NCBI RefSeq assembly: GCF_900141665.1
Contig: NZ_FQYI01000006.1
Location: 62,001-126,000, forward strand
Source: Cruoricaptor ignavus
Lineage (GTDB): Bacteria; Bacteroidota; Bacteroidia; Flavobacteriales; Weeksellaceae
Direction of reading: 5' to 3'
DNA length: 64,000 bases
Positions 1-64,000 of this stretch are shown here, in pieces (positions within the stretch are counted from its first letter, which is position 1; every line of letters begins with the position of its first letter). The notes beneath the pieces were generated by a model. The model was given only the letters and a program-made list of their open reading frames with translations, was not told the DNA's origin and ran no database searches. A program made the translations under genes and the position numbers.

Positions 1-543
1 AAAATTCCCCTCCGAGAATTTTGCCTGAACCTTGTCTTTTTCTGAAAGAATGATGTCAGAAGCCGGAAGTTTCCAGTCGATATTCAAATCGGCATCGTTC
101 CAAAGCACGCCGCCTTCCGATTCTTTGTTGTAGAAATTATCACATTTGTAAGCGAAAATCGCCGTTTCGCTCAGCACCGAAAATCCGTGGCCGAAACCTC
201 TTGGCACATAGAACTGCAGCTTGTTCTCCGCGGAAAGTTCCACGCCGTACCATTTACCGAAAGTCGGCGAATCTTTTCGCAAATCCACAGCCACATCGAA
301 AACTTTCCCTTCCAGGCAGGAAACTAATTTTGCCTGGGCATTTTCACCTTTCTGCAGATGGATGCCGCGCAAAACGCCGTAGCAGGATTTTGAAATATTA
401 TCCTGAACAAAGTGGCCGTTCAATCTTGTCAGCTCCTCGAACTTTTTCTCGTTGAACTTTTCGTAAAAATAGCCTCTATCATCCTCGAAAATTGTGGGCT
501 CGATGATGTAGCAGTCTTTTAAAGGTGTCTCAATCAGCTTCAT
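1..543 (-). CDS. rfbC: dTDP-4-dehydrorhamnose 3,5-epimerase, 3' end cut by window edge
   Basis: This enzyme epimerises dTDP-4-keto-6-deoxyglucose at C3 and C5 on the way to dTDP-L-rhamnose. The reading frame opens at an ATG at 543 and stays open for 181 codons to the window edge. That is about the full family length, so only the last few residues should be missing. Family hallmarks are the early DDRGYFYE stretch, RGIHLQ with the expected catalytic His at residue 62, VDLRKDSPTFGKW, and YVPRGFGHGF. It is the last gene seen of the minus-strand polysaccharide cluster. rmlA and rmlB are not in the window and may lie beyond its edge. Their product, dTDP-4-keto-6-deoxyglucose, would also feed the fdtA-like gene near 30.7 kb. 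Identity is secure. Confidence 0.95.
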   Translation of the reverse strand, partial: MKLIETPLKDCYIIEPTIFEDDRGYFYEKFNEKKFEELTRLNGHFVQDNISKSCYGVLRGIHLQKGENAQAKLVSCLEGKVFDVAVDLRKDSPTFGKWYGVELSAENKLQFYVPRGFGHGFSVLSETAIFAYKCDNFYNKESEGGVLWNDADLNIDWKLPASDIILSEKDKVQAKFSEGNF

Positions 544-553
544 ACGATTTTAA

Positions 554-1006
554 CTATTTGCTGGCATCCTGTTTTTTTAGTTTTTCGGCTTCCTGTTCGT
601 AAACGGCTTTCTTCAGTCCGGAACTGGAAAACCGGTGGTCGCGTTTGTTATAGTAAATTTCAATGCCTTTTTCCTCGCAGTATTTTTTCCCTGTGAATTC
701 CTTGTCTCTATAATCGTCACCAATGATGCGGATATCAATTATGAAAGAGCGCAGGATGTCCTCCAGATCCTGCTCGGTAACATAGGGTACAATTTCGTCC
801 ACATCCTTGCAGGCTTTCAACTGGATGTAGCGCTCCACGATGGTCTGCGTCGGCTTATTTTTATGCGCCCTCTCCATTGAGGGGTCTATTTGGAGACCTA
901 CAATTAAATAATCGCAAACTGTTTTAGCTTCCTCCAGCATTTTTATGTGCCCGGCATGCAGCAAATCGAACGCGGAGAATGTGATTCCAACTTTTTTATC
1001 TTTCAT
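554..1006 (-). CDS. TagD-like cytidylyl/adenylyltransferase family protein
   Basis: A 150-residue nucleotidyltransferase of the HxGH superfamily. HAGH lies at residues 17-20 and an RxSSS signature (R125, then FSSS) near the C-terminus, as in glycerol-3-phosphate cytidylyltransferase (TagD) and the cytidylyltransferase-like half of HldE. The family transfers CMP or AMP to a phosphorylated small molecule. I chose the ATG at 1006 because the KVGITFSAFDLLHAGH core follows at once; an upstream start would add ten unlikely residues. It lies 10 bp upstream of rfbC, so it is probably part of the polysaccharide transcription unit. A role in making CDP-glycerol or a similar decoration is inference; the true substrate cannot be read from the sequence. 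Confidence 0.85.
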   Translation of the reverse strand: MKDKKVGITFSAFDLLHAGHIKMLEEAKTVCDYLIVGLQIDPSMERAHKNKPTQTIVERYIQLKACKDVDEIVPYVTEQDLEDILRSFIIDIRIIGDDYRDKEFTGKKYCEEKGIEIYYNKRDHRFSSSGLKKAVYEQEAEKLKKQDASK

Positions 1007-1076
1007 AATATTATAATTGCCACAAAGAAAAGGCAAATATGCAAAATGAACAAATAATTAAAGCCGCCATCGGTTA

Positions 1077-2453
1077 TTAGTAAGCCTGCTCATCACCGCG
1101 GAAAATATTATAAACGGTAAGGAAAATAATTTTCAGATCCAGGAAGAAAGACCAGTTCTGGATGTACCACACATCTTTTTCGACGCGGCGCTGCATATCT
1201 TTCTCGCTGAAAATTTCTCCACGGGCACCTGTAACCTGCGCCCAACCTGTGATGCCGGGCTTCACCATATGGCGCAGCATATACCTGTCGGTAATTTCTG
1301 AATAAATTTCAGTTTGGGACAACATATGCGGGCGCGGCCCTACGACGGACATATCCCCTACGAGGACATTAAAAAACTGCGGCAATTCATCGATACTCGT
1401 TTTCCTCATAAAGGCCCCGAAATTGGTAACCCGCCTGTCATTTTTAGTAGCGACTTTTAAATCCGCGTCTTTGTTTATAGTCATACTGCGGAATTTAATG
1501 CAGTTGAACGGCTTATTATCCAAACCGGAACGGAGCTGCGTGAAAAACACTGGGCCCTTACTTTCTGCCCTGATGATGATGGCGATAATCGGCGTAAGCC
1601 ATGAAAGAATGAAAATAATGACAAACAGCGAAAATAAAATATCGAACGCCCTTTTTACGAAGGCTTTTTCGGGAATCTGCAAGGGTTCTGGCATTAGTTT
1701 GAACAAGGGAACATCGCCCACCACTTTCAGCGAAGTAGCCGGTAGAAAACTTGAAAACCCAGGTAGAAAGAAAATCCTAACCATCTGATTTTCAGCCTTT
1801 TTCAAAATAGGACGATAAATTTCCTCCACATCACCGCTGTCACAAATGATGATATTGTCAATCTTCTCACCATTCAAATCGCGAAGCAAATCGTCCAAAG
1901 TTCCGAGATATTTTCCCTTTTTAATGCCAACACCCTCAGTCACAGTATAAAATCCCTTCACACCCAAACCTTGGCGGAAGCTTTTATTCTGTAAAAATTC
2001 TTCTATATCCACATTGCGTCCCACCAGAACGCTCGAAAGTTTACGGTTCAGGTAAACACGGTAATTTTTGCGGTAGAGCAGCGCAGCGATTCTCGCCAAA
2101 CCTATGATAAATGCGAAAATGACCACCGACCAAAACGCTGAATTTCGTCCGAAATTAAGTGTAGGAAAAAAATATAAGATGCTGAAATTCAGCGCGGTAA
2201 AAATGAAAAATGTTTTTGCCAGTTCGCCGAAATGCTTCTGCGCCTCCTTCGTAAATGCATTAGCGTAAAGTTGAGTGAACCAACTCACTGAAAACCAGGC
2301 AATTAAAAGAAAAACAGCAATGAAGAAAAGCTCATCAAACGGCTTAGTAAAATGCCCAAAAAAAATAATCGCCAAAAACGCAATGATGATGGACAGCGCA
2401 TCACAAATTTTTAAAAGCGTTGCAAAATCATTGTATAATTTCCGCATTCGCAT
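1077..2453 (-). CDS. Exopolysaccharide polyprenyl glycosylphosphotransferase (WcaJ/WbaP type)
   Basis: This is the large, polytopic type of initiating transferase, which moves a hexose-1-phosphate from a UDP-sugar to undecaprenyl phosphate in the inner membrane. The N-terminal half has four to five hydrophobic helices, then a CoA-binding-like middle domain. The C-terminal catalytic domain starts with an RAFDILFSL helix and carries the Asp-Glu dyad in SIDELPQ (residues 355-356), followed by VGPRP and KPGITGWAQV. The 458-residue length fits the family. It can start at the ATG at 2453 or at 2447. It is the priming enzyme expected for locus A. A second, short PglC-like primer is at 15588-16196. 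The exact sugar, often glucose or galactose in this family, is not determined. Confidence 0.92.
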   Translation of the reverse strand: MRMRKLYNDFATLLKICDALSIIIAFLAIIFFGHFTKPFDELFFIAVFLLIAWFSVSWFTQLYANAFTKEAQKHFGELAKTFFIFTALNFSILYFFPTLNFGRNSAFWSVVIFAFIIGLARIAALLYRKNYRVYLNRKLSSVLVGRNVDIEEFLQNKSFRQGLGVKGFYTVTEGVGIKKGKYLGTLDDLLRDLNGEKIDNIIICDSGDVEEIYRPILKKAENQMVRIFFLPGFSSFLPATSLKVVGDVPLFKLMPEPLQIPEKAFVKRAFDILFSLFVIIFILSWLTPIIAIIIRAESKGPVFFTQLRSGLDNKPFNCIKFRSMTINKDADLKVATKNDRRVTNFGAFMRKTSIDELPQFFNVLVGDMSVVGPRPHMLSQTEIYSEITDRYMLRHMVKPGITGWAQVTGARGEIFSEKDMQRRVEKDVWYIQNWSFFLDLKIIFLTVYNIFRGDEQAY

Positions 2454-2473
2454 TGTGGCAGAGCATTAAAAAG

Positions 2474-2481
2474 CAAATATA
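2474..2481 (-). promoter_or_regulatory. Candidate -7 element (TATATTTG)
   Basis: Read on the minus strand this is TATATTTG, a perfect match to the Bacteroidota -7 consensus TAnnTTTG, 21 bp upstream of the glycosylphosphotransferase ATG at 2453. No TTG lies at the usual -33 distance (the nearest leaves only 13 bp), so this is a weak prediction. It would let the last genes of locus A be transcribed separately. Confidence 0.35.
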
Positions 2482-2507
2482 GCAAAAGAAATCGCAAACA
2501 TTAGCCT

Positions 2508-3284
2508 TTAAATTTTTTGTGCAAATTGTTGGTGGAAAAATTTAGGCAAAATATATTGGGGAACTTTACGCAAAATCTTAAAAAACAAGGTGAAATATCC
2601 TAATAGTTTATGGTCTTTGATTATTTTCAAATCCTCGGAAGACTTTTTTCCCTGCTGAGACAAGTCGGTGCTTTTCCCGCCGATTCTCATTTTTACTACA
2701 TAGTCATCATAGAATACTTTTTTGATATTTCTGTTTTGAAACCATCTTAGGGAAATATCGTAATCGGAAGCGATTTTAAATTCTTCTCTATAAAGGCCGT
2801 ATTTTTCAAACACATTTCTTTTTACATAAATCGTGGTATGCAGCGGAATCCAGCCGAAGTAAAGCCTCAACGGCCGGAATAACGAGGAGCCATAGATTCT
2901 TCTTACCTTGGAAAGATTATTTTCATCCACATAAATCCCGTTGGCATACACCAAATCTGCATTCGTTTCTCGGAATACTTCAGCAATTTTTGCAAGAGTT
3001 TCATCATCATAATAGAAATCATCTGAATGCAGCACCCCTACAATATCTCCCGAAGCCTTTTTTATCCCCTTGTTTATAGCATTGTACATACCGCTGTCTG
3101 GCTCGCTTATCAGAACATCAATCGCATCAGTATTCTTTTTTAAAATATCCACTGTGCCATCGTTCGAAGCGCCATCTACAACGATGTATTCGATATTGCG
3201 GTAAGTTTGCGCACGGAGGCTGTCTATCGCGCTCTGGATGGTGGTCGCCCTGTTGTAGCAGGCCGTAATGACGGAGATTTTCAT
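2508..3284 (-). CDS. Glycosyltransferase family 2
   Basis: A GT-A fold transferase of 258 residues that adds a sugar to the lipid-linked repeat unit on the cytoplasmic side. It opens with the typical KISVITACYNRA strand and has DGASNDGT, then VLHSDDFYYDDE containing the metal-binding acidic motif. The NDGTVDIL, HTTIYVKRNVFEKYG and DYDISLRWFQ segments match colanic-acid-type GT2 enzymes such as WcaE, which hints at a role in adding an early sugar. The donor sugar cannot be read from the sequence. It lies between the beta-helix protein gene and the priming transferase of locus A. Confidence 0.92.
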   Translation of the reverse strand: MKISVITACYNRATTIQSAIDSLRAQTYRNIEYIVVDGASNDGTVDILKKNTDAIDVLISEPDSGMYNAINKGIKKASGDIVGVLHSDDFYYDDETLAKIAEVFRETNADLVYANGIYVDENNLSKVRRIYGSSLFRPLRLYFGWIPLHTTIYVKRNVFEKYGLYREEFKIASDYDISLRWFQNRNIKKVFYDDYVVKMRIGGKSTDLSQQGKKSSEDLKIIKDHKLLGYFTLFFKILRKVPQYILPKFFHQQFAQKI

Positions 3285-3299
3285 TCTGCTTATTCTAAA

Positions 3300-5240
3300 T
3301 TATTTGCGTGTACCCACATTTCTGAAGTCAATCGGTTTAAAATCTGTGGCGCTGAAAATTTCCGTATTCGCTGGCTGCAATACGAAGCCATCAGCCCTCA
3401 ATTTGGGATCCATAATAACGGAGTTAGCATCTCCGCTCGAAAACCTGCTACCTTCTAAGCTTTTAATCTGTGAGGAGAAGTAAACATTTCCTTTCATCTT
3501 CTTTTTAATATGCTGCCAATTCCTTCCGGTAAAGTCGTTATTCCTCATTACGAGAATATTATTATTGAAATTGAACGAATTATGGTCCTCCACTCTGCTC
3601 GCTTCTACCGCAGCCTTTCCGTTCCAGGCAAAAATATTATTTTCAATTAAATTGTTTCTTCCGTAATGCTGGTGAAAACCTGCATCGGAACAATTGTATG
3701 CCAGATTGTTAATAATGCGTATATTGCTGGAGCCTTCATCCGTATAGAAACCCCAACCGCCGTACTCTTTGGAGTTGATATCGTGCACAATATTGTGATG
3801 AATTACCGTGCCATCGGAAATGCCTAATGTATAGACCCCCGCCAAATCGTCCAAAACACCCTTACCAAGATGGTAAATATGATTGTACGCTATCTCATTA
3901 TTCTTCGTGACACTCTCACCGTAGCCCCATACCCAGCCAACAGAAATTCCGGTATAGAAAAAATCCGAAATATCGTTATGAAGTACTCTGCAATCTCTGG
4001 CATTAAGAAGATTTACCGCTGCAGCGCAAGTATAAAATAAGCCGCCATTTTTTATGACATTATCAGTAATAAGGATATTGCTGGATGCCATATTTTTAGG
4101 AGGCGCCTGCTCATTGCCTACCTTTATAGCGCCTGCAGCCAAGGAATTAAAATTGTTATTAGAAATCGAAATATAGTCGCAGTTGTCTTTTATCCAAACG
4201 GCGTGGGTCTGAATGTTTTGTACTACCAGATTTTTCAGCGATATTTTTGACGCGTTTTCTAAGGTAAGCACTGCATCCACCGAAACTGCAGATTGCGAAG
4301 GCTCGAAGCCCTGCCTGCCTAAAGCTTTGCCAAATTGCTCTATACAGATATTGCTGAGCGTAATATTTGTAATTTTGGTAGAAGTATCTCCGGTAAATTC
4401 TATTAATTTATCAACTTCCGGAACAATAAAAGTTGAATTCTCAATCGTTTCACCTTTTTCCGGCCTGTATATCACGGTTTGATGATCGGCATTGTACCAT
4501 CTACCCTCATCCAAAACCGGCACATTTATCAATCGGTACTCCGTTTGTTTATCCTTCAGGCTGTACCAGGGTCCGAAGTTTGGCCCGTTGAATTGTAATC
4601 TGCGGTTTTTCGCATCATAATGGGACAGCAACCTTATGATGTTGCTCCATTGGATATTGAACACACCGTAAATATTAGCCATTTCGGCAGGGCTGAAAGA
4701 TTCGATTTTTTTTGCGAGTTCTTTCTCTGCCTTAGTACTGATGAATGTTTCAGTGCGCTCTGGATTAATAATCTTGAAATAACCCTGGCTCGGTAGCGAG
4801 GAAATCAGTTTCTGCTTGCCATTCCTGGAAAGCATTTGGGTGAAGGATTTGCTTCCGGTCCGGCTTATAATCCAGTATCCGGATTTTTTATCCAGTCGGG
4901 CTTTTAGTTTTTGTCCGCCGTAAAAAGTTGGAGGATTACTTTCGTTGCCCATTATTACAATCCTGTTTTTTTCCGTTCTTGCAAAAGATTTATCAAGCAG
5001 GATTGGTTGGGAAAGATAGTAATCACCGGAGCCCACAATAATCCTAACCGAGTCCTGGGAATAACTTTTTGCTAAATCGAGAGCTTTTTGTAGAGATTTC
5101 ACCGGTTTCTGCGATGTGCCCGGTGCAGCGTCGTCCCCATCGGTAGAAACAAATATTTTCTTCTGAGCCAGTAGATTTGAACTCAGAAAAAATACACATA
5201 ATATGATGTATCGAAAATGCACGGGAGAAAACTTTAGCAT
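3300..5240 (-). CDS. Secreted right-handed parallel beta-helix protein
   Basis: A 646-residue exported protein. The first 25 residues form a signal peptide (basic start, hydrophobic core ending FLSSNLLAQ). The next part has GDDAAPGTSQKPVKSLQKAL, the usual opening of pectate-lyase-like and DUF1565-type beta-helix proteins. From about residue 280 to 590 there are repeated asparagine-rich rungs such as ITLSNI, ISISNNNF, ILITDNVIKNGG and IRIINNLAYN. The fold is well supported and the enzymatic activity is not: it may be a lyase, hydrolase or epimerase acting on the locus A polysaccharide, or a binding protein. It lies 9 bp downstream of a GT4 gene inside the locus, which implies a link to the polymer. 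No T9SS tail is visible. Confidence 0.85.
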   Translation of the reverse strand: MLKFSPVHFRYIILCVFFLSSNLLAQKKIFVSTDGDDAAPGTSQKPVKSLQKALDLAKSYSQDSVRIIVGSGDYYLSQPILLDKSFARTEKNRIVIMGNESNPPTFYGGQKLKARLDKKSGYWIISRTGSKSFTQMLSRNGKQKLISSLPSQGYFKIINPERTETFISTKAEKELAKKIESFSPAEMANIYGVFNIQWSNIIRLLSHYDAKNRRLQFNGPNFGPWYSLKDKQTEYRLINVPVLDEGRWYNADHQTVIYRPEKGETIENSTFIVPEVDKLIEFTGDTSTKITNITLSNICIEQFGKALGRQGFEPSQSAVSVDAVLTLENASKISLKNLVVQNIQTHAVWIKDNCDYISISNNNFNSLAAGAIKVGNEQAPPKNMASSNILITDNVIKNGGLFYTCAAAVNLLNARDCRVLHNDISDFFYTGISVGWVWGYGESVTKNNEIAYNHIYHLGKGVLDDLAGVYTLGISDGTVIHHNIVHDINSKEYGGWGFYTDEGSSNIRIINNLAYNCSDAGFHQHYGRNNLIENNIFAWNGKAAVEASRVEDHNSFNFNNNILVMRNNDFTGRNWQHIKKKMKGNVYFSSQIKSLEGSRFSSGDANSVIMDPKLRADGFVLQPANTEIFSATDFKPIDFRNVGTRK

Positions 5241-5249
5241 AATTTAAAT

Positions 5250-6461
5250 TTATTGTTTAGAAATCAATTGCTCCTGATACAAATCTATGTATTTCTTATA
5301 AAGTTTCTCCTCATCGAAAAATTTACTGGCTATTTCACGACACTCAGAGCTTAAAAATTTTTTTTCATTTGAAAGAAAGACTTCCACCGCTCCCTTAATA
5401 TCGCCCTGTTCCACAACAAAACCACCGCCGCATTGCAACGATTCAGGCGAACCACCTGTCCTATAAGTAACCACCGGGGTTCCGCAGGCTAAAGCTTCCA
5501 AGTTTGTTGTTGGATAATTATCTTCATAGGTTGGATTGAAGAAAAACTCTGCTGCACTGTAGATTTGCGCAAGCTCCTGCTGGCTTTCAGTCCTCGGAAT
5601 CGTTTTAATATTTTCTGGCAATGTCTTTCCTTGCTTCCTATCCACCCCTACCAAGACGATTTGGAAGTGATTATTATCCAGCATATTTGCAAGCTGTATA
5701 AAATCATTCAGGCCTTTCCGCTTGGACCAGGTGGAGGCCACGCCAAGAATTATTTTCTTGCCTTGCAGATTATACTTTGCTATAACCTGCTCGCTAGCCT
5801 CTGGCTTGAAAACATTTAAGTTGATACCGTTCCGAATAACCCTGATTTCTTTACTTCCCAAAAAGGATTTCTTCACCTCATCGGCTAGCCATTGTGAGGG
5901 CGTACAGATTGTGAGATTATCAATTTTGCTTAGCAATTCTTTTTTCAGCAGGAAATTCCTTCGGGATTTGTCCGTAATACTTTTAGGATAGGTAAAGGTT
6001 TGCGGGCAATTGTTGCATTCCGTCTGCCACTTCTCACATCCCGCAAAGGAATAATAGACGCAGTGGCCGGTATATGCCCAGCAGTCGTGAAGCGTCCAAA
6101 CTACCGGCAGGTTTTTTTTCTGTAAATATGAAAAAAGTATGCTGATATTCAGATAATAGCCGTGGAGATTATGCAGGTGTATGAGATCTGGCTTTATTTC
6201 TTCCAACTTCTCTACCAATCTTTCTGTGGCGGATTTTGAGAAAAGCCCGTGTGCATCTGCCAAAACGCTTCCCGCACCGTGTAAAAGCGTATCTGCCAAT
6301 CCTCCCATTTTTATTTCCTGGGAGGCTGTAGGGTTGCGGTGCCTTGGCCCTGCGGCAAAATAGCTCTGCCATCCTTCTGCCAGAACCAGTTTACCGATGC
6401 TTTCTGCAATTCTTCCAGGTGCCCTGGAATTCTGGAAGGTGTTAATTTGTACGATTCTCAT
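5250..6461 (-). CDS. Glycosyltransferase family 4
   Basis: A GT-B retaining glycosyltransferase of 403 residues. Its N-terminal half has MRIVQINTF, DLIHLHNLHGYYLN and TLHDCWAYTGHC, and its C-terminal half has GVASTWSKRKG and the GT4 donor-binding stretch FFNPTYEDNYPTTNLEALACGTP. The HDCWAYTGHC and CNNCPQ segments resemble WcaC-like colanic acid transferases, so a related linkage is plausible. I chose the ATG at 6461, because the first in-frame codon upstream (6467) is TTG. It overlaps the end of the flippase gene by 20 bp, indicating translational coupling. Confidence 0.92.
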   Translation of the reverse strand: MRIVQINTFQNSRAPGRIAESIGKLVLAEGWQSYFAAGPRHRNPTASQEIKMGGLADTLLHGAGSVLADAHGLFSKSATERLVEKLEEIKPDLIHLHNLHGYYLNISILFSYLQKKNLPVVWTLHDCWAYTGHCVYYSFAGCEKWQTECNNCPQTFTYPKSITDKSRRNFLLKKELLSKIDNLTICTPSQWLADEVKKSFLGSKEIRVIRNGINLNVFKPEASEQVIAKYNLQGKKIILGVASTWSKRKGLNDFIQLANMLDNNHFQIVLVGVDRKQGKTLPENIKTIPRTESQQELAQIYSAAEFFFNPTYEDNYPTTNLEALACGTPVVTYRTGGSPESLQCGGGFVVEQGDIKGAVEVFLSNEKKFLSSECREIASKFFDEEKLYKKYIDLYQEQLISKQ

Positions 6462-7725
6462 TAGCAACGATATACCTTTTGTATGATATGACGGTAATTA
6501 ATAGCAATAGCAAATTGGAAATAAAAAATCCTATTGACAGATTAATAGAACCAGGCCAATCTTTCTTCCAATGGGAAAGAAAAAAAAATATAAATATGCA
6601 GCCTGCATCGGCAAGAATCCGCTGTACCAGGATTATTACATTATTCCCTGATGAGATAAAGGACTGCAACAGGATATTTATGATGCCAGTGCATACCGCT
6701 GCCACAGACAGTAGGGATATAATGAGCCTTCCACTGTAATAAGTATTTCCGTAAAACCTCATTATTAAAGGATAGAACCCGATAATAAGCGTAGATATAA
6801 GGATGGTAATCACCATATTCATTACCACTACTTTCTTCATAGTGCCGGAGTTGTTTCCTGAAGACAAGGCGCTAAGAAGAACATTTCTCAAAATATTGGG
6901 AATAAAAATAATGATATAGAACCATTGCATTGCAGCCGAGAAATTACCCAGTTCTTCGTAGCCGTACCACAACACCATTAAATAGGAAAATGCAGAAGTA
7001 AATACGGCAATTGATAAATCGTAAAGTGCAATAGGCCAATTGAACTTCAGCATTGAAAAAATATTGTAATGTTTTCCTGCTGTTTCCGCACGCAAAGTAG
7101 TTTCCTTGCCTTTGCGCAGAAAAATATAATTTACAAAAGCGGTAAAAAACTGAACCAGCAGAAGTGCGGCTACAGCTCCGTCTAAATTATAATAATAGGT
7201 AAGTACAACACTTAAGGAGATCGTCAGGAGGCCGGATATGATGTTAATCTTTGCAATGAAACCAAATTTATCAAGACCTGCCAAATAGGCATTTTGCAAG
7301 GTAACTATTGCTTGAAAAAATATCCAGAAGGCCATAAGCATCGTAGCTATCCAATAATCTTCCCTCTTGAACAAATGGATCGAAACAGAATGCGGGAAAA
7401 GTAGTATGAGTACCGACAATATTCCCGATATAAACATTGTAATAAGGTTGCAATTCCGCATTATGGCACGATAAACTGCTGGATTCGCATTATTTTCTGC
7501 AATAAATTTGGTTGCTGTATAGCCTAAGCCGAAAGTTGAAAAAATAGCTAATGAGTAAACAAAATTTTTGATCATATTATAGCCGCCAAAATCTGCCGCA
7601 CCCAACATCTTGGCTACCAAAATCCCCGAAAAAAGAACGGCCGTTTTAGCGAAGCCAGAGCCCAAAACGGCAAATAGCGAATTACGCAACAGCGGATTAT
7701 TCCTTAACTTTCGCAGAAACTCCAT
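6442..7725 (-). CDS. wzx: Polysaccharide flippase, Wzx-like (locus A)
   Basis: A polytopic membrane protein of about 427 residues with roughly 12 hydrophobic segments. It belongs to the MOP/PST group that flips lipid-linked repeat units across the inner membrane. The start MEFLRKLRNNPLLRNSLFAVLGSGFAK and the following GILVAKMLGAADFGGYNMIKN are typical of the PST N-terminus, where the GxxDFGxY segment is well conserved. I chose the ATG at 7725 over a TTG at 7749. The start still overlaps the polymerase gene by 29 bp. A second Wzx of quite different sequence serves locus B at 27523-29004. Confidence 0.9.
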   Translation of the reverse strand: MEFLRKLRNNPLLRNSLFAVLGSGFAKTAVLFSGILVAKMLGAADFGGYNMIKNFVYSLAIFSTFGLGYTATKFIAENNANPAVYRAIMRNCNLITMFISGILSVLILLFPHSVSIHLFKREDYWIATMLMAFWIFFQAIVTLQNAYLAGLDKFGFIAKINIISGLLTISLSVVLTYYYNLDGAVAALLLVQFFTAFVNYIFLRKGKETTLRAETAGKHYNIFSMLKFNWPIALYDLSIAVFTSAFSYLMVLWYGYEELGNFSAAMQWFYIIIFIPNILRNVLLSALSSGNNSGTMKKVVVMNMVITILISTLIIGFYPLIMRFYGNTYYSGRLIISLLSVAAVCTGIINILLQSFISSGNNVIILVQRILADAGCIFIFFFLSHWKKDWPGSINLSIGFFISNLLLLLITVISYKRYIVANENRTN

Positions 7726-9061
7726 CAGCGGTAAATTTTTTATTACCAAGCCTAATTACAAGCATTAAGAAAAATACCATACACAGAAATCCAAGCAAAT
7801 ATGCTGTGGAACTTTGCAAATCCCCTCGAAGCAAAAAAATGGAAAAGCCGACAAGCGTAAAATAAAGTATAGAAAAATCTCGTGTGGTATTAAGATTTTC
7901 TATGAACTTACGATCAAAAAATGCAAATGCCGCAGGAAGGGCCACCGCAAAAAGAATCAGCCCGTAAATCCCGAAATTTAAGTAACCTTCAGCGTAATAG
8001 TTCATAGCAAGGTTATCATAATATAAATTTAATTCTTTAGCCATATATGCCCCCGACCCCCTGGCTTTTTCTGGCCAAAACTTTCTTGGCACCCAAAAAA
8101 ATATGACCCCTAACAATTGATCCCCATAGGTGATCATATTATATTTTATAACCCTTAGCAAACTGGAGTAGGAATCAAAATGCCCTTCTGTAAACATTTC
8201 AAAATCAAAACCTATTTTGACAGCTTGAGACTTGGAAAAGGTTCGGAATGTATTTAATAATGGAAAAACAACAAGGAAACCCAAAATCATTATCACATTG
8301 AACCTGAAACCATACCTTAAAGATGGGATCACTGCCAAAAACATTGGTATGTACAACGCCGCAACATTATATCTTGCAAGACCTGTCGGAAAATTACAGA
8401 ATAGACCTACTAGTAAAAATATGATTGAAAAAAAATCCCAAGACCTCGTATAATAGAAGTAAATGGTAAAAACAAAAATAGATAGCGGCCGGAAAAAGTT
8501 TGTAACAATATGATCTAAAGGCGTGACTTCGTCCGGAGATTCAAACAGATCTGAGCCTCGCAAGAATAATTTTAATAAATTAAAATCATAACTTATCAGC
8601 GTTGTCAGCACTGAAACGGCTGATAAAACGAGCAATAAAAGCTTAGTAGTAAGTGGAAGTGAAATTTTGGTGGTGTAGAGCACCTTTTTGCTGGTTTCCG
8701 GGGTCAGGGTTCTGGTGCCGTACCCCCATTTGTAAACGACTTCAAAAATCAATAAACAAAACAGCAGGATAAGATTGGTGATTAAGTAATCCTCTGCAGT
8801 AAAGCCAGAACCTACCTTCCAGAATTTCACTCCATTTATGTATTGCAAATAAGGCGAAATCCCGAAAAAAAGCAGAGAAAATGTATGGAACATTTTGTAC
8901 AGGCTGAAGGATAGGTTGCGGCTGTTAAAAATCGCTATTACAGACCAAATTGATATTGCAAAAGATGTAAAAGCAACACCGGCATTAAAATAATCACCAT
9001 CCTGCAAGAAAATTGCAAGAATAATAATTGATGTAAGAAATGTAAAAATCCCTCTTTTCAC
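7697..9061 (-). CDS. wzy: Wzy-like O-antigen/capsule repeat-unit polymerase (locus A)
   Basis: A hydrophobic protein of 454 residues with around 10-12 membrane segments. It has the large polar loops expected of polymerases that join flipped repeat units in the periplasm. The GVIFFWVPRKFWPEKARGSGAYMAKEL segment, with its PRKFWPxKP-like core, is a recurrent feature of oligosaccharide repeat-unit polymerases of the WzyE/EpsG-like kind. The best start is a GTG at 9061, as no ATG occurs before the first transmembrane segment and a stop lies six codons upstream. Wzy proteins diverge fast, so the call rests on topology, this motif and the adjacent flippase. Confidence 0.8.
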   Translation of the reverse strand: MKRGIFTFLTSIIILAIFLQDGDYFNAGVAFTSFAISIWSVIAIFNSRNLSFSLYKMFHTFSLLFFGISPYLQYINGVKFWKVGSGFTAEDYLITNLILLFCLLIFEVVYKWGYGTRTLTPETSKKVLYTTKISLPLTTKLLLLVLSAVSVLTTLISYDFNLLKLFLRGSDLFESPDEVTPLDHIVTNFFRPLSIFVFTIYFYYTRSWDFFSIIFLLVGLFCNFPTGLARYNVAALYIPMFLAVIPSLRYGFRFNVIMILGFLVVFPLLNTFRTFSKSQAVKIGFDFEMFTEGHFDSYSSLLRVIKYNMITYGDQLLGVIFFWVPRKFWPEKARGSGAYMAKELNLYYDNLAMNYYAEGYLNFGIYGLILFAVALPAAFAFFDRKFIENLNTTRDFSILYFTLVGFSIFLLRGDLQSSTAYLLGFLCMVFFLMLVIRLGNKKFTADGVSAKVKE

Positions 9062-9095
9062 AAAAATTTGCAGGATTTAGCAATAACCTGTACAA

Positions 9096-10166
9096 TCAAT
9101 GGGTGATGTACCACTCAATGATTTTCTGAACGCCTTCTTTTAACTCAACACTGTGCCCCCAGCCTAATGAATGCAGCTTGGATACATCGGTAAGTTTCTT
9201 CATTGTACCGTCTGGCTTGCCGCTGTCAAATAAGATTTCACCCTGATAATCGGTATTTTCCGCAATCAACTGGGAAAGATTTTTGATGGTGATATCGGTT
9301 CCCGTCCCGATATTAATATGCGTATTCCGCACCTCGCGCTTTCCTTCCGCCAGCTGAGGGAAATCCACCCGCTCCATAATATAAACGCAGGCATCGGCCA
9401 TATCTTCGCTCCAAAGGAATTCGCGCATTGGCATTCCTGTGCCCCAAAGCTCCACCCTGTTATCAAATATTCCAAATTGGCTCAGTCCCTGCCTTATCTG
9501 CTCGTCACTTGCATCGGCAGCAATCACGCTCACCGGTCTCTTTTTCAAATCTTGCCGTATGAAGCTCCAATCGCTTTCACCAAGCGCCTTTGAAAGCAAA
9601 ATCTTCCGCACCATTGCAGGAAGCACATGGCTATTCTCCAAATCAAAATTATCATTCGGGCCATACAGGTTGGTCGGCATTACGGAAATGAAATTCGTAC
9701 CGTACTGAAGGTTGAAACTTTCACATAATTTTATTCCGGCGATTTTAGCAATGGCGTAGGGTTCATTCGTGTACTCCAAAGGTGCCGTGAGGAGCTCATC
9801 TTCGGAAATCGGCTGCCTGGCCTCTCTCGGATAAATGCAGGTGCTGCCCAGGAAAAGCAACTTTTTCACACCGTGTTTGTAGGCACTTGAAATTACATTG
9901 TTTTGGATTTGCAAATTTCTGAGGATGAAATCCGCCCTGTAAGTATTATTGGCGTGGATTCCTCCCACAAAAGCGGCGGCAAGGAATACATACTCCGGCT
10001 GCTCATTCTTAAAGAAGTGCTCGGTAGCTGCTGAATCCGTCAAATCCAATTCTGCCGAAGTTTTCCCAACCAAGTTAGAATAGCCCTTTGCCTGCAGGTT
10101 TTTCCAAATAGCGGATCCTACTAAGCCGCGGTGCCCCGCCACATATATTTTACTGGTGGAATCCAT
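9096..10166 (-). CDS. fcl: GDP-L-fucose synthase
   Basis: A bifunctional epimerase/reductase that turns GDP-4-keto-6-deoxymannose into GDP-L-fucose with NADPH. The 356-residue extended-SDR protein has the [11 protein letters not shown] nucleotide-binding loop, FLGSTCIYP with the catalytic Ser, and PYAIAKIAG with the YxxxK pair. It also has the family-specific [12 protein letters not shown]. The start overlaps the end of gmd by 17 bp, so the two are translationally coupled. Together they show that locus A makes GDP-L-fucose from GDP-mannose. The mannose-activating enzymes ManB and ManC are not in the window. Confidence 0.97.
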
Positions 10167-11259
10167 TGTTTATCAAATCTTTTTTTGCCAATTCCAGGTC
10201 GGAAGAGATCATATCTTTTACCAAAGCATTCAAATCATACTTTGGCTGCCAACCCAATTCGTTCTTAGCTTTAGAAGGATCGCCAATCAGCAAATCCACC
10301 TCCGTAGGCCTGTAGTACTGAGGATCTACCCGCACTACCACTTTCCCGATTTCAAGCTGATAATCAGGATGGCTGCAGGATTTTACTTTGGCCACCTCAT
10401 TTTCGGCTGAACCTTCAAAATCCAGCTCAATGCCCACCTCGGCAAAAGCCATCTTTACGAAGTCCCGAATATAAGTTGTAACTCCTGTGGCTATCACATA
10501 ATCATCAGGCTTATCCTGCTGCAGCATCAGCCACATTGCTTCCACATAGTCTTTAGCGTGCCCCCAATCTCTTTGTGCATCGAGGTTCCCAAGGTAAAGG
10601 CAATCTTGCTTCCCGGTAACTATAGCAGCTACCGCCATTGTAATTTTCCTCGTCACGAAGGTTTCGCCTCTTCTCGGAGATTCGTGGTTGAAGAGAATTC
10701 CGTTGCAGGCAAACATATTGTAGGCTTCTCTGTAATTTTTCGTAATCCAGAAGCCGTAAATTTTCGCTACGCCATAGGGCGACCTCGGATAGAAGGGCGA
10801 GCTTTCATCGTAAAAACCGTTCTCGTTTTTATTCTCCTCCAATCCTCCGTAAAGTTCAGATGTGGATGCCTGGTAAATCTTCGTTTTCTCTGTCAACCCC
10901 AAAATCCTAACTGCCTCCAAAAGACGAAGCGTGCCGATGCCATCCACATTTGCCACATACTCCGGCGAATCAAAGGAGACCTTCACATGGGACATTGCCC
11001 CCAAGTTATAGATCTCATCCGGCTGGACTTCTTGAATGATGCGGATTAAATTCGTGGAATCGGTAAGATCCCCGTAATGCAGCTTGAAGTTTACATCTTT
11101 TTCGTGCTGATCGATATATAAATGGTCGATTCTCTGGGTGTTGAATGAAGAAGCCCTGCGTTTTACGCCGTGGACTTTATATCCTTTTTCTAGGAGCAAT
11201 TCAGCAAGATAAGATCCATCCTGCCCGGTAATACCTGTAATTAAAGCGACTTTGCTCAT
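10150..11259 (-). CDS. gmd: GDP-mannose 4,6-dehydratase
   Basis: Converts GDP-D-mannose to GDP-4-keto-6-deoxymannose, the first step to GDP-L-fucose. The 369-residue extended-SDR protein starts with [19 protein letters not shown] (NADP loop) and the [15 protein letters not shown] segment characteristic of GMD. It has the STSELYG catalytic Thr/Ser-Glu region and YGVAKIYG with the YxxxK motif. The C-terminus has [19 protein letters not shown], another GMD hallmark. It overlaps the cupin gene by 4 bp and fcl by 17 bp. Identity is secure. Confidence 0.98.
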
Positions 11260-11603
11260 ATATTATCTCTATTATAGTCATCCTCGATTCTTACGATATC
11301 ATCCTCACCAAAATAATCCCCATACTGCACTTCGATGAAGTACAAATCATCTTCACCATAGTTTGCAATGCGGTGGTTGGCACCTCTTGGAATGCGCACA
11401 ACTTCACCGGGAAGATAATCCTTTACCTCGTCATTCAGCGTCACGGTAGCCTTTCCGGTGATAATCGTCCAGACTTCCGCTCTGTGCTTGTGATATTGCA
11501 AAGAAAGTCTGCCTTGCGGCTTCACAAGAATTTTCTTTACTTTATGAGTTGGTGCATCTTCCAGTACCCAATATTCTCCCCAAGGTCTTATGTCGTGTTC
11601 CAT
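11256..11603 (-). CDS. Stand-alone mannose-6-phosphate isomerase type II cupin domain (locus A copy)
   Basis: A 115-residue single-domain cupin matching the C-terminal isomerase domain of bifunctional ManC/AlgA enzymes. It shows [21 protein letters not shown] (metal-binding histidines), [14 protein letters not shown] and [17 protein letters not shown]. The guanylyltransferase half is absent. It lies between wzc and gmd, so it may help supply mannose-6-phosphate for GDP-mannose. A near-identical copy is at 31988-32329, in locus B, where there is no gmd; it also sits right beside wzc there, which may point to a job tied to the export machinery instead. The first is family knowledge, the second inference. 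Confidence 0.88.
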
Positions 11604-11645
11604 ACTACCAGCTGATAATTTTAATTTTTTGAAGAATGGTGTTTA

Positions 11646-14021
11646 TCAATTCCTAAAATTATTTTTAAATCTTTGCCAGAAAGTCTGTTCGTTCCTGCCA
11701 TACCCGTAGCCATATTTATTGCCGTAGCTGAAATTGTTCCTGTCTACATCATTCAGAACGAAGCCTACATTTTTTATTTTGTCGCTCGAGATGGTATCCA
11801 CGGCAAATTTTGTAAGATTTTTCTCGGTAAAGCCAGAACGCGTCACATATACCGTAGCATCAGCAAGATGGGAGATGATAAATGAATCCGTAACAAGGAG
11901 CAGCGGCGCGGTATCCAGTATGATGTAATCATATCTTCGCCGAAGAGTTTCCAGCAGCTCCCCGTATCTCGGGCTGGCGAGCAGATCGGTAGGATTGGGC
12001 GGTATGGTTCCGGAATAGATAACATCCAGATTAGGGTTATAGGTGGAATGGTGGGTGATTTCCTCTGGCTTTACCTCGGGATCATAGAGGTACTCCGAGA
12101 GTCCTTTTACCCCTTTGTTTTCAGGGTTGAACCTCTGAAGCTGAGGGTTGCGGATATCCGACCCGATAACGATGACGCGCCTGTTCGGCCGAGCCAGGGA
12201 AAGGGCAAGATTAAAGGATACAAAGGTTTTGCCTTCTCCCTTCACAGTGGATGTCACAAATATCACCTTGCCTTCCGTCCATTTAGGAAGCATAAAATTA
12301 AGATTGGTGACGAGGATCTTAAAGGATTCGGAAAGCGGGGAAAGGTCGTTTGTCTGAATAATTTCTGACTGCCGGCTGCTTACCTTCGGTATTTCTGCAA
12401 GTATGGTTCTTCCACCCACAGCCTTGCTGAGATCTTCTTTCGTCTTTATCTTGTTATCAAGCAGCTGTTGTAGATATATGCTTGTAAAAGGCAACAGAAG
12501 ACCAAGTAACAGAGCAACCGGATAGATCAGTGCCTTTTTTGGAGAAACGGGCTTGGCACTCGGGTATGCAGAATCCAAGATTCTTGCCTTAGGCGCCGTT
12601 ACCGCCAGAGATATGGCGGTTTCTTCGCGCTTCTGAAGAAGCAATAAGTAGAGGTTTTCTTTTATTTGCTGCTGCCGCTCTATGGTACGGAACATCTTCT
12701 CCAGCGCCGGCAGGCGGGAAATCTTGCCCGCCATTACATTCTGCTCATTCTGGAAGGCATTTACAGCGAGCTGCAATCCTTGGCGGTTTTTTTCAAGGCT
12801 CTGCACTACCGACTGCCGCATGGAGGCAATCTGCGATGCCAGCTCCCTCGCTGCGGGGTGCTCCGGCGTTGCACTTTCCAGAATTCTGTTTCGCTCCATT
12901 ACCAGGCGGTTATACGCAGCTATATTTCCTGCCGCTTCCGTACTGCCTAATCCTACATTGGATGGGAGAACAGATGCGTTGTCCCCGCGCTTCATATAGG
13001 AAAGAAGGGCGTTGGTAAGCTCCAGCTGCGCGCCTACCTCCAGTTGCTTGGCACGCGCTTCGGCAGAGCTTTCGAGATTTATTTTTGCTTCGGTCGGGAT
13101 GTCGGAAATATTATTCTGGGATTTGAACCGCTCCTTCTGGTTCTCCACATCCCCCAGCTCTCCGGAGATGATCCCGATTCTGTTGTCGATAAAGTCCAGA
13201 GATTTTTTAAATTCGGAGTTCTTATCATCTATAGCGTCCTTATTGTATGCCTGCACCAGTCCGTTCACAATCTGCTTGCCTTTGTTTACATCCGGATAAT
13301 TAAGCTCCAGGGCTATTACGGTGGCATCCTTATTTACGAGATCTACGGACAGGGCTTCCATCAGTTCAGAAACACGCATTTCCATCGGGGAAAATTCTAG
13401 GCGGATATTCTCTATTTTTTCTTTTGGAGGTACAAACTCGGGGTTCCTCCTTATCACGATGTTTGCAAACGGCAGGCTAATAACCCTGTTGAAATCTCCT
13501 ACTATTTCCTTATCAAATTCTGTGGAAGACAGCCTGATCCTCGATCCGCTGATGTTTAGCTTGAATGGCTTTTTTGGGTAATTCAGCGTGTCCTTCTCGC
13601 TTAATACATTTACCAAAATCGGCGAGTTTTTCCCATAAAGCTCTTTTTTCTGAATATCATCATCATTCTTTATTACTGTTTCCATATTGCGGCTCCTCAC
13701 CACATCGCGCATCAGTTTTTTGGTCTTGAAAACCTCCACCTCGTTCTCCACGCTGTTGGTGTTCATCCCCGTAAGTGATGATATATCTACAATATCGCTG
13801 ATATCGCCCATCCCGCCGCCGCTTTTTTTGGCGTCTTTTATCAGTACGGTAGATGTTATTTTATAAGCTGGCGCTACAAATTTTAAAGCAATCCAGGCAA
13901 GTGCCAGCGCGCCCAAGGCACTGAGCAGAAACCACGGCCACCGCCGGAGATAAGGATTGAGAACTTCCTGAATATTTACTTCATTTTCTGAACTGACTTC
14001 TGCCACCTGGCTTTTCTCCAT
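11646..14021 (-). CDS. wzc: Polysaccharide co-polymerase and tyrosine autokinase, Wzc (locus A)
   Basis: An inner-membrane Wzz domain fused to a cytoplasmic BY-kinase that sets chain length and gates export. A first TM helix follows [13 protein letters not shown], then a large periplasmic coiled-coil region, the [18 protein letters not shown] second TM, and the kinase. Walker A is GEGKT near residue 597, Walker A' is VIGSDIRNP, and Walker B is [10 protein letters not shown]. The C-terminal tail is a tyrosine cluster ([11 protein letters not shown]), the usual autophosphorylation site. I chose the ATG at 14021 rather than 14072: a promoter at 14043-14072 puts the transcript start near 14036, so the longer form would not be translated from it. 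Confidence 0.95.
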
Positions 14022-14042
14022 CTGAAATTCTATAATAGTTGC

Positions 14043-14072
14043 CAAATATACAACGAAATTACAAGCCTGCAA
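14043..14072 (-). promoter_or_regulatory. Promoter for wzc and downstream locus A genes
   Basis: On the minus strand there is TTG (14072-14070), a 19-bp spacer, then TATATTTG (14050-14043). This is a full match to the Bacteroidota sigma-ABfrA consensus (TTG, 19-21 bp, TAnnTTTG). It lies 21 bp upstream of the wzc ATG and faces away from the wza promoter on the other strand. Confidence 0.75.
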
Positions 14073-14127
14073 ATTATTTCCTCCGCAGATTTTTTAATGT
14101 TTATGAGGAGTTTTTCTGCAAAGGCTT

Positions 14128-14156
14128 TTGCGCTTAAATGTAATAATTTATATTTG
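14128..14156 (+). promoter_or_regulatory. Promoter for the flipped wza gene
   Basis: TTG at 14128-14130, an 18-bp spacer and TATATTTG at 14149-14156 match the Bacteroidota promoter consensus, with a spacer one base shorter than usual. The wza ATG begins 20 bp downstream. With the wzc promoter it forms a compact back-to-back pair within about 115 bp. Confidence 0.7.
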
Positions 14157-14176
14157 CAAACCTACAGCGATACAGA

Positions 14177-14986
14177 ATGAAGAATTTTTGGTACACATTG
14201 GTTGCAGCCCTTACCCTACTCTCCTGCCAGTCCCGAAAGCCGCAGGAATCCCGCCTTGATTATATGAAAAACATAGAGCAGGTGGCAGAGGAAACTGCGA
14301 TGAGGTACTCCTACAGCACCATACAGCCGGGTGACCAGCTGATGATAGTGGTATCCGGGAAGGACCTGGATGTGGTAAAACCTTTCAACCAGAACTGGAG
14401 CTCCAGCCAGATGCTCCAGAATGTGCAGGCGGGGGGCAACCTAAGCCCCACCGTGGCACCCGTATCCGGCCCTACCTACCTGGTAGATAATGACGGGAAT
14501 ATCGATATGCCGATCATCGGAAGGCTGAATACCACAGGGAAAACCATAGAAAAATTCAAGGATGAGGTAAGGGCGGAGGTATCCCGGTACATCATCAACC
14601 CCACCATCACGATGCGGAACATCAACTTCAAGGTTACGGTGCTGGGCGAGGTGGCAAGGCCCGGGGAGTACACCGTAGCGGACGGGCATACCACGCTCCT
14701 GCGCGCCCTGGGTATGGCGGGGGACCTCACCATCTACGGTAAAAGGGATGATGTGCTGGTAATCCGCAATGAGGATGGGCAGCTGATCCGCCAGCGCATC
14801 GACCTTACGGATGCTTCATTCATCAGCTCTCCTTTTTATAACCTGAAGCAGGGCGATGTGATCTATGTATCCCCGAACGAGACGCGGGAAATAGTGGCAA
14901 AGCAGAACCCCAACCTGCCGATCTGGCTTTCCGTAGCCTCCGTATCCGTAGGTATCCTTGGGCTTATCGTGGCGCTGATTAAGTAA
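14177..14986 (+). CDS. wza: Polysaccharide export outer-membrane lipoprotein, Wza-like (locus A)
   Basis: Forms the outer-membrane channel for the polymer. The 269-residue protein has a lipoprotein signal with LTLLSC (Cys17). Next comes the poly-export domain with TIQPGDQLMIVVSGKDLDVVKPFNQ and GNIDMPIIGRLNTTGKTIEKF. A SLBB-like domain follows with FKVTVLGEVARPGEYTV and TLLRALGMAGDLTIYGKR. A single C-terminal membrane helix (IWLSVASVSVGILGLIVALIK) is typical of the Bacteroidota form. It is the only plus-strand gene in the first 44 kb, in divergent orientation to its partner wzc. In locus B the equivalent gene is co-directional, so an inversion here is likely. The region looks richer in G+C than the flippase and polymerase genes. 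Confidence 0.93.
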   Translation: MKNFWYTLVAALTLLSCQSRKPQESRLDYMKNIEQVAEETAMRYSYSTIQPGDQLMIVVSGKDLDVVKPFNQNWSSSQMLQNVQAGGNLSPTVAPVSGPTYLVDNDGNIDMPIIGRLNTTGKTIEKFKDEVRAEVSRYIINPTITMRNINFKVTVLGEVARPGEYTVADGHTTLLRALGMAGDLTIYGKRDDVLVIRNEDGQLIRQRIDLTDASFISSPFYNLKQGDVIYVSPNETREIVAKQNPNLPIWLSVASVSVGILGLIVALIK

Positions 14987-14994
14987 GTATCATC

Positions 14995-15588
14995 TTATTC
15001 TGAACGGATAATCCGGGCAGGATTCCCCACCACGGTGCAATTATCCGGTACATCGCGGATGATGACAGTACCTGCTCCCACGATGCAGTTTTTACCCACT
15101 TTTACACCCTGGATAATGCATGCTCCTATTCCAATGTGGGTATTCTCACCAATTTTTACACCACCTGCTAGGGCTGCATTTGGTGAGATATGAACATAGT
15201 CATCAATAATGCAATCGTGCTCAACAACAGCCGCTGTATTGATAATGCAGTGCCTTCCGATTTGAGCGGCAGGATTTACAATAGCGTTTGCCATTATAAC
15301 TGTTCCTACCCCCACCTCTGAATAGCATGAAATCACTGCATTCGGATGAATTAATGATATGTAATTGAAATTGAGACGCTCAACAATCTTGCGCCTGACA
15401 TGATTATTTCCGATAGAAATCACACATTTTTTATGCAATGGGAATATTCCGTTACATTTCTCCACAGGGATGCCAAAAATATGACTGCACTTTGGGTTAT
15501 CATCATAGATTAACTCTACCTCCTCCCCTCTTAAGAGTGCAATATCAATGATAGGCTTAGCGTGGCCACTGGCTCCGAAAAGTACCAT
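14995..15588 (-). CDS. pglD: NeuD/PglD-like sugar O/N-acyltransferase
   Basis: A 197-residue enzyme with the two-domain layout of NeuD and PglD. The N-terminal Rossmann-like part starts with MVLFGASGHAKPIIDI. A left-handed beta-helix of hexapeptide repeats follows (IGRHCIINTAAVVEHDCIID, IGENTHIGIGACI, VGKNCIVGAGTVII), with the presumed catalytic His in VEHDC. PglD acetylates the C4 amine of UDP-4-amino sugar to give UDP-N,N'-diacetylbacillosamine. The overlap by 1 bp with the PglC-like transferase supports that role, since fused or adjacent PglC-PglD pairs are common. It ends 8 bp from the convergent end of wza. A NeuD-like or other acylation role remains possible. Confidence 0.85.
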   Translation of the reverse strand: MVLFGASGHAKPIIDIALLRGEEVELIYDDNPKCSHIFGIPVEKCNGIFPLHKKCVISIGNNHVRRKIVERLNFNYISLIHPNAVISCYSEVGVGTVIMANAIVNPAAQIGRHCIINTAAVVEHDCIIDDYVHISPNAALAGGVKIGENTHIGIGACIIQGVKVGKNCIVGAGTVIIRDVPDNCTVVGNPARIIRSE

Positions 15589-16196
15589 TATTTATTCCCT
15601 TTAAACTCTTCAGAAGTTGCGTGGCCTTCCTGCGTGATGCCTTCCCGAACGAAAACCTTTTTCACGGTAAGTAATAGTATTTTAAAATCAAGCCAGAAGC
15701 TGATGTGATCTACATACCAGACATCCAGCTCAAATTTACGCTCCCAGCTTATCGCATTTCTGCCGTTCACCTGCGCCCAGCCTGTTATTCCCGGCTTTAC
15801 TTCGTTTCTTCTCCGCTGGAAATCGTTGTAAAGCGGCAGGTAAGATGGCAGCAGAGGCCTTGGCCCAACTAAAGACATGTCCCCTTTGAGGACATTGATA
15901 AGCTGCGGAATTTCGTCCAGAGAGGTTTTGCGTACAAAGGCGCCCACCTTCGTGAGCCTGTCGGCATCCGGGAGCAGGTTTCCTTCCGCATCTTTCTGGT
16001 CGTTCATCGTTTTGAATTTTATGATGCGGAAAATCTCTCCGTCCTTCCCCGGGCGAAGCTGGAAAAAGAAGGGCTTGCCTGCGTTGGCAAAGAATAAAGC
16101 CACCGTAACCAGCACAAACAGCGGCGATAAAACGACGAAGCCGACGAGCGCCAGAGCGAAGTCTAATACTGGTTTTAAAAGATTTTTGTAAAGCAA
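15588..16196 (-). CDS. pglC: Initiating sugar-phosphate transferase, PglC type
   Basis: A small phosphoglycosyl transferase of 202 residues with one re-entrant membrane helix near the N-terminus (DFALALVGFVVLSPLFVLV) and the catalytic core. The core has QLRPGKDGEIFRIIKFKTM, SLDEIPQ with the Asp-Glu dyad, VGPRPLLPSYLPLY and KPGITGWAQVNGRN. It moves a sugar phosphate, often diNAcBac-1-P, to undecaprenyl phosphate and would prime the locus B repeat unit. The start is a TTG at 16196: a stop lies eight codons upstream and no ATG occurs before the membrane helix. It lies 41 bp downstream of wbuB. Confidence 0.92.
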   Translation of the reverse strand: MLYKNLLKPVLDFALALVGFVVLSPLFVLVTVALFFANAGKPFFFQLRPGKDGEIFRIIKFKTMNDQKDAEGNLLPDADRLTKVGAFVRKTSLDEIPQLINVLKGDMSLVGPRPLLPSYLPLYNDFQRRRNEVKPGITGWAQVNGRNAISWERKFELDVWYVDHISFWLDFKILLLTVKKVFVREGITQEGHATSEEFKGNK

Positions 16197-16237
16197 ACCC
16201 TCTAAGTTTTTGCAAATTTAAAATTTCCCAGCAAATC

Positions 16238-17437
16238 TTACTCAGCCATAAAGTCTGAAATCAGTCGGTAGGATTTTCCCACCGTGTATCTTTCTTCCAA
16301 AAGTTTTCTGCCATTTTTTCCCATTTTTTTCAAATCCGAGGAAAGCAGTTTCTCAATTGCCTGCTGCATCTGCTGCTGATTGCCTGCTAAAACTTTGAAT
16401 CCGCATGCTGCTTCCTCAATAATATCGCCGATATCTGTATTAGGATCCGTAGCAGAAATTACGGGCATTTCCATTTCCAAATAGGATAAAAGCCGTGAAG
16501 GAAAATTAGGTATCAAGAAATCCTTATGCAAGAAAATCAATCCTACATCTGCCGAGGCAAGAAGCCTGTCGTAATCGTCTTTTGGCAGTTTGTTCAGCAA
16601 CGCTGCATTATTCGGCTGGTGATTTTTAAACCAGTTTTCGACTTTGGAATATTCCGTCCCATCGCCCACGATCAGGAAGAAAGCACGGCTATTATTGGTG
16701 GCAGAGATTGTTTCTAGCAGGAAATCGAGACCCTGCGGTTTGCCCAAATTTCCGCCGTAAATAAATACGGTTTTATCGGCAGGTATTCCGTATTTTTTCC
16801 TGATGCTTTGTTTCTCTGAATCCGAATAGTTAATGCTTATGGGCTCTATCGTATTGGGATTTTCTTCCACTTTTCCGGAACTCAGATCTGAATTATGCCT
16901 CAGGAGAAACTGTACATTAGCAGGAGACATACAGCCAATTCTGTCAGAAATTCTGTACAGTTGCTTTTCTTTTTTCTGAAAAAAACGGTGTATGAGACTG
17001 CCTTTTTTCATCAGATTCATATCCACCGCATTTTGAGGGAAAATGTCTTTCAGCAAAAGGTAAGATTTTGCACCGTCCCTTTTTTTCACAAAGGAAATAA
17101 CATTTGCAAAAGTGACAGGTGGCGTGGAATACAAAACCAAATCAAATTTTATATCAGACAGAAACCTTCTTACGCCGCGCAAAAACTGCCATTCAATCAG
17201 CAAGGTGCCGATGCCTTTTTCAATGATGTTCGTTTTTTGAATATTCAAGGTTCTCACCTGCAGAATATTCACACCGTTTTCATTTTTAAGGTTGGATGGA
17301 ATTTTCCTGCGCCTTTCCACGGGTGAAATTATAGTAACACAATGCCCTTCATCACGGAATTTCCGCAGCAAATCCTGATAGATTCCACGCTCTTCCACGG
17401 AACTGATTTCCACCAATGTGAGAAAAAGTATATTCAA
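16238..17437 (-). CDS. wbuB: WbuB-like L-fucosamine glycosyltransferase (GT4)
   Basis: A GT-B enzyme of 399 residues. The N-terminus, NILFLTLVEISSVEERGIY, and the GDGTEY donor region match the WbuB group, whose E. coli O26 member is assigned as the transferase for N-acetyl-L-fucosamine. The gene lies directly after fnlA, fnlB and fnlC, the same order as in E. coli O26, and this context strongly supports FucNAc as donor. The start is a TTG at 17437 with a stop two codons upstream, and homologs begin at the same point. The acceptor sugar is unknown. Confidence 0.88.
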   Translation of the reverse strand: MNILFLTLVEISSVEERGIYQDLLRKFRDEGHCVTIISPVERRRKIPSNLKNENGVNILQVRTLNIQKTNIIEKGIGTLLIEWQFLRGVRRFLSDIKFDLVLYSTPPVTFANVISFVKKRDGAKSYLLLKDIFPQNAVDMNLMKKGSLIHRFFQKKEKQLYRISDRIGCMSPANVQFLLRHNSDLSSGKVEENPNTIEPISINYSDSEKQSIRKKYGIPADKTVFIYGGNLGKPQGLDFLLETISATNNSRAFFLIVGDGTEYSKVENWFKNHQPNNAALLNKLPKDDYDRLLASADVGLIFLHKDFLIPNFPSRLLSYLEMEMPVISATDPNTDIGDIIEEAACGFKVLAGNQQQMQQAIEKLLSSDLKKMGKNGRKLLEERYTVGKSYRLISDFMAE

Positions 17438-17454
17438 AATCTTTTATTTAAAAC

Positions 17455-18612
17455 TTACCTCTCGCTCCAAACCACGCGTTTTACATAATCGGTGTAGCTG
17501 ATGATGATGCGCACCATTTTCTCCGAAACATTCGGCATCGAGTAATCTGCCACCCTGCGGAAATTTCGGCTTTCGCCAACTTCCTGCCGCTGCAGCTGCG
17601 TAAGGCCCTGCATTATCCTTTCCGGCGAAAGCCCTACCATCATCACGCTTGCTTCCTCCATCGCTTCCGGTCTTTCGTGCGCTTCACGGATGTTCAGCGC
17701 GCGGAAATTCAGGATGGATGATTCTTCGGAAATCGTGCCCGAATCGGAAAGCACGGCATAGCTGTGCATCTGCAACGCGTTGTAATCGTGGAAGCCGAGC
17801 GGTTTGAGGAACTGCACTTCTTCGCGGACCTCTACCTTCATTTTCTCAATCATATTCCGCGTTCTTGGGTGGGTGGAGACGATGATGGGATAGCCAAATT
17901 TCTCTGCCACGGCATTCAAGCTGTCGATCAATCCGCGGAAATTTTTCTCGGAATTAATGTTTTCTTCACGGTGAGAGCTTACCACGAAATATTTTCCCTT
18001 TTCAAGGTTCAGCCTTTGCAGAACATCCGATGCTTCAATCTGCGGCAGATAATGGTTCAGCACTTCAAACATCGGCGAACCGGTCTTGATGATTCTGTCT
18101 GCCGGCAAGCCTTCGCGCAGCAAATATTCCCGTGCAATATCGGAATATGTCAAATTAACATCCGCAGTGTGATCCACGATTTTGCGGTTGGTTTCTTCCG
18201 GCACTCTTTGGTCAAAGCAGCGGTTCCCTGCTTCCATATGGAAAATAGGGATATGGCGTTTCTTTGCTGGAATAGCGCACAGGCAGGAATTCGTATCGCC
18301 CAGAACCAGGAAGGCTTCCGGCTTTAATTCTTCAAGCAAAGGATCGATTTTTATCAGGATGTTTCCTACGGTTTCGGTGGCGGTTTTCCCGGCAGCTTCT
18401 AGGAAATAATCGGGTTTTCTCAGTCCCAAATCTTCAAAGAAAATTTGGTTGAGCTCGTAATCGTAATTCTGGCCGGTGTGTACGATGATGTGCTCTACGG
18501 CGTCAGAGCTGTCCAACGCTGCCAGCACTCTGGATAGCCTGATGATTTCCGGACGGGTGCCAACCACCGTCATTACTTTGAGTTTCTTTGTGAGTTGATT
18601 ATTATCTTTCAT
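17455..18612 (-). CDS. fnlC: UDP-N-acetyl sugar 2-epimerase, FnlC/CapG/WbjD (UDP-L-FucNAc synthesis)
   Basis: A non-hydrolysing 2-epimerase of 385 residues that performs the last step to UDP-N-acetyl-L-fucosamine. Family features include VGTRPEIIRLSRV, IIVHTGQNYDYELN, VLGDTNSCLCAI, HMEAGNRCFDQRVPEETNR and STHPRTRNMIEK. In isolation it could be called WecB, but its position after fnlA and fnlB and the EETNRKIVDHTADVN segment fit the FucNAc pathway. It is 20 bp from the fnlB stop. Confidence 0.93.
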   Translation of the reverse strand: MKDNNQLTKKLKVMTVVGTRPEIIRLSRVLAALDSSDAVEHIIVHTGQNYDYELNQIFFEDLGLRKPDYFLEAAGKTATETVGNILIKIDPLLEELKPEAFLVLGDTNSCLCAIPAKKRHIPIFHMEAGNRCFDQRVPEETNRKIVDHTADVNLTYSDIAREYLLREGLPADRIIKTGSPMFEVLNHYLPQIEASDVLQRLNLEKGKYFVVSSHREENINSEKNFRGLIDSLNAVAEKFGYPIIVSTHPRTRNMIEKMKVEVREEVQFLKPLGFHDYNALQMHSYAVLSDSGTISEESSILNFRALNIREAHERPEAMEEASVMMVGLSPERIMQGLTQLQRQEVGESRNFRRVADYSMPNVSEKMVRIIISYTDYVKRVVWSER

Positions 18613-18632
18613 TACTCTGATTTATTATTATA

Positions 18633-19748
18633 TCAAACCTCTTCAAAATAAGTGTCCGCATCGGCAGGATTGTACGGCTCGTTAATCCAGAAAATCGTGT
18701 AAAGTTCTTCATCACCGGTGTTGGTGATGTTGTGCGTGTACCAAATCGGCATATCCACATAGGCAGGCTCGGCGCCATCCAGATGGAAATCCAGCACTTC
18801 ATCCGTCCCGATTTTCCGCAGCTGAATTTTCGCTCTGCCCTTTATCACGGCAAATCTCTCGATTTTCCTTGTGTGATAATGGTTGCCACGCGTAATTCCA
18901 GGCACCGTGGTAGAGAATGAGCACTGCCCGCCAATTCCTAACCTTATAACTTCCACAAAAGCACCGCGGTTATCCGTATGCTGCACGAATTTCTTCGGGA
19001 AATAGTCCTGCAAATCAATGTAGGAACGGAATGTGTTGAACAGGTTCAAATCGAACGATGATTCCAAGGCCGGAATTTCGCCGTTTTCAAAATACAGTTT
19101 TTTAAAATTGTTGAGCTTTTGCAAAACTTCGGAAACCTTATTCGTGGAAGTGTGCGGCACCACGAATTCTTCTTCGGTTTCGCCTTCCCGAATTTTTTCA
19201 AGAATCAAATTCACCAGTTCTCCCACATAGATCAGCTTCACTTCGCCATCATTCAAGATGGTAGGCTCTTCGCCGTGCGTCAGTTTATGGCAAAAAGTGG
19301 CGATGAAGGAATTGTAGTTCGGGATACCGAAAGGCCCGAAAACATTAGGGATTATCAGCCCTGTAAATCTCCCGCCGTTTTCTCTTGCTGCTTTCGCCAG
19401 AATTCTGCGCCCTTCCCTTTTCGATTTTCCGTAAAGGTTTTCGCGCTCTTCCTGCGAAGACGAGGAGAACAGAATGTGCGCCGGCGATTTCGTCCTGCTC
19501 AGCGCATCAGCCAACTTCTGTGCTAATGCCACATTGGTTTCGTACAAGGCTTCTTCGCTTTCGTGGCGGTTTACAGCGGCAAGATGAACGATGGCATCGC
19601 ACTGCTGCACGAATTCATCCAGCGTTTTCTCATCTTCGAAAAATTCATTGCGGAAATCTACCCGCTGAAATTCTTCCGGGAAAAGCCCAAGCGTTCTGTA
19701 AAGGTGCGAGCCGATAAAGCCGTTCTGCCCGGTAATTCCGATTTTCAT
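18633..19748 (-). CDS. fnlB: UDP-2-acetamido-2,6-dideoxy-hexose reductase/epimerase, FnlB/CapF/WbjC
   Basis: A fusion of an N-terminal SDR domain and a C-terminal cupin in 371 residues. The CapF family epimerises at C3 and then reduces C4 of the CapE product. The SDR part has GITGQNGFIGSHLYR, IVHLAAVNRHESEE and YGKSKREGRRIL. The cupin begins around residue 250 with FVQHTDNRGAFVEVIR and has TRGNHYHTRKIERF with metal-ligand histidines. The C-terminal VDMPIWYTHNITNTGDEELYTIFW is typical. It lies 18 bp downstream of fnlA. Confidence 0.95.
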   Translation of the reverse strand: MKIGITGQNGFIGSHLYRTLGLFPEEFQRVDFRNEFFEDEKTLDEFVQQCDAIVHLAAVNRHESEEALYETNVALAQKLADALSRTKSPAHILFSSSSQEERENLYGKSKREGRRILAKAARENGGRFTGLIIPNVFGPFGIPNYNSFIATFCHKLTHGEEPTILNDGEVKLIYVGELVNLILEKIREGETEEEFVVPHTSTNKVSEVLQKLNNFKKLYFENGEIPALESSFDLNLFNTFRSYIDLQDYFPKKFVQHTDNRGAFVEVIRLGIGGQCSFSTTVPGITRGNHYHTRKIERFAVIKGRAKIQLRKIGTDEVLDFHLDGAEPAYVDMPIWYTHNITNTGDEELYTIFWINEPYNPADADTYFEEV

Positions 19749-19766
19749 TTTTGCTTTGTTTAAAAA

Positions 19767-20804
19767 TTAATCCGGGTACTGCATCACATCTTCACCCATA
19801 ATATCTTTCCTGATGAGCGGCAGTTTCATCAGCAGCTGTTTCATTCCTTCCACATCCTGCTGCTCCGTGTTGTGGGAGTGGTAGTCTTCAATTTCCGAAG
19901 TATCTGCATCACCTTCGGAAAAATATTTGGCATAATTCAAATCGCGGTTATCCGCCGGAATTCTGTAGAAATCGCCCATATCTTCCGCCTTTTCCATTTC
20001 TTCTCTGGTGCAGAGTGTTTCGTAAAGTTTTTCGCCGTGCCTGGTGCCGATGATTTTAATTTCATTATCGGCATTGTACATTTCTTTCAGGGCCTGCGCC
20101 AAATCACCGATGGTTCCTGCCGGAGCCTTGTTCACGAACAAATCGCCCGGATTGCCGTGCTCAAATGCAAACAGCACGAGCTCCACCGCTTCTTCGAGCG
20201 ACATCAGGAATCGCGTCATTTTAGGATCAGTTACTGTCAATGCTTCGCCAGCCTTGATCTGCTTCACGAAAAGCGGAATTACCGAACCGCGCGAGGCCAT
20301 CACATTGCCGTACCTTGTAAGGCAAACCACGGTTTCGCCGGCGTTTCGGGAGGCTGCCACCGCTACTTTTTCCATCATCGCTTTGGAAATTCCCATCGCG
20401 TTTATTGGGTAGGCTGCTTTGTCCGTGCTCAGGCAGATGACTTTTTTCACATTATTTTTGATGGCTGCGTCTATCACATTCTGCGTGCCTATTACATTGG
20501 TCTGCACCGCCTGCATCGGGAAAAATTCACAGGAAGGCACCTGCTTCAGCGCGGCAGCGTGGAACACGAAATCCACTCCGCGCATTGCTCTTTCGATGCT
20601 TGAAAAATCGCGTACATCGCCGATGTAGAATTTCAGTTTGTCATTTTTAAACTGATTTCTCATATCGTCCTGCTTTTTCTCATCCCGAGAAAAAATCCGG
20701 ATTTCGCTGAAGTGTTCCGTATTCAGAAACCTCCTTAGCACGGCAGTTCCGAACGAGCCAGTACCACCTGTGATGAGCAGGGTTTTATTTTGAATTTGAT
20801 TCAT
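19767..20804 (-). CDS. fnlA: UDP-N-acetylglucosamine 4,6-dehydratase/5-epimerase, FnlA/CapE/WbjB
   Basis: First enzyme of UDP-L-FucNAc synthesis: it dehydrates UDP-GlcNAc and inverts C5. The 345-residue extended-SDR protein has LLITGGTGSFGTAVLRRFL and FHAAALKQVPSCEFFP. Its catalytic helix reads MGISKAMMEK, with Met in place of the usual Tyr of YxxxK, as is known for this family. TRYGNVMASRGSVIPLF and the C-terminal GTRHGEKLYETL also fit. The start overlaps the upstream GT4 gene by 20 bp. Confidence 0.95.
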   Translation of the reverse strand: MNQIQNKTLLITGGTGSFGTAVLRRFLNTEHFSEIRIFSRDEKKQDDMRNQFKNDKLKFYIGDVRDFSSIERAMRGVDFVFHAAALKQVPSCEFFPMQAVQTNVIGTQNVIDAAIKNNVKKVICLSTDKAAYPINAMGISKAMMEKVAVAASRNAGETVVCLTRYGNVMASRGSVIPLFVKQIKAGEALTVTDPKMTRFLMSLEEAVELVLFAFEHGNPGDLFVNKAPAGTIGDLAQALKEMYNADNEIKIIGTRHGEKLYETLCTREEMEKAEDMGDFYRIPADNRDLNYAKYFSEGDADTSEIEDYHSHNTEQQDVEGMKQLLMKLPLIRKDIMGEDVMQYPD

Positions 20805-21909
20805 AGATTTGATTAGTAATTTTCAGGTAAGCCTTTGTTCTGTCCATGCTGCTGCCGAAGCGTTTTAAATTCTCTGTTCCTATATCGGTAAGCCTTTTGC
20901 GGAGCTCTGCATCTCGGTGGAGTTTTACCACCGCTTCCGCGTAGCTTGCCGGATCTGTGGCTGCACAAAAGTACGCAGAATTTCCGCAAATATCTCTTGC
21001 AAACGGCATATCGGATGCTATTATCGGTTTTTTCATAAACATCGCTTCCAGGTAGGTGGTAGAAAATATCTCCAGCAGCGTAGGTATCAGCACCAGATGG
21101 GACTGCCGGTACAGCGACGGTATTTTCTGCAGCGGCACTCTGCCGAGGTAGGTGATGTGTGCGTTGGTCTCCTCAGGAAAATTCACATCCTCAGGCTGTA
21201 GGGTAAGGAGTATTTGGAAATCCTGCAGGCCGTACTCATTTTTCAGGATGCTGATCATTTCCGGCAGGATCTTCATATTCTTATGAGGATAGTTCGCCGT
21301 AAGGAAAAGTATATTCACCGCAGATTCCGGGATGCCCTCCATCTCTTCCCACTGCTGCGGGGAGCCGAAGATTTCGTTCAAAGTATTCCCTACCGTATAG
21401 GTGGGCTTGCTGTAGTTATATTTCTCTGTAAAAATCCTGCGGGCGCTTTCCGTTTCGAATATCAGTGCATCCGAATTCCTTTTAAAACTGTAGGTTTTCA
21501 GCAGTGCCAGGAGCTTGTAGTAGATTTTTTCTTTCAGAGAAATATTCTTAAGGAACGGAGATTTGGGATAAATGATATAAGGAATCGCCAAACCTACCAC
21601 TTTTGTCCGCCCGCTTTTGTGATAAGACGGGCCGAACAGTGTAAAAATAATATCCGGCTGTTCCTCATTTTCGATCTCAAGGACTTTCCTGATGCGTTTC
21701 TTTTTAAAAGTTTCCTCCGCCTTGGTCAGCCTGTAGAATTTGAAATTCCGTGGAAAATCCTCATTGCCCAGGCTCTCCGTACACTTCACAGAATTTACCA
21801 CCACAAACTCATCATCGGTAGGAAGCCGCTTCAGATCCCGGAGAAAGGACGCCGCCACCTGCAGCCCGCCGCCAGCAAAGAGGTTCGAGTTGTCAATTAA
21901 TAATTTCAT
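20785..21909 (-). CDS. Glycosyltransferase family 4
   Basis: A GT-B enzyme of 374 residues. The N-terminus has the DNSNLFAGGGLQVAASFLRDL loop typical of the mannosyltransferase-like GT4 group. The donor half has LFLTANYPHKNMK and PTLLEIFSTTYLEAMFMKKPIIASD. The C-terminus carries RRLT-like helices. Sugar specificity is unknown. It lies between another GT4 gene (1-bp overlap) and fnlA (20-bp overlap), so it is made with the FucNAc enzymes. Confidence 0.9.
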   Translation of the reverse strand: MKLLIDNSNLFAGGGLQVAASFLRDLKRLPTDDEFVVVNSVKCTESLGNEDFPRNFKFYRLTKAEETFKKKRIRKVLEIENEEQPDIIFTLFGPSYHKSGRTKVVGLAIPYIIYPKSPFLKNISLKEKIYYKLLALLKTYSFKRNSDALIFETESARRIFTEKYNYSKPTYTVGNTLNEIFGSPQQWEEMEGIPESAVNILFLTANYPHKNMKILPEMISILKNEYGLQDFQILLTLQPEDVNFPEETNAHITYLGRVPLQKIPSLYRQSHLVLIPTLLEIFSTTYLEAMFMKKPIIASDMPFARDICGNSAYFCAATDPASYAEAVVKLHRDAELRKRLTDIGTENLKRFGSSMDRTKAYLKITNQIYESNSK

Positions 21910-23039
21910 CAGTTTATCTTTTCCAAGAAGCGGATCAGCCCTGCCGCCGCTTTTTCCCTTGTGAAGTTTTCCGAGACTATTTTATAGGATTCCTCCCCCA
22001 TTTGCTCAATTTCTCCCCTGTCTGCTGCGGCTACTTCTGCCAGCGCATTCAGAATATTCTCCTCAGTAATCTCGCTGATTACCCAGCCGTTTCCTCCGCT
22101 CGGTATCAGCTCGCCCACATTCCCCGCTTTGGAAGACAGCAGCAAGGCATTCTTCTGAAACGCTGCTTCTATGGGGCTCAACGGGTTTGCATCGGATTTT
22201 GTGGGCAGGGCGAACACATCTGCCGCGGCGAGGTAGCTTCGCACGGCATCCCTCTCCTGCTGGCCGGCAAGCCGGTAGCGCCCGCCCATATCGTCGCGGG
22301 CTATCCTGGCCTTCAGTTCTTCGTAGTATGGTCCTTGTCCTATTTGAACTGCGTAAAGATTTTCTGCTTTAAGTTTTTTAAAAGCTTCATAAAATTCTAA
22401 TACTGATTTATTAGCATTCAAGGTTGAAACTAATATAATAACTGTTTTGTCTGACGGTATATTAAGCATCTTTCTAATTTCCGCTTTATCCCCAATATTT
22501 TTAGAGAAAAATTCTTCATCTATAGTATTGGGCAGAAATGATGTTTTCGCTCCGAAGTGGTAAGACTGAACATAGTGAGCAGATCTGCTGTTTGGCACAA
22601 CAAAGTAGTCGATCGACTCAAATGTCTTTCTTCTCATAAATTCTACTAACCCCCCAGATCTACTTTGCGCATCGGCGTGGCCCTCGCTCCAGAAGATAAC
22701 GGGTGCGCCCAGGGAAGATTTTCGGGCAAGGATGCTGAAGGTCGCCGGCGCAATCCAGCTTCCGGCGAGCAGGATCCACCGCGGGTTTAGCTTTTTTAGT
22801 TTTCTTACCAGTCCAAAATTTATATGCGGGTACACCCCCCCGATTTCGAAATGCAGCCCTTTGAGAAAGGTATAGTCATAAATGTTTTCTTCCGGCTTAA
22901 ACTGCCAGTGGCGGTCCGGCTCTGTCTCCGCACAGTACAGCACATGCAGGCTTTCGCCGATTTTCGCCAGCTCTTGTTGGAGTACATTAAAGAATGCGGT
23001 CCTGTACGGCGTGGGGATATTGGTAACGGTAACTAACAT
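21909..23039 (-). CDS. Glycosyltransferase family 4
   Basis: A GT-B enzyme of 376 residues. It starts with VTVTNIPTPYRTAFFNVLQQELA, a recurrent N-terminus in the GT4 family. It has FWSEGHADAQSRSGG, IILVSTLNANKSVLEFYEAFK and the donor-binding ALPTKSDANPLSPIEAAFQ stretch, in which the second acidic residue of the usual EGxPxxxxEA is retained. The start lies 53 bp inside the end of the polymerase gene upstream, a long overlap. The donor sugar is not known. Confidence 0.9.
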   Translation of the reverse strand: MLVTVTNIPTPYRTAFFNVLQQELAKIGESLHVLYCAETEPDRHWQFKPEENIYDYTFLKGLHFEIGGVYPHINFGLVRKLKKLNPRWILLAGSWIAPATFSILARKSSLGAPVIFWSEGHADAQSRSGGLVEFMRRKTFESIDYFVVPNSRSAHYVQSYHFGAKTSFLPNTIDEEFFSKNIGDKAEIRKMLNIPSDKTVIILVSTLNANKSVLEFYEAFKKLKAENLYAVQIGQGPYYEELKARIARDDMGGRYRLAGQQERDAVRSYLAAADVFALPTKSDANPLSPIEAAFQKNALLLSSKAGNVGELIPSGGNGWVISEITEENILNALAEVAAADRGEIEQMGEESYKIVSENFTREKAAAGLIRFLEKIN

Positions 23040-24252
23040 ATTTCTTTCTGTAAAAGAGTTGAAGCGTTATCAGCAGGAATACCAGCAGCGTAACATTCTG
23101 CGGCAGGTAGCCCCGCGTAGATTCCTGGAAAAGCACCATGGCTATCATCACGATCACCACCCTGTCCCGCGGCACCTCCAGGTCGGTCCTTTTCGAGATG
23201 TATCCCAGCCCGCCGCCCAGCAGCAGCATAAAAAATACCACGCCCGCCTTACCGAATGCTATATAGTATTCCGTAACATTGGAAACCGCGGCTCCTGCGA
23301 AATAGCCCGCCTTGGTACCAAAAGAGTTTTTGATAATTTCCAGCTGCGGGATGCTCGGCTTTACCCCCCCTTCGAAAAAAGAAGCAGGGATAATTCTGAT
23401 GAAGATATGCAGAAACATAGATTCCCCATAATCGTATTCTATATGGTTGCGGTTCATATATTGCATCACCATCATCTCCGTCTTGTAGTTGTCTGTCTGG
23501 TGCAGCATCAGCTGGTAAGGCGAGAGGTTGCCGTAGGTATCCGATTCGAAAGTCACCTCATTAAAATTCAGCGTACTGAGCGCCTCGCGGTTTACGGTGA
23601 TAAAGTTAATGGTATAAGCAATGGAGATCCCTATTACCACCCACCGCACGAGCGAAGCCAGGGACAGCCTGTTCGTCACCAGAAAGTGGTAAAGCACCCC
23701 GATGATGAGAAGGAGAATACGGTAGCGGAAGCCCAGGATGAGATAGCAGAAAATCGCCGCCCCGAGGATAAACCAATGCCAGGGGCGGTTGAATTTCTTT
23801 TCATAAATAAGAATGATAAAGGCAAGAATCAGCGAGTCTCCGAGAAATACGAGGTAGTTATAAAACCCTCCGCCGTAGACCCCCTCTGAGACATTCCGGA
23901 AAATCATCAGCACGAGGGAGAGGAAGAAAAACCACATATAAAACGGATACTTCGGATTCAGCGTATAAACTGCCCTGTTCCTTCTCTTCGCATCTGTAAA
24001 AACATACATAAAAAGATAGCCCAAGAGCATACTGGCAATGCCTATGGTATATATCATTACCGTATCTTCAAAACCTCCGCGGAAGTCTGCCTTCAGGTGC
24101 GTCCACATATTTCGGTTGATGGAATTCAGCGGACCGAGGAAGAAATAGATAAAATAATTGATAAGCAGGAATAATAAAAGAAAGTGCCGCCGAAAGTCCT
24201 GCAGCGCAAATACTATCCCCGAGAGAAGAATCAAACCTAAGAGGTAGAGCAA
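22987..24252 (-). CDS. wzy: Wzy-like repeat-unit polymerase (locus B)
   Basis: A 421-residue integral membrane protein with about 11-12 hydrophobic segments and a long polar loop near residues 250-300 that carries RIIPASFFEGGVKPSIPQLE, similar in position to polymerase motifs. It ends in a charged tail. The gene is surrounded by GT genes and the locus otherwise lacks a polymerase, which together argue for Wzy. The start is a TTG at 24252 only 3 bp after the stop of the upstream GT4. No ATG occurs before the first membrane helix. Sequence similarity to the locus A polymerase is slight. Confidence 0.78.
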   Translation of the reverse strand: MLYLLGLILLSGIVFALQDFRRHFLLLFLLINYFIYFFLGPLNSINRNMWTHLKADFRGGFEDTVMIYTIGIASMLLGYLFMYVFTDAKRRNRAVYTLNPKYPFYMWFFFLSLVLMIFRNVSEGVYGGGFYNYLVFLGDSLILAFIILIYEKKFNRPWHWFILGAAIFCYLILGFRYRILLLIIGVLYHFLVTNRLSLASLVRWVVIGISIAYTINFITVNREALSTLNFNEVTFESDTYGNLSPYQLMLHQTDNYKTEMMVMQYMNRNHIEYDYGESMFLHIFIRIIPASFFEGGVKPSIPQLEIIKNSFGTKAGYFAGAAVSNVTEYYIAFGKAGVVFFMLLLGGGLGYISKRTDLEVPRDRVVIVMIAMVLFQESTRGYLPQNVTLLVFLLITLQLFYRKKYVSYRYQYPHAVQDRIL

Positions 24253-24255
24253 GAT

Positions 24256-25470
24256 TTAATTTAATTTGGAGAGGTAATTTACGATTTCTTTCCGGAACTG
24301 CTCCCAGCTGAGGCGCTGCGCAGTGCGCCTGCCGGCATCGCCGATCCCCCGGGTTTTCTCCGGCTCTTTCCTCAGAAGTTCCAGCCTGCTGCGGATGGCC
24401 GCCGCATCGCGGATGGGTACAACGAAGCCGTTCTCCCCATCGCGGATGATATCCGCCGCCACGGTATTTTCTGAAGCTATTACCGGGATGCCTGTGGACA
24501 TCGCCTCCAGTATCACCTGCCCGAAGCCTTCCACCACGGAGGGCAGCACAAAGCAATGAGACCCGTGCAGAAGCGACACCATCTCCTCCAGCGGTATATT
24601 CCTATGGATTTTTATATCAAGATTGTACCTGCCGAGCATTTCTTCATCAAAAATACCCCTGCCGATGATGTGCAGCTCGGTATCGGGCATATCCTGCAGA
24701 GCATCCAGCAGATAGGTGATGCCCTTGCGCTGATTGAGGCTGCCGATGAACACAATGCGGAATGGCTCCCTACCGTCCCAGGGTTCGCGGGCTTTGTAAG
24801 GAAATTTAGCCGCATCCACACCATAGGGGATTACGGCAATCTTCTCACGGGGTACGCCCTCGGCAGCCACCGAGTTGGCAGTTACGCTGCTTGCGCAGAT
24901 AATATTATCGGCAAGGTGGATTTCCTCCGTAAGATTTTTAAGGTCTTCCTCCGGTACAGAAAACTCGTACTCCTGCGAAAGGGATTTTACCGAGGCAGGG
25001 TTGAGCGCCATCTCTTCCTCCAGAATATTTTTCACGAAAGTAGTATGCGGATGAAACTGAAACAGCACCTTCGGGCGTATGGGGTTATCGGTAAAAGCCG
25101 CCTTCGCATAGGTATTCATACTCAGCACCGGGATCCCCCTCCGCAGGGCGTATCTCCTGGCGGCATACCCCAGCGCATTGTCTTTTTTTGTGCTGTATTT
25201 CAGATTTTTGGTAAGGCTCAGCAGCATCTGCCAGAATACGGACATCAGCGATATCTTCACCAGCGTGCTCGGCAGCCCCGGTTTGTACCTTTTATCCAGC
25301 CTGGATTTTATTGTTGCCGGCAAGGATCGCAACATCCTCCCGAGCAACGGATGATCGTACGGTGCGTAGAAATCTGTAACCAGGCACTCCAGCAAGCCCT
25401 GCTCCGCAAGGGCCAGCGCCACCTGATAATCATCCCGCCTGCCGGCGTGTACTACAATGTATTTTCCCAT
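24256..25470 (-). CDS. Glycosyltransferase family 4
   Basis: A GT-B enzyme of 404 residues starting MGKYIVVHAGRRDDYQVALALAEQG, with the donor half holding FRIVFIGSLNQRKGITYLL, IIGRGIFDEEML and VLPSVVEGFGQVILEAMSTGIPVIAS, where the ExFGxxxxEA motif is complete. The gene looks richer in G+C than the flippase genes. It lies 22 bp downstream of another GT4. Sugar specificity is unknown. Confidence 0.92.
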   Translation of the reverse strand: MGKYIVVHAGRRDDYQVALALAEQGLLECLVTDFYAPYDHPLLGRMLRSLPATIKSRLDKRYKPGLPSTLVKISLMSVFWQMLLSLTKNLKYSTKKDNALGYAARRYALRRGIPVLSMNTYAKAAFTDNPIRPKVLFQFHPHTTFVKNILEEEMALNPASVKSLSQEYEFSVPEEDLKNLTEEIHLADNIICASSVTANSVAAEGVPREKIAVIPYGVDAAKFPYKAREPWDGREPFRIVFIGSLNQRKGITYLLDALQDMPDTELHIIGRGIFDEEMLGRYNLDIKIHRNIPLEEMVSLLHGSHCFVLPSVVEGFGQVILEAMSTGIPVIASENTVAADIIRDGENGFVVPIRDAAAIRSRLELLRKEPEKTRGIGDAGRRTAQRLSWEQFRKEIVNYLSKLN

Positions 25471-25492
25471 CTTTTTTCAAGTAGGTATTTCA

Positions 25493-26578
25493 TTATCTGG
25501 AATTTTTTTTGTTTAAAATCTCTCGGTAGAAGCCCATCGTTTTCTCAGTCATTTTCTCCACAGAAAACTTTTCAGCATTCTTTAGCGCGCCGCGGCTCAG
25601 CCCTTCCCACAGGTTTTCTGCGAATACCTCATCAATTCTTCGGGCGAGCTCCTCCGCATCGCTGCCGGGCGTCATCACTCCGGAGACGCCATCCTGATGC
25701 AGATCCTGTAACCCGCCCTCCACATTGAAGCTGAATACTGGCACGCCCACGGAGAGCGCCTCCAGAACATTGTACGGGCAAGCCTCTTTTCGGGAAAGCA
25801 TCAGGAGGCCCTGCGCACTCTGCAGCCACGGGAATACATCCTTCTGCATCCCGGCAAATTCCACACTTGCTTCCAGACCCAGCTCTGCGACCCTGGCCTT
25901 TATGCCGGCAATGTATTCGGCATCGTCTTTATCTGGCGATCCTATGAATGTCAGGCGGTAGCTGCGCGGGCTGTTGGTTTTCAGCAGGTTCAGTATTTCT
26001 ACGGCGAGGTGCGGCTGCTTGTCCTGCGCCAGGCGGCTTACCATCACCAGGCGGATGGGCTCTCCCGGGCGGTATTCCGCGGTTTTCCTGCCGGGCTTCA
26101 GCTCTATCCCGTTGTGGATTACGCGCCACTCGCTTTTTGGCAGGAAGTTCTTTGAGGTAAGGTATTCCTTCACGGCATTGCTCACGGCTATCACGCCATT
26201 TACGGTATTTTTATACATCGTGCTGAAAGCCTTGATATAATCCATCTGGTGCACGGTGTACAGCACCACGGCAGAAGAAAGCCGGAGTATGGGTGCTGCG
26301 AGCAGCGGCAGATAGTTCATATGGACTATATCCGGCCGGAAGTCACGAAGCGCTTTCCAGAACTTCAGGAGCATCAGGGGATCCCTGCCGTTCTTTCCGT
26401 TCAGTGCGGATACCTGTATCCCTGCCTCCTTAAGCGGCGCAATGGCGTCGGGCACGGTATAGAAGAATACAAGTATCCTCACATCATAGCCCCGCTGCTG
26501 TAGCTGCATAGCCAGATCCTGCACATATTTTTCTATGCCGCCCATATGGAACCTGCCCGAGCAGAGGAGTACTTTCAT
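25493..26578 (-). CDS. Glycosyltransferase family 4
   Basis: A GT-B enzyme of 361 residues starting KVLLCSGRFHMGGIEKYVQDLAMQL, the common GT4 acceptor-side loop. It has DIVHMNYLPLLAAPI, VIHNGIELKPGRKTA, RLVMVSRLAQDKQPHLAVEIL and a donor-side MLSRKEACPYNVLEALSVGVPVFS. The start overlaps the end of the upstream GT2 gene by 4 bp. Linkage is unknown. Confidence 0.92.
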   Translation of the reverse strand: MKVLLCSGRFHMGGIEKYVQDLAMQLQQRGYDVRILVFFYTVPDAIAPLKEAGIQVSALNGKNGRDPLMLLKFWKALRDFRPDIVHMNYLPLLAAPILRLSSAVVLYTVHQMDYIKAFSTMYKNTVNGVIAVSNAVKEYLTSKNFLPKSEWRVIHNGIELKPGRKTAEYRPGEPIRLVMVSRLAQDKQPHLAVEILNLLKTNSPRSYRLTFIGSPDKDDAEYIAGIKARVAELGLEASVEFAGMQKDVFPWLQSAQGLLMLSRKEACPYNVLEALSVGVPVFSFNVEGGLQDLHQDGVSGVMTPGSDAEELARRIDEVFAENLWEGLSRGALKNAEKFSVEKMTEKTMGFYREILNKKNSR

Positions 26579-27504
26579 CTTTCCGCTAATTTTTTCTGTA
26601 TTAAATTTAGATAATATTTAAAACTAAGCCTGTGTAAAATCCCGCCAATCATAGTAGTTTCAGGAGATTTCCTATTGCCAAAAAAATTTGTTATAATATA
26701 ATAAGAAAGAAACTCCACGAATTCATGCTGATAGAAAACAATATCATAAAATGGAACTTCTTTGTATATAACATCTTTTTTAAACTGATAATAGCACTCC
26801 ATAAAGCCAATATTATAGCTTCTTGAGGTATTATTAACCGCAGAATCTCCCCCAACCCTGTACCGCACTACAATATGGTCTACAAAATGAATCTTTTCAC
26901 CCAGGGCGGTGACGGCAAGCCAGAACGGCAAGTCCTCAAAATAGCGGTATCTCTCGTTGAACCAGCCGGCGCGCTCTACCAAATCTTTTTTATAAAACGC
27001 CGCCGGCGCAAAATTGGCTCCTTTTCTCAAAAGCCACTTGTACTGCTCCTTGGCTTTCAAATAGAAAAAAGGAAGGTTATGCTGCTGCGGAGCGATCCGA
27101 TTTTCCTTCCCTGATTTAGAGAAATACTGCATTCTCCCCGCCATTATATTAGCATCGGGGTTTTTTATTGAGTAGGCAATAAAGCTTTCCAGGCAGTCCG
27201 GCTCCAGGAGATCGTCTCCCGCTATAAGCTTTATCCACTCTCCATTTGCAGCGCGTATGCCACGGTTGCAGTTGGCAGGTATGCCTGTGTTTTTTGGCAC
27301 TGTAAGCACCTCGGCGCGGACGAAAGATTGCCGGTGGCTGCCCAGCCATTCTTTTACCAGGGCTACTGTATCGTCCGAGGAACCGTCATCGGTTACTATC
27401 AGCTCACAATTGCCGTAGGTCTGGTTTTTTATGCTCTCCAGCGTTTCCAGAACATATTCTGAAGAATTATAGGTTATTACGACTACGGATATTAAGGGCT
27501 CCAT
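26575..27504 (-). CDS. Glycosyltransferase family 2
   Basis: A GT-A enzyme of 309 residues with ISVVVITYNSSEYVLETLESI, IVTDDGSSDDTVALV and KLIAGDDLLEPDCLE, which includes the acidic metal-binding pair. FEDLPFWLAVTALG is the typical catalytic-base region. It lies 18 bp downstream of wzx. Donor and acceptor sugars are unknown. Confidence 0.93.
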   Translation of the reverse strand: MEPLISVVVITYNSSEYVLETLESIKNQTYGNCELIVTDDGSSDDTVALVKEWLGSHRQSFVRAEVLTVPKNTGIPANCNRGIRAANGEWIKLIAGDDLLEPDCLESFIAYSIKNPDANIMAGRMQYFSKSGKENRIAPQQHNLPFFYLKAKEQYKWLLRKGANFAPAAFYKKDLVERAGWFNERYRYFEDLPFWLAVTALGEKIHFVDHIVVRYRVGGDSAVNNTSRSYNIGFMECYYQFKKDVIYKEVPFYDIVFYQHEFVEFLSYYIITNFFGNRKSPETTMIGGILHRLSFKYYLNLIQKKLAER

Positions 27505-27522
27505 TACTTTTAGGCTTGTAGT

Positions 27523-29004
27523 TTACTTTCGGAGTTTTAGCTTCTCTAAAATATTTACATTCATTTTTCTGCTTAGCAATCTTACAGAGTAATACAGAAT
27601 ACCGCCGAAGATAAGAAATCCTAAAATATAGCGAAGCAGGGGCGGCGCATACTTTACCAGTGCGAAGGCCACCAGCCCCGTACTCAGCTCCAGTATGAGG
27701 AGCTTTAAAATATCTCCACGAAGGTTTAAATTATATTTCCACGAGCAAAATGGGAAAATCACGACTGTGTAAATTATATAGAAAATAAAGAATGAAATTC
27801 CTACGCCTGTAATGCCGTAATATTTATACCCAAGATAGTTACATACCAACATCAGAAGGTTTCCGAAGGTCTCCGTAAGCAGATATATCTTGCTTTCCCC
27901 ACGAGCCATAATGATGTATGCTACCGGCCAGGACACCGCGCGGAAATACATCGCGAGGGCAGACCAGGCCACCATATCGGTAATAGAGGTGAACTCTGCT
28001 GAGTAGAGCAGCGTAATCACAACCCCTACCATCAGTATAAACAGAAAAAGGATAGGCCCCAGAATAAGCAGGGCCACCTCGGACTGCTGAGTAATTAAAC
28101 TGCTGGATTCCTTATTGTCTCGGGCGATACCGGAAAGGCGGGGAAAGTAGTCTGTAGCCATAGCCGTGAAAACAATACCCACATAGCTGTTAATAATTGT
28201 AAAACCTGCATTGTACAGGCCAACATCCTGCACACCCCCCTCGCGGGATATATAGGTCCGGATAAGGTAATTGACCACTGCACCTATCAGGGAGGTTAGG
28301 CTTAAAAAGAAACCGAGTTTCAGCATTTCGGCGCCTACGCTCCTGATATCCTCCCTGCTGATCTCTACCTGCTGCAGCGGTACCCGGCGAGACAGAGACC
28401 AGGCGATAAGCATTGCAGAGACAGAAGTAAACAACAGTGAAGGGACAATCCCCCGCTCACCGTACAGATAATACAACGGGACAGAGACCAGCAAGCCCAA
28501 TAAACTGCCAATAATATTGGCGCGGGCAAGCAAACGGAGCTTGCGCGTACCCTGTAGCACTGCCTTCTGCCCTAATGCCAGCTGATCTATAAAAAGCGTG
28601 ACAGCAAGCCACCGGAAGGCTGTGGTATAGTCATCATTACCAAAAGTGTAAACACTAAGCTCACGGCTCAGAAAAAATACCCCGACAAACCCAAGGAGGC
28701 CGGTGATCCACACCAGACGGCGAAGAACCTTCACCACACGGGACAGCCGGCGGGAGTCTCCGCTCGCATCCGCTTCAGATATAAACTTTACAGAGCTGGT
28801 ACCCAGCCCGAAATGCGTGAGCTCTCCCACCAGGCTCAAGTTGCTGCTAAGTAGCCCCATTATCCCCATACCGGATGGCCCCAGAAGAACCGCTACAAAC
28901 TTAGATTTTACGATGGAGATAAGTATGGTAATAACCTGCACCCCGCCAAACAGCGAGGTACCTTTAAAAATTTGGCGATAGGAGGATGATTGGTTCTTTT
29001 CCAA
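27523..29004 (-). CDS. wzx: O-antigen/capsule flippase, Wzx-like (locus B)
   Basis: A 493-residue MOP-type flippase with about 14 hydrophobic segments. The N-terminus has SYRQIFKGTSLFGGVQVITILISIVKSKFVAVLLGPSGMGIMG, which resembles the WzxE-type O-antigen translocases; the start segment lies in the first helix. The start is a TTG at 29004, directly abutting the TAG stop of the aminotransferase gene with no gap, so re-initiation after termination is likely. It translocates the locus B lipid-linked unit (inference from context). Confidence 0.9.
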   Translation of the reverse strand: MEKNQSSSYRQIFKGTSLFGGVQVITILISIVKSKFVAVLLGPSGMGIMGLLSSNLSLVGELTHFGLGTSSVKFISEADASGDSRRLSRVVKVLRRLVWITGLLGFVGVFFLSRELSVYTFGNDDYTTAFRWLAVTLFIDQLALGQKAVLQGTRKLRLLARANIIGSLLGLLVSVPLYYLYGERGIVPSLLFTSVSAMLIAWSLSRRVPLQQVEISREDIRSVGAEMLKLGFFLSLTSLIGAVVNYLIRTYISREGGVQDVGLYNAGFTIINSYVGIVFTAMATDYFPRLSGIARDNKESSSLITQQSEVALLILGPILFLFILMVGVVITLLYSAEFTSITDMVAWSALAMYFRAVSWPVAYIIMARGESKIYLLTETFGNLLMLVCNYLGYKYYGITGVGISFFIFYIIYTVVIFPFCSWKYNLNLRGDILKLLILELSTGLVAFALVKYAPPLLRYILGFLIFGGILYYSVRLLSRKMNVNILEKLKLRK

Positions 29005-30105
29005 CTAAAATCTGTTTACCGCGCTGATGACTTCCTCAACTTCACTTTCATCCATTACCGGGCTGATCGGTAGGCTTAAAACTTCGCCGCTCATCTTCTC
29101 CGTAATGGGGAAGCTCAGATCGCTGTACTCGCCATAGGCTTGCTGCTTGTGCGGCGGGATTGGGTAATGTATCAGCGTCTGAATGCCGCTATCCGTGAGA
29201 TGCTTCTGCAGCGCATCACGCTGTTCTGCCCTTATTACGAACAGATGGTAGACATGCTCGGTACCGCTTGTGGGAATTTCTGGTAAAATAATTCTGTCAT
29301 TTTTTATTTCTGCGGCATAGCGCTCCGCAATGCGTCTGCGGTGCGCGTTTTCCTCGTCTATGTATTTCAGCTTTACATCCAGCACGGCAGCCTGAATCTC
29401 GTCCAGGCGGGAGTTCAGCCCCTTGTAAATATTCACATACTTCTGGTTGGAGCCATAATTCGCCAGCGCGCGGATTGCTGTGGCAAGCTCGCTGTCTCCG
29501 GTAGTCACAGCGCCGCCATCGCCCAGCGCGCCGAGGTTCTTGCCGGGATAGAAACTGAAGCCCGCAGCGTCGCCAAGATTGCCCGTTCTTACTCCCTGCC
29601 ATTCCGCGCCTATTGCCTGGGCATTATCCTCAATGATTTTTAATTGGTATTTTTCGGCGAGCTTCCGCAGATGGTCAGAAAATACCGCCCTGCCGTATAG
29701 GTGTACTATCATTACAGCCTTTGTGCGGCTCGTCAGTTTTTCTTCAATCTTATTCAGATCAATATTGAAGGTCTTCGGATCGGGCTCAGCAAAAACGGGC
29801 ACGAGCCCGTTATCAGATATTGCCAGCACGGAGGCGATATAGGTGTTTGCCGGGACAATGACCTCATCGCCGGGCTGCATTATCCCCAGCTCAATATAGC
29901 CGCGGAAGATCAGGCGAAGGGCATCCAGGCCGTTGGCTACGCCGATGGCGTGCGGGGCGTTGATAAAGCCTGCAAGGTTTTTTTCGAAAGTCTCCGTCTC
30001 TTTGCCGAGGAGGTACCACCCGCTTCTGAATGTCTGAAGAAGCCGCTCCTCTATTTCGGGATGATGAGCTAAATTTATTTTTTGAAGATCCAGGAATTTT
30101 ATCAT
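29005..30105 (-). CDS. fdtB: dTDP-3-amino-3,6-dideoxyhexose transaminase, FdtB/QdtB-like
   Basis: A PLP enzyme of the DegT/DnrJ/EryC1 family, 366 residues from the ATG at 30105. It begins [20 protein letters not shown], as in FdtB and Qdt[18 protein letters not shown] holds the PLP-binding Lys, and [13 protein letters not shown] is the C-terminal signature of 3-aminotransferases. It should transfer an amino group to C3 of a dTDP-3-keto-6-deoxyhexose. The fdtA- and acetyltransferase-like genes are next to it, giving the three-gene set fdtA-fdtC-fdtB. Whether the sugar is galacto (Fuc3NAc) or gluco (Qui3NAc) cannot be told from sequence alone. Confidence 0.88.
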
Positions 30106-30109
30106 CTGT

Positions 30110-30568
30110 CTATATTTTTTTATAAAATCTTGCCGGGTTCCCAATCCAGATTTCGTTAGCCGGCACATCTTTGGTCACCACGCTCCCTGCTCCCACGAGA
30201 GCATTTTCGCCGATGGTATTCCCTGCAATTATTGTCGCATTCGCACCGATGGAGGCACCCTTTTTTATAACAGTTTTTTCCAGCTTAAAATCTCTGTTTC
30301 CGGATCGCGGCATCAGGTCGTTTGTAAAGGTGACATTAGGGCCTATGAACACATCGTCCTCCACGGTCACGCCATCCCATAGCTGCACGCCGGGCTTTAT
30401 AGTAACGCGGTTGCCGATCTTCACATCGTTTTCAATGAATACCTGGCAGTTTATATTGCAGGCTTCCCCGATTTCCGCCCCGCCCAGCACCACACAGTAT
30501 TGCCATATCATAGTGCCCTCGCCTATGTTCCGCGTCTGCACATCTGAGGTAGGGTGAATTTTAATCAT
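30110..30568 (-). CDS. fdtC: Hexapeptide N-acetyltransferase, FdtC/QdtC-like
   Basis: A left-handed beta-helix acetyltransferase of 152 residues from the ATG at 30568. Hexapeptide rungs include [37 protein letters not shown] and [16 protein letters not shown], and it ends [13 protein letters not shown]-like ([13 protein letters not shown]). It would acetylate the 3-amino group made by the FdtB-like enzyme. It overlaps the fdtA-like gene by 8 bp and ends 4 bp before the aminotransferase gene. The same fold serves other sugars, so the substrate follows from context. Confidence 0.85.
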
Positions 30569-30968
30569 TCTTAAAACTTTTGAATTCTTCGTAATCTCTG
30601 AAATAATCTGCTTCATCGTAATATTCAGAGGCGAGGCAAAGCAATACGGCGCTGTGCGTGAAATGTATATCCCGCCATATCAGCCTGGGGAGGTACAGGC
30701 CCTTGGAAGGATGATCCAGCACGAAGCTATCGCGGTTTCCGTCCAGATCCTCGGTGTTGAAAGTAATGGTGCCGGATACTGCAAAAATTAGCTGCTGCAG
30801 TTCCCTGTGGGCGTGCCCACCCCGCACCACATCCTGTGGCGTGTAGTAAGTCCAGTATACCCTCTTCACTTCAAAGGGTACATTCTTCAAAGATTCTGCG
30901 ATGGTGATATAGCCTAAGCTTGGATTACCGATTTTTGAAAGATCGATATACTGAGGGGTTTGCTTCAT
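30561..30968 (-). CDS. fdtA: dTDP-4-oxo-6-deoxyglucose ketoisomerase, FdtA/QdtA family
   Basis: A 135-residue cupin ketoisomerase. It has [41 protein letters not shown] with histidines of the active site, ISRELQQ-like [12 protein letters not shown], and [32 protein letters not shown], which is the diagnostic C-terminus of this family. It shifts the keto group of dTDP-4-oxo-6-deoxyglucose to C3. The substrate is made by RmlB, so locus B depends on the dTDP-rhamnose genes that appear to begin at the window edge. Confidence 0.92.
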
Positions 30969-30975
30969 CTTATGG

Positions 30976-31965
30976 TCAGTCTAATTCGCAATTTAGTAGT
31001 TTGTATCCTCCCGTAAACTTTGTTTTCCACTCCTGCCAGTTCCGAAAATCCTCCCGGCTGAAGTGCTTTTCAATAAAATCCTTAAAAACAAAACTTTCGG
31101 TATTCATATCCATCTTACCTGAGTACCACAATTCGTTGAGATTGCTGTTAAAACCAAAGATCGAGAAATCCACTTCTTCAAATTCGTTGGTTGCGGAGCT
31201 GCTGAAGGTAGTTTTCACCAGCTCTTCGGCGCTTTTCCCTGCCTGCAAAGGGATTTGATTGTCGCGGTAATATGTAAGCGTGCGCAGGATCTGTTCGTTC
31301 TCATCAAGTGTATGGATGCCCCGCCACAATTCTTTAAAATAATTTGTGCTAAATACTGCTCCGGCTACTGTGTATACAGCATAAAATTTAGACAGTTTCT
31401 CGACAATTAAATTTTTAATAAATCCAAGTTTTATCAGAATATAGTAAAAGTACTTTCCCGGAGATTCCGTCAGGAGCCGCAGATTCTTTAGGTTCACAGA
31501 TGTCAGTGGCGTTAATATCTCGTGATTTCCGAAAGAGCGGATGTCCCCCTGAAGCAGTAGCGGTGATCCTAACCAGAGCATTTTATAAATTAAAAGCCCG
31601 TGCATTTCCATAAATTCTCTCACCTCCTCCAAATCTACCTTATTGGTAATGTACATATCATCCTCCAGAAGAAGAAAAAAAGGCTTATCTGTCTGAGATA
31701 TTTCCCGGTACCAGAAATCTCCGGGAAACTTCAACTCAGACTTTACAATATTCCCGCTTTCAATCATTGCAGATTTCTGCTCGTAATATTCAGATTTCCT
31801 GATAATTATGTCAGGATAAGATTTCAGGAGACGGGCAAGGTATCTCTCGGGTGTCCCGTCGTCCAGAATTATTATTCGGTCGTAGCCTGAAATATTTTCT
31901 GTGACAGTCCTCAGGCATTTATCCAGCAAATAGGGTCGGTTGAAGCTTTTTATAAAAATATCCAT
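30976..31965 (-). CDS. Glycosyltransferase-like protein (GT-A fold, family unclear)
   Basis: A 329-residue protein starting MDIFIKSFNRPYLLDKCLRTV, followed by RIIILDDGTPERY, a GT2-like first strand and DDG motif. FFLLLEDDMYIT around residue 97 gives the acidic metal-binding motif of GT-A enzymes. The C-terminal half (about residues 150-329) has no motif I recognise. It lies between fdtA and the cupin gene, so it probably transfers a sugar of the locus B repeat unit, perhaps the 3-acetamido sugar; that assignment is only proximity. Confidence 0.7.
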   Translation of the reverse strand: MDIFIKSFNRPYLLDKCLRTVTENISGYDRIIILDDGTPERYLARLLKSYPDIIIRKSEYYEQKSAMIESGNIVKSELKFPGDFWYREISQTDKPFFLLLEDDMYITNKVDLEEVREFMEMHGLLIYKMLWLGSPLLLQGDIRSFGNHEILTPLTSVNLKNLRLLTESPGKYFYYILIKLGFIKNLIVEKLSKFYAVYTVAGAVFSTNYFKELWRGIHTLDENEQILRTLTYYRDNQIPLQAGKSAEELVKTTFSSSATNEFEEVDFSIFGFNSNLNELWYSGKMDMNTESFVFKDFIEKHFSREDFRNWQEWKTKFTGGYKLLNCELD

Positions 31966-31987
31966 TACTCAGCTGTTAGCTTTGTTG

Positions 31988-32329
31988 TTACGCCCTGCTG
32001 TAATCGTCTTCGATTCTTACAATATCATCTTCGCCGAAGTAGTCGCCGTACTGCACCTCTATAAAGAACAGATCTTCGCTGCCGGCATTTTCTATACGGT
32101 GATTGGCACCGCGGGGAATGCGGACCACCTCCCCCGGCAGGTATTGTTTTACCTCATCATTCAGCGTTACGGTACCCACACCGGTGATGATGGTCCAGAC
32201 TTCGGCCCTGTGCTTATGGTACTGCAGGGAAAGCCTTCCGCCCGGCGCTACTCTTATTTTCTTTACTTTGTGCGTGGATGCATCTTCTAGCACCCAATAC
32301 TCGCCCCACGGTCTAAGATCGTGTTCCAT
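31988..32329 (-). CDS. Stand-alone mannose-6-phosphate isomerase type II cupin domain (locus B copy)
   Basis: A 113-residue cupin, almost the same sequence as the copy at 11256-11603 from [11 protein letters not shown] to [13 protein letters not shown]. The metal-ligand histidines in [10 protein letters not shown] and PRGANHRI are present. It overlaps the end of wzc by 1 bp and is followed by the glycosyltransferase-like gene. Locus B has no gmd, fcl or manC, so a GDP-mannose role is less obvious here. The shared wzc-cupin order in both loci shows they derive from a common ancestor block. Confidence 0.85.
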   Translation of the reverse strand: MEHDLRPWGEYWVLEDASTHKVKKIRVAPGGRLSLQYHKHRAEVWTIITGVGTVTLNDEVKQYLPGEVVRIPRGANHRIENAGSEDLFFIEVQYGDYFGEDDIVRIEDDYSRA

Positions 32330-34707
32330 TAAAATTTAGCTTTTATTTTTTCCCAGAAATTCTGCCTTGACTGGCCATATTTATAGCCGTAGCCATACTT
32401 ACCGCCATAGCCGAAATATCGCTTATTCAGGTCATTAATTACAAAGGCTGTATTCTTGATTTTCTTGCTCCTGATATTGTACTCCGCAAACTCTATGAGG
32501 TCGTTCGTTGTATAGCCCGATCTGGTAAGATACACCGTGGCATCCGCAAGCGGGGCAATTTCAAAGGAATCCGAAACAAGCATCAGCGGCGCTGTATCCA
32601 GTATTATATAATCGTAGTCCCTTTTCAGCGCTTCCACCAACTGGGCATACCTCCCGTTGGCGAGGAGCTCCGCAGGATTTGGAGGGATGGCTCCGGAAAA
32701 AATCACTTTCAGAAAAGAGTTATTTCTGCTTGTGTTGATAATTTCCGCGGGCGTTACTGAGGGGTCGTAAAGAAATTCTGTAAGTCCCTTCCCCAGTTGT
32801 CCCGACTCATATCTCGATAGCTGCGGATTTCTGATGTCCGACCCGATCAGCAATACCTTGCGCGATGCGCTGGCGAGGATAAGCGCGAGGTTGACGGCTG
32901 TAAAGGTTTTTCCCTCCCCTTTCACGGAGGAGGTCACCATCACCACCCTGCCCTCTCCAGATTGCGGCAGCATAAAGTTTAAGTTGGTTGCCAATATCCT
33001 GAAGGCTTCCGCCAGCGGAGAAAGGTCGTTCGCGGAAACAAGGTCTTTCTGCCCCGAAGGTACGGAAGGAATTTCCCCTACCACAGGGATGCCGTGTACC
33101 AGCCGCTCCAGATCGGCACGGGTCTTAATCTTATTGTTAAGCAGTTCCGAAAGATAGATGAGCGCAAGCGGAACTAGAAGCCCCAGGGCCATAGCCACAG
33201 CATAGTATACATTGCGTTTGGGTGCCACGATACCCGTGGTAAGAGCATCATCTACAATGCGGGCTTTCGGTGCTGCGATCTTTAGGGCAATGGCAGCCTC
33301 CTCCCTTTTTTGAAGGAGAAGCAGGTACAGTTGCTCCTTAATAGTCTGCTGCCGCTCGATGCTGCGGAAAAGCTTCTCCTGCTGCGGGATCTTCGATATC
33401 CTTCCGGCAAGTCTGCTTTGCTCCTGCGCTAGGGCATTGCGCTCTACCACCAGTGCCTGCCTGCTCTTCTGCAGGCTTTGCTGGATCGCCGTACGCATAG
33501 AGTTGATCTGCTTGGTAACATCCTGAACTACGGGGTTTGCCGGCGTGGAGTTCTCCAGCAAACGGTTCCGCTCTATTATGAGCTGGTTATAGGTAGCAAT
33601 ATTTGCAGCTATGGCATTGTCCTGCAGCCCTATATTGAGTGGGAGCACCTGATAGCTCCCCTGCCTGTTAAGGTAGCCCAGAAGTCCGTCGGTAAGCTGA
33701 AGCTGTGCCTCGTTCTCCATCTCTCTCTGCTTTGCTGCTGCGCCGCTCTGCAGCGAGAGGTTTGCCTCCGTCTCGATATCAGCAATATTGTTGTTTCTTT
33801 TGAAGCTTTCCTTCTGATTTTCCACATCACCGAGTTCCTGCCCTATGATCCGCACGCGTTCATCGATGAAATCAGCCGTTTTCTGCGCTTCAGAATTTTT
33901 GTCAAGGATGGCATCCCTGTTATAATCTACTGCAAGCCTATTGAGGATATCCTCAGCTTTCTCAGGCAGTTCGGACTGCATACTTAGTACTATTACGGTG
34001 GTATTTAAATCCGTAAGGTATGCGCTGAGACGCCCGAGAAACTGCCTTGCGCGGTTCATCCCGGACATAAACTCTAGCTCATACACCGTATTGCGGTCGT
34101 CATTGCCTTTATAATCACCATTGGCCTGGAACATATACACCCCGAACGGCAGCTTTACAGCCCTGTTGAGAGGCGCCGTGATCTTTCCTCCCTTGAAGTA
34201 CTCGGAATGTAGCGTGATATTGCTGTTGGTTACGGTAGCTTTCACAAGCCCTGGATACGCGGCTTTCGGCATCTCCTGCAGTACCCTCACGGTAAACGGT
34301 GCGCTGCTTTTGTACAGCTCTGTACGCTTGAATTTGCCTGGCTTATATATCACGGTTTCCAGGCCAAGCTCCCGCACCACCGACAACATCAGCTTCCTGG
34401 AGCGGAATATTTCAATTTCGTTATCCACGGAATTCGTACCCATACCCGAGATAGCGCCAATCTGGTTCGCCACAGAAAGCTCCGGCCCGCTCCCCACAGA
34501 TTTGTTGGCTTCCTTGATGAGCACGGTAGATTCCGTCCTGTATACGGTACTGCTGTAGCGCAGTTTCAGCCAGGCAATGGTAAGGGCTATCAGAAGGCTG
34601 AGGGCGATCCAAGGCCATCTGTGCAGATAAGGCCTGAGTACCTCCCTGAAGTTTTTTCTTTTATCCTCTTCCGCAATAAGCTGAGGCGCTGGTAAGCTGT
34701 TCTCCAA
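32329..34707 (-). CDS. wzc: Polysaccharide co-polymerase and tyrosine autokinase, Wzc (locus B)
   Basis: A second Wzc of 792 residues, clearly paralogous to the locus A protein: RPYLHRWPWIALS precedes TM1, a coiled-coil periplasmic domain follows, then TM2 (VYYAVAMALGLLVPLALIYL) and the kinase with [16 protein letters not shown] and [10 protein letters not shown]. The tail has the tyrosine run YFGYGGKYGYGYKYG. The likely start is a TTG at 34707; a stop lies three codons upstream and the only other candidate is a weak ATT. It lies 6 bp from the wza stop. It should control length and export of the locus B polymer. Confidence 0.94.
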   Translation of the reverse strand: MENSLPAPQLIAEEDKRKNFREVLRPYLHRWPWIALSLLIALTIAWLKLRYSSTVYRTESTVLIKEANKSVGSGPELSVANQIGAISGMGTNSVDNEIEIFRSRKLMLSVVRELGLETVIYKPGKFKRTELYKSSAPFTVRVLQEMPKAAYPGLVKATVTNSNITLHSEYFKGGKITAPLNRAVKLPFGVYMFQANGDYKGNDDRNTVYELEFMSGMNRARQFLGRLSAYLTDLNTTVIVLSMQSELPEKAEDILNRLAVDYNRDAILDKNSEAQKTADFIDERVRIIGQELGDVENQKESFKRNNNIADIETEANLSLQSGAAAKQREMENEAQLQLTDGLLGYLNRQGSYQVLPLNIGLQDNAIAANIATYNQLIIERNRLLENSTPANPVVQDVTKQINSMRTAIQQSLQKSRQALVVERNALAQEQSRLAGRISKIPQQEKLFRSIERQQTIKEQLYLLLLQKREEAAIALKIAAPKARIVDDALTTGIVAPKRNVYYAVAMALGLLVPLALIYLSELLNNKIKTRADLERLVHGIPVVGEIPSVPSGQKDLVSANDLSPLAEAFRILATNLNFMLPQSGEGRVVMVTSSVKGEGKTFTAVNLALILASASRKVLLIGSDIRNPQLSRYESGQLGKGLTEFLYDPSVTPAEIINTSRNNSFLKVIFSGAIPPNPAELLANGRYAQLVEALKRDYDYIILDTAPLMLVSDSFEIAPLADATVYLTRSGYTTNDLIEFAEYNIRSKKIKNTAFVINDLNKRYFGYGGKYGYGYKYGQSRQNFWEKIKAKF

Positions 34708-34713
34708 AATTTG

Positions 34714-35520
34714 TTATTTTCTTAAAATAATAGCTACTAATGTAATCAGCAGGGACGCGCCGGAGAGGTACAGCCCGATGTTGGGGTTGGTTCTGGCGGT
34801 ATTCTGCTTTGTGGTATTTGCTTCCACATAGATTACATCATTCTGTTTCAGGTAATAATACGGAGAATTGATAAATTCCGCAGAGGTAAGATTCAGCCGC
34901 TGCCGCGTGATCTCGCCGTCGTTATTTCTTACCACGAGTACATTCGTGCGGACTCCGTAGATCGTGAGGTCGCCCGCCAGGCCAAGCGCGCTGAGTACTG
35001 TAGCCGAACCGTCTGGGATATTATAAGTGCCTGGGTTGGCCACCTCGCCCAGTACGGTAACTTTAAAATTGTTCGTACGCAGATCTACCACGGGGTTTTT
35101 CACATATTCCGTAAGCAGCAGTGTGAGCTTTTCGCGGAACTGTTCCTGATTAAGCCCCGTAGTGCTGATTTTTCCTATCACAGGATAGTTAATATATCCG
35201 TCCGTATCTACCGTATATACAGTCCCCGGCCCGGAGGTAGATGCCGCCTGCGCCCCGGATCTGCTCTGGGAATACTGCGCCACGCTTCCGCTGGAGGAGT
35301 AGGTTTGATTGAAAGGCCGCACCACATCCATATCCTTGGCACTTACAAAGATTACCAGCTGATCGCCGGGCTGAATGGTGTTTACCGTATTCTTCACCGA
35401 CGCCTCCACCGCAATACTTTCGATGTCCTGCATATAATTTATATCATTCTGCGGCCTACACGATAGTACTGCAAATATCAAGGCGATAAGCGGCAATATC
35501 AGCTTAAAAACTTTACTCAT
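34714..35520 (-). CDS. wza: Polysaccharide export outer-membrane lipoprotein, Wza-like (locus B)
   Basis: A 268-residue protein with lipobox FAVLSC (Cys21), the poly-export domain (TIQPGDQLVIFVSAKDMDVVRPFNQ, GYINYPVIGKISTTGLNQEQF) and the SLBB part (FKVTVLGEVANPGTYNI, SALGLAGDLTIYGVR), ending in a membrane helix. I chose the ATG at 35520, since the signal peptide begins there. It is the paralog of the plus-strand gene at 14177 but runs in the same direction as its wzc and 31 bp downstream of the pglF-like gene. Confidence 0.93.
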   Translation of the reverse strand: MSKVFKLILPLIALIFAVLSCRPQNDINYMQDIESIAVEASVKNTVNTIQPGDQLVIFVSAKDMDVVRPFNQTYSSSGSVAQYSQSRSGAQAASTSGPGTVYTVDTDGYINYPVIGKISTTGLNQEQFREKLTLLLTEYVKNPVVDLRTNNFKVTVLGEVANPGTYNIPDGSATVLSALGLAGDLTIYGVRTNVLVVRNNDGEITRQRLNLTSAEFINSPYYYLKQNDVIYVEANTTKQNTARTNPNIGLYLSGASLLITLVAIILRK

Positions 35521-35551
35521 CCTTATGTATTCTGCGGTCAAAGATAAATAT

Positions 35552-37438
35552 TTATTTCGCCACATCAAGCATTTCAAATTCCGAATTTCTGCTGATGAAC
35601 TCCGGCACCATAGCCTTGAGAACTTTTACCACCTCCGTTCTGTCCTCCTGCCCTGCAGCGGTTATAATTTCTTGGTAAAGTAAATCTATGCGTTCGTAAG
35701 GCACTCCGGGGCCCTTGGAAATCATTATTTTCTCGTGGTGCGTAGGCATCGTTTTGGCATTGTCGCTCAGCAGCTCTTCATATAGCTTCTCACCCGGGCG
35801 CAAACCTGTGATGGTGATAGGTATATCCACCTCCGGTATCATTCCGGAAAGCCGGATCATCCTCCGGGCGAGATCGATAATCTTCACCGGCTCCCCCATA
35901 TCGAAGACATAGATCTCCCCGCCCTGCCCCATGGTCCCTGCCTGCAGCACCAGCTCGCAAGCCTCAGGTATGGTCATAAAGTAGCGCACTATTTCCGGGT
36001 GGGTGATGGTTACTGGCCCCCCCGCCTCTATCTGCCTCTTGAAATGAGGGATTACAGACCCGTTGGAGCCAAGCACATTCCCGAATCTCGTGGTGATAAA
36101 TTTGGTACGCGCCGCCGTATGCTTCTGCAGCGCCTGCACATAGAGCTCCGCGGCGCGCTTCGTAGCACCCATTACATTGGTAGGGTTCACGGCTTTATCC
36201 GTTGATACCATTACAAAACGGTTGATGTTGTACCTGCAGGCTAGGTCTGCAAGATTCTTGGTACCCAGGATGTTCACCAGCACGCCTTCGTGCGGGTTTT
36301 CCTCTATCAGCGGCACATGCTTGTAGGCAGCCGCGTGATACACCATCGAGATATCGTACTGCTGGAAAATGGGCTCCAGACGCTCCCTGTTGGATATATC
36401 TGCAAGGATGAACTTAAAATTCACATCCGGAAACTTGCTGCTCATCTCAAGCTCAACATCGTAAAGAGGCGTCTCCGCCTGATCCAGCACCACTACCAGC
36501 GACGGCCGGAAGCCCGCCACCTGCCGCACTATCTCGCTGCCGATGGAGCCCGCACCGCCGGTTACCAGTACCGCCTTCCCGTAGTGCCGTTTCTTTACTT
36601 CTTCATTTTCTATGGAGATGGGCTTGCGGTTCAGCAGGTCCTCAATCTGCAGCTGCCGGATTCCCGCAGCCGGGTCGGCGGCGCGCATATCCTGCACCAC
36701 GGGGGCCTTCAGTACCTGTAGGCCTGCCCCCAGGGCTAGGTTGGTCCACTCCTCCAGCTCTTCCGGGGACATCAGCTCTTTTATTATTACCACCGCATCA
36801 AATTTCTCCCCGGCATTCTCCTTATTCAGAATTTCTTTGGAATAGATCCTCCTTCCCAAAAGCTGCGCCCGCTTATGATCCGTTCGTGCAGTAATAAAGC
36901 CCGCAAGCTCGTAGGGCACCACAGGATTGTCCAGTATCGCATTTGCCACCGCCACGGAGGACTCGCCAATCCCCAGTACCAGCACCCTCTTCTTGGACGA
37001 GGCACGCTTAAACTCATTGAGGAAATGAAAAACCTGCTTAATGACGATGCGGAAAAGGAAAAGCAAAATGACCAGCACCAGCATATAGACCAGCGGTACA
37101 GTGGTAAGGTAGAGCTTCTGGCGGGTGGTAAAATAGACCGCATAATTCAGCGCCAGCAGCGTAGCCGAAGTACAGAAACAGGCAAGCAGGATCTTGAACA
37201 GGTCAAAAAAATTAGAGTGGCGGATGATCCCCGCATAGGTCCGGAACACGAACATATACACTACCGTGGTGCCGATGATGATGGCACCCTTCATCTCGTG
37301 GGAAATATAATCCGGGGGAATGACATTCAGCCGGAGGATGATCTCAGAAGAAATCAGCAGCGCCAACAAGGAGAGCAGGATATCGAACAGAAGTACTGCC
37401 CAACGGGGCATATACCGCATTTCTGATATCTTTATCAT
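35552..37438 (-). CDS. pglF: Membrane-bound UDP-sugar 4,6-dehydratase, PglF/WbpM/CapD family
   Basis: A 628-residue enzyme with four to five N-terminal TM helices, a Rossmann-like middle domain and a C-terminal extended-SDR domain. The latter has LVTGGAGSIGSEIVRQV and YHAAAYKHVPLIEENP. It also has STDKAVNPTNVMGATKRAAE, where Met replaces the usual catalytic Tyr, and TRFGNVLGSNGSVIPHFKRQIE. It dehydrates UDP-GlcNAc to the 4-keto-6-deoxy sugar with retained configuration. With the PglE-like aminotransferase just upstream it opens the bacillosamine route. I chose the ATG at 37438, but starts at 37486 or 37477 are possible. Confidence 0.92.
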   Translation of the reverse strand: MIKISEMRYMPRWAVLLFDILLSLLALLISSEIILRLNVIPPDYISHEMKGAIIIGTTVVYMFVFRTYAGIIRHSNFFDLFKILLACFCTSATLLALNYAVYFTTRQKLYLTTVPLVYMLVLVILLFLFRIVIKQVFHFLNEFKRASSKKRVLVLGIGESSVAVANAILDNPVVPYELAGFITARTDHKRAQLLGRRIYSKEILNKENAGEKFDAVVIIKELMSPEELEEWTNLALGAGLQVLKAPVVQDMRAADPAAGIRQLQIEDLLNRKPISIENEEVKKRHYGKAVLVTGGAGSIGSEIVRQVAGFRPSLVVVLDQAETPLYDVELEMSSKFPDVNFKFILADISNRERLEPIFQQYDISMVYHAAAYKHVPLIEENPHEGVLVNILGTKNLADLACRYNINRFVMVSTDKAVNPTNVMGATKRAAELYVQALQKHTAARTKFITTRFGNVLGSNGSVIPHFKRQIEAGGPVTITHPEIVRYFMTIPEACELVLQAGTMGQGGEIYVFDMGEPVKIIDLARRMIRLSGMIPEVDIPITITGLRPGEKLYEELLSDNAKTMPTHHEKIMISKGPGVPYERIDLLYQEIITAAGQEDRTEVVKVLKAMVPEFISRNSEFEMLDVAK

Positions 37439-37518
37439 ATTATCGCCTTTGTAGATGTGCGAAAAGGCAGATTTCATCCGTTTCATCCTGCTGCTCCTTG
37501 TCGAATTTATTTTATTGC

Positions 37519-38655
37519 TTATCTGAAGTTTTCAAGCACCTCCCGGATCCTTCCCCGGTCATCCTCTGTCAGGTTAGATCCAGACGGCAGGCACAGCCCG
37601 TCGCGGAACAGTTGCTCCGCAGTGCCTCCACCGAAGAATGCCGCATCCGAAAACACCGGCTGCATATGCATAGGCTTCCACAATGGTCTGGATTCTATGT
37701 TATCCTCTAGAAATTTCAGCCTGAGGTCTTCCCTTGTGAAGCCCGTTTTTTCAGAATCAATTACTATCGCAGAGAGCCAGTGGTTGGAGTAAAAAGCATC
37801 CGACGGCTCGGTAAGAAGGCTCACGCCGCCCCACCCGCGGAATATCTCCTCATAAAAGCTATGGTTGCGCCTGCGTGCCTCCACTCTCTCCTGCAGCACC
37901 TCCATCTGCCCCCTGCCTATGCCGGCAACTATGTTGCTCATCCGGTAGTTGTACCCGATCTCCGAATGCTGGTAGTGCGGAGCCTGGTCCCTCGCCTGCG
38001 TGGAGAGGAATATCGCCTTCTGCTTCTGCTCCTCCGTACTGCAGGCAAGTGCGCCGCCCCCGGAGGTAGTGATGATTTTATTCCCGTTAAAACTCAGGAT
38101 AGCCATATCGCCAAGCGTGCCGCATTTTTTCTCCTTATACACGCTGCCCAGCGCCTCTGCCGCATCCTCTATCACCGGTATCTCATATTCTGCCGCCACC
38201 GCCAGAATCTCGTCCATCTTCGCGGGCATACCGTAAAGATGAACTGGGATAATGGCCTTCGGCTTCCTGCCGCGCCGGATGCCGGACTCTACCGCTTCCC
38301 GCAGGGCTTCGGGGCACATATTCCAGGTCTCCGGCTCACTGTCTATAAACACGGGCTTCGCTCCTACATAGGTGATAGGATTTGCAGAAGCGGAGAAGGT
38401 CATACTCTGGCAGATCACCTCATCACCATAGCCTACACCGAGGATGATAAGCGCCAGGTGCAGGGCTGCCGTTCCGGCACTCAGTGCCGCCACCCTCATA
38501 TCTCCGCCGAGAAAGTCCGAAAGGCTGTTTTCAAACTCATTCACATTGGGGCCTAGGGGCGCCACCCAGTTTTCATCAAAGGCTTCGTGGATGTATTTCA
38601 GCTCGCCGCCGCCCATATGCGGAGACGAGAGCCATATCTTCGGTTTATTTTCCAT
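37519..38655 (-). CDS. pglE: UDP-4-amino sugar aminotransferase, PglE/LegC-like (DegT family)
   Basis: A PLP enzyme of 378 residues from the ATG at 38655. The opening IWLSSPHMGGGELKYIHEAF is the PglE/LegC signature. ILSFNGNKIITTSGGG holds the PLP-binding Lys, and VIEDAAEALGS is the usual Asp-containing segment. It should aminate C4 of the UDP-4-keto sugar made by the PglF-like enzyme. It overlaps the upstream oxidoreductase gene by 11 bp, and the acetyltransferase that finishes the pathway lies 22 kb away at 14995. Confidence 0.9.
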   Translation of the reverse strand: MENKPKIWLSSPHMGGGELKYIHEAFDENWVAPLGPNVNEFENSLSDFLGGDMRVAALSAGTAALHLALIILGVGYGDEVICQSMTFSASANPITYVGAKPVFIDSEPETWNMCPEALREAVESGIRRGRKPKAIIPVHLYGMPAKMDEILAVAAEYEIPVIEDAAEALGSVYKEKKCGTLGDMAILSFNGNKIITTSGGGALACSTEEQKQKAIFLSTQARDQAPHYQHSEIGYNYRMSNIVAGIGRGQMEVLQERVEARRRNHSFYEEIFRGWGGVSLLTEPSDAFYSNHWLSAIVIDSEKTGFTREDLRLKFLEDNIESRPLWKPMHMQPVFSDAAFFGGGTAEQLFRDGLCLPSGSNLTEDDRGRIREVLENFR

Positions 38656-39718
38656 AGAGTGTATTTTCAGTAAGTGATGCGGCAGTTTTATTATTCTGGC
38701 GTGCCGCTCCTGCCGCGGCATAGATGTTTTCTATTATGTTCGTCACCTCTCTGCCGTCCTCCGCGGATACTGCCACTTCTGCGCCGTCCTTCAGGACATC
38801 CACCACATTCTGGATGATGAAGTGATGATTGGCGGCAGATCCCTTGTAGCTCCCGTAGTCGTTGGAGGCTGGCGTATCCGCCAGTATCGGCATCCGGTAG
38901 TTCTCTATGTGGCAGTAATCTACCCTGTCCATATACTGCCCGCCGATCTTCACGGAGCCTTTCTCCGCAATCACCGTCATAGAGCTTTCCATATTGCAGT
39001 CCCATACGCTTGTGGTAAAGTTCAGGCACCCCATTCCCCCGTCCCGAAGGCGGAAGTTCACCATCCCAGAATCTTCGAAGCAGGTAAGCCCTTTATGATT
39101 AAAGCTCTCCATCCGCGCAGTGATGTCGCTGATGCTGCCGAACATCCAGTACATTATATCAATAAAATGGGAAAACTGAGTGAAGAGAGTCCCCCCATCC
39201 AGATCAGCGGTGCCCCGCCAGCCGTTTGCCTGGTAATACCGCGCGTCGCGGTTCCAGAAGCAGTTCAGCTGCAGCATGAATATTCTACCCAGCATCCCGC
39301 TCTCCACAATGGATTTCAGCCACACCGCCGGCGGCGAAAACCTGTTCTGCATTACCATAAACAGTTTTACTCCCTTTTGCTCTGCCAGGGACAGCAGCTC
39401 ATCCGCCTGCCAGGTGTGCAGCGCCATAGGCTTCTCCAGCACTATGTGGCACCCTGCATTTATAAGTTTTTTTGCGTGCCGGTAGTGGCATCCGTTTGGC
39501 GTGGCGATGCATACCACATCGGGCAGAGATCCGCCCGCAAGCAGATCCTCCAGGGAGGAAAAGAAAGCTGCTCCGTAGGACTGCGCAATTTCCGAAACCT
39601 CCTCCCGGACATCCGCGATGCTCTGGAGCTCGCAGTCCGGGTGGGAAATTATCATCTCCAAATGCCTCCTGCCGATGTGGCCGCAGCCTAATACCGCAAA
39701 CTTAATCTTATTAGTCAT
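38645..39718 (-). CDS. Gfo/Idh/MocA-family sugar oxidoreductase (WlbA/WbpB-like)
   Basis: An NAD(P)-dependent oxidoreductase of 357 residues. The Rossmann part has AVLGCGHIGRRHLEMI (GxGxxG) and the EKPMAL motif; the catalytic half has MVMQNRFSPPAVWLK and HFIDIMYWMFG. The NRFSPP segment resembles WlbA/WbpB, which oxidise C3 of UDP-GlcNAcA. No UDP-sugar 6-dehydrogenase is visible in the window, so the actual substrate is open. It is the first gene of the long locus B operon and lies downstream of a stem-loop and a promoter-like element. Confidence 0.82.
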   Translation of the reverse strand: MTNKIKFAVLGCGHIGRRHLEMIISHPDCELQSIADVREEVSEIAQSYGAAFFSSLEDLLAGGSLPDVVCIATPNGCHYRHAKKLINAGCHIVLEKPMALHTWQADELLSLAEQKGVKLFMVMQNRFSPPAVWLKSIVESGMLGRIFMLQLNCFWNRDARYYQANGWRGTADLDGGTLFTQFSHFIDIMYWMFGSISDITARMESFNHKGLTCFEDSGMVNFRLRDGGMGCLNFTTSVWDCNMESSMTVIAEKGSVKIGGQYMDRVDYCHIENYRMPILADTPASNDYGSYKGSAANHHFIIQNVVDVLKDGAEVAVSAEDGREVTNIIENIYAAAGAARQNNKTAASLTENTLYGK

Positions 39719-39724
39719 AATGTT

Positions 39725-39749
39725 CTGCGGAGGGTATTTCGCTCCGCAG
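39725..39749 (-). promoter_or_regulatory. Stem-loop in the leader of the locus B operon
   Basis: Two perfect 8-bp arms (CTGCGGAG at 39725-39732, CTCCGCAG at 39742-39749) surround a 9-nt loop. It lies only 6 bp upstream of the ATG at 39718, inside the predicted leader. Without a T-run it is not a classical terminator. It could shield the ribosome site or protect the mRNA; that is inference. Confidence 0.5.
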
Positions 39750-39798
39750 TATGCTATATTTAATAGCTGTACAAACGGCTACAAATGTAGTAAATTAA

Positions 39799-39806
39799 CA
39801 AATATA
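39799..39806 (-). promoter_or_regulatory. Candidate -7 element for the locus B operon (TATATTTG)
   Basis: Read on the minus strand this is TATATTTG, a perfect TAnnTTTG match. A second match, TACATTTG, lies at 39782-39789. Neither has a TTG at the proper -33 distance. The gap between the terminator at 39853-39879 and the first operon gene is the only place where an operon promoter is expected. Confidence 0.4.
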
Positions 39807-39852
39807 TTTACCGCTCTGCGTCCTATTCTTTATGAAAAAAAACAAACTAAAA

Positions 39853-39879
39853 AAGTGCCGCCCCGTCGGGGCGGCACTT
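39853..39879 (-). terminator. Rho-independent terminator after the small SPID-motif gene
   Basis: A 12-bp perfect GC-rich stem (39853-39864 with 39868-39879) and a 3-nt loop. On the minus strand it is followed by a run of T with a few interruptions. It ends the transcript of the minus-strand cassette (43713 to 39914) before the locus B operon begins. Confidence 0.85.
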
Positions 39880-39913
39880 CAACTACCTTGTAGAACAGCT
39901 TTATAAAAAAACC

Positions 39914-40156
39914 TTATGCCTTTCTCATTTTTTTTGCGCCGTAGGCTGCAGCTGCCAACCCTGCCGCCGCAAGGAACGGTATGTACTGATCTATCGGGCT
40001 GGTAGGAAGGTTCCCCGGGTTGCCCGGTCCCCTTTCGGTTTCTTCCTGGGCGTATTCCGCCTCTGGCACCTCATAGATAAATCTGTTCGCGGATGCTTCC
40101 TGAGCGTATGCCTGCGACAGGGCAGCCAAGGAAAGTAGGATTATCAACTTTTTCAT
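39914..40156 (-). CDS. Small exported protein with SPID motif, membrane helix and basic tail
   Basis: An 80-residue protein of no family I can verify. A signal peptide (MKKLIILLSLAALSQAYAQ) is followed by an acidic spacer of about 30 residues (EVPEAEYAQEETER). Then come SPIDQYIPFL, a hydrophobic alanine-rich helix and KKMRKA. The motif-helix-basic tail order is that of tripartite C-terminal sorting signals such as PEP-CTERM. I recall a family named PID-CTERM in Bacteroidota for such tails, but cannot check it here. It lies 17 bp downstream of the large T9SS protein. The equivalent at 45785 follows the paralogous large protein, so the two genes probably act together. Confidence 0.85.
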   Translation of the reverse strand: MKKLIILLSLAALSQAYAQEASANRFIYEVPEAEYAQEETERGPGNPGNLPTSPIDQYIPFLAAAGLAAAAYGAKKMRKA

Positions 40157-40173
40157 TTTATTCTGAGTTTCGG

Positions 40174-43100
40174 TTATTTCTTAAGAACTTTCTTAGTTGC
40201 GGTAGTCTGTCCCGCGCTGATTACAAAGTGGTATACCCCTTTTGCCCAGGCAGATGCGGAAACCGCTGCCTTCCTTTCTGCAGGGCGGGAAACTTGTACC
40301 AGCTTGCCTGCCGCGTCGTACACCCTGATCTCCGAGATCTTCTCAGGAGCAGCAACCACAAAGCCGCCGTTGTCTTCATAAACGCTCACCTGATCTGCCA
40401 CAGCAGCTTCTGCAGCAGCGAGGAATCTGGCGTCGGTATATGCGATCTCGAACCTGTCTGCAAGCGAGCCTGCCTCTGCGCGGAAGCTGTAAGGCTTCTC
40501 CGAAAGGTTTACTACCGCGCCGGTTGCTTTGTCTCTCAGGTAGATGCCCTGGGCACCGGCAAATATTCCTTCAGCCCTGTCCACCTTGATTTTATATGTA
40601 CCGTCTGCGAAGGCATTAGCGCCAAGCTTTACCAAATCCTCTGCACTGAAAGGCGCTCTACCGTGGATGATAAGCTTCTTCCCGTCTGCCACGGTATAAA
40701 GCAGGTCGGAAGCATTGCTGATATCCTCGGAATCATCCTTGCCGAATGCGTTGGAGCCGCCGCCGTAGTATACCACGGCTATCTGGTTGTTTACGCCAGT
40801 CGGTGTGTCCAGGCTTAGCCAGTAGCGGTCTTTATCCTGCTTCTTAGCGGTATTTCCGAAGAATGCCACACCGCCTTCCTTCACCATCATTTCGTTGGTA
40901 AATGTAGCATTGCCTGCCGTAGTAGCTTTGGCAATAAAGCCCTGCCCTACTTTCAGGATGCCGTTCGGTACTTTATCATTCGCTGTTTCCGCTTGCGCGT
41001 TGGATTGTGCTACCCCTCCGGTTGCTCTCGCACCGGTAGAGTTATCCACATTGTAGGTAGCGTAGGAGTTACCGTTGTATGCACCGCCGTACTGCTGCAC
41101 CTCCTTGTTTACCGCGCTATCCCACAGATAGAATGTAGTATCTAGATTATTGTTTACCACGAAGAAGTTTTCAAGGCTAAACTTCGCAGCGTATGGGTTG
41201 CCCAGAAGGTTGTAGCCTTCGCCGCTTTTCTCCATTGCGTAGGTTTGGTTGCCGTGTACCACCTCTCCTTGGAAGTTGTAAAGATTCTCAGCCGCAGCAT
41301 CCTTCACAGCGTAGCCTTTGCCCACTATATATTCCCCTTCGGAATCTTGGAAGAAATCCGTAGCTTCCTCGTATGCCTGCACTCTTGGAGAACCTGTAGA
41401 AGCCTTGATGTTCAGACCCTTCACCGGCGCAGAAAGGAAGTTGTACTGCTCGCCGTCAGAGTTCTTCGTTTCGCGCTGTACGGTGATCTGCCCGCTTACG
41501 CTTGCCGCCGCATTATCAATTACGAAGCTGCCGTCCTTCTCCACGATGAAGTTGCTGCCGTCTCCCTGGTTTTCGAAGTTTCCTGCGGAGATGTAGCGCC
41601 CGTCTGCAGCGGTTACCTTATAGCCCGGCTGTACGCTAAGCTTGCCCTTGGCAATCAGGTTGTTGGATTCTTGGGTGTTGAAGTTGTTCGCAAGGTTTAC
41701 ATTGTAGAAGGTTTCTGCCTTCGCAGTATCGTTGCCGTTGATTACCTGCGTACCTGTTCCTGCAAAGGTAATGGTGCTGTTGCCCATCTCGAAAGTTCCC
41801 TCATTATTCCAGTTGCCGTGCATCTCGATTTCCGTGGTGCCGTTCATCGTAAGCTTAGCGCCCTCCTGAATAGTGATATTGTTGAAGGTAGCGGTGTTCT
41901 TATACTTCGCTGCATTGGCATCGTCAGCCTTTACCACAGGCTTGTTAACAGCGGTGGCTGGGATGATGACATCCGTAGTCTTATCCGGCACCTGATAGTT
42001 CTCCCAGTTTTCGCAGTAGAACCAGTTGGTACCGTTGGAACCCAGCCAGGTTCCCGGCTGCACGGTGCCGTTCTCTGTGAAGGCTTTTGCATCCGCATTA
42101 GCTACGGTAGGTTTTATAGTAGGTTTACCAATAGTCCATTTGCTTGGCGTGTTTACGGAGCTTAGGATGTTTCTGAAGCTACCCTCGTGCGTTTCGCTGT
42201 TTTTGTAGTATGCCGCTCCCTGACCGTTAGGCAAGGCAAAGTTCAGGCATTCCAGAGCGGCAGGAAGGCGGGAAGACCTTTTCTTTTTCTCAGTTTTATT
42301 TCCGTTAGTAGTATCTGCACCGCTGTTTGCCTGGGTTAATGGCACCCAGTCATTACCGTTGGTAAAGCCGTGCAGCAGCTTACCTCTCAGTATGTAGCGC
42401 GCAGCGCCAGTTGTAGGCGTTTTTTGATCCAGCTCAAAACCGCCCTGGATAAGATACATCTGATCCGGATCGTCGTTGCTAATATTAGGTTTATTGGATT
42501 TTACAACTTCGAATGAGAAGTTTCTACTTTCAGTGCTTACCGTTTGTTGCGGGCTTACGAAATGAATCTTATTAAATCCGTTGGAAGTACCATTCAGATC
42601 AAATACCATCACGGTGCCCTTCTTTATTGGGGTGTCACCCGTATATTTAAAGGTGATAAGGCCGGGCTCAGTGTGTGGCTTATCACCTGGGCCACCCCAC
42701 CTGTCCGTTCTTACATTCGCTGCTGCGCCGGCTTCGTAGCGAGAATTGGCGATGCCGAAGTGCGTACCCGGCGCTATGTCCACCAGCGTGGCGATCAGAA
42801 ACCTGTCCGCCGGACCTTTCGTTTCATATTTCCCATCAAAGCCTACGAAGAACAGCTCGCCCTGCTTGAAGATGGTGCCGCCCACCGGCATAGGGTTTTC
42901 AGGCGGGGTGGTGGTATCTTCTTCTTTTATGATGAAGGTAACATCAATGGTGTTGGATTTCTGCCCGCCCGCATTAGCCGCTACGAACTTGGTTGTAAAA
43001 GTGCCCGCAGCAGTAGGCGTACCGCTGATTTCCCCGCTTTCAGCATTTAGGGATAGGCCTGCGGGAAGGCTGCTGCCTGCCACTACCTGGAAAGATACGG

Positions 43101-43713
43101 CATCGTCCGACGCATCCAGCTCATAGGAGAACTCCTGCCCTACCGTACCTTGCTGCGGAGCGGCAGGCGCCGTAAGCACCGGTGCTGCTGGGGTAGTGGT
43201 GCCCTGTCCCGTTGCTGTGATTTTAAAATTCTGAATCCTTACACCCTTACCTTTGTCACCGTTATTGGTAAGGCGAACTACGAAATTACCGGGGTTCGAA
43301 ATATTAAATGTTCCGCCATCAATATATTTAGATGATGTCGGCGTTTTTGACAACACACTTTCAGACCAGGTAGTACCGCCATCCTTGGAGATTTCAACCT
43401 TGGCAGAGTTGTTATCGCCGTTGCCATATGTGGCTACTTCTAAGGTAATAGTAGCAGTTGCATAGGATGACAAATTATACATACTGCTGGTAAGCTCATC
43501 CTTTTCCGTAGCAGATTTAGTTTCCAACAACCAGTACCCATTACCACCAGTTTGGCTGATAGGTTGGGTGGATACATTATTAATTGCCTTCCAATCGTTA
43601 GGTACATTTTTTCCGTCTTGTTCAAAAATCACGGTTTGCGAGAACATACTCGCCGAGGTCACTAGGAATGCCGCCACCGCAGCGTTCCGTGTTTGGGATA
43701 GAATTGTAATCAT
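40174..43713 (-). CDS. Large secreted protein with Ig-like domain and T9SS-type C-terminal domain
   Basis: A 1179-residue exported protein. Residues 1-26 are a signal peptide ending ASMFSQ. A beta-rich domain follows to about 175, then a Pro/Ala linker and a putative Ig (He_PIG) domain near 190-265 with SLPAGLSLNAESGEISGTPTAAGTF. Later comes a region rich in asparagine and threonine with rungs such as FNNITIQEGAKLTM, then a module shared with the plus-strand protein at 44164 (GNPY, FYLWDSAVN, KKLIIHGRAPF, GIYLRDKATG). The last 70 residues (IRVYDAAGKLVQ, WAKGVYHFVISAG, ATKKVLKK) fit a T9SS type A sorting domain. It is probably surface-exposed; binding target and activity are unknown. Confidence 0.9.
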   Translation of the reverse strand: MITILSQTRNAAVAAFLVTSASMFSQTVIFEQDGKNVPNDWKAINNVSTQPISQTGGNGYWLLETKSATEKDELTSSMYNLSSYATATITLEVATYGNGDNNSAKVEISKDGGTTWSESVLSKTPTSSKYIDGGTFNISNPGNFVVRLTNNGDKGKGVRIQNFKITATGQGTTTPAAPVLTAPAAPQQGTVGQEFSYELDASDDAVSFQVVAGSSLPAGLSLNAESGEISGTPTAAGTFTTKFVAANAGGQKSNTIDVTFIIKEEDTTTPPENPMPVGGTIFKQGELFFVGFDGKYETKGPADRFLIATLVDIAPGTHFGIANSRYEAGAAANVRTDRWGGPGDKPHTEPGLITFKYTGDTPIKKGTVMVFDLNGTSNGFNKIHFVSPQQTVSTESRNFSFEVVKSNKPNISNDDPDQMYLIQGGFELDQKTPTTGAARYILRGKLLHGFTNGNDWVPLTQANSGADTTNGNKTEKKKRSSRLPAALECLNFALPNGQGAAYYKNSETHEGSFRNILSSVNTPSKWTIGKPTIKPTVANADAKAFTENGTVQPGTWLGSNGTNWFYCENWENYQVPDKTTDVIIPATAVNKPVVKADDANAAKYKNTATFNNITIQEGAKLTMNGTTEIEMHGNWNNEGTFEMGNSTITFAGTGTQVINGNDTAKAETFYNVNLANNFNTQESNNLIAKGKLSVQPGYKVTAADGRYISAGNFENQGDGSNFIVEKDGSFVIDNAAASVSGQITVQRETKNSDGEQYNFLSAPVKGLNIKASTGSPRVQAYEEATDFFQDSEGEYIVGKGYAVKDAAAENLYNFQGEVVHGNQTYAMEKSGEGYNLLGNPYAAKFSLENFFVVNNNLDTTFYLWDSAVNKEVQQYGGAYNGNSYATYNVDNSTGARATGGVAQSNAQAETANDKVPNGILKVGQGFIAKATTAGNATFTNEMMVKEGGVAFFGNTAKKQDKDRYWLSLDTPTGVNNQIAVVYYGGGSNAFGKDDSEDISNASDLLYTVADGKKLIIHGRAPFSAEDLVKLGANAFADGTYKIKVDRAEGIFAGAQGIYLRDKATGAVVNLSEKPYSFRAEAGSLADRFEIAYTDARFLAAAEAAVADQVSVYEDNGGFVVAAPEKISEIRVYDAAGKLVQVSRPAERKAAVSASAWAKGVYHFVISAGQTTATKKVLKK

Positions 43714-43927
43714 CAGTTTTACAGTTTTTTACATGCCAAAAATACTTTTATCCCCGCACGCGTATGTTAACTTAATATTAACAGCATGTTAACTTTTGTT
43801 CATATTTTCTAAAAATTAGTGTCCACCGCCACGGCCATTGCGCGCATCATTTCCCGCCCTATATTCTGAGAAACTCCATTATTTCAGTAGTACAACTGCA
43901 TTACAACTCCAATATTTTATTGCATCT

Positions 43928-43961
43928 GTATTGGACTTGTATTGGACTTTGTATTGGACTT
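43928..43961. repeat. Three tandem copies of GTATTGGACTT
   Basis: Copies start at 43928, 43939 and 43951; the second has one extra T, so the spacing is 11 and 12 bp, about one helical turn. A CCAATA at 43909-43914 forms an inverted repeat with the first TATTGG. The arrangement suits a regulator binding one face of the helix, but no regulator is known. Confidence 0.6.
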
Positions 43962-44134
43962 AGATAAAATTTTGCCGGTAAAAAGCTCTTGAGATTCTGG
44001 TAACATTTTTATAATCCGCGTATCGGGCGGCTGTGGTATGCACTTTGCTTATAAGATCTGCAAGCATAATATGCAGAGCACATTAAATATTTAATAAAAA
44101 TTTTTGTCATAGCTGATAATTTATTAAATTTCCT

Positions 44135-44142
44135 TACTTTTG
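44135..44142 (+). promoter_or_regulatory. Candidate -7 element (TACTTTTG) for the plus-strand cassette
   Basis: A perfect TAnnTTTG match that ends 21 bp before the ATG at 44164. The nearest upstream TTG (44104-44106) gives a spacing of 28 bp, longer than usual, so the -33 part is weak. Confidence 0.5.
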
Positions 44143-44163
44143 CGAACTCAAACATAATATAAT

Positions 44164-45780
44164 ATGAAGATGAAACTACAACAGACAAGAAAAGCTGCGG
44201 CGGCGGCTGCAGTACTTGCCTTCACGGGTGCCTTTGCACAGACTACCTATACTTACGAAAACGGTCAATGGACCCCGCGGGAGCCTGCCAGCTCCTTTAG
44301 GAACACCATCGTGGTAAAATCTGACCTTGAGGCTGGCTTCAGCAGGGCGAAGGACATCATCGTAGAGCCGGGCGTGAGCCTTACCATCAACCGCTCTATG
44401 GAGATGAAAGGCGCGCTGCAGAACTTCGGTACCATAGTGGTAAAGGATGGCGCGAGCTTCGTGCAGAGGAACACCAACGAAGAAGGTACGGATGACAACT
44501 ACTCTGAAGGTGTCTTTGTATATGAGCAGAATACTAAGCCTCTATCCCGCCTACAGTATGCTGCTTGGTCCACCCCAGTGGTGAGCAATATTACGCTTAA
44601 AGACTTCTCGCCAAAAACGGTAGATGGGAGATTTTATCACTATAACAACGGTAGGTTTGAGCCAGTAGATGCCCACAGGACTAAGTTCGGAGTGGGAAGG
44701 GGCTACCTGATCCGCGTACCGAACGATTTCCCTACGGCACCAGAGACGGCAGTATTTACTGGCAGATTCGAAGGATCCAATCCGAACAACGGGAATATCA
44801 ACGGCAGCCTATACTTTGTAGAAGGTACCTATGCCTTCGTAGGAAACCCATACCCAAGTACTCTGGACCTGGATGCCTTCCTGACGGCAAATCCTAAGAT
44901 CAACGCGACCTACATCTGGAACAGCGTGGAGGCTAACAATGTGGCAGCAGGCCAAACCCCGATGGAGCAGCTGTACTTCGCATACACCATTACAGGCTCT
45001 ACCGAAATCACCGGGAATGAGCTTGTACCGCCGGCACAAGGCTTCCTTGTAGCCCGCCAGGAGGGCGTAAAGTCGGTGAATTTCACCAACGATATGCGCT
45101 TGATTGATTATGAATTTTTCAACAGAGGTGCCAAGACTGCGGACCGCTTCTGGCTGAACATAAAGAATGATGCAGGGCTAACGAAAAACCTGTTGGTAGG
45201 CTACAAAGGCGGCAGCAAAAACTACGAGGGAGGGTACGATGCTGAGCTGATCCCTTCCGGAGGTGCCGATATCTACAGCAGCGTGGAGGGTAAGAAACTC
45301 ATCATCGACGGCAGAGGATCCTTCGATGCAGCTGATGCCATCACTCTTGGAGTAGATGTGGAGCAGGCGGGTACTTATCAGCTGTCCCTAGTGAAGAAAG
45401 AAGGTGCTTTTGATATCCAGAAAATCTACCTCCGCGATAATGAAACAGGCGCAACCGCTGAACTTTCAGCTGGAGAGTATAGCTTTACTGCAGAGAAATC
45501 TAACCCTGGCCGCTTTACCGTATACTATGATAATGCAAAACTGGCAACTGGGGAAGCAGCGAAAGCCGGCATCCAGATTTACAGCAACGCAGGGAAAGTG
45601 AATGTAACTTCAGCGGAGACAATTGCGAAGATCAGCGTGTATGACCTTAGCGGCAGACTATTGACTTCTCAGAATGTAAATGCTAAAAAAGCTGAAGTAA
45701 GAGTGAATGGCAGCAAACTTGTACTGGTAAATGTAGAACTTGCTGACGGAAATAAGGTTAACAAAAAAATAAAACTATAA
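44164..45780 (+). CDS. Secreted T9SS-type protein, paralog of the 1179-residue protein
   Basis: A 538-residue exported protein with a signal peptide (KMKLQQTRKAAAAAAVLAFTGAFA, cleaved near residue 26). The next part has TIVVKSDLEAGFSRAKDIIVEPGVSL, resembling beta-helix start rungs. The middle and C-terminal parts parallel the minus-strand protein: GNPYPSTLDLDAFL, TYIWNSVEAN, RFWLNIKND, KKLIIDGRGSF, KIYLRDNETGATAELS. The final section, with ISVYDLSGRLLTSQN and VNKKIKL, is a T9SS type A sorting tail. It is shorter because it lacks the Ig-like domain. A small SPIN-motif gene follows 4 bp downstream. Function is unknown. Confidence 0.88.
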   Translation: MKMKLQQTRKAAAAAAVLAFTGAFAQTTYTYENGQWTPREPASSFRNTIVVKSDLEAGFSRAKDIIVEPGVSLTINRSMEMKGALQNFGTIVVKDGASFVQRNTNEEGTDDNYSEGVFVYEQNTKPLSRLQYAAWSTPVVSNITLKDFSPKTVDGRFYHYNNGRFEPVDAHRTKFGVGRGYLIRVPNDFPTAPETAVFTGRFEGSNPNNGNINGSLYFVEGTYAFVGNPYPSTLDLDAFLTANPKINATYIWNSVEANNVAAGQTPMEQLYFAYTITGSTEITGNELVPPAQGFLVARQEGVKSVNFTNDMRLIDYEFFNRGAKTADRFWLNIKNDAGLTKNLLVGYKGGSKNYEGGYDAELIPSGGADIYSSVEGKKLIIDGRGSFDAADAITLGVDVEQAGTYQLSLVKKEGAFDIQKIYLRDNETGATAELSAGEYSFTAEKSNPGRFTVYYDNAKLATGEAAKAGIQIYSNAGKVNVTSAETIAKISVYDLSGRLLTSQNVNAKKAEVRVNGSKLVLVNVELADGNKVNKKIKL

Positions 45781-45784
45781 GAAT

Positions 45785-46039
45785 ATGAAAAAGATTTTAG
45801 CAACTCTGATGCTCGTGGCAGGCTTGGGAAGCTCCTATGCCGGAGAGCCGAATATTTATGAAAATAACACAGAAAGGGCAAACAGTATTAACCCTGGGCA
45901 TGATGGTGTATTCTTTGGAGATGATGATCCGGAGCCAAATGTACCGCCTTCCCCGATTAATGATTACCTGCCGGTTCTAATAATTGCGGGTGTTGCCCTT
46001 GCAGCTTATATGGGTAGAAAACAGAGCGCAAAAGCATAA
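45785..46039 (+). CDS. Small exported protein with SPIN motif, membrane helix and basic tail
   Basis: An 84-residue protein laid out as the one at 39914. A signal peptide (MKKILATLMLVAGLGSSYA) comes first, then an acidic spacer with GDDDPEPN, SPINDYLPVLI, a hydrophobic AGVALAAYMG helix and RKQSAKA. The pair share the P-S-P-I-(D/N)-x-Y-x-P-x-L pattern and the AG-A-AAY run in the helix. The gene begins 4 bp after the large protein, so the two are translationally linked. It could be a membrane-anchored partner or a substrate of an exosortase-like enzyme. No such enzyme gene is in the window. Confidence 0.83.
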   Translation: MKKILATLMLVAGLGSSYAGEPNIYENNTERANSINPGHDGVFFGDDDPEPNVPPSPINDYLPVLIIAGVALAAYMGRKQSAKA

Positions 46040-46064
46040 TTATAAATTTACTATTGAGTAATTG

Positions 46065-46095
46065 AAAAAACTCCTGCGGATTGCAGGAGTTTTTT
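46065..46095. terminator. Bidirectional Rho-independent terminator
   Basis: A stem of ACTCCTGC (46070-46077) and GCAGGAGT (46083-46090) with a 5-nt loop, flanked by an A-run on the left and a T-run on the right. It serves both the plus-strand cassette and the convergent recX gene, whose stop is at 46108. Confidence 0.9.
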
Positions 46096-46107
46096 TATGC
46101 AGTAGAA

Positions 46108-46557
46108 TTAGAAGATTTCCTGTAAAACCTCCCACTCAAAACCACGGCCCATCAAATACCGCGTAGTTTTAATGTTCTTCTGATAATCCTGCAGGCCCTT
46201 CAGCTTGCCGTGATATTTCTCCCACTCTTTCTTTGCCGTTTCTAAATAATCTTCTTCATCAATTTCATCAAAGCAACTGTTCATCAGCTTTTCCGTGATG
46301 CCCTTCATTTTCAGATGCTGCCGGATTTTGTTTCTGCCCCACTGTTTCTGGTAAAATTTTCCACGGATAAAGCTTCGCGTAAACCTCTCCTCATTCAGAT
46401 AATTTTCCCGAATCAAGTAAAGCAGAATTTCCTCCTTCGCTTCCGGAATCAGCACGAATTCCCGCATCTTCTGCTCCACTTCGCTATGGCACCTGTCCTG
46501 ATACGCACAGTAGTTCGCCATTTTCTGCTTGATTTCGTTGAAGGGGTAAGATTTCAA
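46108..46557 (-). CDS. recX: RecX-family regulatory protein
   Basis: A 149-residue protein of the RecX family, which binds and modulates RecA filaments. ANYCAYQDRCHSEVEQKM and YLIRENYLNEERFTRSFIRGKFYQKQWGRNKIRQHLKMKGI carry the helical-repeat pattern with the conserved F-x-G-K and the WG-x-x-K-I-x-x-x-L segment. The first in-frame codon at 46557 is TTG; the alternative is the ATG at 46521 (137 residues). Homologs extend upstream of that ATG with a similar segment, so I prefer the TTG. A hexamer repeat lies within 2 bp of the start and may have altered the upstream region. Confidence 0.87.
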   Translation of the reverse strand: MKSYPFNEIKQKMANYCAYQDRCHSEVEQKMREFVLIPEAKEEILLYLIRENYLNEERFTRSFIRGKFYQKQWGRNKIRQHLKMKGITEKLMNSCFDEIDEEDYLETAKKEWEKYHGKLKGLQDYQKNIKTTRYLMGRGFEWEVLQEIF

Positions 46558-46558
46558 A

Positions 46559-46594
46559 GGTTGAGGTTAAGGTTAAGGTTGAGGTTGAGATTAA
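46559..46594. repeat. Six tandem hexamers, GGTTRA type
   Basis: Copies read GGTTGA, GGTTAA, GGTTAA, GGTTGA, GGTTGA, GATTAA. The array fills almost the whole gap between recX and the four-helix-bundle gene. A related array, read on the other strand, is at 48524-48541. Confidence 0.8.
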
Positions 46595-46597
46595 CAC

Positions 46598-46963
46598 TTA
46601 AATTGCTGATGATTTCAGATATTTTAAGATGCTATTGATTTGCCGCAGAAGTTCGTGGATATTTCTAATAATTTCGTCAATATCTTCTTTATTGAAATAC
46701 CCTACTAAATTTCCATAAATTAAATGACTTTTCGTTTCAAAAGCTGAGCCTCGTGCAATTCGGTAAAATTGCGCCTTATCTTTGGTGCTGCTTCTGCCGA
46801 ATCCCTCTGCTATATTTGCTGAAATGCTTTCTCCACTGCGTCTGATTTGAGCGGTGAGTGCGTAATCCTCCTTTTTTGGAAGTTCATTGCTTAGGAAAAA
46901 AACACGCACACCGATTTCCATCGCCTTTTGCCAGACTGGCATCTGCGTAAAATCGGTGTACAT
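46598..46963 (-). CDS. Four-helix-bundle protein (23S rRNA intervening-sequence family)
   Basis: A 121-residue protein with the family signatures PVWQKAMEIGVRVFFLSNEL, ALTAQIRRSGESISANIAEG and AQFYRIARGSAFETKSHLIYG. The fold is four long helices. The family was first found in insertions of 23S rRNA; in Bacteroidota it is common as a free-standing gene of unknown role. The same fold is used by Avd of diversity-generating retroelements, but no reverse transcriptase or template repeat is seen here. It starts 42 bp downstream of glyA and ends 3 bp before a hexamer repeat. Confidence 0.88.
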   Translation of the reverse strand: MYTDFTQMPVWQKAMEIGVRVFFLSNELPKKEDYALTAQIRRSGESISANIAEGFGRSSTKDKAQFYRIARGSAFETKSHLIYGNLVGYFNKEDIDEIIRNIHELLRQINSILKYLKSSAI

Positions 46964-47005
46964 ATTTTGATTTGAAATTTTAATACCTGAATATCAAACT
47001 CAGCC

Positions 47006-48274
47006 TTAGCCTTCAAAAAGCACGCATTCTTCCATCATCTCATTCACCTTCTTTTTCACGCCGGAAATTGCGGCATCATCCTTAATATTGTCCACCACCT
47101 CAGAAATCAGCTCGGCAATCTTCGGCATATCATTTTCCTTAAGGCCTCTCGTTGTAATTGCCGCCGTTCCCAAACGAATTCCGGAAGTCAAAAACGCCGA
47201 CTTATCATCGAACGGCACCATATTTTTATTGCAGGTAATGTCTGCCTTTACCAGCGCTTTTTCCGTTTCCTTGCCGTTCACATTTTTATTGCGTAAGTCA
47301 ATGAGCATCAGGTGGTTATCTGTTCCACCGCTCACAATGTCGAAGCCTAAATCCACCATTGCTTTCGCCAGAGCCTGTGCGTTGGCAATCACTTGCCTGG
47401 CGTATGTTTCAAATTTTCCGTCAATCGCTTCGCCGAAAGCCACGGCTTTTGCAGCAATCACATGCTCCAGCGGACCGCCCTGCGTTCCTGGGAATACTGC
47501 ACTGTCCATCACTGCGCTCATCATTTTCACTTCGCCCTTCGGCGTTTTATGGCCGTATGGGTTTTCGTAGTCCTTGCCCAGCATTATCATTCCGCCTCTT
47601 GGTCCGCGCAAAGTTTTGTGCGTGGTGGTAGTCACGATGTGGCAATGTTCAAACGGTGAGTTCAAAAGACCTTTCGCAATCAACCCTGCAGGGTGCGCAA
47701 TATCCGCCCAAAGTGTAGCGCCTATTTCATCCGCAACCTCGCGGAATTTTTGGTAATCCAAATCCCTTGAATACGCGGAATACCCGGCGATTATCATTTT
47801 CGGTTTTTCGCGCAGCGCCGTTTCGTGCATCTGCTCATAGTCAATCAGGCCGGTTTCCCTGCTCAGCCCGTACGAGCAGATTTCGTATTGTATTCCTGAA
47901 AAATTCACCGATGAGCCGTGCGTAAGATGCCCACCCATCGAAAGATCCATACCCATCACCTTATCGCCGGGCTTCAGCACGGCAAGGTACACCGCGGCAT
48001 TCGCCTGAGAGCCTGAATGCGGCTGAACATTTGCGTACTCCACGCCGAAGAGTTTTTTGGCGCGCTCTATCGCCAGGTTTTCCACCTCGTCCACCACTTC
48101 GCAGCCACCGTAGTAGCGCCTTCCTGGGTAGCCCTCGGCATACTTATTCGTCAGCACGCTGCCCATCGCCTTCATCACATTATCGGACACGAAATTTTCC
48201 GATGCTATCAGTTCCAGCCCGTGCGTTTGCCGTTGTCTTTCCTTCTCAATCAGCTCAAAGATTTGGTCATTCAT
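47006..48274 (-). CDS. glyA: Serine hydroxymethyltransferase
   Basis: A PLP enzyme that converts serine and tetrahydrofolate to glycine and methylene-tetrahydrofolate, feeding one-carbon metabolism. The 422-residue protein has [12 protein letters not shown] near the N-terminus and [30 protein letters not shown] holds the PLP-binding Lys, and [17 protein letters not shown] is also present. The chosen start is the ATG at 48274, one codon after a GTG. No firm promoter was found upstream; the region holds a REP-like element and repeats. Confidence 0.98.
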
Positions 48275-48346
48275 CACAAAAAAATTCTATCCCTCAAAAT
48301 TAGCAAAAAGAAACTTCAGCGCAGCATTTCTGTGCAGATATTTTGG

Positions 48347-48441
48347 GCGCCTTTTCCGGCTATCCGCTATTACTCCTCGTTTTGCCGCTCCGCTTCGCTC
48401 CGCGGCAAAAACTGCGGGGTAGCCGCTTCTATCCGGGGCGC
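48347..48441. repeat. REP-like GC-rich inverted-repeat element
   Basis: Outer arms are GCGCC (48347-48351) and GGCGC (48437-48441). An inner 9-bp perfect hairpin pairs TTTTGCCGC (48380-48388) with GCGGCAAAA (48402-48410). The intervening segments read as mirrored CTATCCGCT and AGCCGCTTCTATCC. It is much more GC-rich than its surroundings. I recall such elements as dispersed repeats in Chryseobacterium-type genomes, but could not verify copies here. Confidence 0.65.
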
Positions 48442-48448
48442 AGACTTA

Positions 48449-48479
48449 GACACAAGAATCAAGAGCCAAGAACCAAGAC
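48449..48479. repeat. Heptamer array, GANNCAA type
   Basis: Four full copies in register (GACACAA, GAATCAA, GAGCCAA, GAACCAA) plus a partial fifth. The same family occurs, in inverse orientation, at 49483-49510 and 59912-59939. It lies directly after the REP-like element in the gap between glyA and the DUF72 gene. Confidence 0.85.
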
Positions 48480-48523
48480 AAAAAATGAAGGACAAAAGAG
48501 CCATTATTCATAAACGAGAATCC

Positions 48524-48541
48524 CTCAACCTAAATCTAAAC
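48524..48541. repeat. Short hexamer array, CTNAAN type
   Basis: Three copies (CTCAAC, CTAAAT, CTAAAC) with a degenerate fourth, ending just before the DUF72 stop at 48549. It is the inverse complement of the family at 46559-46594. Confidence 0.6.
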
Positions 48542-48548
48542 CTTGTCC

Positions 48549-49433
48549 CTAAAACCTCTCCTTCACCTCTGCCATTTTGGGAATTTTCAGGTCAGTGTTC
48601 CAGGCCTTGTTCATTTTCTCGATGAAGTAGGCGGAAAGCAGCGGTGATGCTTTTTCCACATTCTGGTGCACGAAGAAATACAGGTTCTGCAGGCCGGCAT
48701 CCTTCCATTCCGTCAGCCTTTCCAGCCAATCATCCAGCCTCGTATAATCGCTTTCCGCATTGGCGCCTACATAGCGTATGAACGCATTGGGCGTCGTAAG
48801 ACGCATATGCAGCATATCGCGTCTTCCAGCCGTATCCACGATGATGTTGGTAATGTTGTGCGCTTCGAAAAGCGACATCGTTTCCTCGAAAACCTGCCTG
48901 TCATCAAACCACTCCTGATTGCGAAGCTCCACAGCCAGCGGAATTTCCTGCGGCCAATCTTTCACGAAGCTTTCCAGCCGGTCGAAATCTTTCGGCTTGT
49001 AATTATCGTGCAGCTGCAGAAAACTCATCCCTAATTTTTCACCGAAATTCAAAACCGCCGTGGTAAAGCGCGTTACAGGCTCTTCCACATCCTTCAGCCT
49101 GCGGTAATGCGACACACTCTGATTAACCTTCGGGAAGAATTTAAAATCGCCCGGCGTCTTATCCTTCCACTCTTTTACCTGCTCAGGCGAAGGCATTTTG
49201 TAAAATGTAGCATTCAGCTCCACAGAATTGAACTGCGTGGAGTAGTATGCCAGCTCATCCTTCGTGCCGCGCGGATAAAAGCCTTTCAAATCAGCCTTGT
49301 TCCATTTTGCGCAGCCTACGGAAATGGTTTCCAGCGGCTCTTTATTCTGCTTCAGGATTTCCGCAGTCCGCTTATCATCTTTTGGCAAACTGAAATCTAT
49401 CTCTGAAGGATTTTCTACTTGTCCGAATTTCAT
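48549..49433 (-). CDS. DUF72 domain protein
   Basis: A 294-residue protein of the DUF72 family, a TIM-barrel fold of unknown function, with similarity to sugar isomerases. It has SVGCAKWNKADLKGFYPRGTKDELAYYSTQFNSVELNATFY, the characteristic FNSVEXNATFY motif, KFFPKVNQSVSHYRRL, SFLQLHDNYKP and AVELRNQEW. Its own promoter is not clear. It lies between glyA and nrdA, each separated by a repeat array. Confidence 0.9.
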   Translation of the reverse strand: MKFGQVENPSEIDFSLPKDDKRTAEILKQNKEPLETISVGCAKWNKADLKGFYPRGTKDELAYYSTQFNSVELNATFYKMPSPEQVKEWKDKTPGDFKFFPKVNQSVSHYRRLKDVEEPVTRFTTAVLNFGEKLGMSFLQLHDNYKPKDFDRLESFVKDWPQEIPLAVELRNQEWFDDRQVFEETMSLFEAHNITNIIVDTAGRRDMLHMRLTTPNAFIRYVGANAESDYTRLDDWLERLTEWKDAGLQNLYFFVHQNVEKASPLLSAYFIEKMNKAWNTDLKIPKMAEVKERF

Positions 49434-49482
49434 CTTGTTTAAGCTAAAACTTAATTTAAACCTTCGCTAACTTACTTTTTAC

Positions 49483-49510
49483 TTTTGCCTTGGCTCTTGT
49501 GTCTTTATTC
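49483..49510. repeat. Heptamer array, TTGNNTC type (inverse of GANNCAA)
   Basis: Copies in register are TTTTGCC, TTGGCTC, TTGTGTC and TTTATTC. It lies in the gap between the DUF72 gene and the nrdA stop at 49517. The TTGGCTC TTGTGTC pair also occurs, in reverse order, at 59926-59939. Confidence 0.75.
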
Positions 49511-49516
49511 TAAATA

Positions 49517-51175
49517 TTACGCTTCACAGCTGGTGCAAGTCACGAAATTCACCATCAGTTCTTTGGAAACGGATGAACTTCTCTGGTAATACAGCGTTTT
49601 TACGCCTTTCTTCCAGGCTTCGATGTAGAGGTAATTTACATCCTTCACAGGCATCGTGCTCGGTATCATCAGGTTTAGCGATTGTGCCTGATCGATGTAC
49701 TGCTGCCGCTGCGCTGCCTGAGAAATAATCTCCATCGGAGAAATTTCCTGGAAGGTTTTAAAAACCGCCTTTTCTTCATCAGTCAATCCCTGGACTTTCA
49801 TCACGGAACCGTGGTTCAGCATCACTTCCCGCCAGGTATCTTCATTATCCAGACCTTTTTCCTGAAGCAGTTTGGCGAGGTACTTATTCTTCCGCATAAA
49901 GTTTCCTTTCGCAAGGCCAGCCTTGTAATAGTTGGAGGCGAAAGGCTCAATTCCAGGCGAAGTTTGCCCTAAAATCGCTGAGCTGGAAGTAGTTGGCGCC
50001 ACGGCAAGCAGCGTGGTATTGCGCTTTCCGTAGCCCTTCAGAAGTTCCGGCTCACCGTAGATGTTGGCCAGTTCTGCCGAAGCCTGCTCAGCCTGTTCAC
50101 GAATGTGACGGAAAGCCCGAGCGTTGAATTGCGTGGCTTCGAAACTTTCGAACGGAATCATATTGCGTTGAAGGTAAGAGTGATATCCCAAAACGCCGAG
50201 CCCAAGCGCTCTGTGGCGCATTGCGAAATTCCTGGCGCCCTGCAGATAATAGTTGCCCTCCGTTTTTTCGATGAATTCCGAAAGCACGGCATCCAGGAAA
50301 TATATCGCAAGTTTCACGGCGTTGGTATCCTTCCATTCATCGAAAAGCTCCAGGTTCATCGATGAGAGGCAGCAAATGAAGGATTCTTCCGGAGTGGACG
50401 GCAGCATAATTTCTGAGCAAAGGTTGGAAGCGTTTACCGTAAGGCCTAAGTCCTTGTAAACCTGCGGTTTATTTCGGTTCACATTGTCTGTGAAGAAGAT
50501 GTACGGCAAGCCTTTTTGCTGACGGCTTTCCAGAACTCTCGCCCAGATTTTGCGCTTTTCGATATCGCCATCAATCATATCCTGCATCCAGTAATCCGGA
50601 ACGCAAACGCCGATGAACAGGTTCTGTATCGGGCTTCCGATGTCTTTGATGCTCAGGAATTCTTCGATATCACCGTGATCGATATCCAGGTAAGCTGCGA
50701 AAGCGCCGCGCCGAACGCCGCCCTGCGAAACTACATCCATAGAAGTATCGAAAAGTTTCATGAACGATACGGCGCCGGAAGATTTTCCGTTGTCCGTCAC
50801 CGCTGTTCCGCGGTGCCGAAGTTCACCGAAATACCCGGAAGTTCCGCCGCCGATTTTCGTCTGCATAATCACTTCGCCGAGCTTGTGCGTAATGCCTTCG
50901 ATGCTGTCCGGAACATGCACATTGAAGCAGGAAATCGGCAGGCCACGCTGCGTACCCATATTTGCCCAAACCGGCGACGAAAAGGAGATCCAGCCCTTGG
51001 TAATCATCTCTTCAAAGGCTGGCTGAAGCTCCGGTTTGTAGAGCCTTTTCGCCGCGGCAGTTGTGATGCGCTCTATCGCACCTTTCACGGTTTCACCCTT
51101 CAGCAGATAGCCACGGTTCAGCATCTGCTCAGACTCATCATTGAGCCACCAAATATCTGTGTTTTGTTCTTCCAT
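49517..51175 (-). CDS. nrdA: Class Ia ribonucleotide reductase, alpha (large) subunit
   Basis: Reduces ribonucleotides to deoxyribonucleotides with its beta partner NrdB. The 552-residue protein is compact: it begins near the catalytic barrel, so no N-terminal ATP-cone is present. It has PISCFNVHVPDS, NASNLCSEIMLPS holding the catalytic Cys of the NxCxE motif, CCLSSMNLELFDEW, and the usual C-terminal pair in TCTSCEA that accepts electrons from thioredoxin or glutaredoxin. The Cys in PISC would be one of the active-site redox pair. It starts 2 bp after the toxin stop, so the TA pair lies between it and nrdB. Confidence 0.96.
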   Translation of the reverse strand: MEEQNTDIWWLNDESEQMLNRGYLLKGETVKGAIERITTAAAKRLYKPELQPAFEEMITKGWISFSSPVWANMGTQRGLPISCFNVHVPDSIEGITHKLGEVIMQTKIGGGTSGYFGELRHRGTAVTDNGKSSGAVSFMKLFDTSMDVVSQGGVRRGAFAAYLDIDHGDIEEFLSIKDIGSPIQNLFIGVCVPDYWMQDMIDGDIEKRKIWARVLESRQQKGLPYIFFTDNVNRNKPQVYKDLGLTVNASNLCSEIMLPSTPEESFICCLSSMNLELFDEWKDTNAVKLAIYFLDAVLSEFIEKTEGNYYLQGARNFAMRHRALGLGVLGYHSYLQRNMIPFESFEATQFNARAFRHIREQAEQASAELANIYGEPELLKGYGKRNTTLLAVAPTTSSSAILGQTSPGIEPFASNYYKAGLAKGNFMRKNKYLAKLLQEKGLDNEDTWREVMLNHGSVMKVQGLTDEEKAVFKTFQEISPMEIISQAAQRQQYIDQAQSLNLMIPSTMPVKDVNYLYIEAWKKGVKTLYYQRSSSVSKELMVNFVTCTSCEA

Positions 51176-51177
51176 AG

Positions 51178-51600
51178 TTAAAATTTTCCAGATAAAAGCT
51201 CCCTGCTTGAAACCGTATGGTCTTGCAATTCTGTTAGAAGTCTCTTATCTCCTGTCCAAATTTTTGTATTTAGTTCTAATGCCAGAGCTAAAAACGGCGT
51301 ATCATCCTCATCAATTTCTTTTAATAAATGGTGCGCCCTTTTCCAGCTCTCCAAGCTTATTAGGTCTTCTGAAATTAAATTCACCGTGCTGAAAACTTCA
51401 CGGCAGATTAATTGCAGTTCGTCATCATCCAGTTTAGAATACTTTCTGATTTTTTCCGAATATCTGCTGAGTTCAGTTCTGATGAACTCTGGTGCAAAAA
51501 GCCGATACTCAGCATCAAAACTCAGCAGCATCGTGCCAATATCCGATGATGGATTCAGAAGCGCGCTGAAAATGATATTGGCATCTACAACTAGATTCAC
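51178..51600 (-). CDS. PIN-domain protein, probable VapC-like toxin
   Basis: A 140-residue PIN-domain protein. The quartet of acidic residues for Mg-dependent RNase activity is present: VDANIIFSALL (D6), an Asp/Glu in FIRTEL (about residue 43), DDTPFLALALEL (about 100) and WTGDKRLL (about 117). The start is a GTG at 51600 that overlaps the antitoxin stop by 4 bp, typical of type II TA operons. It lies inside the nrdB-nrdA unit, 2 bp before nrdA. Cellular target is unknown. Confidence 0.85.
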   Translation of the reverse strand: MNLVVDANIIFSALLNPSSDIGTMLLSFDAEYRLFAPEFIRTELSRYSEKIRKYSKLDDDELQLICREVFSTVNLISEDLISLESWKRAHHLLKEIDEDDTPFLALALELNTKIWTGDKRLLTELQDHTVSSRELLSGKF

Positions 51601-51800
51601 TGCAGAAATCTTTCACGGTTTTCCTGCCACCAGTGCCGTTTCAGTTCGTCAGCCAGCTCATTCACTTCAGTTTCAGAAGCTTTACTTTTTTTCAGTGTTT
51701 CCCTATATTTCAAAAAATTTACAACCTTCTGCAAACTCATAACATCAACATTATCAGAGACTTTCAGCAGAATTTCACCATTAGCCCTTTCGATTGTCAT
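51597..51800 (-). CDS. Probable antitoxin of the PIN-domain pair
   Basis: A 67-residue protein with a short N-terminal strand (ERANGEILLKVSDNVDV) and predicted C-terminal helices rich in charged residues with SEVNELADELKRHWW-like sequence (NELADELKRHWWQ). Position directly upstream of a PIN gene with a 4-bp overlap supports the call. I do not recognise its family; it is unlike common VapB. It starts 36 bp after the nrdB stop, so it is likely co-transcribed with nrdB. Confidence 0.75.
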   Translation of the reverse strand: MTIERANGEILLKVSDNVDVMSLQKVVNFLKYRETLKKSKASETEVNELADELKRHWWQENRERFLQ

Positions 51801-51836
51801 TTTTAAAGTTTTTTAGTTGAACTTTCTGCAATTTAC

Positions 51837-52811
51837 TCAAAACAAATCAAACGCAGTGATGCTCTTGTCGTGCTTCGTGTAGTCCACAGGTCTTTTCGCG
51901 AAGAAATCGTCCAGCGAGTTGGCGAAAACTTCTTCCTCGAACCACTTCATTGGCCTGTATTCTTCCGGCGAAACTTCGTAGCGTGGCTGCAGCCCGATTT
52001 TCTTCAGGGAATCATCTACCCGGAATTTCATAAAGTTCAGAAGATTTTCCTTCGTCAAATTCTCAATCTCTCCCATTTCAAAAATCCAGTCCAGGATTTC
52101 CCCTTCCACATCAATAGAATGGTCTATCAGCGTATAGATATCCTCAATGTCCGATTCAGAAAGCAATTCCGGCTGCTCTTCCCGAATTTTGTTGATAAGG
52201 TAAATGCCTGCATTGGCGTGGATTTGCTCATCCACGGAAGTCCACGCAATAATGTTGCTTACATTTTTCATATAGCCCTGAAACCTTGTGAATGACAGAA
52301 TGATGGCAAACTGCGAGAACAGCGATACATTTTCAATCAAGATGGAGAACAGCAGCAGGGATGATACATATTCCTTCGGCGTTGTGGAATTGGCGTGGCG
52401 AAGCGCATTGCTCAGGAAGTCTATGCGTTTTTTAATGGCCGGTATTTCCACCACTTTCAGGAATTCTTCGTTGTAGCCCAGCACTTCCAGCAAGCGGCTA
52501 TACGCTTCGGAATGGCGGAATTCGCATTCTGCGAAAGTTGCGCCAAGGCCGTTCAGCTCTGGCTTTGGCAGGTGGTTGTACAGATTTCCCCAGAAGGTTT
52601 TCACGGAAACCTCGATTTGTGCGATGGCAAGCAAAGCGTGCTTCACGGCATTCTTTTCGTGCGGCTGAAGCTGCGAGTGAAAATCCTGCACATCTGCAGT
52701 GAAATCCACTTCGGAATGCACCCAGAAGGATTTATTTATCGCCTCCACAAACTTCAGAACTTCCGGATATTCAAACGGCTTGTAGCTGATTCTTTTGTCA
52801 AAAATTCCCAT
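51837..52811 (-). CDS. nrdB: Class Ia ribonucleotide reductase, beta (radical) subunit
   Basis: The ferritin-like subunit that holds the di-iron/tyrosyl radical. The 324-residue protein begins MGIFDKRISYKPFEYPE at 52811. Metal ligands include the Glu and His in AECEFRHSEAYSRLLE, and the Tyr four residues after that His matches the radical Tyr. A further Glu lies in ILIENVSLFSQF and a second Glu-His pair in VDEQIHANAG. Since the radical Tyr is present it is of the Ia/Ib kind, not the Tyr-less Ic. A promoter-like element and a DnaA box are upstream. Confidence 0.96.
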   Translation of the reverse strand: MGIFDKRISYKPFEYPEVLKFVEAINKSFWVHSEVDFTADVQDFHSQLQPHEKNAVKHALLAIAQIEVSVKTFWGNLYNHLPKPELNGLGATFAECEFRHSEAYSRLLEVLGYNEEFLKVVEIPAIKKRIDFLSNALRHANSTTPKEYVSSLLLFSILIENVSLFSQFAIILSFTRFQGYMKNVSNIIAWTSVDEQIHANAGIYLINKIREEQPELLSESDIEDIYTLIDHSIDVEGEILDWIFEMGEIENLTKENLLNFMKFRVDDSLKKIGLQPRYEVSPEEYRPMKWFEEEVFANSLDDFFAKRPVDYTKHDKSITAFDLF

Positions 52812-52831
52812 AGTTTTCAGATGAATGTGAA

Positions 52832-52839
52832 CAAAAGTA
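52832..52839 (-). promoter_or_regulatory. Candidate -7 element (TACTTTTG) for nrdB
   Basis: A perfect TAnnTTTG match on the minus strand, 20 bp before the nrdB ATG. No TTG lies at the usual -33 spacing. The predicted leader would be about 15 nt. Confidence 0.5.
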
Positions 52840-52868
52840 ACCAAGATACTCCGATTGAGAAAAAGGAG

Positions 52869-52877
52869 TTATCCACA
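52869..52877 (+). promoter_or_regulatory. DnaA box, perfect consensus TTATCCACA
   Basis: The nonamer TTATCCACA matches the DnaA consensus exactly. It lies 58 bp upstream of the nrdB ATG and about 30 bp upstream of the candidate -7 element. DnaA is known to act at the nrdAB promoter of E. coli. A single site in 64 kb could also occur by chance. Confidence 0.55.
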
Positions 52878-52995
52878 AGGAACTGTAAGTGCTTAATTCT
52901 TAGCGACTTATAAAATATTAAGACTTCTAAGAGCCCTAAAATGAAATTTTGAATTAAACCAAGTTCTCAACTATCTGGTTTACAGTAACTTAAAA

Positions 52996-53583
52996 TTAAA
53001 CACTGCTTTTGCGCCATAGCGAAATAACATTCACAAATAGCAGCAACAGGCACAGAACGGCAAGCACCGCCCTCCGGGTAGCCTGCGTACGGTACCAACC
53101 AATCTCTTTTTCAGCACGGGCGTGTAACACCTGACCCAGGTCCTCGTAGCTGCGGACCTCGATAATAGGGTCGAGATTTCGGCTTACCATCGGATGCCGG
53201 GAAAGATACACCATATTTTTATTCCCTAAAAAGCCTGCAAGCCATAGTTCTCCACCGCTTTCGAAGCGGAGATACTCCATTCTGTAATGGTCGGGTCTTA
53301 TTTTTCCCAGGTGTATGACTGGCCCCGCCCCTACAGTATCGCGGCTGATCAGGTAAAAGTCTAGCGGCTGAGGGAGGCTGTTGATAACCTGTACAGAAAC
53401 ATCCTCATTACTGGGCTGTTTAAAAAAATCCTCGGCGAACTTCCAGGCAAAAAAAAGTATGGTAAGAGAAACTACTGCCCAACGGATAATCCTGAAAATC
53501 CTCGCCCGCCTCCCTTCCTTAAAAAACGAAAGCAGCAGCGAAAGGGAAAGCAGAACGAAAATTGTAAAAAGAATATATCCCAT
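52996..53583 (-). CDS. Hypothetical membrane protein
   Basis: A 195-residue protein that I do not recognise. Two N-terminal hydrophobic helices (ILFTIFVLLSLSLLLSFF and IIRWAVVSLTILFFAWKFAED) and one near the C-terminus (AVLAVLCLLLLFVNVISLW) enclose an extracytoplasmic part of about 100 residues. It lies 12 bp downstream of the alpha/beta hydrolase gene. Confidence 0.75.
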   Translation of the reverse strand: MGYILFTIFVLLSLSLLLSFFKEGRRARIFRIIRWAVVSLTILFFAWKFAEDFFKQPSNEDVSVQVINSLPQPLDFYLISRDTVGAGPVIHLGKIRPDHYRMEYLRFESGGELWLAGFLGNKNMVYLSRHPMVSRNLDPIIEVRSYEDLGQVLHARAEKEIGWYRTQATRRAVLAVLCLLLLFVNVISLWRKSSV

Positions 53584-53595
53584 TGATACCCGCCG

Positions 53596-54453
53596 TTAAC
53601 GAATGCTATCTGAACTTTCCAGCCACCGCAATGGCACTTCCCACAGCGGCTTGTTGTAGCTACGGAAAAAGTTTATATGCCCGATGTCGTTCATAGGCGA
53701 CTCGGATTTTTTTAGCTGGTGCCATTCCGGCCGGAGGTTTGGGTACACATGCTTCAAGAGGTTCTCCATCCCCGCCCTCGTCACCCACGCATCGTCTTCC
53801 GCACTCAGCATCAGTGTTTCATGAGTTAAGGATTTGGCAAAATTTTTCCCTATTTTTAAATATAATTCAAAAGTACTTTTTTGCTTAAGGATGAGCGTGC
53901 GCCAATCCATCGCCGAACCGGCAGGCAAGCTCTCGCCAAGACCAAAACGATGCGCCGGAAAATATCCCAAAAGCGCGGTAAGAAGCGGCACCAGCAGTCC
54001 GAAACATATCAATGCCATAGGTTTTACATTATTAGGAAGGTTGCGGTACCAGCTGTCCTGAGTGGCGGTAAACACGAACTTTTCGAACATCCGGGAGTCT
54101 GCCATCCCCATTATCAGCGCACCCACCGAGTGCCCGAGGCAGAATTTTCGGTGGTCAGGATACTTTTCATTAATAAAGCTGAGCAGGGAGGCAAAATCTT
54201 CTGTCCCCCAGCTCCTCATCGAGGCTGTGCAGTTTTTCAGATTTTCCGGCTTGGAATTCCCGATACCCTCATAATCATAAGTTAAAACTGTATAGCCTTT
54301 CTCTGCAAAAAAACGGGCAAACTTAAAATAAACCTGCTGCCGCACACCCGTAGCAGAATTGATGAGGAGCAGCCTACCCCGAGCCCGCTCCGGCTCGAAG
54401 AGGTGTACCGAGAGCCTACAGCCATTTGCAGATCTTATTTTCAGTTCTTCCAT
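53596..54453 (-). CDS. Alpha/beta hydrolase (serine aminopeptidase S33-like)
   Basis: A 285-residue hydrolase from the ATG at 54453; the reading frame upstream looks non-coding and overlaps the kinase gene in another frame. It has GRLLLINSATGVRQQVYFKFARFFAEKGYTVLTYDYEGIG near the N-terminus, and FCLGHSVGALIMG with the nucleophilic Ser. An Asp in MLSAEDDAWV and a His in DIGHINFFR complete a plausible triad. Substrate is unknown. It overlaps the ribokinase-like gene by 13 bp. Confidence 0.88.
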   Translation of the reverse strand: MEELKIRSANGCRLSVHLFEPERARGRLLLINSATGVRQQVYFKFARFFAEKGYTVLTYDYEGIGNSKPENLKNCTASMRSWGTEDFASLLSFINEKYPDHRKFCLGHSVGALIMGMADSRMFEKFVFTATQDSWYRNLPNNVKPMALICFGLLVPLLTALLGYFPAHRFGLGESLPAGSAMDWRTLILKQKSTFELYLKIGKNFAKSLTHETLMLSAEDDAWVTRAGMENLLKHVYPNLRPEWHQLKKSESPMNDIGHINFFRSYNKPLWEVPLRWLESSDSIR

Positions 54454-55349
54454 ATTCCGTCGGCGTTTTTCAATTCTTTTAAAAAAGGTAAACCAGCCTG
54501 CGACCCGCGTTTTGCAGCTGCGCGCGACGCTACCGCGAGACCGAATTTTACGCCGTCTGCCACCGAGCTGCCATGGCACAGCGCCACACCCAGTCCGGCG
54601 GTGAAGGCATCCCCTGCCCCCATAGCGTGCACCGGATCCGGTCTTTCCCCGTCCTCCCTTTGCACCTCCAAACCATCAGAATATTTTATGGTGAGCGCAT
54701 CTTCGCGGATGAATATTTTGTTTGGATAGCGGCGCAGGGCTTCCTCCGTCTCCATACCGAAAACTTTTGGGACATCCTTTTGTTTTACTACGATGAAGGT
54801 GGCAGCATCTATCATTTGCTGAGGCAGAGCAATCCCCGGGGAGGCATATATTCCGAGTTTCTTTCCGTGATAAAGGGCAGAAGCTGCTGCCTTTTCTGCC
54901 ACCGCAATCGGGATCTCCAGCTGAAGAAGCACCATATCGCAGCTTGCAAAATGTTTTTCTGCAAAATCTATCTGCTCTGGTCTTACCTGGTGATTGGCTG
55001 AAGGCACCACTATGATGGTATTCTGGCCTCCTGCCGCCGCCACATAAGCAGCGCCCGTAGGCACGCTTTCTTTTTCTGCCACAAAGCCTACATTCACGCC
55101 CTCCTCTACCAGATGCCGCAGCACCTGCTGGCCCTTGGGATCCATACCGACAGCACCCACAAAATATGCGGTAGCCCCAAGGCGCGCAGCGGCTACTGCC
55201 TGGTTGGCGCCCTTTCCGCCAAAAAAATTCTCGGATCGCGTGGCAAGAACCGTCTCCCCCGTGCCGGGAAAATCTTCAGTATTTAAGACAAGGTCGATAG
55301 AGCAGCTGCCCACCACGATGATTTTAGGATGTGGATTTCTTAAATTCAT
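54441..55349 (-). CDS. rbsK: Ribokinase-family (PfkB) sugar kinase
   Basis: A 302-residue PfkB kinase. It starts with KIIVVGSCSIDLVLNTEDFPGTGET and has FFGGKGANQAVAAARLGA, the ribokinase-type substrate loop. GAGDAFTAGLGVAL near residue 245 is the PfkB signature with the catalytic Asp. It likely phosphorylates ribose, but no transport or pyranase gene is adjacent, so another sugar or nucleoside substrate is possible. It is 26 bp downstream of valS. Confidence 0.9.
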   Translation of the reverse strand: MNLRNPHPKIIVVGSCSIDLVLNTEDFPGTGETVLATRSENFFGGKGANQAVAAARLGATAYFVGAVGMDPKGQQVLRHLVEEGVNVGFVAEKESVPTGAAYVAAAGGQNTIIVVPSANHQVRPEQIDFAEKHFASCDMVLLQLEIPIAVAEKAAASALYHGKKLGIYASPGIALPQQMIDAATFIVVKQKDVPKVFGMETEEALRRYPNKIFIREDALTIKYSDGLEVQREDGERPDPVHAMGAGDAFTAGLGVALCHGSSVADGVKFGLAVASRAAAKRGSQAGLPFLKELKNADGIWKN

Positions 55350-55375
55350 TACTGCTAATTTAGCAAAAAAAATTC

Positions 55376-57994
55376 TCAGCCAAGAGACTTCAGTTTTGCC
55401 TCGAGATGCGCAATTTTTTCCTGGGCATCACGCTGCTTTTTGCGTTCGTTCTCTACGATTTCAGGCTTGGCATTCGCCACGAATTTCTCGTTGGAAAGCT
55501 TCTTTTCCACCGAAGCCAAAAAGCCTTTCAGGTAAATCAGCTCTTCTTCCGTTTTTTCTTTTTCTGCTTGCAAATCCAAGTTTTCGCTCAGCGGAATTGA
55601 AATTTCCGACGCACCAACTAAAAACGAAAAGCTTGGTTTTTCCGTTTTCTCGGAGAAATAAATTTCGGAAACATTCGCCAGTTTTTTTATCAAATCTTCA
55701 TTGACAAAATTTGACGAGCCGGTATAAAATTCCACTGATTCTCTCGGCGAAATGCCTTTGCTTTGCCGGTAATTTCTCACACCCGAAATAATTTCCTTCG
55801 TAGTTTCAAATTTGGAAATCAATTCTTCGTTGAAATTTCCCGCCGGCTTTTGCTGAGCGATGATTAGGGCTTCATCCACTTTTCTTTCTGCTAAATTTTG
55901 CCAAAGTTCCTCCGTTAAAAACGGCATAAATGGATGCAGAATTTTCAGCAGCTCACCGAAAAACCCGATAGTTTTTTCGTAAACCTTTTGGGAAACCGGT
56001 TCGCCAAAATCAGGCTTGACGGCTTCCAGATACCAGCTGCAGAAATCGTCCCAAATCAGCTTGTAAACAATGTGCAACGCATCAGAAATCCGGAATTTTT
56101 CAAACTGCTCCTGAATTCCTGCGATGCTCTTATTCATCTGATTTTCAAACCATTGAATAGCCTGCAGCTCTGCATTTCTTGGCCCTTTATCCGCTTTTTC
56201 CCAGCCCTGAATTAATTTATATGCATTCCAGATTTTCGTGGCGAAATTCCTACCCTGAAGCATCAAATCTTCATCGAAAAGCAAATCATTTCCTGCCGAC
56301 GAACTCAGCAAAATGCCGACACGAACGGAATCTGCGCCGTACTTATCGATCAGCTCAATAGGATCCGGCGAATTCCCGAGAGATTTGGACATTTTCCGCC
56401 GCTGTTTGTCCCGCACAATTCCCGTAAAATACACATTTCGGAACGGAATTTCATTGCGGAATTCCAGCCCTGCCATTATCATTCTTGCCACCCAGAAAAA
56501 AATAATATCTGGCCCTGTCACCAAATCAGTAGTCGGATAATAATATCTAACATCCTGATTTTCAGCATCAATCAAGCCATTAAAAACTGAAATCGGCCAA
56601 AGCCACGATGAGAACCAAGTATCCAGCACATCTTCATCCTGCTTCAGATTTTCAGGTTTCAATTCCACATTGCCGGATTTTTCTTTGGCTAATGCCAAGG
56701 CTTCGTCCGCATTTTCCGCCACCACAAAATCATCTTCCCCATCACCATAATAATACGCCGGAATTTGCTGCCCCCACCAAAGCTGCCGCGAAATATTCCA
56801 ATCTCGGATGTTCTCCATCCAGTGCCTATAGGTGTTTTTGAATCTTTCGGGATGAAATTTTATCTCATCGTTCATCACCACATCCAGCGCAGGCTTCGCA
56901 ATTTCATCCATTTTCAGGAACCACTGCTGAGAAATTTTCGGCTCAATTACAGCGCCCGTCCGCTCAGATGTGCCTACTTTATTTACATAATCTTCCGCCT
57001 TTTCCAGCAGGCCTTTTTCTTCCAATTCTTTGGCAATTGCCTTCCGAACTTCGAAACGGTTTTTGCCTTCGTAATGCAATCCGTGATGATTCAAATTTGC
57101 ATCATCATCCAGACAATCAATGATTTGCAGATTGTGCCGGCTGCCGATTTCATAATCCGCCACATCTTGTGCCGGCGTGATTTTCAGCGCTCCGGTTCCA
57201 AATTCTGCATCCACATATTCATCCGCAATTACTGGGATTTCCCTGCCTACAATAGGCACTGTAACCTTTTTTCCGTGCAGATGAAGGTAGCGCTCATCAT
57301 TTGGATTTACACAAACCGCCACATCACCGAAAATCGTCTCTGGCCTTGTAGTGGCCACAATTATGAAATCCTCAGAATTTTCTATTTTATATTTAAGATA
57401 ATACAATTTGCCATTTTGCTCTTTGAAGATCACTTCTTCGTCAGAAATATTGGTTTTAGCTTCAGGATCCCAATTAATCATCCGGTATCCTCGGTAGATT
57501 AAACCTTTATTAAATAGCTCCACGAAGGATTTAATCACCTGTGCAGACATTTCTGGCTCCATCGTAAAGCGCGTTCTACTCCAGTCGCACGAGCAACCTA
57601 ATTTTTTCAGCTGCTCCAGGATTGTACCGCCGTACTTCTCCTTCCATTCCCAGGCGTGCTTCATAAATTCTTCACGCGAAATATCATTTTTGCTGATGCC
57701 TTCTGACTTCAGCTTTGCCACCACTTTAGCTTCGGTGGCGATGGAAGCGTGGTCCGTACCGGGAACCCAGCAGGCATTGTTGCCCGTCATTCGCGCTCTT
57801 CTCACCAGCACATCCTGAATCGTGTTGTTCAGCATATGGCCCATATGAAGAATTCCCGTAACATTCGGCGGCGGAATTACGATCGTGTAAGGCGGCCTGT
57901 CATCAGGCACGGAACGAAAGAAGCCGTTTTCCGACCAGTACTGGTACCACTTCCGCTCTGTATCCTGCGGGTTGTATTTGTCTGAAATCTGCAT
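55376..57994 (-). CDS. valS: Valyl-tRNA synthetase
   Basis: Charges tRNA-Val. The 872-residue class I synthetase has PPNVTGILHMGHMLNNT (HIGH motif as HMGH near residue 47), the editing CP1 domain around 190-330, DTWFSSWLWP and RRKMSKSLGNSPDP (KMSKS). At the C-terminus it has an anticodon-binding region and a coiled-coil tail (ENLDLQAEKEKTEEELIYL). Length fits the family. A TATTTTTG element lies at 58014-58021 on the minus strand as a possible -7. Confidence 0.98.
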   Translation of the reverse strand: MQISDKYNPQDTERKWYQYWSENGFFRSVPDDRPPYTIVIPPPNVTGILHMGHMLNNTIQDVLVRRARMTGNNACWVPGTDHASIATEAKVVAKLKSEGISKNDISREEFMKHAWEWKEKYGGTILEQLKKLGCSCDWSRTRFTMEPEMSAQVIKSFVELFNKGLIYRGYRMINWDPEAKTNISDEEVIFKEQNGKLYYLKYKIENSEDFIIVATTRPETIFGDVAVCVNPNDERYLHLHGKKVTVPIVGREIPVIADEYVDAEFGTGALKITPAQDVADYEIGSRHNLQIIDCLDDDANLNHHGLHYEGKNRFEVRKAIAKELEEKGLLEKAEDYVNKVGTSERTGAVIEPKISQQWFLKMDEIAKPALDVVMNDEIKFHPERFKNTYRHWMENIRDWNISRQLWWGQQIPAYYYGDGEDDFVVAENADEALALAKEKSGNVELKPENLKQDEDVLDTWFSSWLWPISVFNGLIDAENQDVRYYYPTTDLVTGPDIIFFWVARMIMAGLEFRNEIPFRNVYFTGIVRDKQRRKMSKSLGNSPDPIELIDKYGADSVRVGILLSSSAGNDLLFDEDLMLQGRNFATKIWNAYKLIQGWEKADKGPRNAELQAIQWFENQMNKSIAGIQEQFEKFRISDALHIVYKLIWDDFCSWYLEAVKPDFGEPVSQKVYEKTIGFFGELLKILHPFMPFLTEELWQNLAERKVDEALIIAQQKPAGNFNEELISKFETTKEIISGVRNYRQSKGISPRESVEFYTGSSNFVNEDLIKKLANVSEIYFSEKTEKPSFSFLVGASEISIPLSENLDLQAEKEKTEEELIYLKGFLASVEKKLSNEKFVANAKPEIVENERKKQRDAQEKIAHLEAKLKSLG

Positions 57995-58120
57995 AAATCT
58001 GAAATAACTTTTGCAAAAATAATGGAACGGAATTTCAATTGAAAGCGATTTGTAAAAATGTTTTTAACTTTGGCGTTGAATTTGTATCAAACTATAGCAT
58101 TTTTGCAAAAAATTTATATT

Positions 58121-58600
58121 ATGAAAAAATTGTTTGCAGGCGCTGCGTTGCTTGGCGCTTTCGTGCTTGGAACGGCACAAACCATTACTTTCGATAAAAC
58201 GATTATCGATTACGGAACGATTAAACCGGGCTCTGATGGCCAGCGCTATTTCACCGTGACGAATACTGGTGATAAGCCGCTGAACATTACCAATGTGAAG
58301 GCTTCCTGCGGATGCACCACACCGGTTTGGCCTACAGAAGCGATTCAGCCGGGTAAATCGGCGAAAATCAAGGTGGGCTACGATACGAACATCGTGGATC
58401 CGAACGGTTTCCGCAAAATCATCGAGGTATTTTCCAACGACCCGCAGAACGGCAGGGCTACGGTTTACATCACCGGGAAAATTGACCCTAATGCACCGGA
58501 AGCTGCCACTGCAGCGCCTACAAAGGCTGCCGAAACAAAGGCGGATGCCAAGGCTGTGCGCACAACTACCACAACAAAAGTTTCACGCACAAGAAAATAA
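58121..58600 (+). CDS. DUF1573 exported protein
   Basis: A 159-residue exported protein from the ATG at 58121. The signal peptide ends at GTAQ near residue 21. The DUF1573 domain has TFDKTIIDYGTIKPGSDGQRYF, TNTGDKPLNITNVKASCGCTTPVWP and IEVFSNDP, and resembles an ASPM/Ig-like fold. The C-terminal tail is rich in Ala, Thr and Lys. Function is unknown; it is widespread in Bacteroidota. A terminator follows at 58620. Confidence 0.9.
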   Translation: MKKLFAGAALLGAFVLGTAQTITFDKTIIDYGTIKPGSDGQRYFTVTNTGDKPLNITNVKASCGCTTPVWPTEAIQPGKSAKIKVGYDTNIVDPNGFRKIIEVFSNDPQNGRATVYITGKIDPNAPEAATAAPTKAAETKADAKAVRTTTTTKVSRTRK

Positions 58601-58619
58601 TTGAGTTCTTCACTGACTG

Positions 58620-58645
58620 AAACCGCTTTCACGAGCGGTTTTTTT
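58620..58645 (+). terminator. Rho-independent terminator after the DUF1573 gene
   Basis: An 8-bp stem (AAACCGCT at 58620-58627, AGCGGTTT at 58634-58641) with a 6-nt loop and a T-run. It lies between two plus-strand genes, so the PPK2 gene may have its own promoter or be reached by read-through. Confidence 0.8.
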
Positions 58646-58661
58646 GTTAAAAATTTCAGAA

Positions 58662-59534
58662 ATGGATTTAGATTTCACCGATGATTTTTTAGTAAAAGAA
58701 AAATTTTCCATCAAAGACTGGCCCACGAAATACCGTGGAAATCTCGATAAATCTGCCGGCAAAAAAATGCTTGCCGAAGAGAAGGAAAAACTTTACGACT
58801 TGCAGGAAAGACTGTATGCAGACGGAAGCCAGGCACTTCTCATCGTGCTTCAGGCGATGGATGCCGCCGGAAAAGATTCGCTAATTGAGCATGTGTTCAG
58901 CGGCGTAAATCCGCAGGGTTGCAATGTCACGAGTTTCAAGCGGCCATCCACTTTGGAATACAGCCACGATTTTCTCTGGCGGCATTATCTGGCTTTGCCG
59001 AAAAAAGGCTACATCGGGATTTTCAACCGCTCTCATTACGAAAGCGTCTTGGTGACGAAGGTTCATCCGCAGTTTAATCTTAACGAAAAAACCTGGAATT
59101 CGGTAGAGCAGTTTGACGAGAAATTTTGGGGAAACCGCTACGAAAGCATCCGGAATTTTGAGAGGCACATTTCCCTGAACGGAACGAAAATCGTGAAAAT
59201 CTTCCTGAATGTTTCCAAAGAAGTGCAGAAGGAGCGCTTCCTGAGCAGGATAGATGAGCAGGAGAAAAACTGGAAATTTGAGTTTGGCGATTTGGAAGAG
59301 CGCGCACTTTGGGACGATTATATGGCGGCTTACGAAAGAGCCATCAATGAAACCTCCAGGGATTTTGCGCCGTGGTTCGTGCTTCCAGCCGATGACAAAT
59401 GGTTCGCAAGAGTGGCAGCCATCCAAATTATCATCAACGCTTTGGAAAGTATGAACCCGAAGTATCCCGCTGTTTCTCAGGATGTTACGCTAAAATTACA
59501 GGAAGCGAAGCAGCGGCTGCTCAGCGAAAAATAA
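58662..59534 (+). CDS. PPK2-family polyphosphate kinase
   Basis: A 290-residue kinase of the PPK2 type, which moves phosphate between polyphosphate and nucleotides. It has LIVLQAMDAAGKDSLIEHVFSGVNPQGC with a Walker A-like loop, FKRPSTLEYSHDFLWRHY and IGIFNRSHYESVLV (lid and Walker B region). KFLN-like KIFLNVSKEVQKERFLSRIDE follows. The start is the ATG at 58662, six codons after a TTG. It ends 2 bp from the 3' end of the convergent rnpB gene. ADP- or GDP-forming preference cannot be read. Confidence 0.9.
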   Translation: MDLDFTDDFLVKEKFSIKDWPTKYRGNLDKSAGKKMLAEEKEKLYDLQERLYADGSQALLIVLQAMDAAGKDSLIEHVFSGVNPQGCNVTSFKRPSTLEYSHDFLWRHYLALPKKGYIGIFNRSHYESVLVTKVHPQFNLNEKTWNSVEQFDEKFWGNRYESIRNFERHISLNGTKIVKIFLNVSKEVQKERFLSRIDEQEKNWKFEFGDLEERALWDDYMAAYERAINETSRDFAPWFVLPADDKWFARVAAIQIIINALESMNPKYPAVSQDVTLKLQEAKQRLLSEK

Positions 59535-59536
59535 AA

Positions 59537-59853
59537 CCACGAGAAAATCTGTAAGCCGGATTCTGTACAGGAAAAAAATAAAACCTGTGCCTGCCATTTA
59601 TCTGAGCCGTGCATTGCTGCGCGGCTTTAGCTGCCTACCCCTCATCTTTGGCCGAGCAGGCCTTAGCAGATGATATACTTGGCATTGCACCGCATAGAGT
59701 TTACCGGATTTCACTACAGCCTTACCTGTACCTGCTTTCTGTTGCACTGGTCCTCACATCGCTGTGGACGGGCATTACCCGCTATGCCGCTCTTTGGTGT
59801 CCGGACTTTCCTAACTTTTTTGGAAAAAGTTCGGCAGGCCGAAATTCTCGTGG
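59537..59853 (-). ncRNA. rnpB: RNase P RNA (bacterial type)
   Basis: The catalytic RNA that matures tRNA 5' ends. Read on the minus strand, the 5' part has AGGAAAGTCCGGACACC (the conserved CR I) and the 3' part has ACAGAATCCGGCTTAC (the conserved CR V). The ends pair as P1: CCACGAGAA at the 5' end with TTCTCGTGG at the 3' end (59537-59545). The inner text includes the universally conserved GCAACAGAAAGCAGGTACAG-like and GCATAGCGGG segments. Length of about 317 nt is short but within range for this group. The P1 3' arm is followed by a T-rich run, which may serve in termination. Ends may be off by a few bases. Confidence 0.93.
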
Positions 59854-59859
59854 AAAATG

Positions 59860-59867
59860 CAAAGATA
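59860..59867 (-). promoter_or_regulatory. Candidate -7 element (TATCTTTG) for rnpB
   Basis: Minus-strand TATCTTTG matches TAnnTTTG and lies 6 bp before the inferred 5' end of rnpB, the expected spacing. The -33 region falls in a heptamer array and lacks TTG. Confidence 0.6.
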
Positions 59868-59909
59868 GCAAATTGCTGATGGCTTTTAGCCGTTAGCAAT
59901 TTGCCTTAA
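59868..59909. repeat. Heptamer array, GCNNNTN type
   Basis: Six units in 7-bp register (GCAAATT, GCTGATG, GCTTTTA, GCCGTTA, GCAATTT, GCCTTAA). The outer units form an inverted repeat that can fold into a hairpin (59868-59877 with 59895-59904). It lies where the upstream promoter part of rnpB would be. Confidence 0.6.
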
Positions 59910-59911
59910 TC

Positions 59912-59939
59912 TTGGTTCTCAAGTCTTGTGTCTTGGCTC
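59912..59939. repeat. Heptamer array, TTGNNTC type
   Basis: Units in register are TTGGTTC, TCAAGTC, TTGTGTC and TTGGCTC, the inverse of the GANNCAA array at 48449. It abuts the stop codon of rimM at 59940 with no gap. Confidence 0.8.
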
Positions 59940-60458
59940 TTACCCAAACACTTCCACCAATCCTTCCGGAAGATTCATTTTGATGAAACGCTTTTCGCGG
60001 TTCACCTCGGCAATCCAGTCTTTGATGATTGGGATGATGATTTCCTTTTTGCCTGAATCCACGATGAACAGATGCTGCGAAGTCTGATCGTTGATTTGTT
60101 GAATGCTGCCGATTTCCTTTCCCTCATCATCCAAAACCTGAAATCCCAGAACTTCGTGGTAATAGAACTGATTCCCAGTGAGTTCCGGTAAAGTGGAAAG
60201 TGGCAGGTACACATCCTTTCCCACGGTTTGTTCCGCCATTTGCAGCGAAGCATTTTTAAAGGTGATGATTTTCGAATTATCCTTCGTCCATTGCTGCCTT
60301 TCCACAAAAAACGGAACCAAAAGCCCGTTGATTTCCACGAAAAAAGATTCCAGTTTTTCGTAAAAATCCGGCTGATCTGTATCAAGTTTTAAAATCACAT
60401 TGCCCGCCAGACCGTGCGTCCTCGTGATTTTCCCGAGAAAATAATAATCCTTGTGCAT
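59940..60458 (-). CDS. rimM: 16S rRNA-processing protein RimM
   Basis: A 172-residue ribosome maturation factor that helps assemble the 30S head near S19. The N-terminal domain has YYFLGKITRTHGLAGNVILKL and the C-terminal PRC-barrel has LLGF-like EVLGFQVLDDEGKEIGSI and IIIPIIKDWIAEVNREKRFIKMNLPEGLVEVF. I chose the ATG at 60458; the longer form would add 14 atypical residues. It lies 64 bp downstream of rpsP, the usual rpsP-rimM order, and the two probably share a transcript. Confidence 0.95.
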   Translation of the reverse strand: MHKDYYFLGKITRTHGLAGNVILKLDTDQPDFYEKLESFFVEINGLLVPFFVERQQWTKDNSKIITFKNASLQMAEQTVGKDVYLPLSTLPELTGNQFYYHEVLGFQVLDDEGKEIGSIQQINDQTSQHLFIVDSGKKEIIIPIIKDWIAEVNREKRFIKMNLPEGLVEVFG

Positions 60459-60522
60459 TTCTTCAGAAACAAACAGAGACGCAATACTGCGCCTCTGCAA
60501 AATTAATTTTTTTATACAGAAT

Positions 60523-61350
60523 TTAGGCTTCCTCTTTTTTCTCCTCTCCTTCTGCCTTCTCCTCGTCGTTTCCGCCGGTTACAGCGTCCACCACATTCTC
60601 TACCGCTTTAGTTACCGCTGCAGCTGCACTTCCTATGCCCTCCGCGATTTTCTCCACTGTAGATTTCTCCTCAGTTTCAACCTCAGCTTTCGGTTCTTCC
60701 GCTGCTTCTTCCTTAGCAGGCTCTTCCTCTGCCTTTGGCTCTTCTGCTTTATCTTCAGCTTGTGGCGCTTCTTCAGCAGCAGTTTCCTCAGTTTTTTCTT
60801 CTGAAGATTCTGCCTCAGCAGCCTCTTCAGCTTTCTTAGCGGCCTCCTCTTCAGCTCTCGCCGCTTCTTCTTCCGCTTTTTTCGCTGCCTCAGCTTCTGC
60901 ACGAACCGCATCCTGAGCAGCCTTTCTGTCGCTGTTTACTTTCTGCTCGGCTTCCAGCGCTGCAGCTTTGGCATCAGCCTTCGCCTTTGCCAGGCCTTCG
61001 GTTTTACCTTTGATTTTTCCTTCCTTTTCCTCAAGCCAAGCGTTGAATCTCTTCTCTGCCTCAGCCTCATCGAAAGCACCTTTAGCTACACCGCCCAAAA
61101 GGTGTTTTTTGTAAAGCGCACCTTTGTAGGAGAGAATCGCCCTTGCTGTATCGGTAGGCTGCGCACCGTTGTTCAGCCACTGCACGGCAGAATCCACATT
61201 GAGTTCGATGGTTGCCGGATTTGTGATTGGGTTGTAAGTGCCCAGCTTCTCGATGAAGCGGCCGTCTCTTTTCGCGCGGGAATCTGCCACTACGATGTGA
61301 TAGAAGGGCTTGCCTTTTTTCCCGTGCCTTTGCAATCTGATTTTTACCAT
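60523..61350 (-). CDS. rpsP: 30S ribosomal protein S16 with a long Ala/Glu/Lys tail
   Basis: The first 80 or so residues are a normal S16: [40 protein letters not shown] and [17 protein letters not shown]. From about residue 100 the protein continues as an acidic low-complexity region dominated by Ala, Glu and Lys, to a total of 275 residues. Flavobacteria commonly extend S16, but this is at the long end of what I would expect. A short hydrophobic, alanine-rich segment ([23 protein letters not shown]) breaks the charged tail near residue 240. Its role is unknown. A -7 element lies at 61398-61405. Confidence 0.95.
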
Positions 61351-61397
61351 AAATGTTAAATTTTGGGAACTCGTCCCGATTAGTAATTTTAAGCGTG

Positions 61398-61405
61398 CAA
61401 AGATA
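61398..61405 (-). promoter_or_regulatory. Candidate -7 element (TATCTTTG) for rpsP-rimM
   Basis: A perfect TAnnTTTG match on the minus strand, 47 bp before the rpsP ATG. No TTG at the usual -33 distance. The same octamer precedes rnpB. Confidence 0.5.
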
Positions 61406-61526
61406 ACACTTTTAGTTCAAAGTTTAAAATTTGAAGATCAAAGTTTTTTCCAGCTGTGAATTTTTAACAAATTTTCAAGCTCGTTTAAGCAACCTTAAAC
61501 TTCATGACTTGACCTTAAAATAAGAA

Positions 61527-61976
61527 CTAAAGCACCTTCTCTATCCTCTGATGAATCCCATTCAGCGTAAATTCATCGCCGGCGGTTTTCCCTTCCATAA
61601 TCTTTGCCATCGGGCTTTCCGGCGAAATCGCGTAGAATCTGTCGCCTTTGAAGAAAAACTCACCGAGCGCTACGGAAATGTAGAACCGCGCCTTGTTCGT
61701 GATGACGAGCGCACCTGTTCCTGCAGTTTTCGCCGGGAAGTTCAGAACTTTCGTCATTTCCTTTTGCATCGTTGCCAAGGCAAACCGCTGTTTATCAAGG
61801 TGATAAATCTCTTGCTGCATTTCTTCGCGGAAGCTGTCGTACTTCGGCGTTTTCTTAATATCGCGGCTTGCTTCCAGCGTAAAATTGCGGTAGAAATCCA
61901 GCGTCTTCACCTTGCCGGAAAGCATTTCCAGGATATAGTTCCGGATTTCGGATTTGTCATAATCGGCATTCAGCAT
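61527..61976 (-). CDS. GreA/GreB-like C-terminal domain protein
   Basis: A 149-residue protein. The N-terminal half is helical (YDKSEIRNYILEML, SFREEMQQEIYHLDKQRFALATM). The C-terminal half has GALVITNKARFYISVALGEFFFKGDRFYAISPESPMAKIMEGKTAGDEFTLNG, which follows the FKBP-like Gre-factor C-terminal pattern (SPxSPxGxAxxGxxxGD). Gre factors rescue stalled RNA polymerase, but the acidic tip residues of the coiled coil are not clear here, so it may be a relative with another task. It lies 3 bp downstream of the antiporter gene. Confidence 0.7.
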   Translation of the reverse strand: MLNADYDKSEIRNYILEMLSGKVKTLDFYRNFTLEASRDIKKTPKYDSFREEMQQEIYHLDKQRFALATMQKEMTKVLNFPAKTAGTGALVITNKARFYISVALGEFFFKGDRFYAISPESPMAKIMEGKTAGDEFTLNGIHQRIEKVL

Positions 61977-61979
61977 ATA

Positions 61980-63575
61980 TCAATCGACTTTAAAGTGCCG
62001 AATCCTTTCCTCTTCAAGATCAATGACATATAATTTTTCGCGGATTATATCTTCGTTCATATTCGGGTTTTCTGCATTTACCCTTAGGAGGAATTGCCGC
62101 TGGGCATCGTAGAGGCGGAGGAAAAAGTTGATTTTTTCCTGGTCCATAAATCTCTCGTCGGGCAGGGCAATCCTTTTTTCCCAATCTGAAAGAACTCGGC
62201 TGAGTGTTGGGTTGTTCTCTATCTCGCTGCCATACTTTTCCCTCACGCGAGCGATGGAGAATTTAAGTTTCTCCCGCTCGATCTCTATGGAAAGATCCTC
62301 ATCGGAAATCTCCGGCTCGGGCCATCTGAAGGCTTTAATCATATACGGAAGGGTAAGCCCCTGAACCACGAGGGTTAATACAATTACTGTGAATGAAATG
62401 AAAATTATAAGGCTTCGGTGGGGAAACTCATTACCGCCGATAAAGTTCGGGATGGCGAGCGCCGCTGCAAGGGAGATCACGCCGCGCATCCCCGTCCAGC
62501 CCATTACGATTGGGAAGAACTGCCAGCCGTTCAGCATACCTTTGGTAATTTTCTTCCTCCGCATAAATAACGCGGAAAGCATTGAAATATAGTAACTTAC
62601 AATCCTCACCAATATCAGGATTACAGTAATTAACACGCCGAAGCCTATGGCCTTGCTTATGGAGACGCCGTCCTCCTTCAGTCCTTCAATTATTTCCGGG
62701 AGATCCAGACCTATCACCATGAAAACCACCCCATTAAGAAGGAACGAGAAACTTTCCCAGACATTTCCCAGGCCCACCCTGGTAGATGCCGTAAGGCTGC
62801 GATACTGCTTGCGCGAGAGCAGCAAGCCTCCCGACACCACTGCCAGTACTCCGGAGCTGCCCACCTCTTCAGCAAGCAGATACATTAAATATGGCTGTAT
62901 GAACAGGAGCAAAATATCGGCACTCTTGTCATTCGGAAGAAATTTGTGAACAATAAGAAACAGATACGCCAGGATTATCCCCACCAATGGCCCGCCTATC
63001 ACCATACAGCTAAAGCTGGCGGCTACCTCGCCCCATACCAGGTGCCCGGTGCCGATAGCTATCAGCGCAAATTTGATGATGATTAATGACGAGGCATCGT
63101 TCATCAGGCTCTCCCCTTCCAGGATGGAGGATGTAGCCTTGGGCACCTTTACAAATTTCAAAATAGCACCCATACTTACCGCATCCGGTGGCGAGACGAT
63201 GCCGCCCAGCAGGAAACCGAGCGCCAGGGAGAAACCCGGGATGAAGCGCTCCGCCACAAAGGCTACCACGGTAGCGGTAAAGAACACCACCAAAAAGGCG
63301 AAGGAGAGGATAATCTTCCTCCACCTCCACAATTCTTTCTGGGAGATGGCCCAGGCCGCCTCAAAAAGTAGCGGCGGCAGCACCATAAAAAATATGATAT
63401 CCGGATCTATATGCAGCCTGGGAAGATTCGGGATAAAGCTGAGCCCAAGGCCTGCAAGCACAAGTAAGATGGGATATGCCACACGGATGCGCTGTGCCAA
63501 AAGCACCAGCACGATGATGAGCACAAGCAGCACGAGAATCAGCGGGAGGTATTCTGTAAGGCTTTCAGTTTGCAT
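61980..63575 (-). CDS. CPA1-type Na+/H+ (or K+/H+) antiporter
   Basis: A 531-residue inner-membrane antiporter with about 12-13 TM helices followed by a cytoplasmic C-terminal region of roughly 130 residues. Conserved segments include VLPPLLFEAAW, GGIVSPPDAVSMGAILK (ion-binding helix with the Asp), EGESLMNDASSLIIIKFALI and GWTGMRGVISLAAALAIP. These fit NhaP/NhaK-like CPA1 members. The ion specificity is not known. It shares an operon with the Gre-like gene 3 bp away. Confidence 0.92.
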   Translation of the reverse strand: MQTESLTEYLPLILVLLVLIIVLVLLAQRIRVAYPILLVLAGLGLSFIPNLPRLHIDPDIIFFMVLPPLLFEAAWAISQKELWRWRKIILSFAFLVVFFTATVVAFVAERFIPGFSLALGFLLGGIVSPPDAVSMGAILKFVKVPKATSSILEGESLMNDASSLIIIKFALIAIGTGHLVWGEVAASFSCMVIGGPLVGIILAYLFLIVHKFLPNDKSADILLLFIQPYLMYLLAEEVGSSGVLAVVSGGLLLSRKQYRSLTASTRVGLGNVWESFSFLLNGVVFMVIGLDLPEIIEGLKEDGVSISKAIGFGVLITVILILVRIVSYYISMLSALFMRRKKITKGMLNGWQFFPIVMGWTGMRGVISLAAALAIPNFIGGNEFPHRSLIIFISFTVIVLTLVVQGLTLPYMIKAFRWPEPEISDEDLSIEIEREKLKFSIARVREKYGSEIENNPTLSRVLSDWEKRIALPDERFMDQEKINFFLRLYDAQRQFLLRVNAENPNMNEDIIREKLYVIDLEEERIRHFKVD

Positions 63576-63689
63576 GCGGCAAATTTCAAGATTTGAGATT
63601 TATTTGGCAAAAAAAATTACGGCCTGCAAATTTGTCCGCTAAATTTTTCACGGAACAAATTTTGCCACCATCTGCACAAAAAATTTTTG

Positions 63690-64000
63690 ATGGAAAATAT
63701 TCTGACAGCGCCATTTAAAACAAAATATGAAACCGCGCCCTTCGAGGAGGTAAAAACCTCTGATTTCCTGCCTGCATTCCGGCATTTAATTAAAATATCT
63801 GAGGGGGAGATTCAGCAAATCGCGGGCAACCCGGAGCCGCCCACATTTGCCAACACCATAGAGGCACTGGCCTACTCCGGGCAGCAGCTGGACAGGGTAT
63901 CCAGCCTGTTCTTCAACCTGAGCTCCGCAGAGACCAGCGACGAAATTGAGGAAATAGCCCAGGAAGTATCCCCGATGCTTTCAGAGTTTTCCTCCAAAAT
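63690..64000 (+). CDS. M3-family metallopeptidase (oligopeptidase A / Dcp type), 3' cut by window edge
   Basis: The reading frame opens with the ATG at 63690 and runs 103 codons to the window edge. The N-terminal part matches M3 peptidases: LTAPFKTKYETAPFEEVKTSDFLPAF, PEPPTFANTIEAL and VSSLFFNLSSAETSDE, with the typical helical N-terminal domain. The HExxH zinc motif lies beyond the window. It probably degrades short peptides in the cell. The gene is divergent from the antiporter gene, with 114 bp between them. Confidence 0.88.
   Translation, partial: MENILTAPFKTKYETAPFEEVKTSDFLPAFRHLIKISEGEIQQIAGNPEPPTFANTIEALAYSGQQLDRVSSLFFNLSSAETSDEIEEIAQEVSPMLSEFSSK

Follow-up and report, generated by a model that had tools for sequence, protein, structure and literature searches.

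Exported microproteins with PID-type exosortase tails are encoded beside T9SS cargo genes in Cruoricaptor ignavus and other Bacteroidota

Two very small exported proteins of Cruoricaptor ignavus, each ending in a PID-type exosortase tail, are encoded directly behind large proteins carrying a T9SS-type sorting domain. On the comparison of genomes, the best reading is that the small protein would be a substrate of the exosortase XrtF and, for one subclass of T9SS cargo, a dedicated partner. Such pairs are found again in genomes across the phylum, which suggests that two export pathways regarded as separate cooperate.

The two gene pairs and their genomic setting

The window (the whole stretch of 64,000 nucleotides that was analysed) contains two divergent pairs, in which the microprotein gene follows the cargo gene at a distance of 17 bp on the reverse strand and of 4 bp on the forward strand (Table 1). 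These gaps, the coordinates of the pairs and the lengths of 80 and 84 residues are exactly those given in a preliminary description of this DNA. Its assignment of both large proteins to the T9SS type, with a common C-terminal module, is borne out by the sorting models and by an alignment of the two proteins (30% identity across ~490 residues, E 1e-35) that spans the motifs GNPY, KKLII.GR and YLRD..TGA. The sorting domain of the 1179-residue cargo scores above the TIGR04183 cut-off whereas that of the 538-residue cargo is borderline, reaching it with its frame neighbours. The GNPY module is recognized in both by profile A8, from which the window sequences were left out. Because the C-terminal modules are homologous, the two pairs are related copies that were not separately invented, and not the independent copies first described; they are two of three in the genome. 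The predicted structure of the 538-residue cargo has a mean pLDDT of 41, with values above 75 in the C-terminal domain only. RNA folding at the 4-bp junction (44164-45780 / 45785-46039) revealed nothing unusual.

The pairs are localized at the edge of an exopolysaccharide or capsule gene cluster. Clusters of this kind are the classical companions of exosortases (Haft 2006, cited in PMC10936215). On the opposite side the pairs are flanked by recX and glyA, and this flank recurs in several relatives. The polysaccharide cluster itself includes two separate wzc-like plus wza-like pairs (11646-14986 and 32329-35565), which suggests that two export loci were fused or one was duplicated.

Table 1. 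Features of the cargo and microprotein locus in the window
Feature	Position	Strand	Basis
Exopolysaccharide/capsule gene cluster, with the pairs at its edge (two wza-like, two wzc-like, WbpM-like epimerase, DegT, Gfo/Idh, sugar transferase)	1..39718		Pfam for eight genes; gene list
Exported microprotein, 80 aa: signal peptide ~1-18, N24-R-F26 motif, acidic linker, SPID tail, basic end	39914..40156	-	sequence; A2 profile E 3.2e-17 (this sequence is itself in A2)
Putative PID-type exosortase tail of the 80-aa microprotein (PID, transmembrane segment, KK..RK)	39917..40030	-	sequence direct; profile match G000:C8:101917-102030
T9SS cargo of type A (1179 aa); He_PIG Ig domain, weak match to G8	40174..43713	-	TIGR04183 32.8 bits (cut-off 23); PF05345
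T9SS C-terminal sorting domain of the 1179-aa cargo	40177..40359	-	TIGR04183 39.3 bits
GNPY module of the 1179-aa cargo	40438..41223	-	profile A8, E 8.4e-72
T9SS cargo of 538 aa; tail resembling type A/C	44164..45780	+	NF033708 29.6 bits (cut-off 40); TIGR04183 20.7 bits, 23 with frame neighbours
GNPY module of the 538-aa cargo	44824..45528	+	profile A8, E 2.6e-58
T9SS C-terminal sorting domain of the 538-aa cargo	45577..45708	+	TIGR04183 19.6 bits
Exported microprotein, 84 aa: signal peptide ~1-19, N23-I-Y25 motif, acidic linker, SPIN tail, basic end	45785..46039	+	sequence; weak NF046080 match, 11.1 bits
Putative PID-type exosortase tail, PIN variant, of the 84-aa microprotein	45923..46033	+	profile match G000:C8:107923-108033
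recX, flank of the pair locus	46108..46521	-	PF02631/PF21981

Architecture of the microproteins

Both microproteins display a P-I-D/N motif, a hydrophobic helix and a basic C-terminus, and hydropathy places the sites P54-I-D (80 aa) and P57-I-N (84 aa) among hydrophobic ends. By inspection, their signal peptides comprise MKK, a hydrophobic stretch and an A-x-A-like site. This layout of signal peptide, short linker, P-I-D/N, helix and basic end agrees with the preliminary description of a tripartite sorting tail with hardly any passenger. The same description named a PID-CTERM family. The kinship stands as regards the arrangement of motif, helix and basic end and the linking series of relatives, but not as regards the scores: with NF046080 (PID_CTERM, cut-off 26 bits), the one NCBIfam model of relevance, the 84-residue protein stays below the cut-off and the 80-residue protein has no match. 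A search of the whole genome with this model gave no match either, and the window tails were reached only with custom-built profiles. From the window's family to the PID_CTERM proteins, the tail proteins look like one continuous series.

In the window's family, the stretch from the signal peptide to PID is acidic and 20 to 78 residues long. PID microproteins of other lineages have only ~10 residues of mature part ahead of PID (e.g. QPGLPSAPSQAPIDGG), and in some lineages the mature protein begins with Q-P-G. Near the mature start, a motif N-x-[FY] is present in 40 of 70 family microproteins, whereas 2000 shuffles averaged 6.7 and never exceeded 16.

A short acidic linker with this conserved motif could bind the cargo and, together with the tight operon order, would suit an uncleaved escort in the inner membrane, i.e. 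a periplasmic chaperone that holds the cargo or delivers it to the T9SS translocon, the exosortase only recycling or removing the microprotein. We consider such an escort unlikely, since the linker is reduced to ~10 residues in several lineages, a single tail gene serves each cargo array and the strong co-occurrence with exosortases (see below) argues that processing matters. Mature peptides that are very short and exported, some with a Q-P-G start, would also fit a peptide signal. XrtF would then free a short exported peptide acting as a signal or matrix component, and the T9SS protein would be its receptor or carrier. Typical pheromones do not vary so widely in sequence and length, whereas the linkers of this family do, and no receptor or regulator gene was seen consistently adjoining the pairs; the probability of a peptide signal is accordingly small.

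The preliminary description also proposed a shuttle for the surface protein. Known T9SS shuttles are outer membrane beta-barrels. A microprotein that offers no more than a short linker and a single helix at its C-terminus is far too small for a PorV/SprF-like beta-barrel; the size (80-84 aa) and the topology (one helix) speak against a shuttle identity of this type, and a search of both proteins against Pfam and NCBIfam gave no match to a shuttle family. The gene logic is similar to that of Flavobacterium johnsoniae, where type B cargo are linked to cognate shuttle genes, but cargo with type A tails reportedly go through PorV (PMC12618676). A strict shuttle, understood as a PorV/SprF-like outer membrane acceptor of T9SS cargo, is thus extremely improbable.

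Pairing with T9SS cargo genes across genomes

A third cargo and tail pair is present in the same genome (L153, contig C21). The three tail genes of this genome are all located directly behind one of its ~39 T9SS-tail genes, for a random expectation of ~7e-6. These 39 matches to the T9SS tail model imply that the genome probably also encodes the T9SS core machinery. The GNP[YF] module is found in the three paired cargo proteins and in none of the other T9SS loci inspected. The gene behind the third pair codes for a thiol-disulfide protein that resembles ResA/TlpA and begins with a stretch similar to a signal peptide (L153:5477-6760), and genes of similar length (~430 aa) come after the pair in L174 and L185.

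Among other genomes of the window's family, a same-strand T9SS-type gene lies directly upstream of all 66 evaluable tail genes, with a median gap of 15 bp; these loci were picked from the ranked match list before their neighbours were viewed and are not a random sample, and the genes of the neighbourhoods were called by a simple script. The cargo C-termini match TIGR04183 in 67 of 68 cases (the two of the window included) at E <= 0.05, which is more permissive than the curated threshold. Elsewhere in the order, beyond this family, 23 of 35 real tail genes adjoin a same-strand T9SS-tail gene (downstream in three of these) and the other 12 have no same-strand T9SS gene alongside. The partner C-termini match T9SS sorting models in 24 of 25 cases at this level, two of the 25 coming from the family. 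At the level of the phylum, 21 of 27 inspectable tail loci adjoin a T9SS-tail gene, and the partner C-termini match in 21 of 25. The preliminary description had treated the coupling to a T9SS substrate as incidental should SPI(D/N) proteins usually occur without a T9SS neighbour. These counts do not refute the pairing, and the gene linkage is conserved across family, order and phylum.

Three order-level matches to the tail profile (L172:2389-2565, L175:2556-2732 and L183:4720-4896) were discarded as false positives. They represent a conserved 58-residue helix protein, MTIISLxQKVDIAEKIKDAP, encoded between two metabolic genes in Flavobacterium, with a weak tail-profile score. A search of 59 relatives with the DNA pattern SPI[DN].Y.P was too narrow and recovered mostly chance matches.

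The distribution of the GNPY module follows that of the tail genes: in 12 genomes it occurs 30 times in ~17 clusters, 16 of which end 3' in a tail gene. In some of these loci a lone tail gene closes an array of 5-8 cargo genes, with eight in G047:C14:141148-187978 and five in G109:C1:2096150-2119088. Such tandem arrays are a possible source of adhesin variation. Tandem microprotein genes also exist, either directly behind one T9SS gene (L158:4954-5452) or as two full pairs (L029:6337-9534). The unpaired tail gene is typical of Flavobacterium, where it adjoins riboflavin synthase and has no T9SS neighbour; this solo gene is conserved in many species of the genus (L223-L246, locus position 6001). 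Since the arrays use one tail gene and Flavobacterium has unpaired tails, a strict one-to-one partner model is of limited reach.

The distances between small tails and those between cargo C-termini are correlated (Mantel r 0.70). When partners were swapped within genomes, the mean fell to 0.51 and none of the 2000 swaps reached 0.70. Subtypes of pairs can be told apart, cargo of 640-680 aa going with microproteins of the SPIDMYVY type and larger cargo with those of the PIDDYLPLL type. This result shows a long co-inheritance as pairs; because linked genes have a common history, linkage alone could yield the same value, and contact between the products is not implied. Mere co-regulation, with both genes in one biofilm or polysaccharide programme and their products having no direct or functional contact, would agree with the polysaccharide cluster that adjoins the pairs and with the solo tail genes of Flavobacterium. 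The identical two-gene order at many unrelated loci in several families, an upstream neighbour that is specifically a T9SS-tail gene, and a partner identity that tracks within genomes in the Mantel swaps all make this explanation improbable.

Co-occurrence of tails and exosortases

An exosortase-like gene, which the preliminary description suggested looking for in the same genome, was found. It encodes XrtF (TIGR04128, 179 bits for a cut-off of 90) and adjoins the gene of an exosortase F-associated protein (TIGR04127, 146 bits). With the exosortase X model, XrtF reaches no more than 88 of 170 bits. Its residues Cys109, Arg147 and His169 are kept, and we take them to be the catalytic triad of exosortases known from the work of Haft and colleagues.

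Profile A2, built from nine relatives, was searched in 198 genomes of the window's family and detected tails in 174 of them at E <= 0.1. At E <= 1e-3, a tail is present in 145 of 187 XrtF-positive genomes versus 1 of 11 XrtF-negative genomes, the exception being an 83% complete genome; 42 of the 187 have no detected tail at this threshold. With profile A3 (48 rows, the first of which is a hand-written consensus), tails were recovered from 67 of 236 genomes of the order, i.e. 66 of the 98 exosortase-positive genomes versus 1 of the 138 negative ones. In the phylum, PID_CTERM proteins above the curated cut-off occur in 41 of 247 genomes, and all 41 have an exosortase of the XrtF/XrtX type; the exosortase X model matches 77 of the 247. 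The Fisher p-values of 7e-6 (family), 1e-32 (order) and 1e-25 (phylum) are indicative only, because shared ancestry is ignored and the samples overlap. PID-CTERM probably goes with exosortases X and Y (NF046081, NF046083), and the adjacent accession numbers suggest that the three families were defined together.

The tail gene is located in or beside the exosortase locus in six genomes, two of which also have a T9SS gene there. In L157 (genome G224), the genes for XrtF, the TIGR04127 protein, the tail protein and a T9SS-tail protein form one same-strand run. In L169 (G390; L169:3247-8398), a same-strand run opens with a T9SS-tail gene and the tail gene; next come the genes of an exosortase (80 bits, where the XrtF cut-off is 90) and of a small membrane protein, followed by another T9SS-tail gene. 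According to the coordinates, no more than 300 bp separate the tail gene from the exosortase gene in G461, G437, G499 and G425. The membrane protein of L169 has 107 residues and no NCBIfam match. In F. johnsoniae, deletion of xrtF or of its neighbour leads to a loss of biofilm and of colonisation like that caused by deletion of sprA, porV or porU (PMC10936215).

Proposed mechanism

The view summarised in PMC7468200 is that exosortases cleave close to the motif, that the helix stays behind in the inner membrane and that the new C-terminus is joined to an unidentified compound. This chemistry would predict cleavage of the microprotein instead of a permanent role as the membrane anchor initially envisaged. 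Somewhat more probably than otherwise, in our estimation, each pair is a cassette composed of a T9SS cargo and a microprotein processed by XrtF, whose peptide tethers or assembles the cargo at the surface or in the matrix. The inferred steps, namely cleavage, transfer to an acceptor, contact between peptide and cargo, and tethering, would be ordered as follows. Both the cargo and the microprotein would be exported by Sec, and the microprotein would be held in the inner membrane by its C-terminal helix and basic end, with the short acidic peptide facing the periplasm. XrtF would cleave at or near P-I-D/N, releasing a peptide of ~10-80 residues that would probably be joined to an acceptor tied to either the envelope or the exopolysaccharide. 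In the last step the processed peptide would serve the product of the upstream cargo gene, most likely by tethering it locally or by assisting its assembly, so that this subclass of cargo would be fixed to the cell surface or matrix. That the peptide acts on an exported cargo is the simplest reading because the passenger is nearly absent and the neighbour is a T9SS cargo.

We counted in favour of this cassette the computed gene pairing, the co-occurrence with XrtF, the linkage of exosortase, tail and T9SS genes in two operons and the co-inheritance of partners in the Mantel swaps, and also the restriction of GNP[YF] to the paired cargo, the siting of the pairs on the border of a polysaccharide cluster and the phenotype of F. 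johnsoniae xrtF. The XrtF genomes with no detected tail, the unpaired tails of the order and the arrays with a single tail gene were counted against it. The tether role in particular is weakened by the lineages with a mature part of ~10 residues, which leaves little to tether with.

A broader proposal is plausible and is offered more tentatively. Throughout Bacteroidota, an entire subclass of type A T9SS cargo could mature by way of exosortase processing of a dedicated microprotein. This would be a second route with a cognate partner beside PorV, linking exosortases, T9SS and exopolysaccharide; the PID microproteins would be the missing XrtF substrates.

Comparison with known systems

The tail family and the exosortases are already named in NCBIfam; the new part proposed here is that the microproteins are XrtF substrates and are coupled to T9SS. 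Literature searches on PID-CTERM, exosortase X/Y and T9SS together with exosortase found no paper on the PID-CTERM family or on the coupling, which subscription journals and the descriptive text of NCBIfam, outside the scope of these searches, may note. The pairing joins two export and sorting systems so far studied apart. Some type A T9SS cargo thereby gain a genetically linked partner, as is described for type B cargo (PMC12618676).

PID-CTERM proteins (NF046080) resemble the window proteins by the P-I-D motif, the helix, the basic end, the very short length and an XrtF/XrtX-type exosortase alongside. The window tails differ by scores far below the model (11.1 bits or none versus 26), and the exosortase of the genome is XrtF. 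The PEP-CTERM/EpsH system shares the signal peptide, the tail made of motif, helix and basic end, the exosortase and a nearby exopolysaccharide cluster. PEP-CTERM proteins mostly have real passenger domains. The window proteins, by contrast with this system, consist almost entirely of the tail, and their genes are paired with a T9SS cargo gene. The type B T9SS cargo with their PorP/SprF shuttle genes are alike in that a cargo gene is linked to a partner gene (PMC12618676), whereas the cargo of the window have tails of type A/C and, in place of a beta-barrel, a very small putative substrate of the exosortase type as partner. Finally, XrtF of F. johnsoniae (Fjoh_1448/1449) and its associated protein belong to the same families as those of C. 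ignavus, and XrtF is needed there for biofilm and surface colonisation (PMC10936215). Its substrates were stated as not yet known in 2025 (PMC12188702), and the pairing supplies candidates for these targets.

Follow-up and report, generated by a model that had tools for sequence, protein, structure and literature searches.

Why should two small genes that resemble a toxin-antitoxin (TA) module lie between the two subunit genes of ribonucleotide reductase, and does their place there matter? The question is raised by a 64,000-nucleotide stretch of DNA from Cruoricaptor ignavus, analysed here as a whole and referred to as the window. In it, nrdB, for the radical subunit of the class I enzyme (51837..52811, minus strand; 324 aa, ATG at 52811; PF00268, E 1.2e-68), is separated from nrdA, for the catalytic subunit (49517..51175, minus strand; 552 aa; PF02867, E 1.6e-108), by a gene for an antitoxin-like protein and a gene for a PIN-domain protein. 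The nrdA product also scores over the NCBIfam cut-off of TIGR02510 (NrdE-prime). From comparisons of sequence, I propose that the pair is probably a VapBC-like type II TA module of mobile origin, with an uncurated antitoxin, that landed in a permissive nrdB-nrdA junction.

Results and discussion

The initial annotation placed a PIN pair between nrdB and nrdA, with 36 bp on one side and 2 bp on the other, and all of this is exact to the base. Read from nrdB on the minus strand, a 36-bp spacer (51801..51836), which lacks the promoter-like element of the module's close relatives, leads to the antitoxin-like gene (51597..51800; 67 aa, an uncurated family, profiles A1/A5). The gene for the putative toxin, a PIN_2, VapC-like protein of 140 aa with a GTG start, follows (51178..51600), and its stop is parted from nrdA by 2 bp (51176-51177). 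The antitoxin stop and the PIN start share 4 nt, GTGA (51597..51600), a detail absent from that annotation. At 38.8%, the G+C content of the pair is to be compared with a mean of 46.8% (sd 4.4) for 48 open reading frames of the window, 3 of which are lower. Elsewhere in the window, a gene for a 23S rRNA intervening-sequence (four-helix bundle) protein (46598-46963; PF05635, E 1.1e-34) adjoins the serine hydroxymethyltransferase gene.

The assignment of the larger protein to PIN_2 is based on PF10130 (E 7.4e-31; 107.6 bits, cut-off 22.4). PF01850 is likewise over its cut-off, and TIGR00305 (putative TA toxin, PIN family) reaches 21.4 bits, under the curated cut-off of 29.15. All 23 PIN proteins that were aligned match PF10130, and in all 23, the C. 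ignavus protein included, residues D6, E43, D97, D100 and D118 are invariant; I take these to be the catalytic, metal-binding acidic positions of the PIN domain. The AlphaFold2 model (mean pLDDT 91.3, pTM 0.85) has as its top Foldseek matches PAE0151 (2fe1) and the VapC proteins of Shigella and of Rickettsia, and VIA superposes it on 2fe1 with Z 12.4 and rmsd 2.8 (120 aligned) and on 3zvk_C with Z 12.2 and rmsd 3.0 (128 aligned). Searched against PDB sequences, the PIN profile gave 0 matches at E 0.1. In the alignment, the protein is shorter near its C-terminus than its relatives, which counts against the preferred explanation. The protein may be toxic. A phage origin of the module was considered and rejected, as the phage matches amount to 2 records of one Halobacterium phage at 32% identity.

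No Pfam or NCBIfam model is over its cut-off for the 67-aa open reading frame, and the initial annotation was therefore right to call the antitoxin of a type not recognised. The same databases, searched with 28 members of the antitoxin family, returned scattered chance-level matches and nothing more, and PADLOC had no match at E 0.01 for either the antitoxin or the PIN protein. The attempt to name the antitoxin by Pfam, NCBIfam, PADLOC, PHROGs and PDB sequence searches was abandoned, with chance-level matches alone. The predicted fold has two helices after a beta hairpin, and confidence in it is moderate (pLDDT 84.7, pTM 0.49); the protein matched no curated RHH, AbrB, PHD or HTH family. No solved counterpart of the model was found by PDB sequence search, Foldseek or VIA, a further point against the preferred explanation; the one row that VIA gave, 5kx5_E, is unusable (Z 2.3, rmsd 12.9, 51 aligned). 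The putative antitoxin stands for an uncurated yet widespread Bacteroidota family.

Several traits are shared with VapBC: a PIN toxin with the acidic positions, a small antitoxin upstream, an overlapping bicistron, a patchy and mobile distribution, and a predicted PIN fold that matches VapC structures such as 3zvk, 5ecw and 3tnd. However, the C. ignavus antitoxin has no match to a curated antitoxin family or a solved structure, and the module has no promoter-like element of its own. Among PIN-associated antitoxin families found by gene neighbourhood, Makarova et al. (2009, PMC2701414) give COG2442/DUF433, COG2880, COG1753 and a truncated MerR, with COG2886 in a table; the present family is similarly a small PIN-linked partner found by gene neighbourhood, but no Pfam family presumed to correspond to those COGs appeared in the scans of the 28 members. 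The TASmania paper (PMC6504116) mentions TA modules inserted within operons, and the module described here is likewise embedded among genes of other function, with the difference that these are the two subunit genes of ribonucleotide reductase. A literature search at the level of abstracts returned no report of a TA or PIN insertion at nrd or reductase genes.

With the single antitoxin sequence as query, homologues were found in 5 of 149 relatives, and a profile search across the phylum detected 27 places in 16 of 395 genomes. The antitoxin gene is followed by a PIN match on its own strand at 22 of these 27 places, a few of the matches being in split frames; the exceptions are L233, L236, L238, L245 and L255. 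By eye, all that comes after the antitoxin at L233 and L238 is the beginning of a broken PIN gene, the picture to be expected when decay reaches a toxin ahead of its antitoxin. A scan of named genomes gave 28 antitoxin loci, mostly from Bacteroidota, with one from Calditrichaeota and one from a Chlorobiota MAG. A PIN match lies at most 150 nt away at 26 of them and is full length in 22, and the overlap is 4 nt in 21 of these full-length pairs and 1 nt in the remaining one. Such pairs, with the same order and overlap in many genomes, are more than chance. The neighbouring genes vary from locus to locus, and Runella sp. SP2 carries the pair, with an identical overlap, on its 11.3-kb mobilizable plasmid pSP2_3 (the genes are annotated there as 'hypothetical protein' and 'PIN domain-containing protein'). 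The module therefore travels from one site or replicon to another. In the family, 10 of 148 genomes have a PIN homologue, in all but C. ignavus outside the nrdB-nrdA gap. The low G+C content, the patchy spread of antitoxin (5/149) and PIN gene (10/148), the recurrence of the pair and the plasmid copy together argue for a mobile module that was captured by the junction. That no other genome of the same genus turned up in the searches counts against this explanation.

Among the 148 genomes of the family, nrdB was found in 141 and nrdA in 142, and the two are adjacent in 140, that of C. ignavus included. The comparison of their spacing among relatives, an idea that came with the initial annotation, was run, and the gap ranges from 23 to 2136 bp, with a median of 360 over 140 pairs and 661 in C. 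ignavus, these lengths being taken from match ends and thus up to about 25 nt too large in genomes in which the match to nrdA leaves out residue 1. Both the size and the content of the gap vary widely, also within genera. The PIN pair occupies it in C. ignavus alone among the 140, and no PIN match was found in the gap of the 139 other genomes. In these, 49 gaps hold a gene supported by a family or domain (one of them, in G017, assigned by eye), 53 exceed 150 bp and hold none, and 37 are short gaps with nothing in them. What the gap contains depends on the genus, with a family X1 in 19 genomes, X2 in 19, and X3 in 7 of the 8 genus-g17 genomes with the nrdB-nrdA pair. Single cases are a ThsB-like TIR protein (G149; PADLOC E 2e-110) and a TIR protein of PADLOC class PDC-S35 (G166; E 7e-78), both in g20 genomes (L062:165-884, minus strand, and L054:66-1025, plus strand), an HNH protein (G003), a deamidase-like protein (G032) and a thioesterase (G041).

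The small families have features of their own. Proteins of X1 (95-112 aa; L099:172-459, plus strand, and 18 other gaps) have 19 of their 24 family-wide matches inside the nrdB-nrdA gap and bear a weak likeness, below the cut-off, to ABM monooxygenases; X1 is a candidate reductase-linked small protein. For X2 (82-94 aa; L073:375-632, plus strand, and 18 other gaps) the figure is 20 of 26, and the matches span nine genera with no Pfam match. X3 is a 97-aa open reading frame directly after nrdB (L138:64-354, plus strand), again with no Pfam match. As X1 and X2 are tied to the junction, reductase-linked small genes may exist there. A short repeat, GCGAGCGAAGCGAGCG, is present in the gap regions of 30 of the 139 relatives and absent from the 64-kb window.

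As a control, other junctions were measured in 20-kb stretches from 20 genomes in each of the genera g26 and g20. In g26, nrdB-nrdA has the widest median gap, 354.5, among 7 conserved co-directional junctions (8 to 76.5 at the others); in g20, its median of 454.5 is second of 10, the others lying between -4 and 144 apart from one of 2634.5, the junction from nrdA to a gene for a 296-aa protein, which is so long because it contains other genes. Another family of the order has gaps of 20-141 bp in 25 of 27 pairs, and of 401 and 437 in the remaining two (27 of the 28 genomes with nrdB were used; in G607, which was left out, nrdA is far away). The nrdB-nrdA gap is thus among the most variable junctions tested in the family, and the junction is a permissive site that accepts many different small co-directional genes. 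A place unique to toxins, or selected for them, is rejected by the variable gap and the varied cargo. The initial view of the locus as a PIN-type toxin-antitoxin-like pair is upheld by PF10130 and by the recurrent pairs with the same overlap; the place itself is not exceptional, as the junction is variable and its cargo varied.

It was also claimed that the placement protects the module from loss, and this has no support beyond the geometry: the gap is variable, and relatives hold other cargo in it or none. I regard it as very unlikely that the position itself was selected, shielding the module from deletion and coupling it to dNTP synthesis. A careless deletion of the pair would indeed harm nrdA, only 2 bp downstream, and the module would depend on the nrdB promoter; however, gap size and content vary widely even within genera, the gap is short and empty in 37 of the 139 relatives, and elsewhere the module lies at unrelated places. 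Somewhat less improbable, though still poorly favoured, is a PIN protein recruited as a ribonuclease that controls nrd mRNA or dNTP supply, regulated by its small partner, with the place selected for that function. The tight packing, the presumed shared expression and the strong tie of X2 (20/26) and X1 (19/24) to the junction fit such a role, but in other places this pair adjoins unrelated genes, a plasmid also carries it, and it is found at nrd in 1 of 140 genomes.

Whether the module is transcribed from its own start was approached by means of the pattern TAnnTT[TC][GAC], which I take to be the Bacteroidota-type minus-7 element. The pattern was relaxed and set after inspection of the loci, which is held against the preferred explanation. 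Of 25 close relatives (the 28 loci minus L262 and L282, which have no PIN match, and the partial L284), 21 have it at a distance of 11 to 14 nt upstream of the antitoxin start, compared to 2 of 57 control open reading frames; in shuffled sequences, it occurred at that spacing in a mean of 0.57 of 25, with a maximum of 4. In 26 further, mostly more distant loci it was present at -11 to -14 in 1 and within 8-40 nt in 11, which also weighs against that explanation. A leaderless promoter as a general trait of the module was dropped on account of that 1 in 26 and kept for the close clade only.

In C. ignavus, no such pattern is present within 60 nt upstream of the antitoxin gene. The promoter-like element TACTTTTG (TAnnTTTG; 52832..52839, minus strand), a pattern match 28 nt before the nrdB start, is the sole exact element on the minus strand in 51100-53050. 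The initial annotation had noted no obvious promoter before nrdA, and this is borne out, with no Bacteroidota-type element within 8-40 nt and no sigma-70-like match directly upstream. In relatives, an element within 8-40 nt upstream of nrdA was found in 5 of 120, compared to 16 of 57 control open reading frames (19 of the 139 were dropped, there being no ATG near the match start). Scans for sigma-70-like promoters (5 found; shuffles 3.5, sd 2.1) and for terminator-like structures (3 found; shuffles 1.8, sd 1.1) were near chance. The suggestion that the pair is co-transcribed with nrdA agrees with these sequence patterns, which are its only support: nrdB has an element, and the antitoxin gene and nrdA have none. 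The patterns fit a single unit read from nrdB throughout the family, within which the C. ignavus module would have no start of its own. Since 2 bp part the PIN stop from the nrdA start, the two genes may plausibly be linked in translation.

Alternatively, the module could be a harmless, decaying passenger that was inserted by chance, has no promoter, is expressed at a low level and is heading to loss. The missing promoter-like element, the shorter C-terminal part of the PIN protein and the relatives with decayed PIN genes beside intact antitoxins point in this direction. However, both frames are open, neither the overlap nor any of the five acidic positions has been lost, and I consider this alternative unlikely.

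Conclusions

According to the explanation that I prefer, a mobile VapBC-like module captured by the junction, the antitoxin would bind and block the PIN ribonuclease, and free PIN protein would cut RNA, upon which growth would stop. Having lost its own promoter, the module would be read from that of nrdB, and owing to the 2-bp spacing, ribosomes that end the PIN gene could start nrdA. Its expression would thereby accompany that of ribonucleotide reductase and be coupled to it in translation, and the explanation requires no part for it in dNTP synthesis. A more far-reaching scenario seems doubtful to me: that the junction is a cargo slot for conflict genes (PIN TA, TIR, HNH) and reductase-linked small proteins, in which the TA module gave up its promoter and became tied transcriptionally and translationally to the reductase, so that the toxin supply follows dNTP synthesis and the balance of toxin and antitoxin is disturbed by any takeover of the operon, such as one by a phage.

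The wider finding is the junction itself, a variable cargo site inside an essential operon across a bacterial family. In addition, a widespread, unnamed antitoxin-like family of the Bacteroidota gains a clear partner, and the persistence of promoterless modules by riding on essential transcription units becomes testable.
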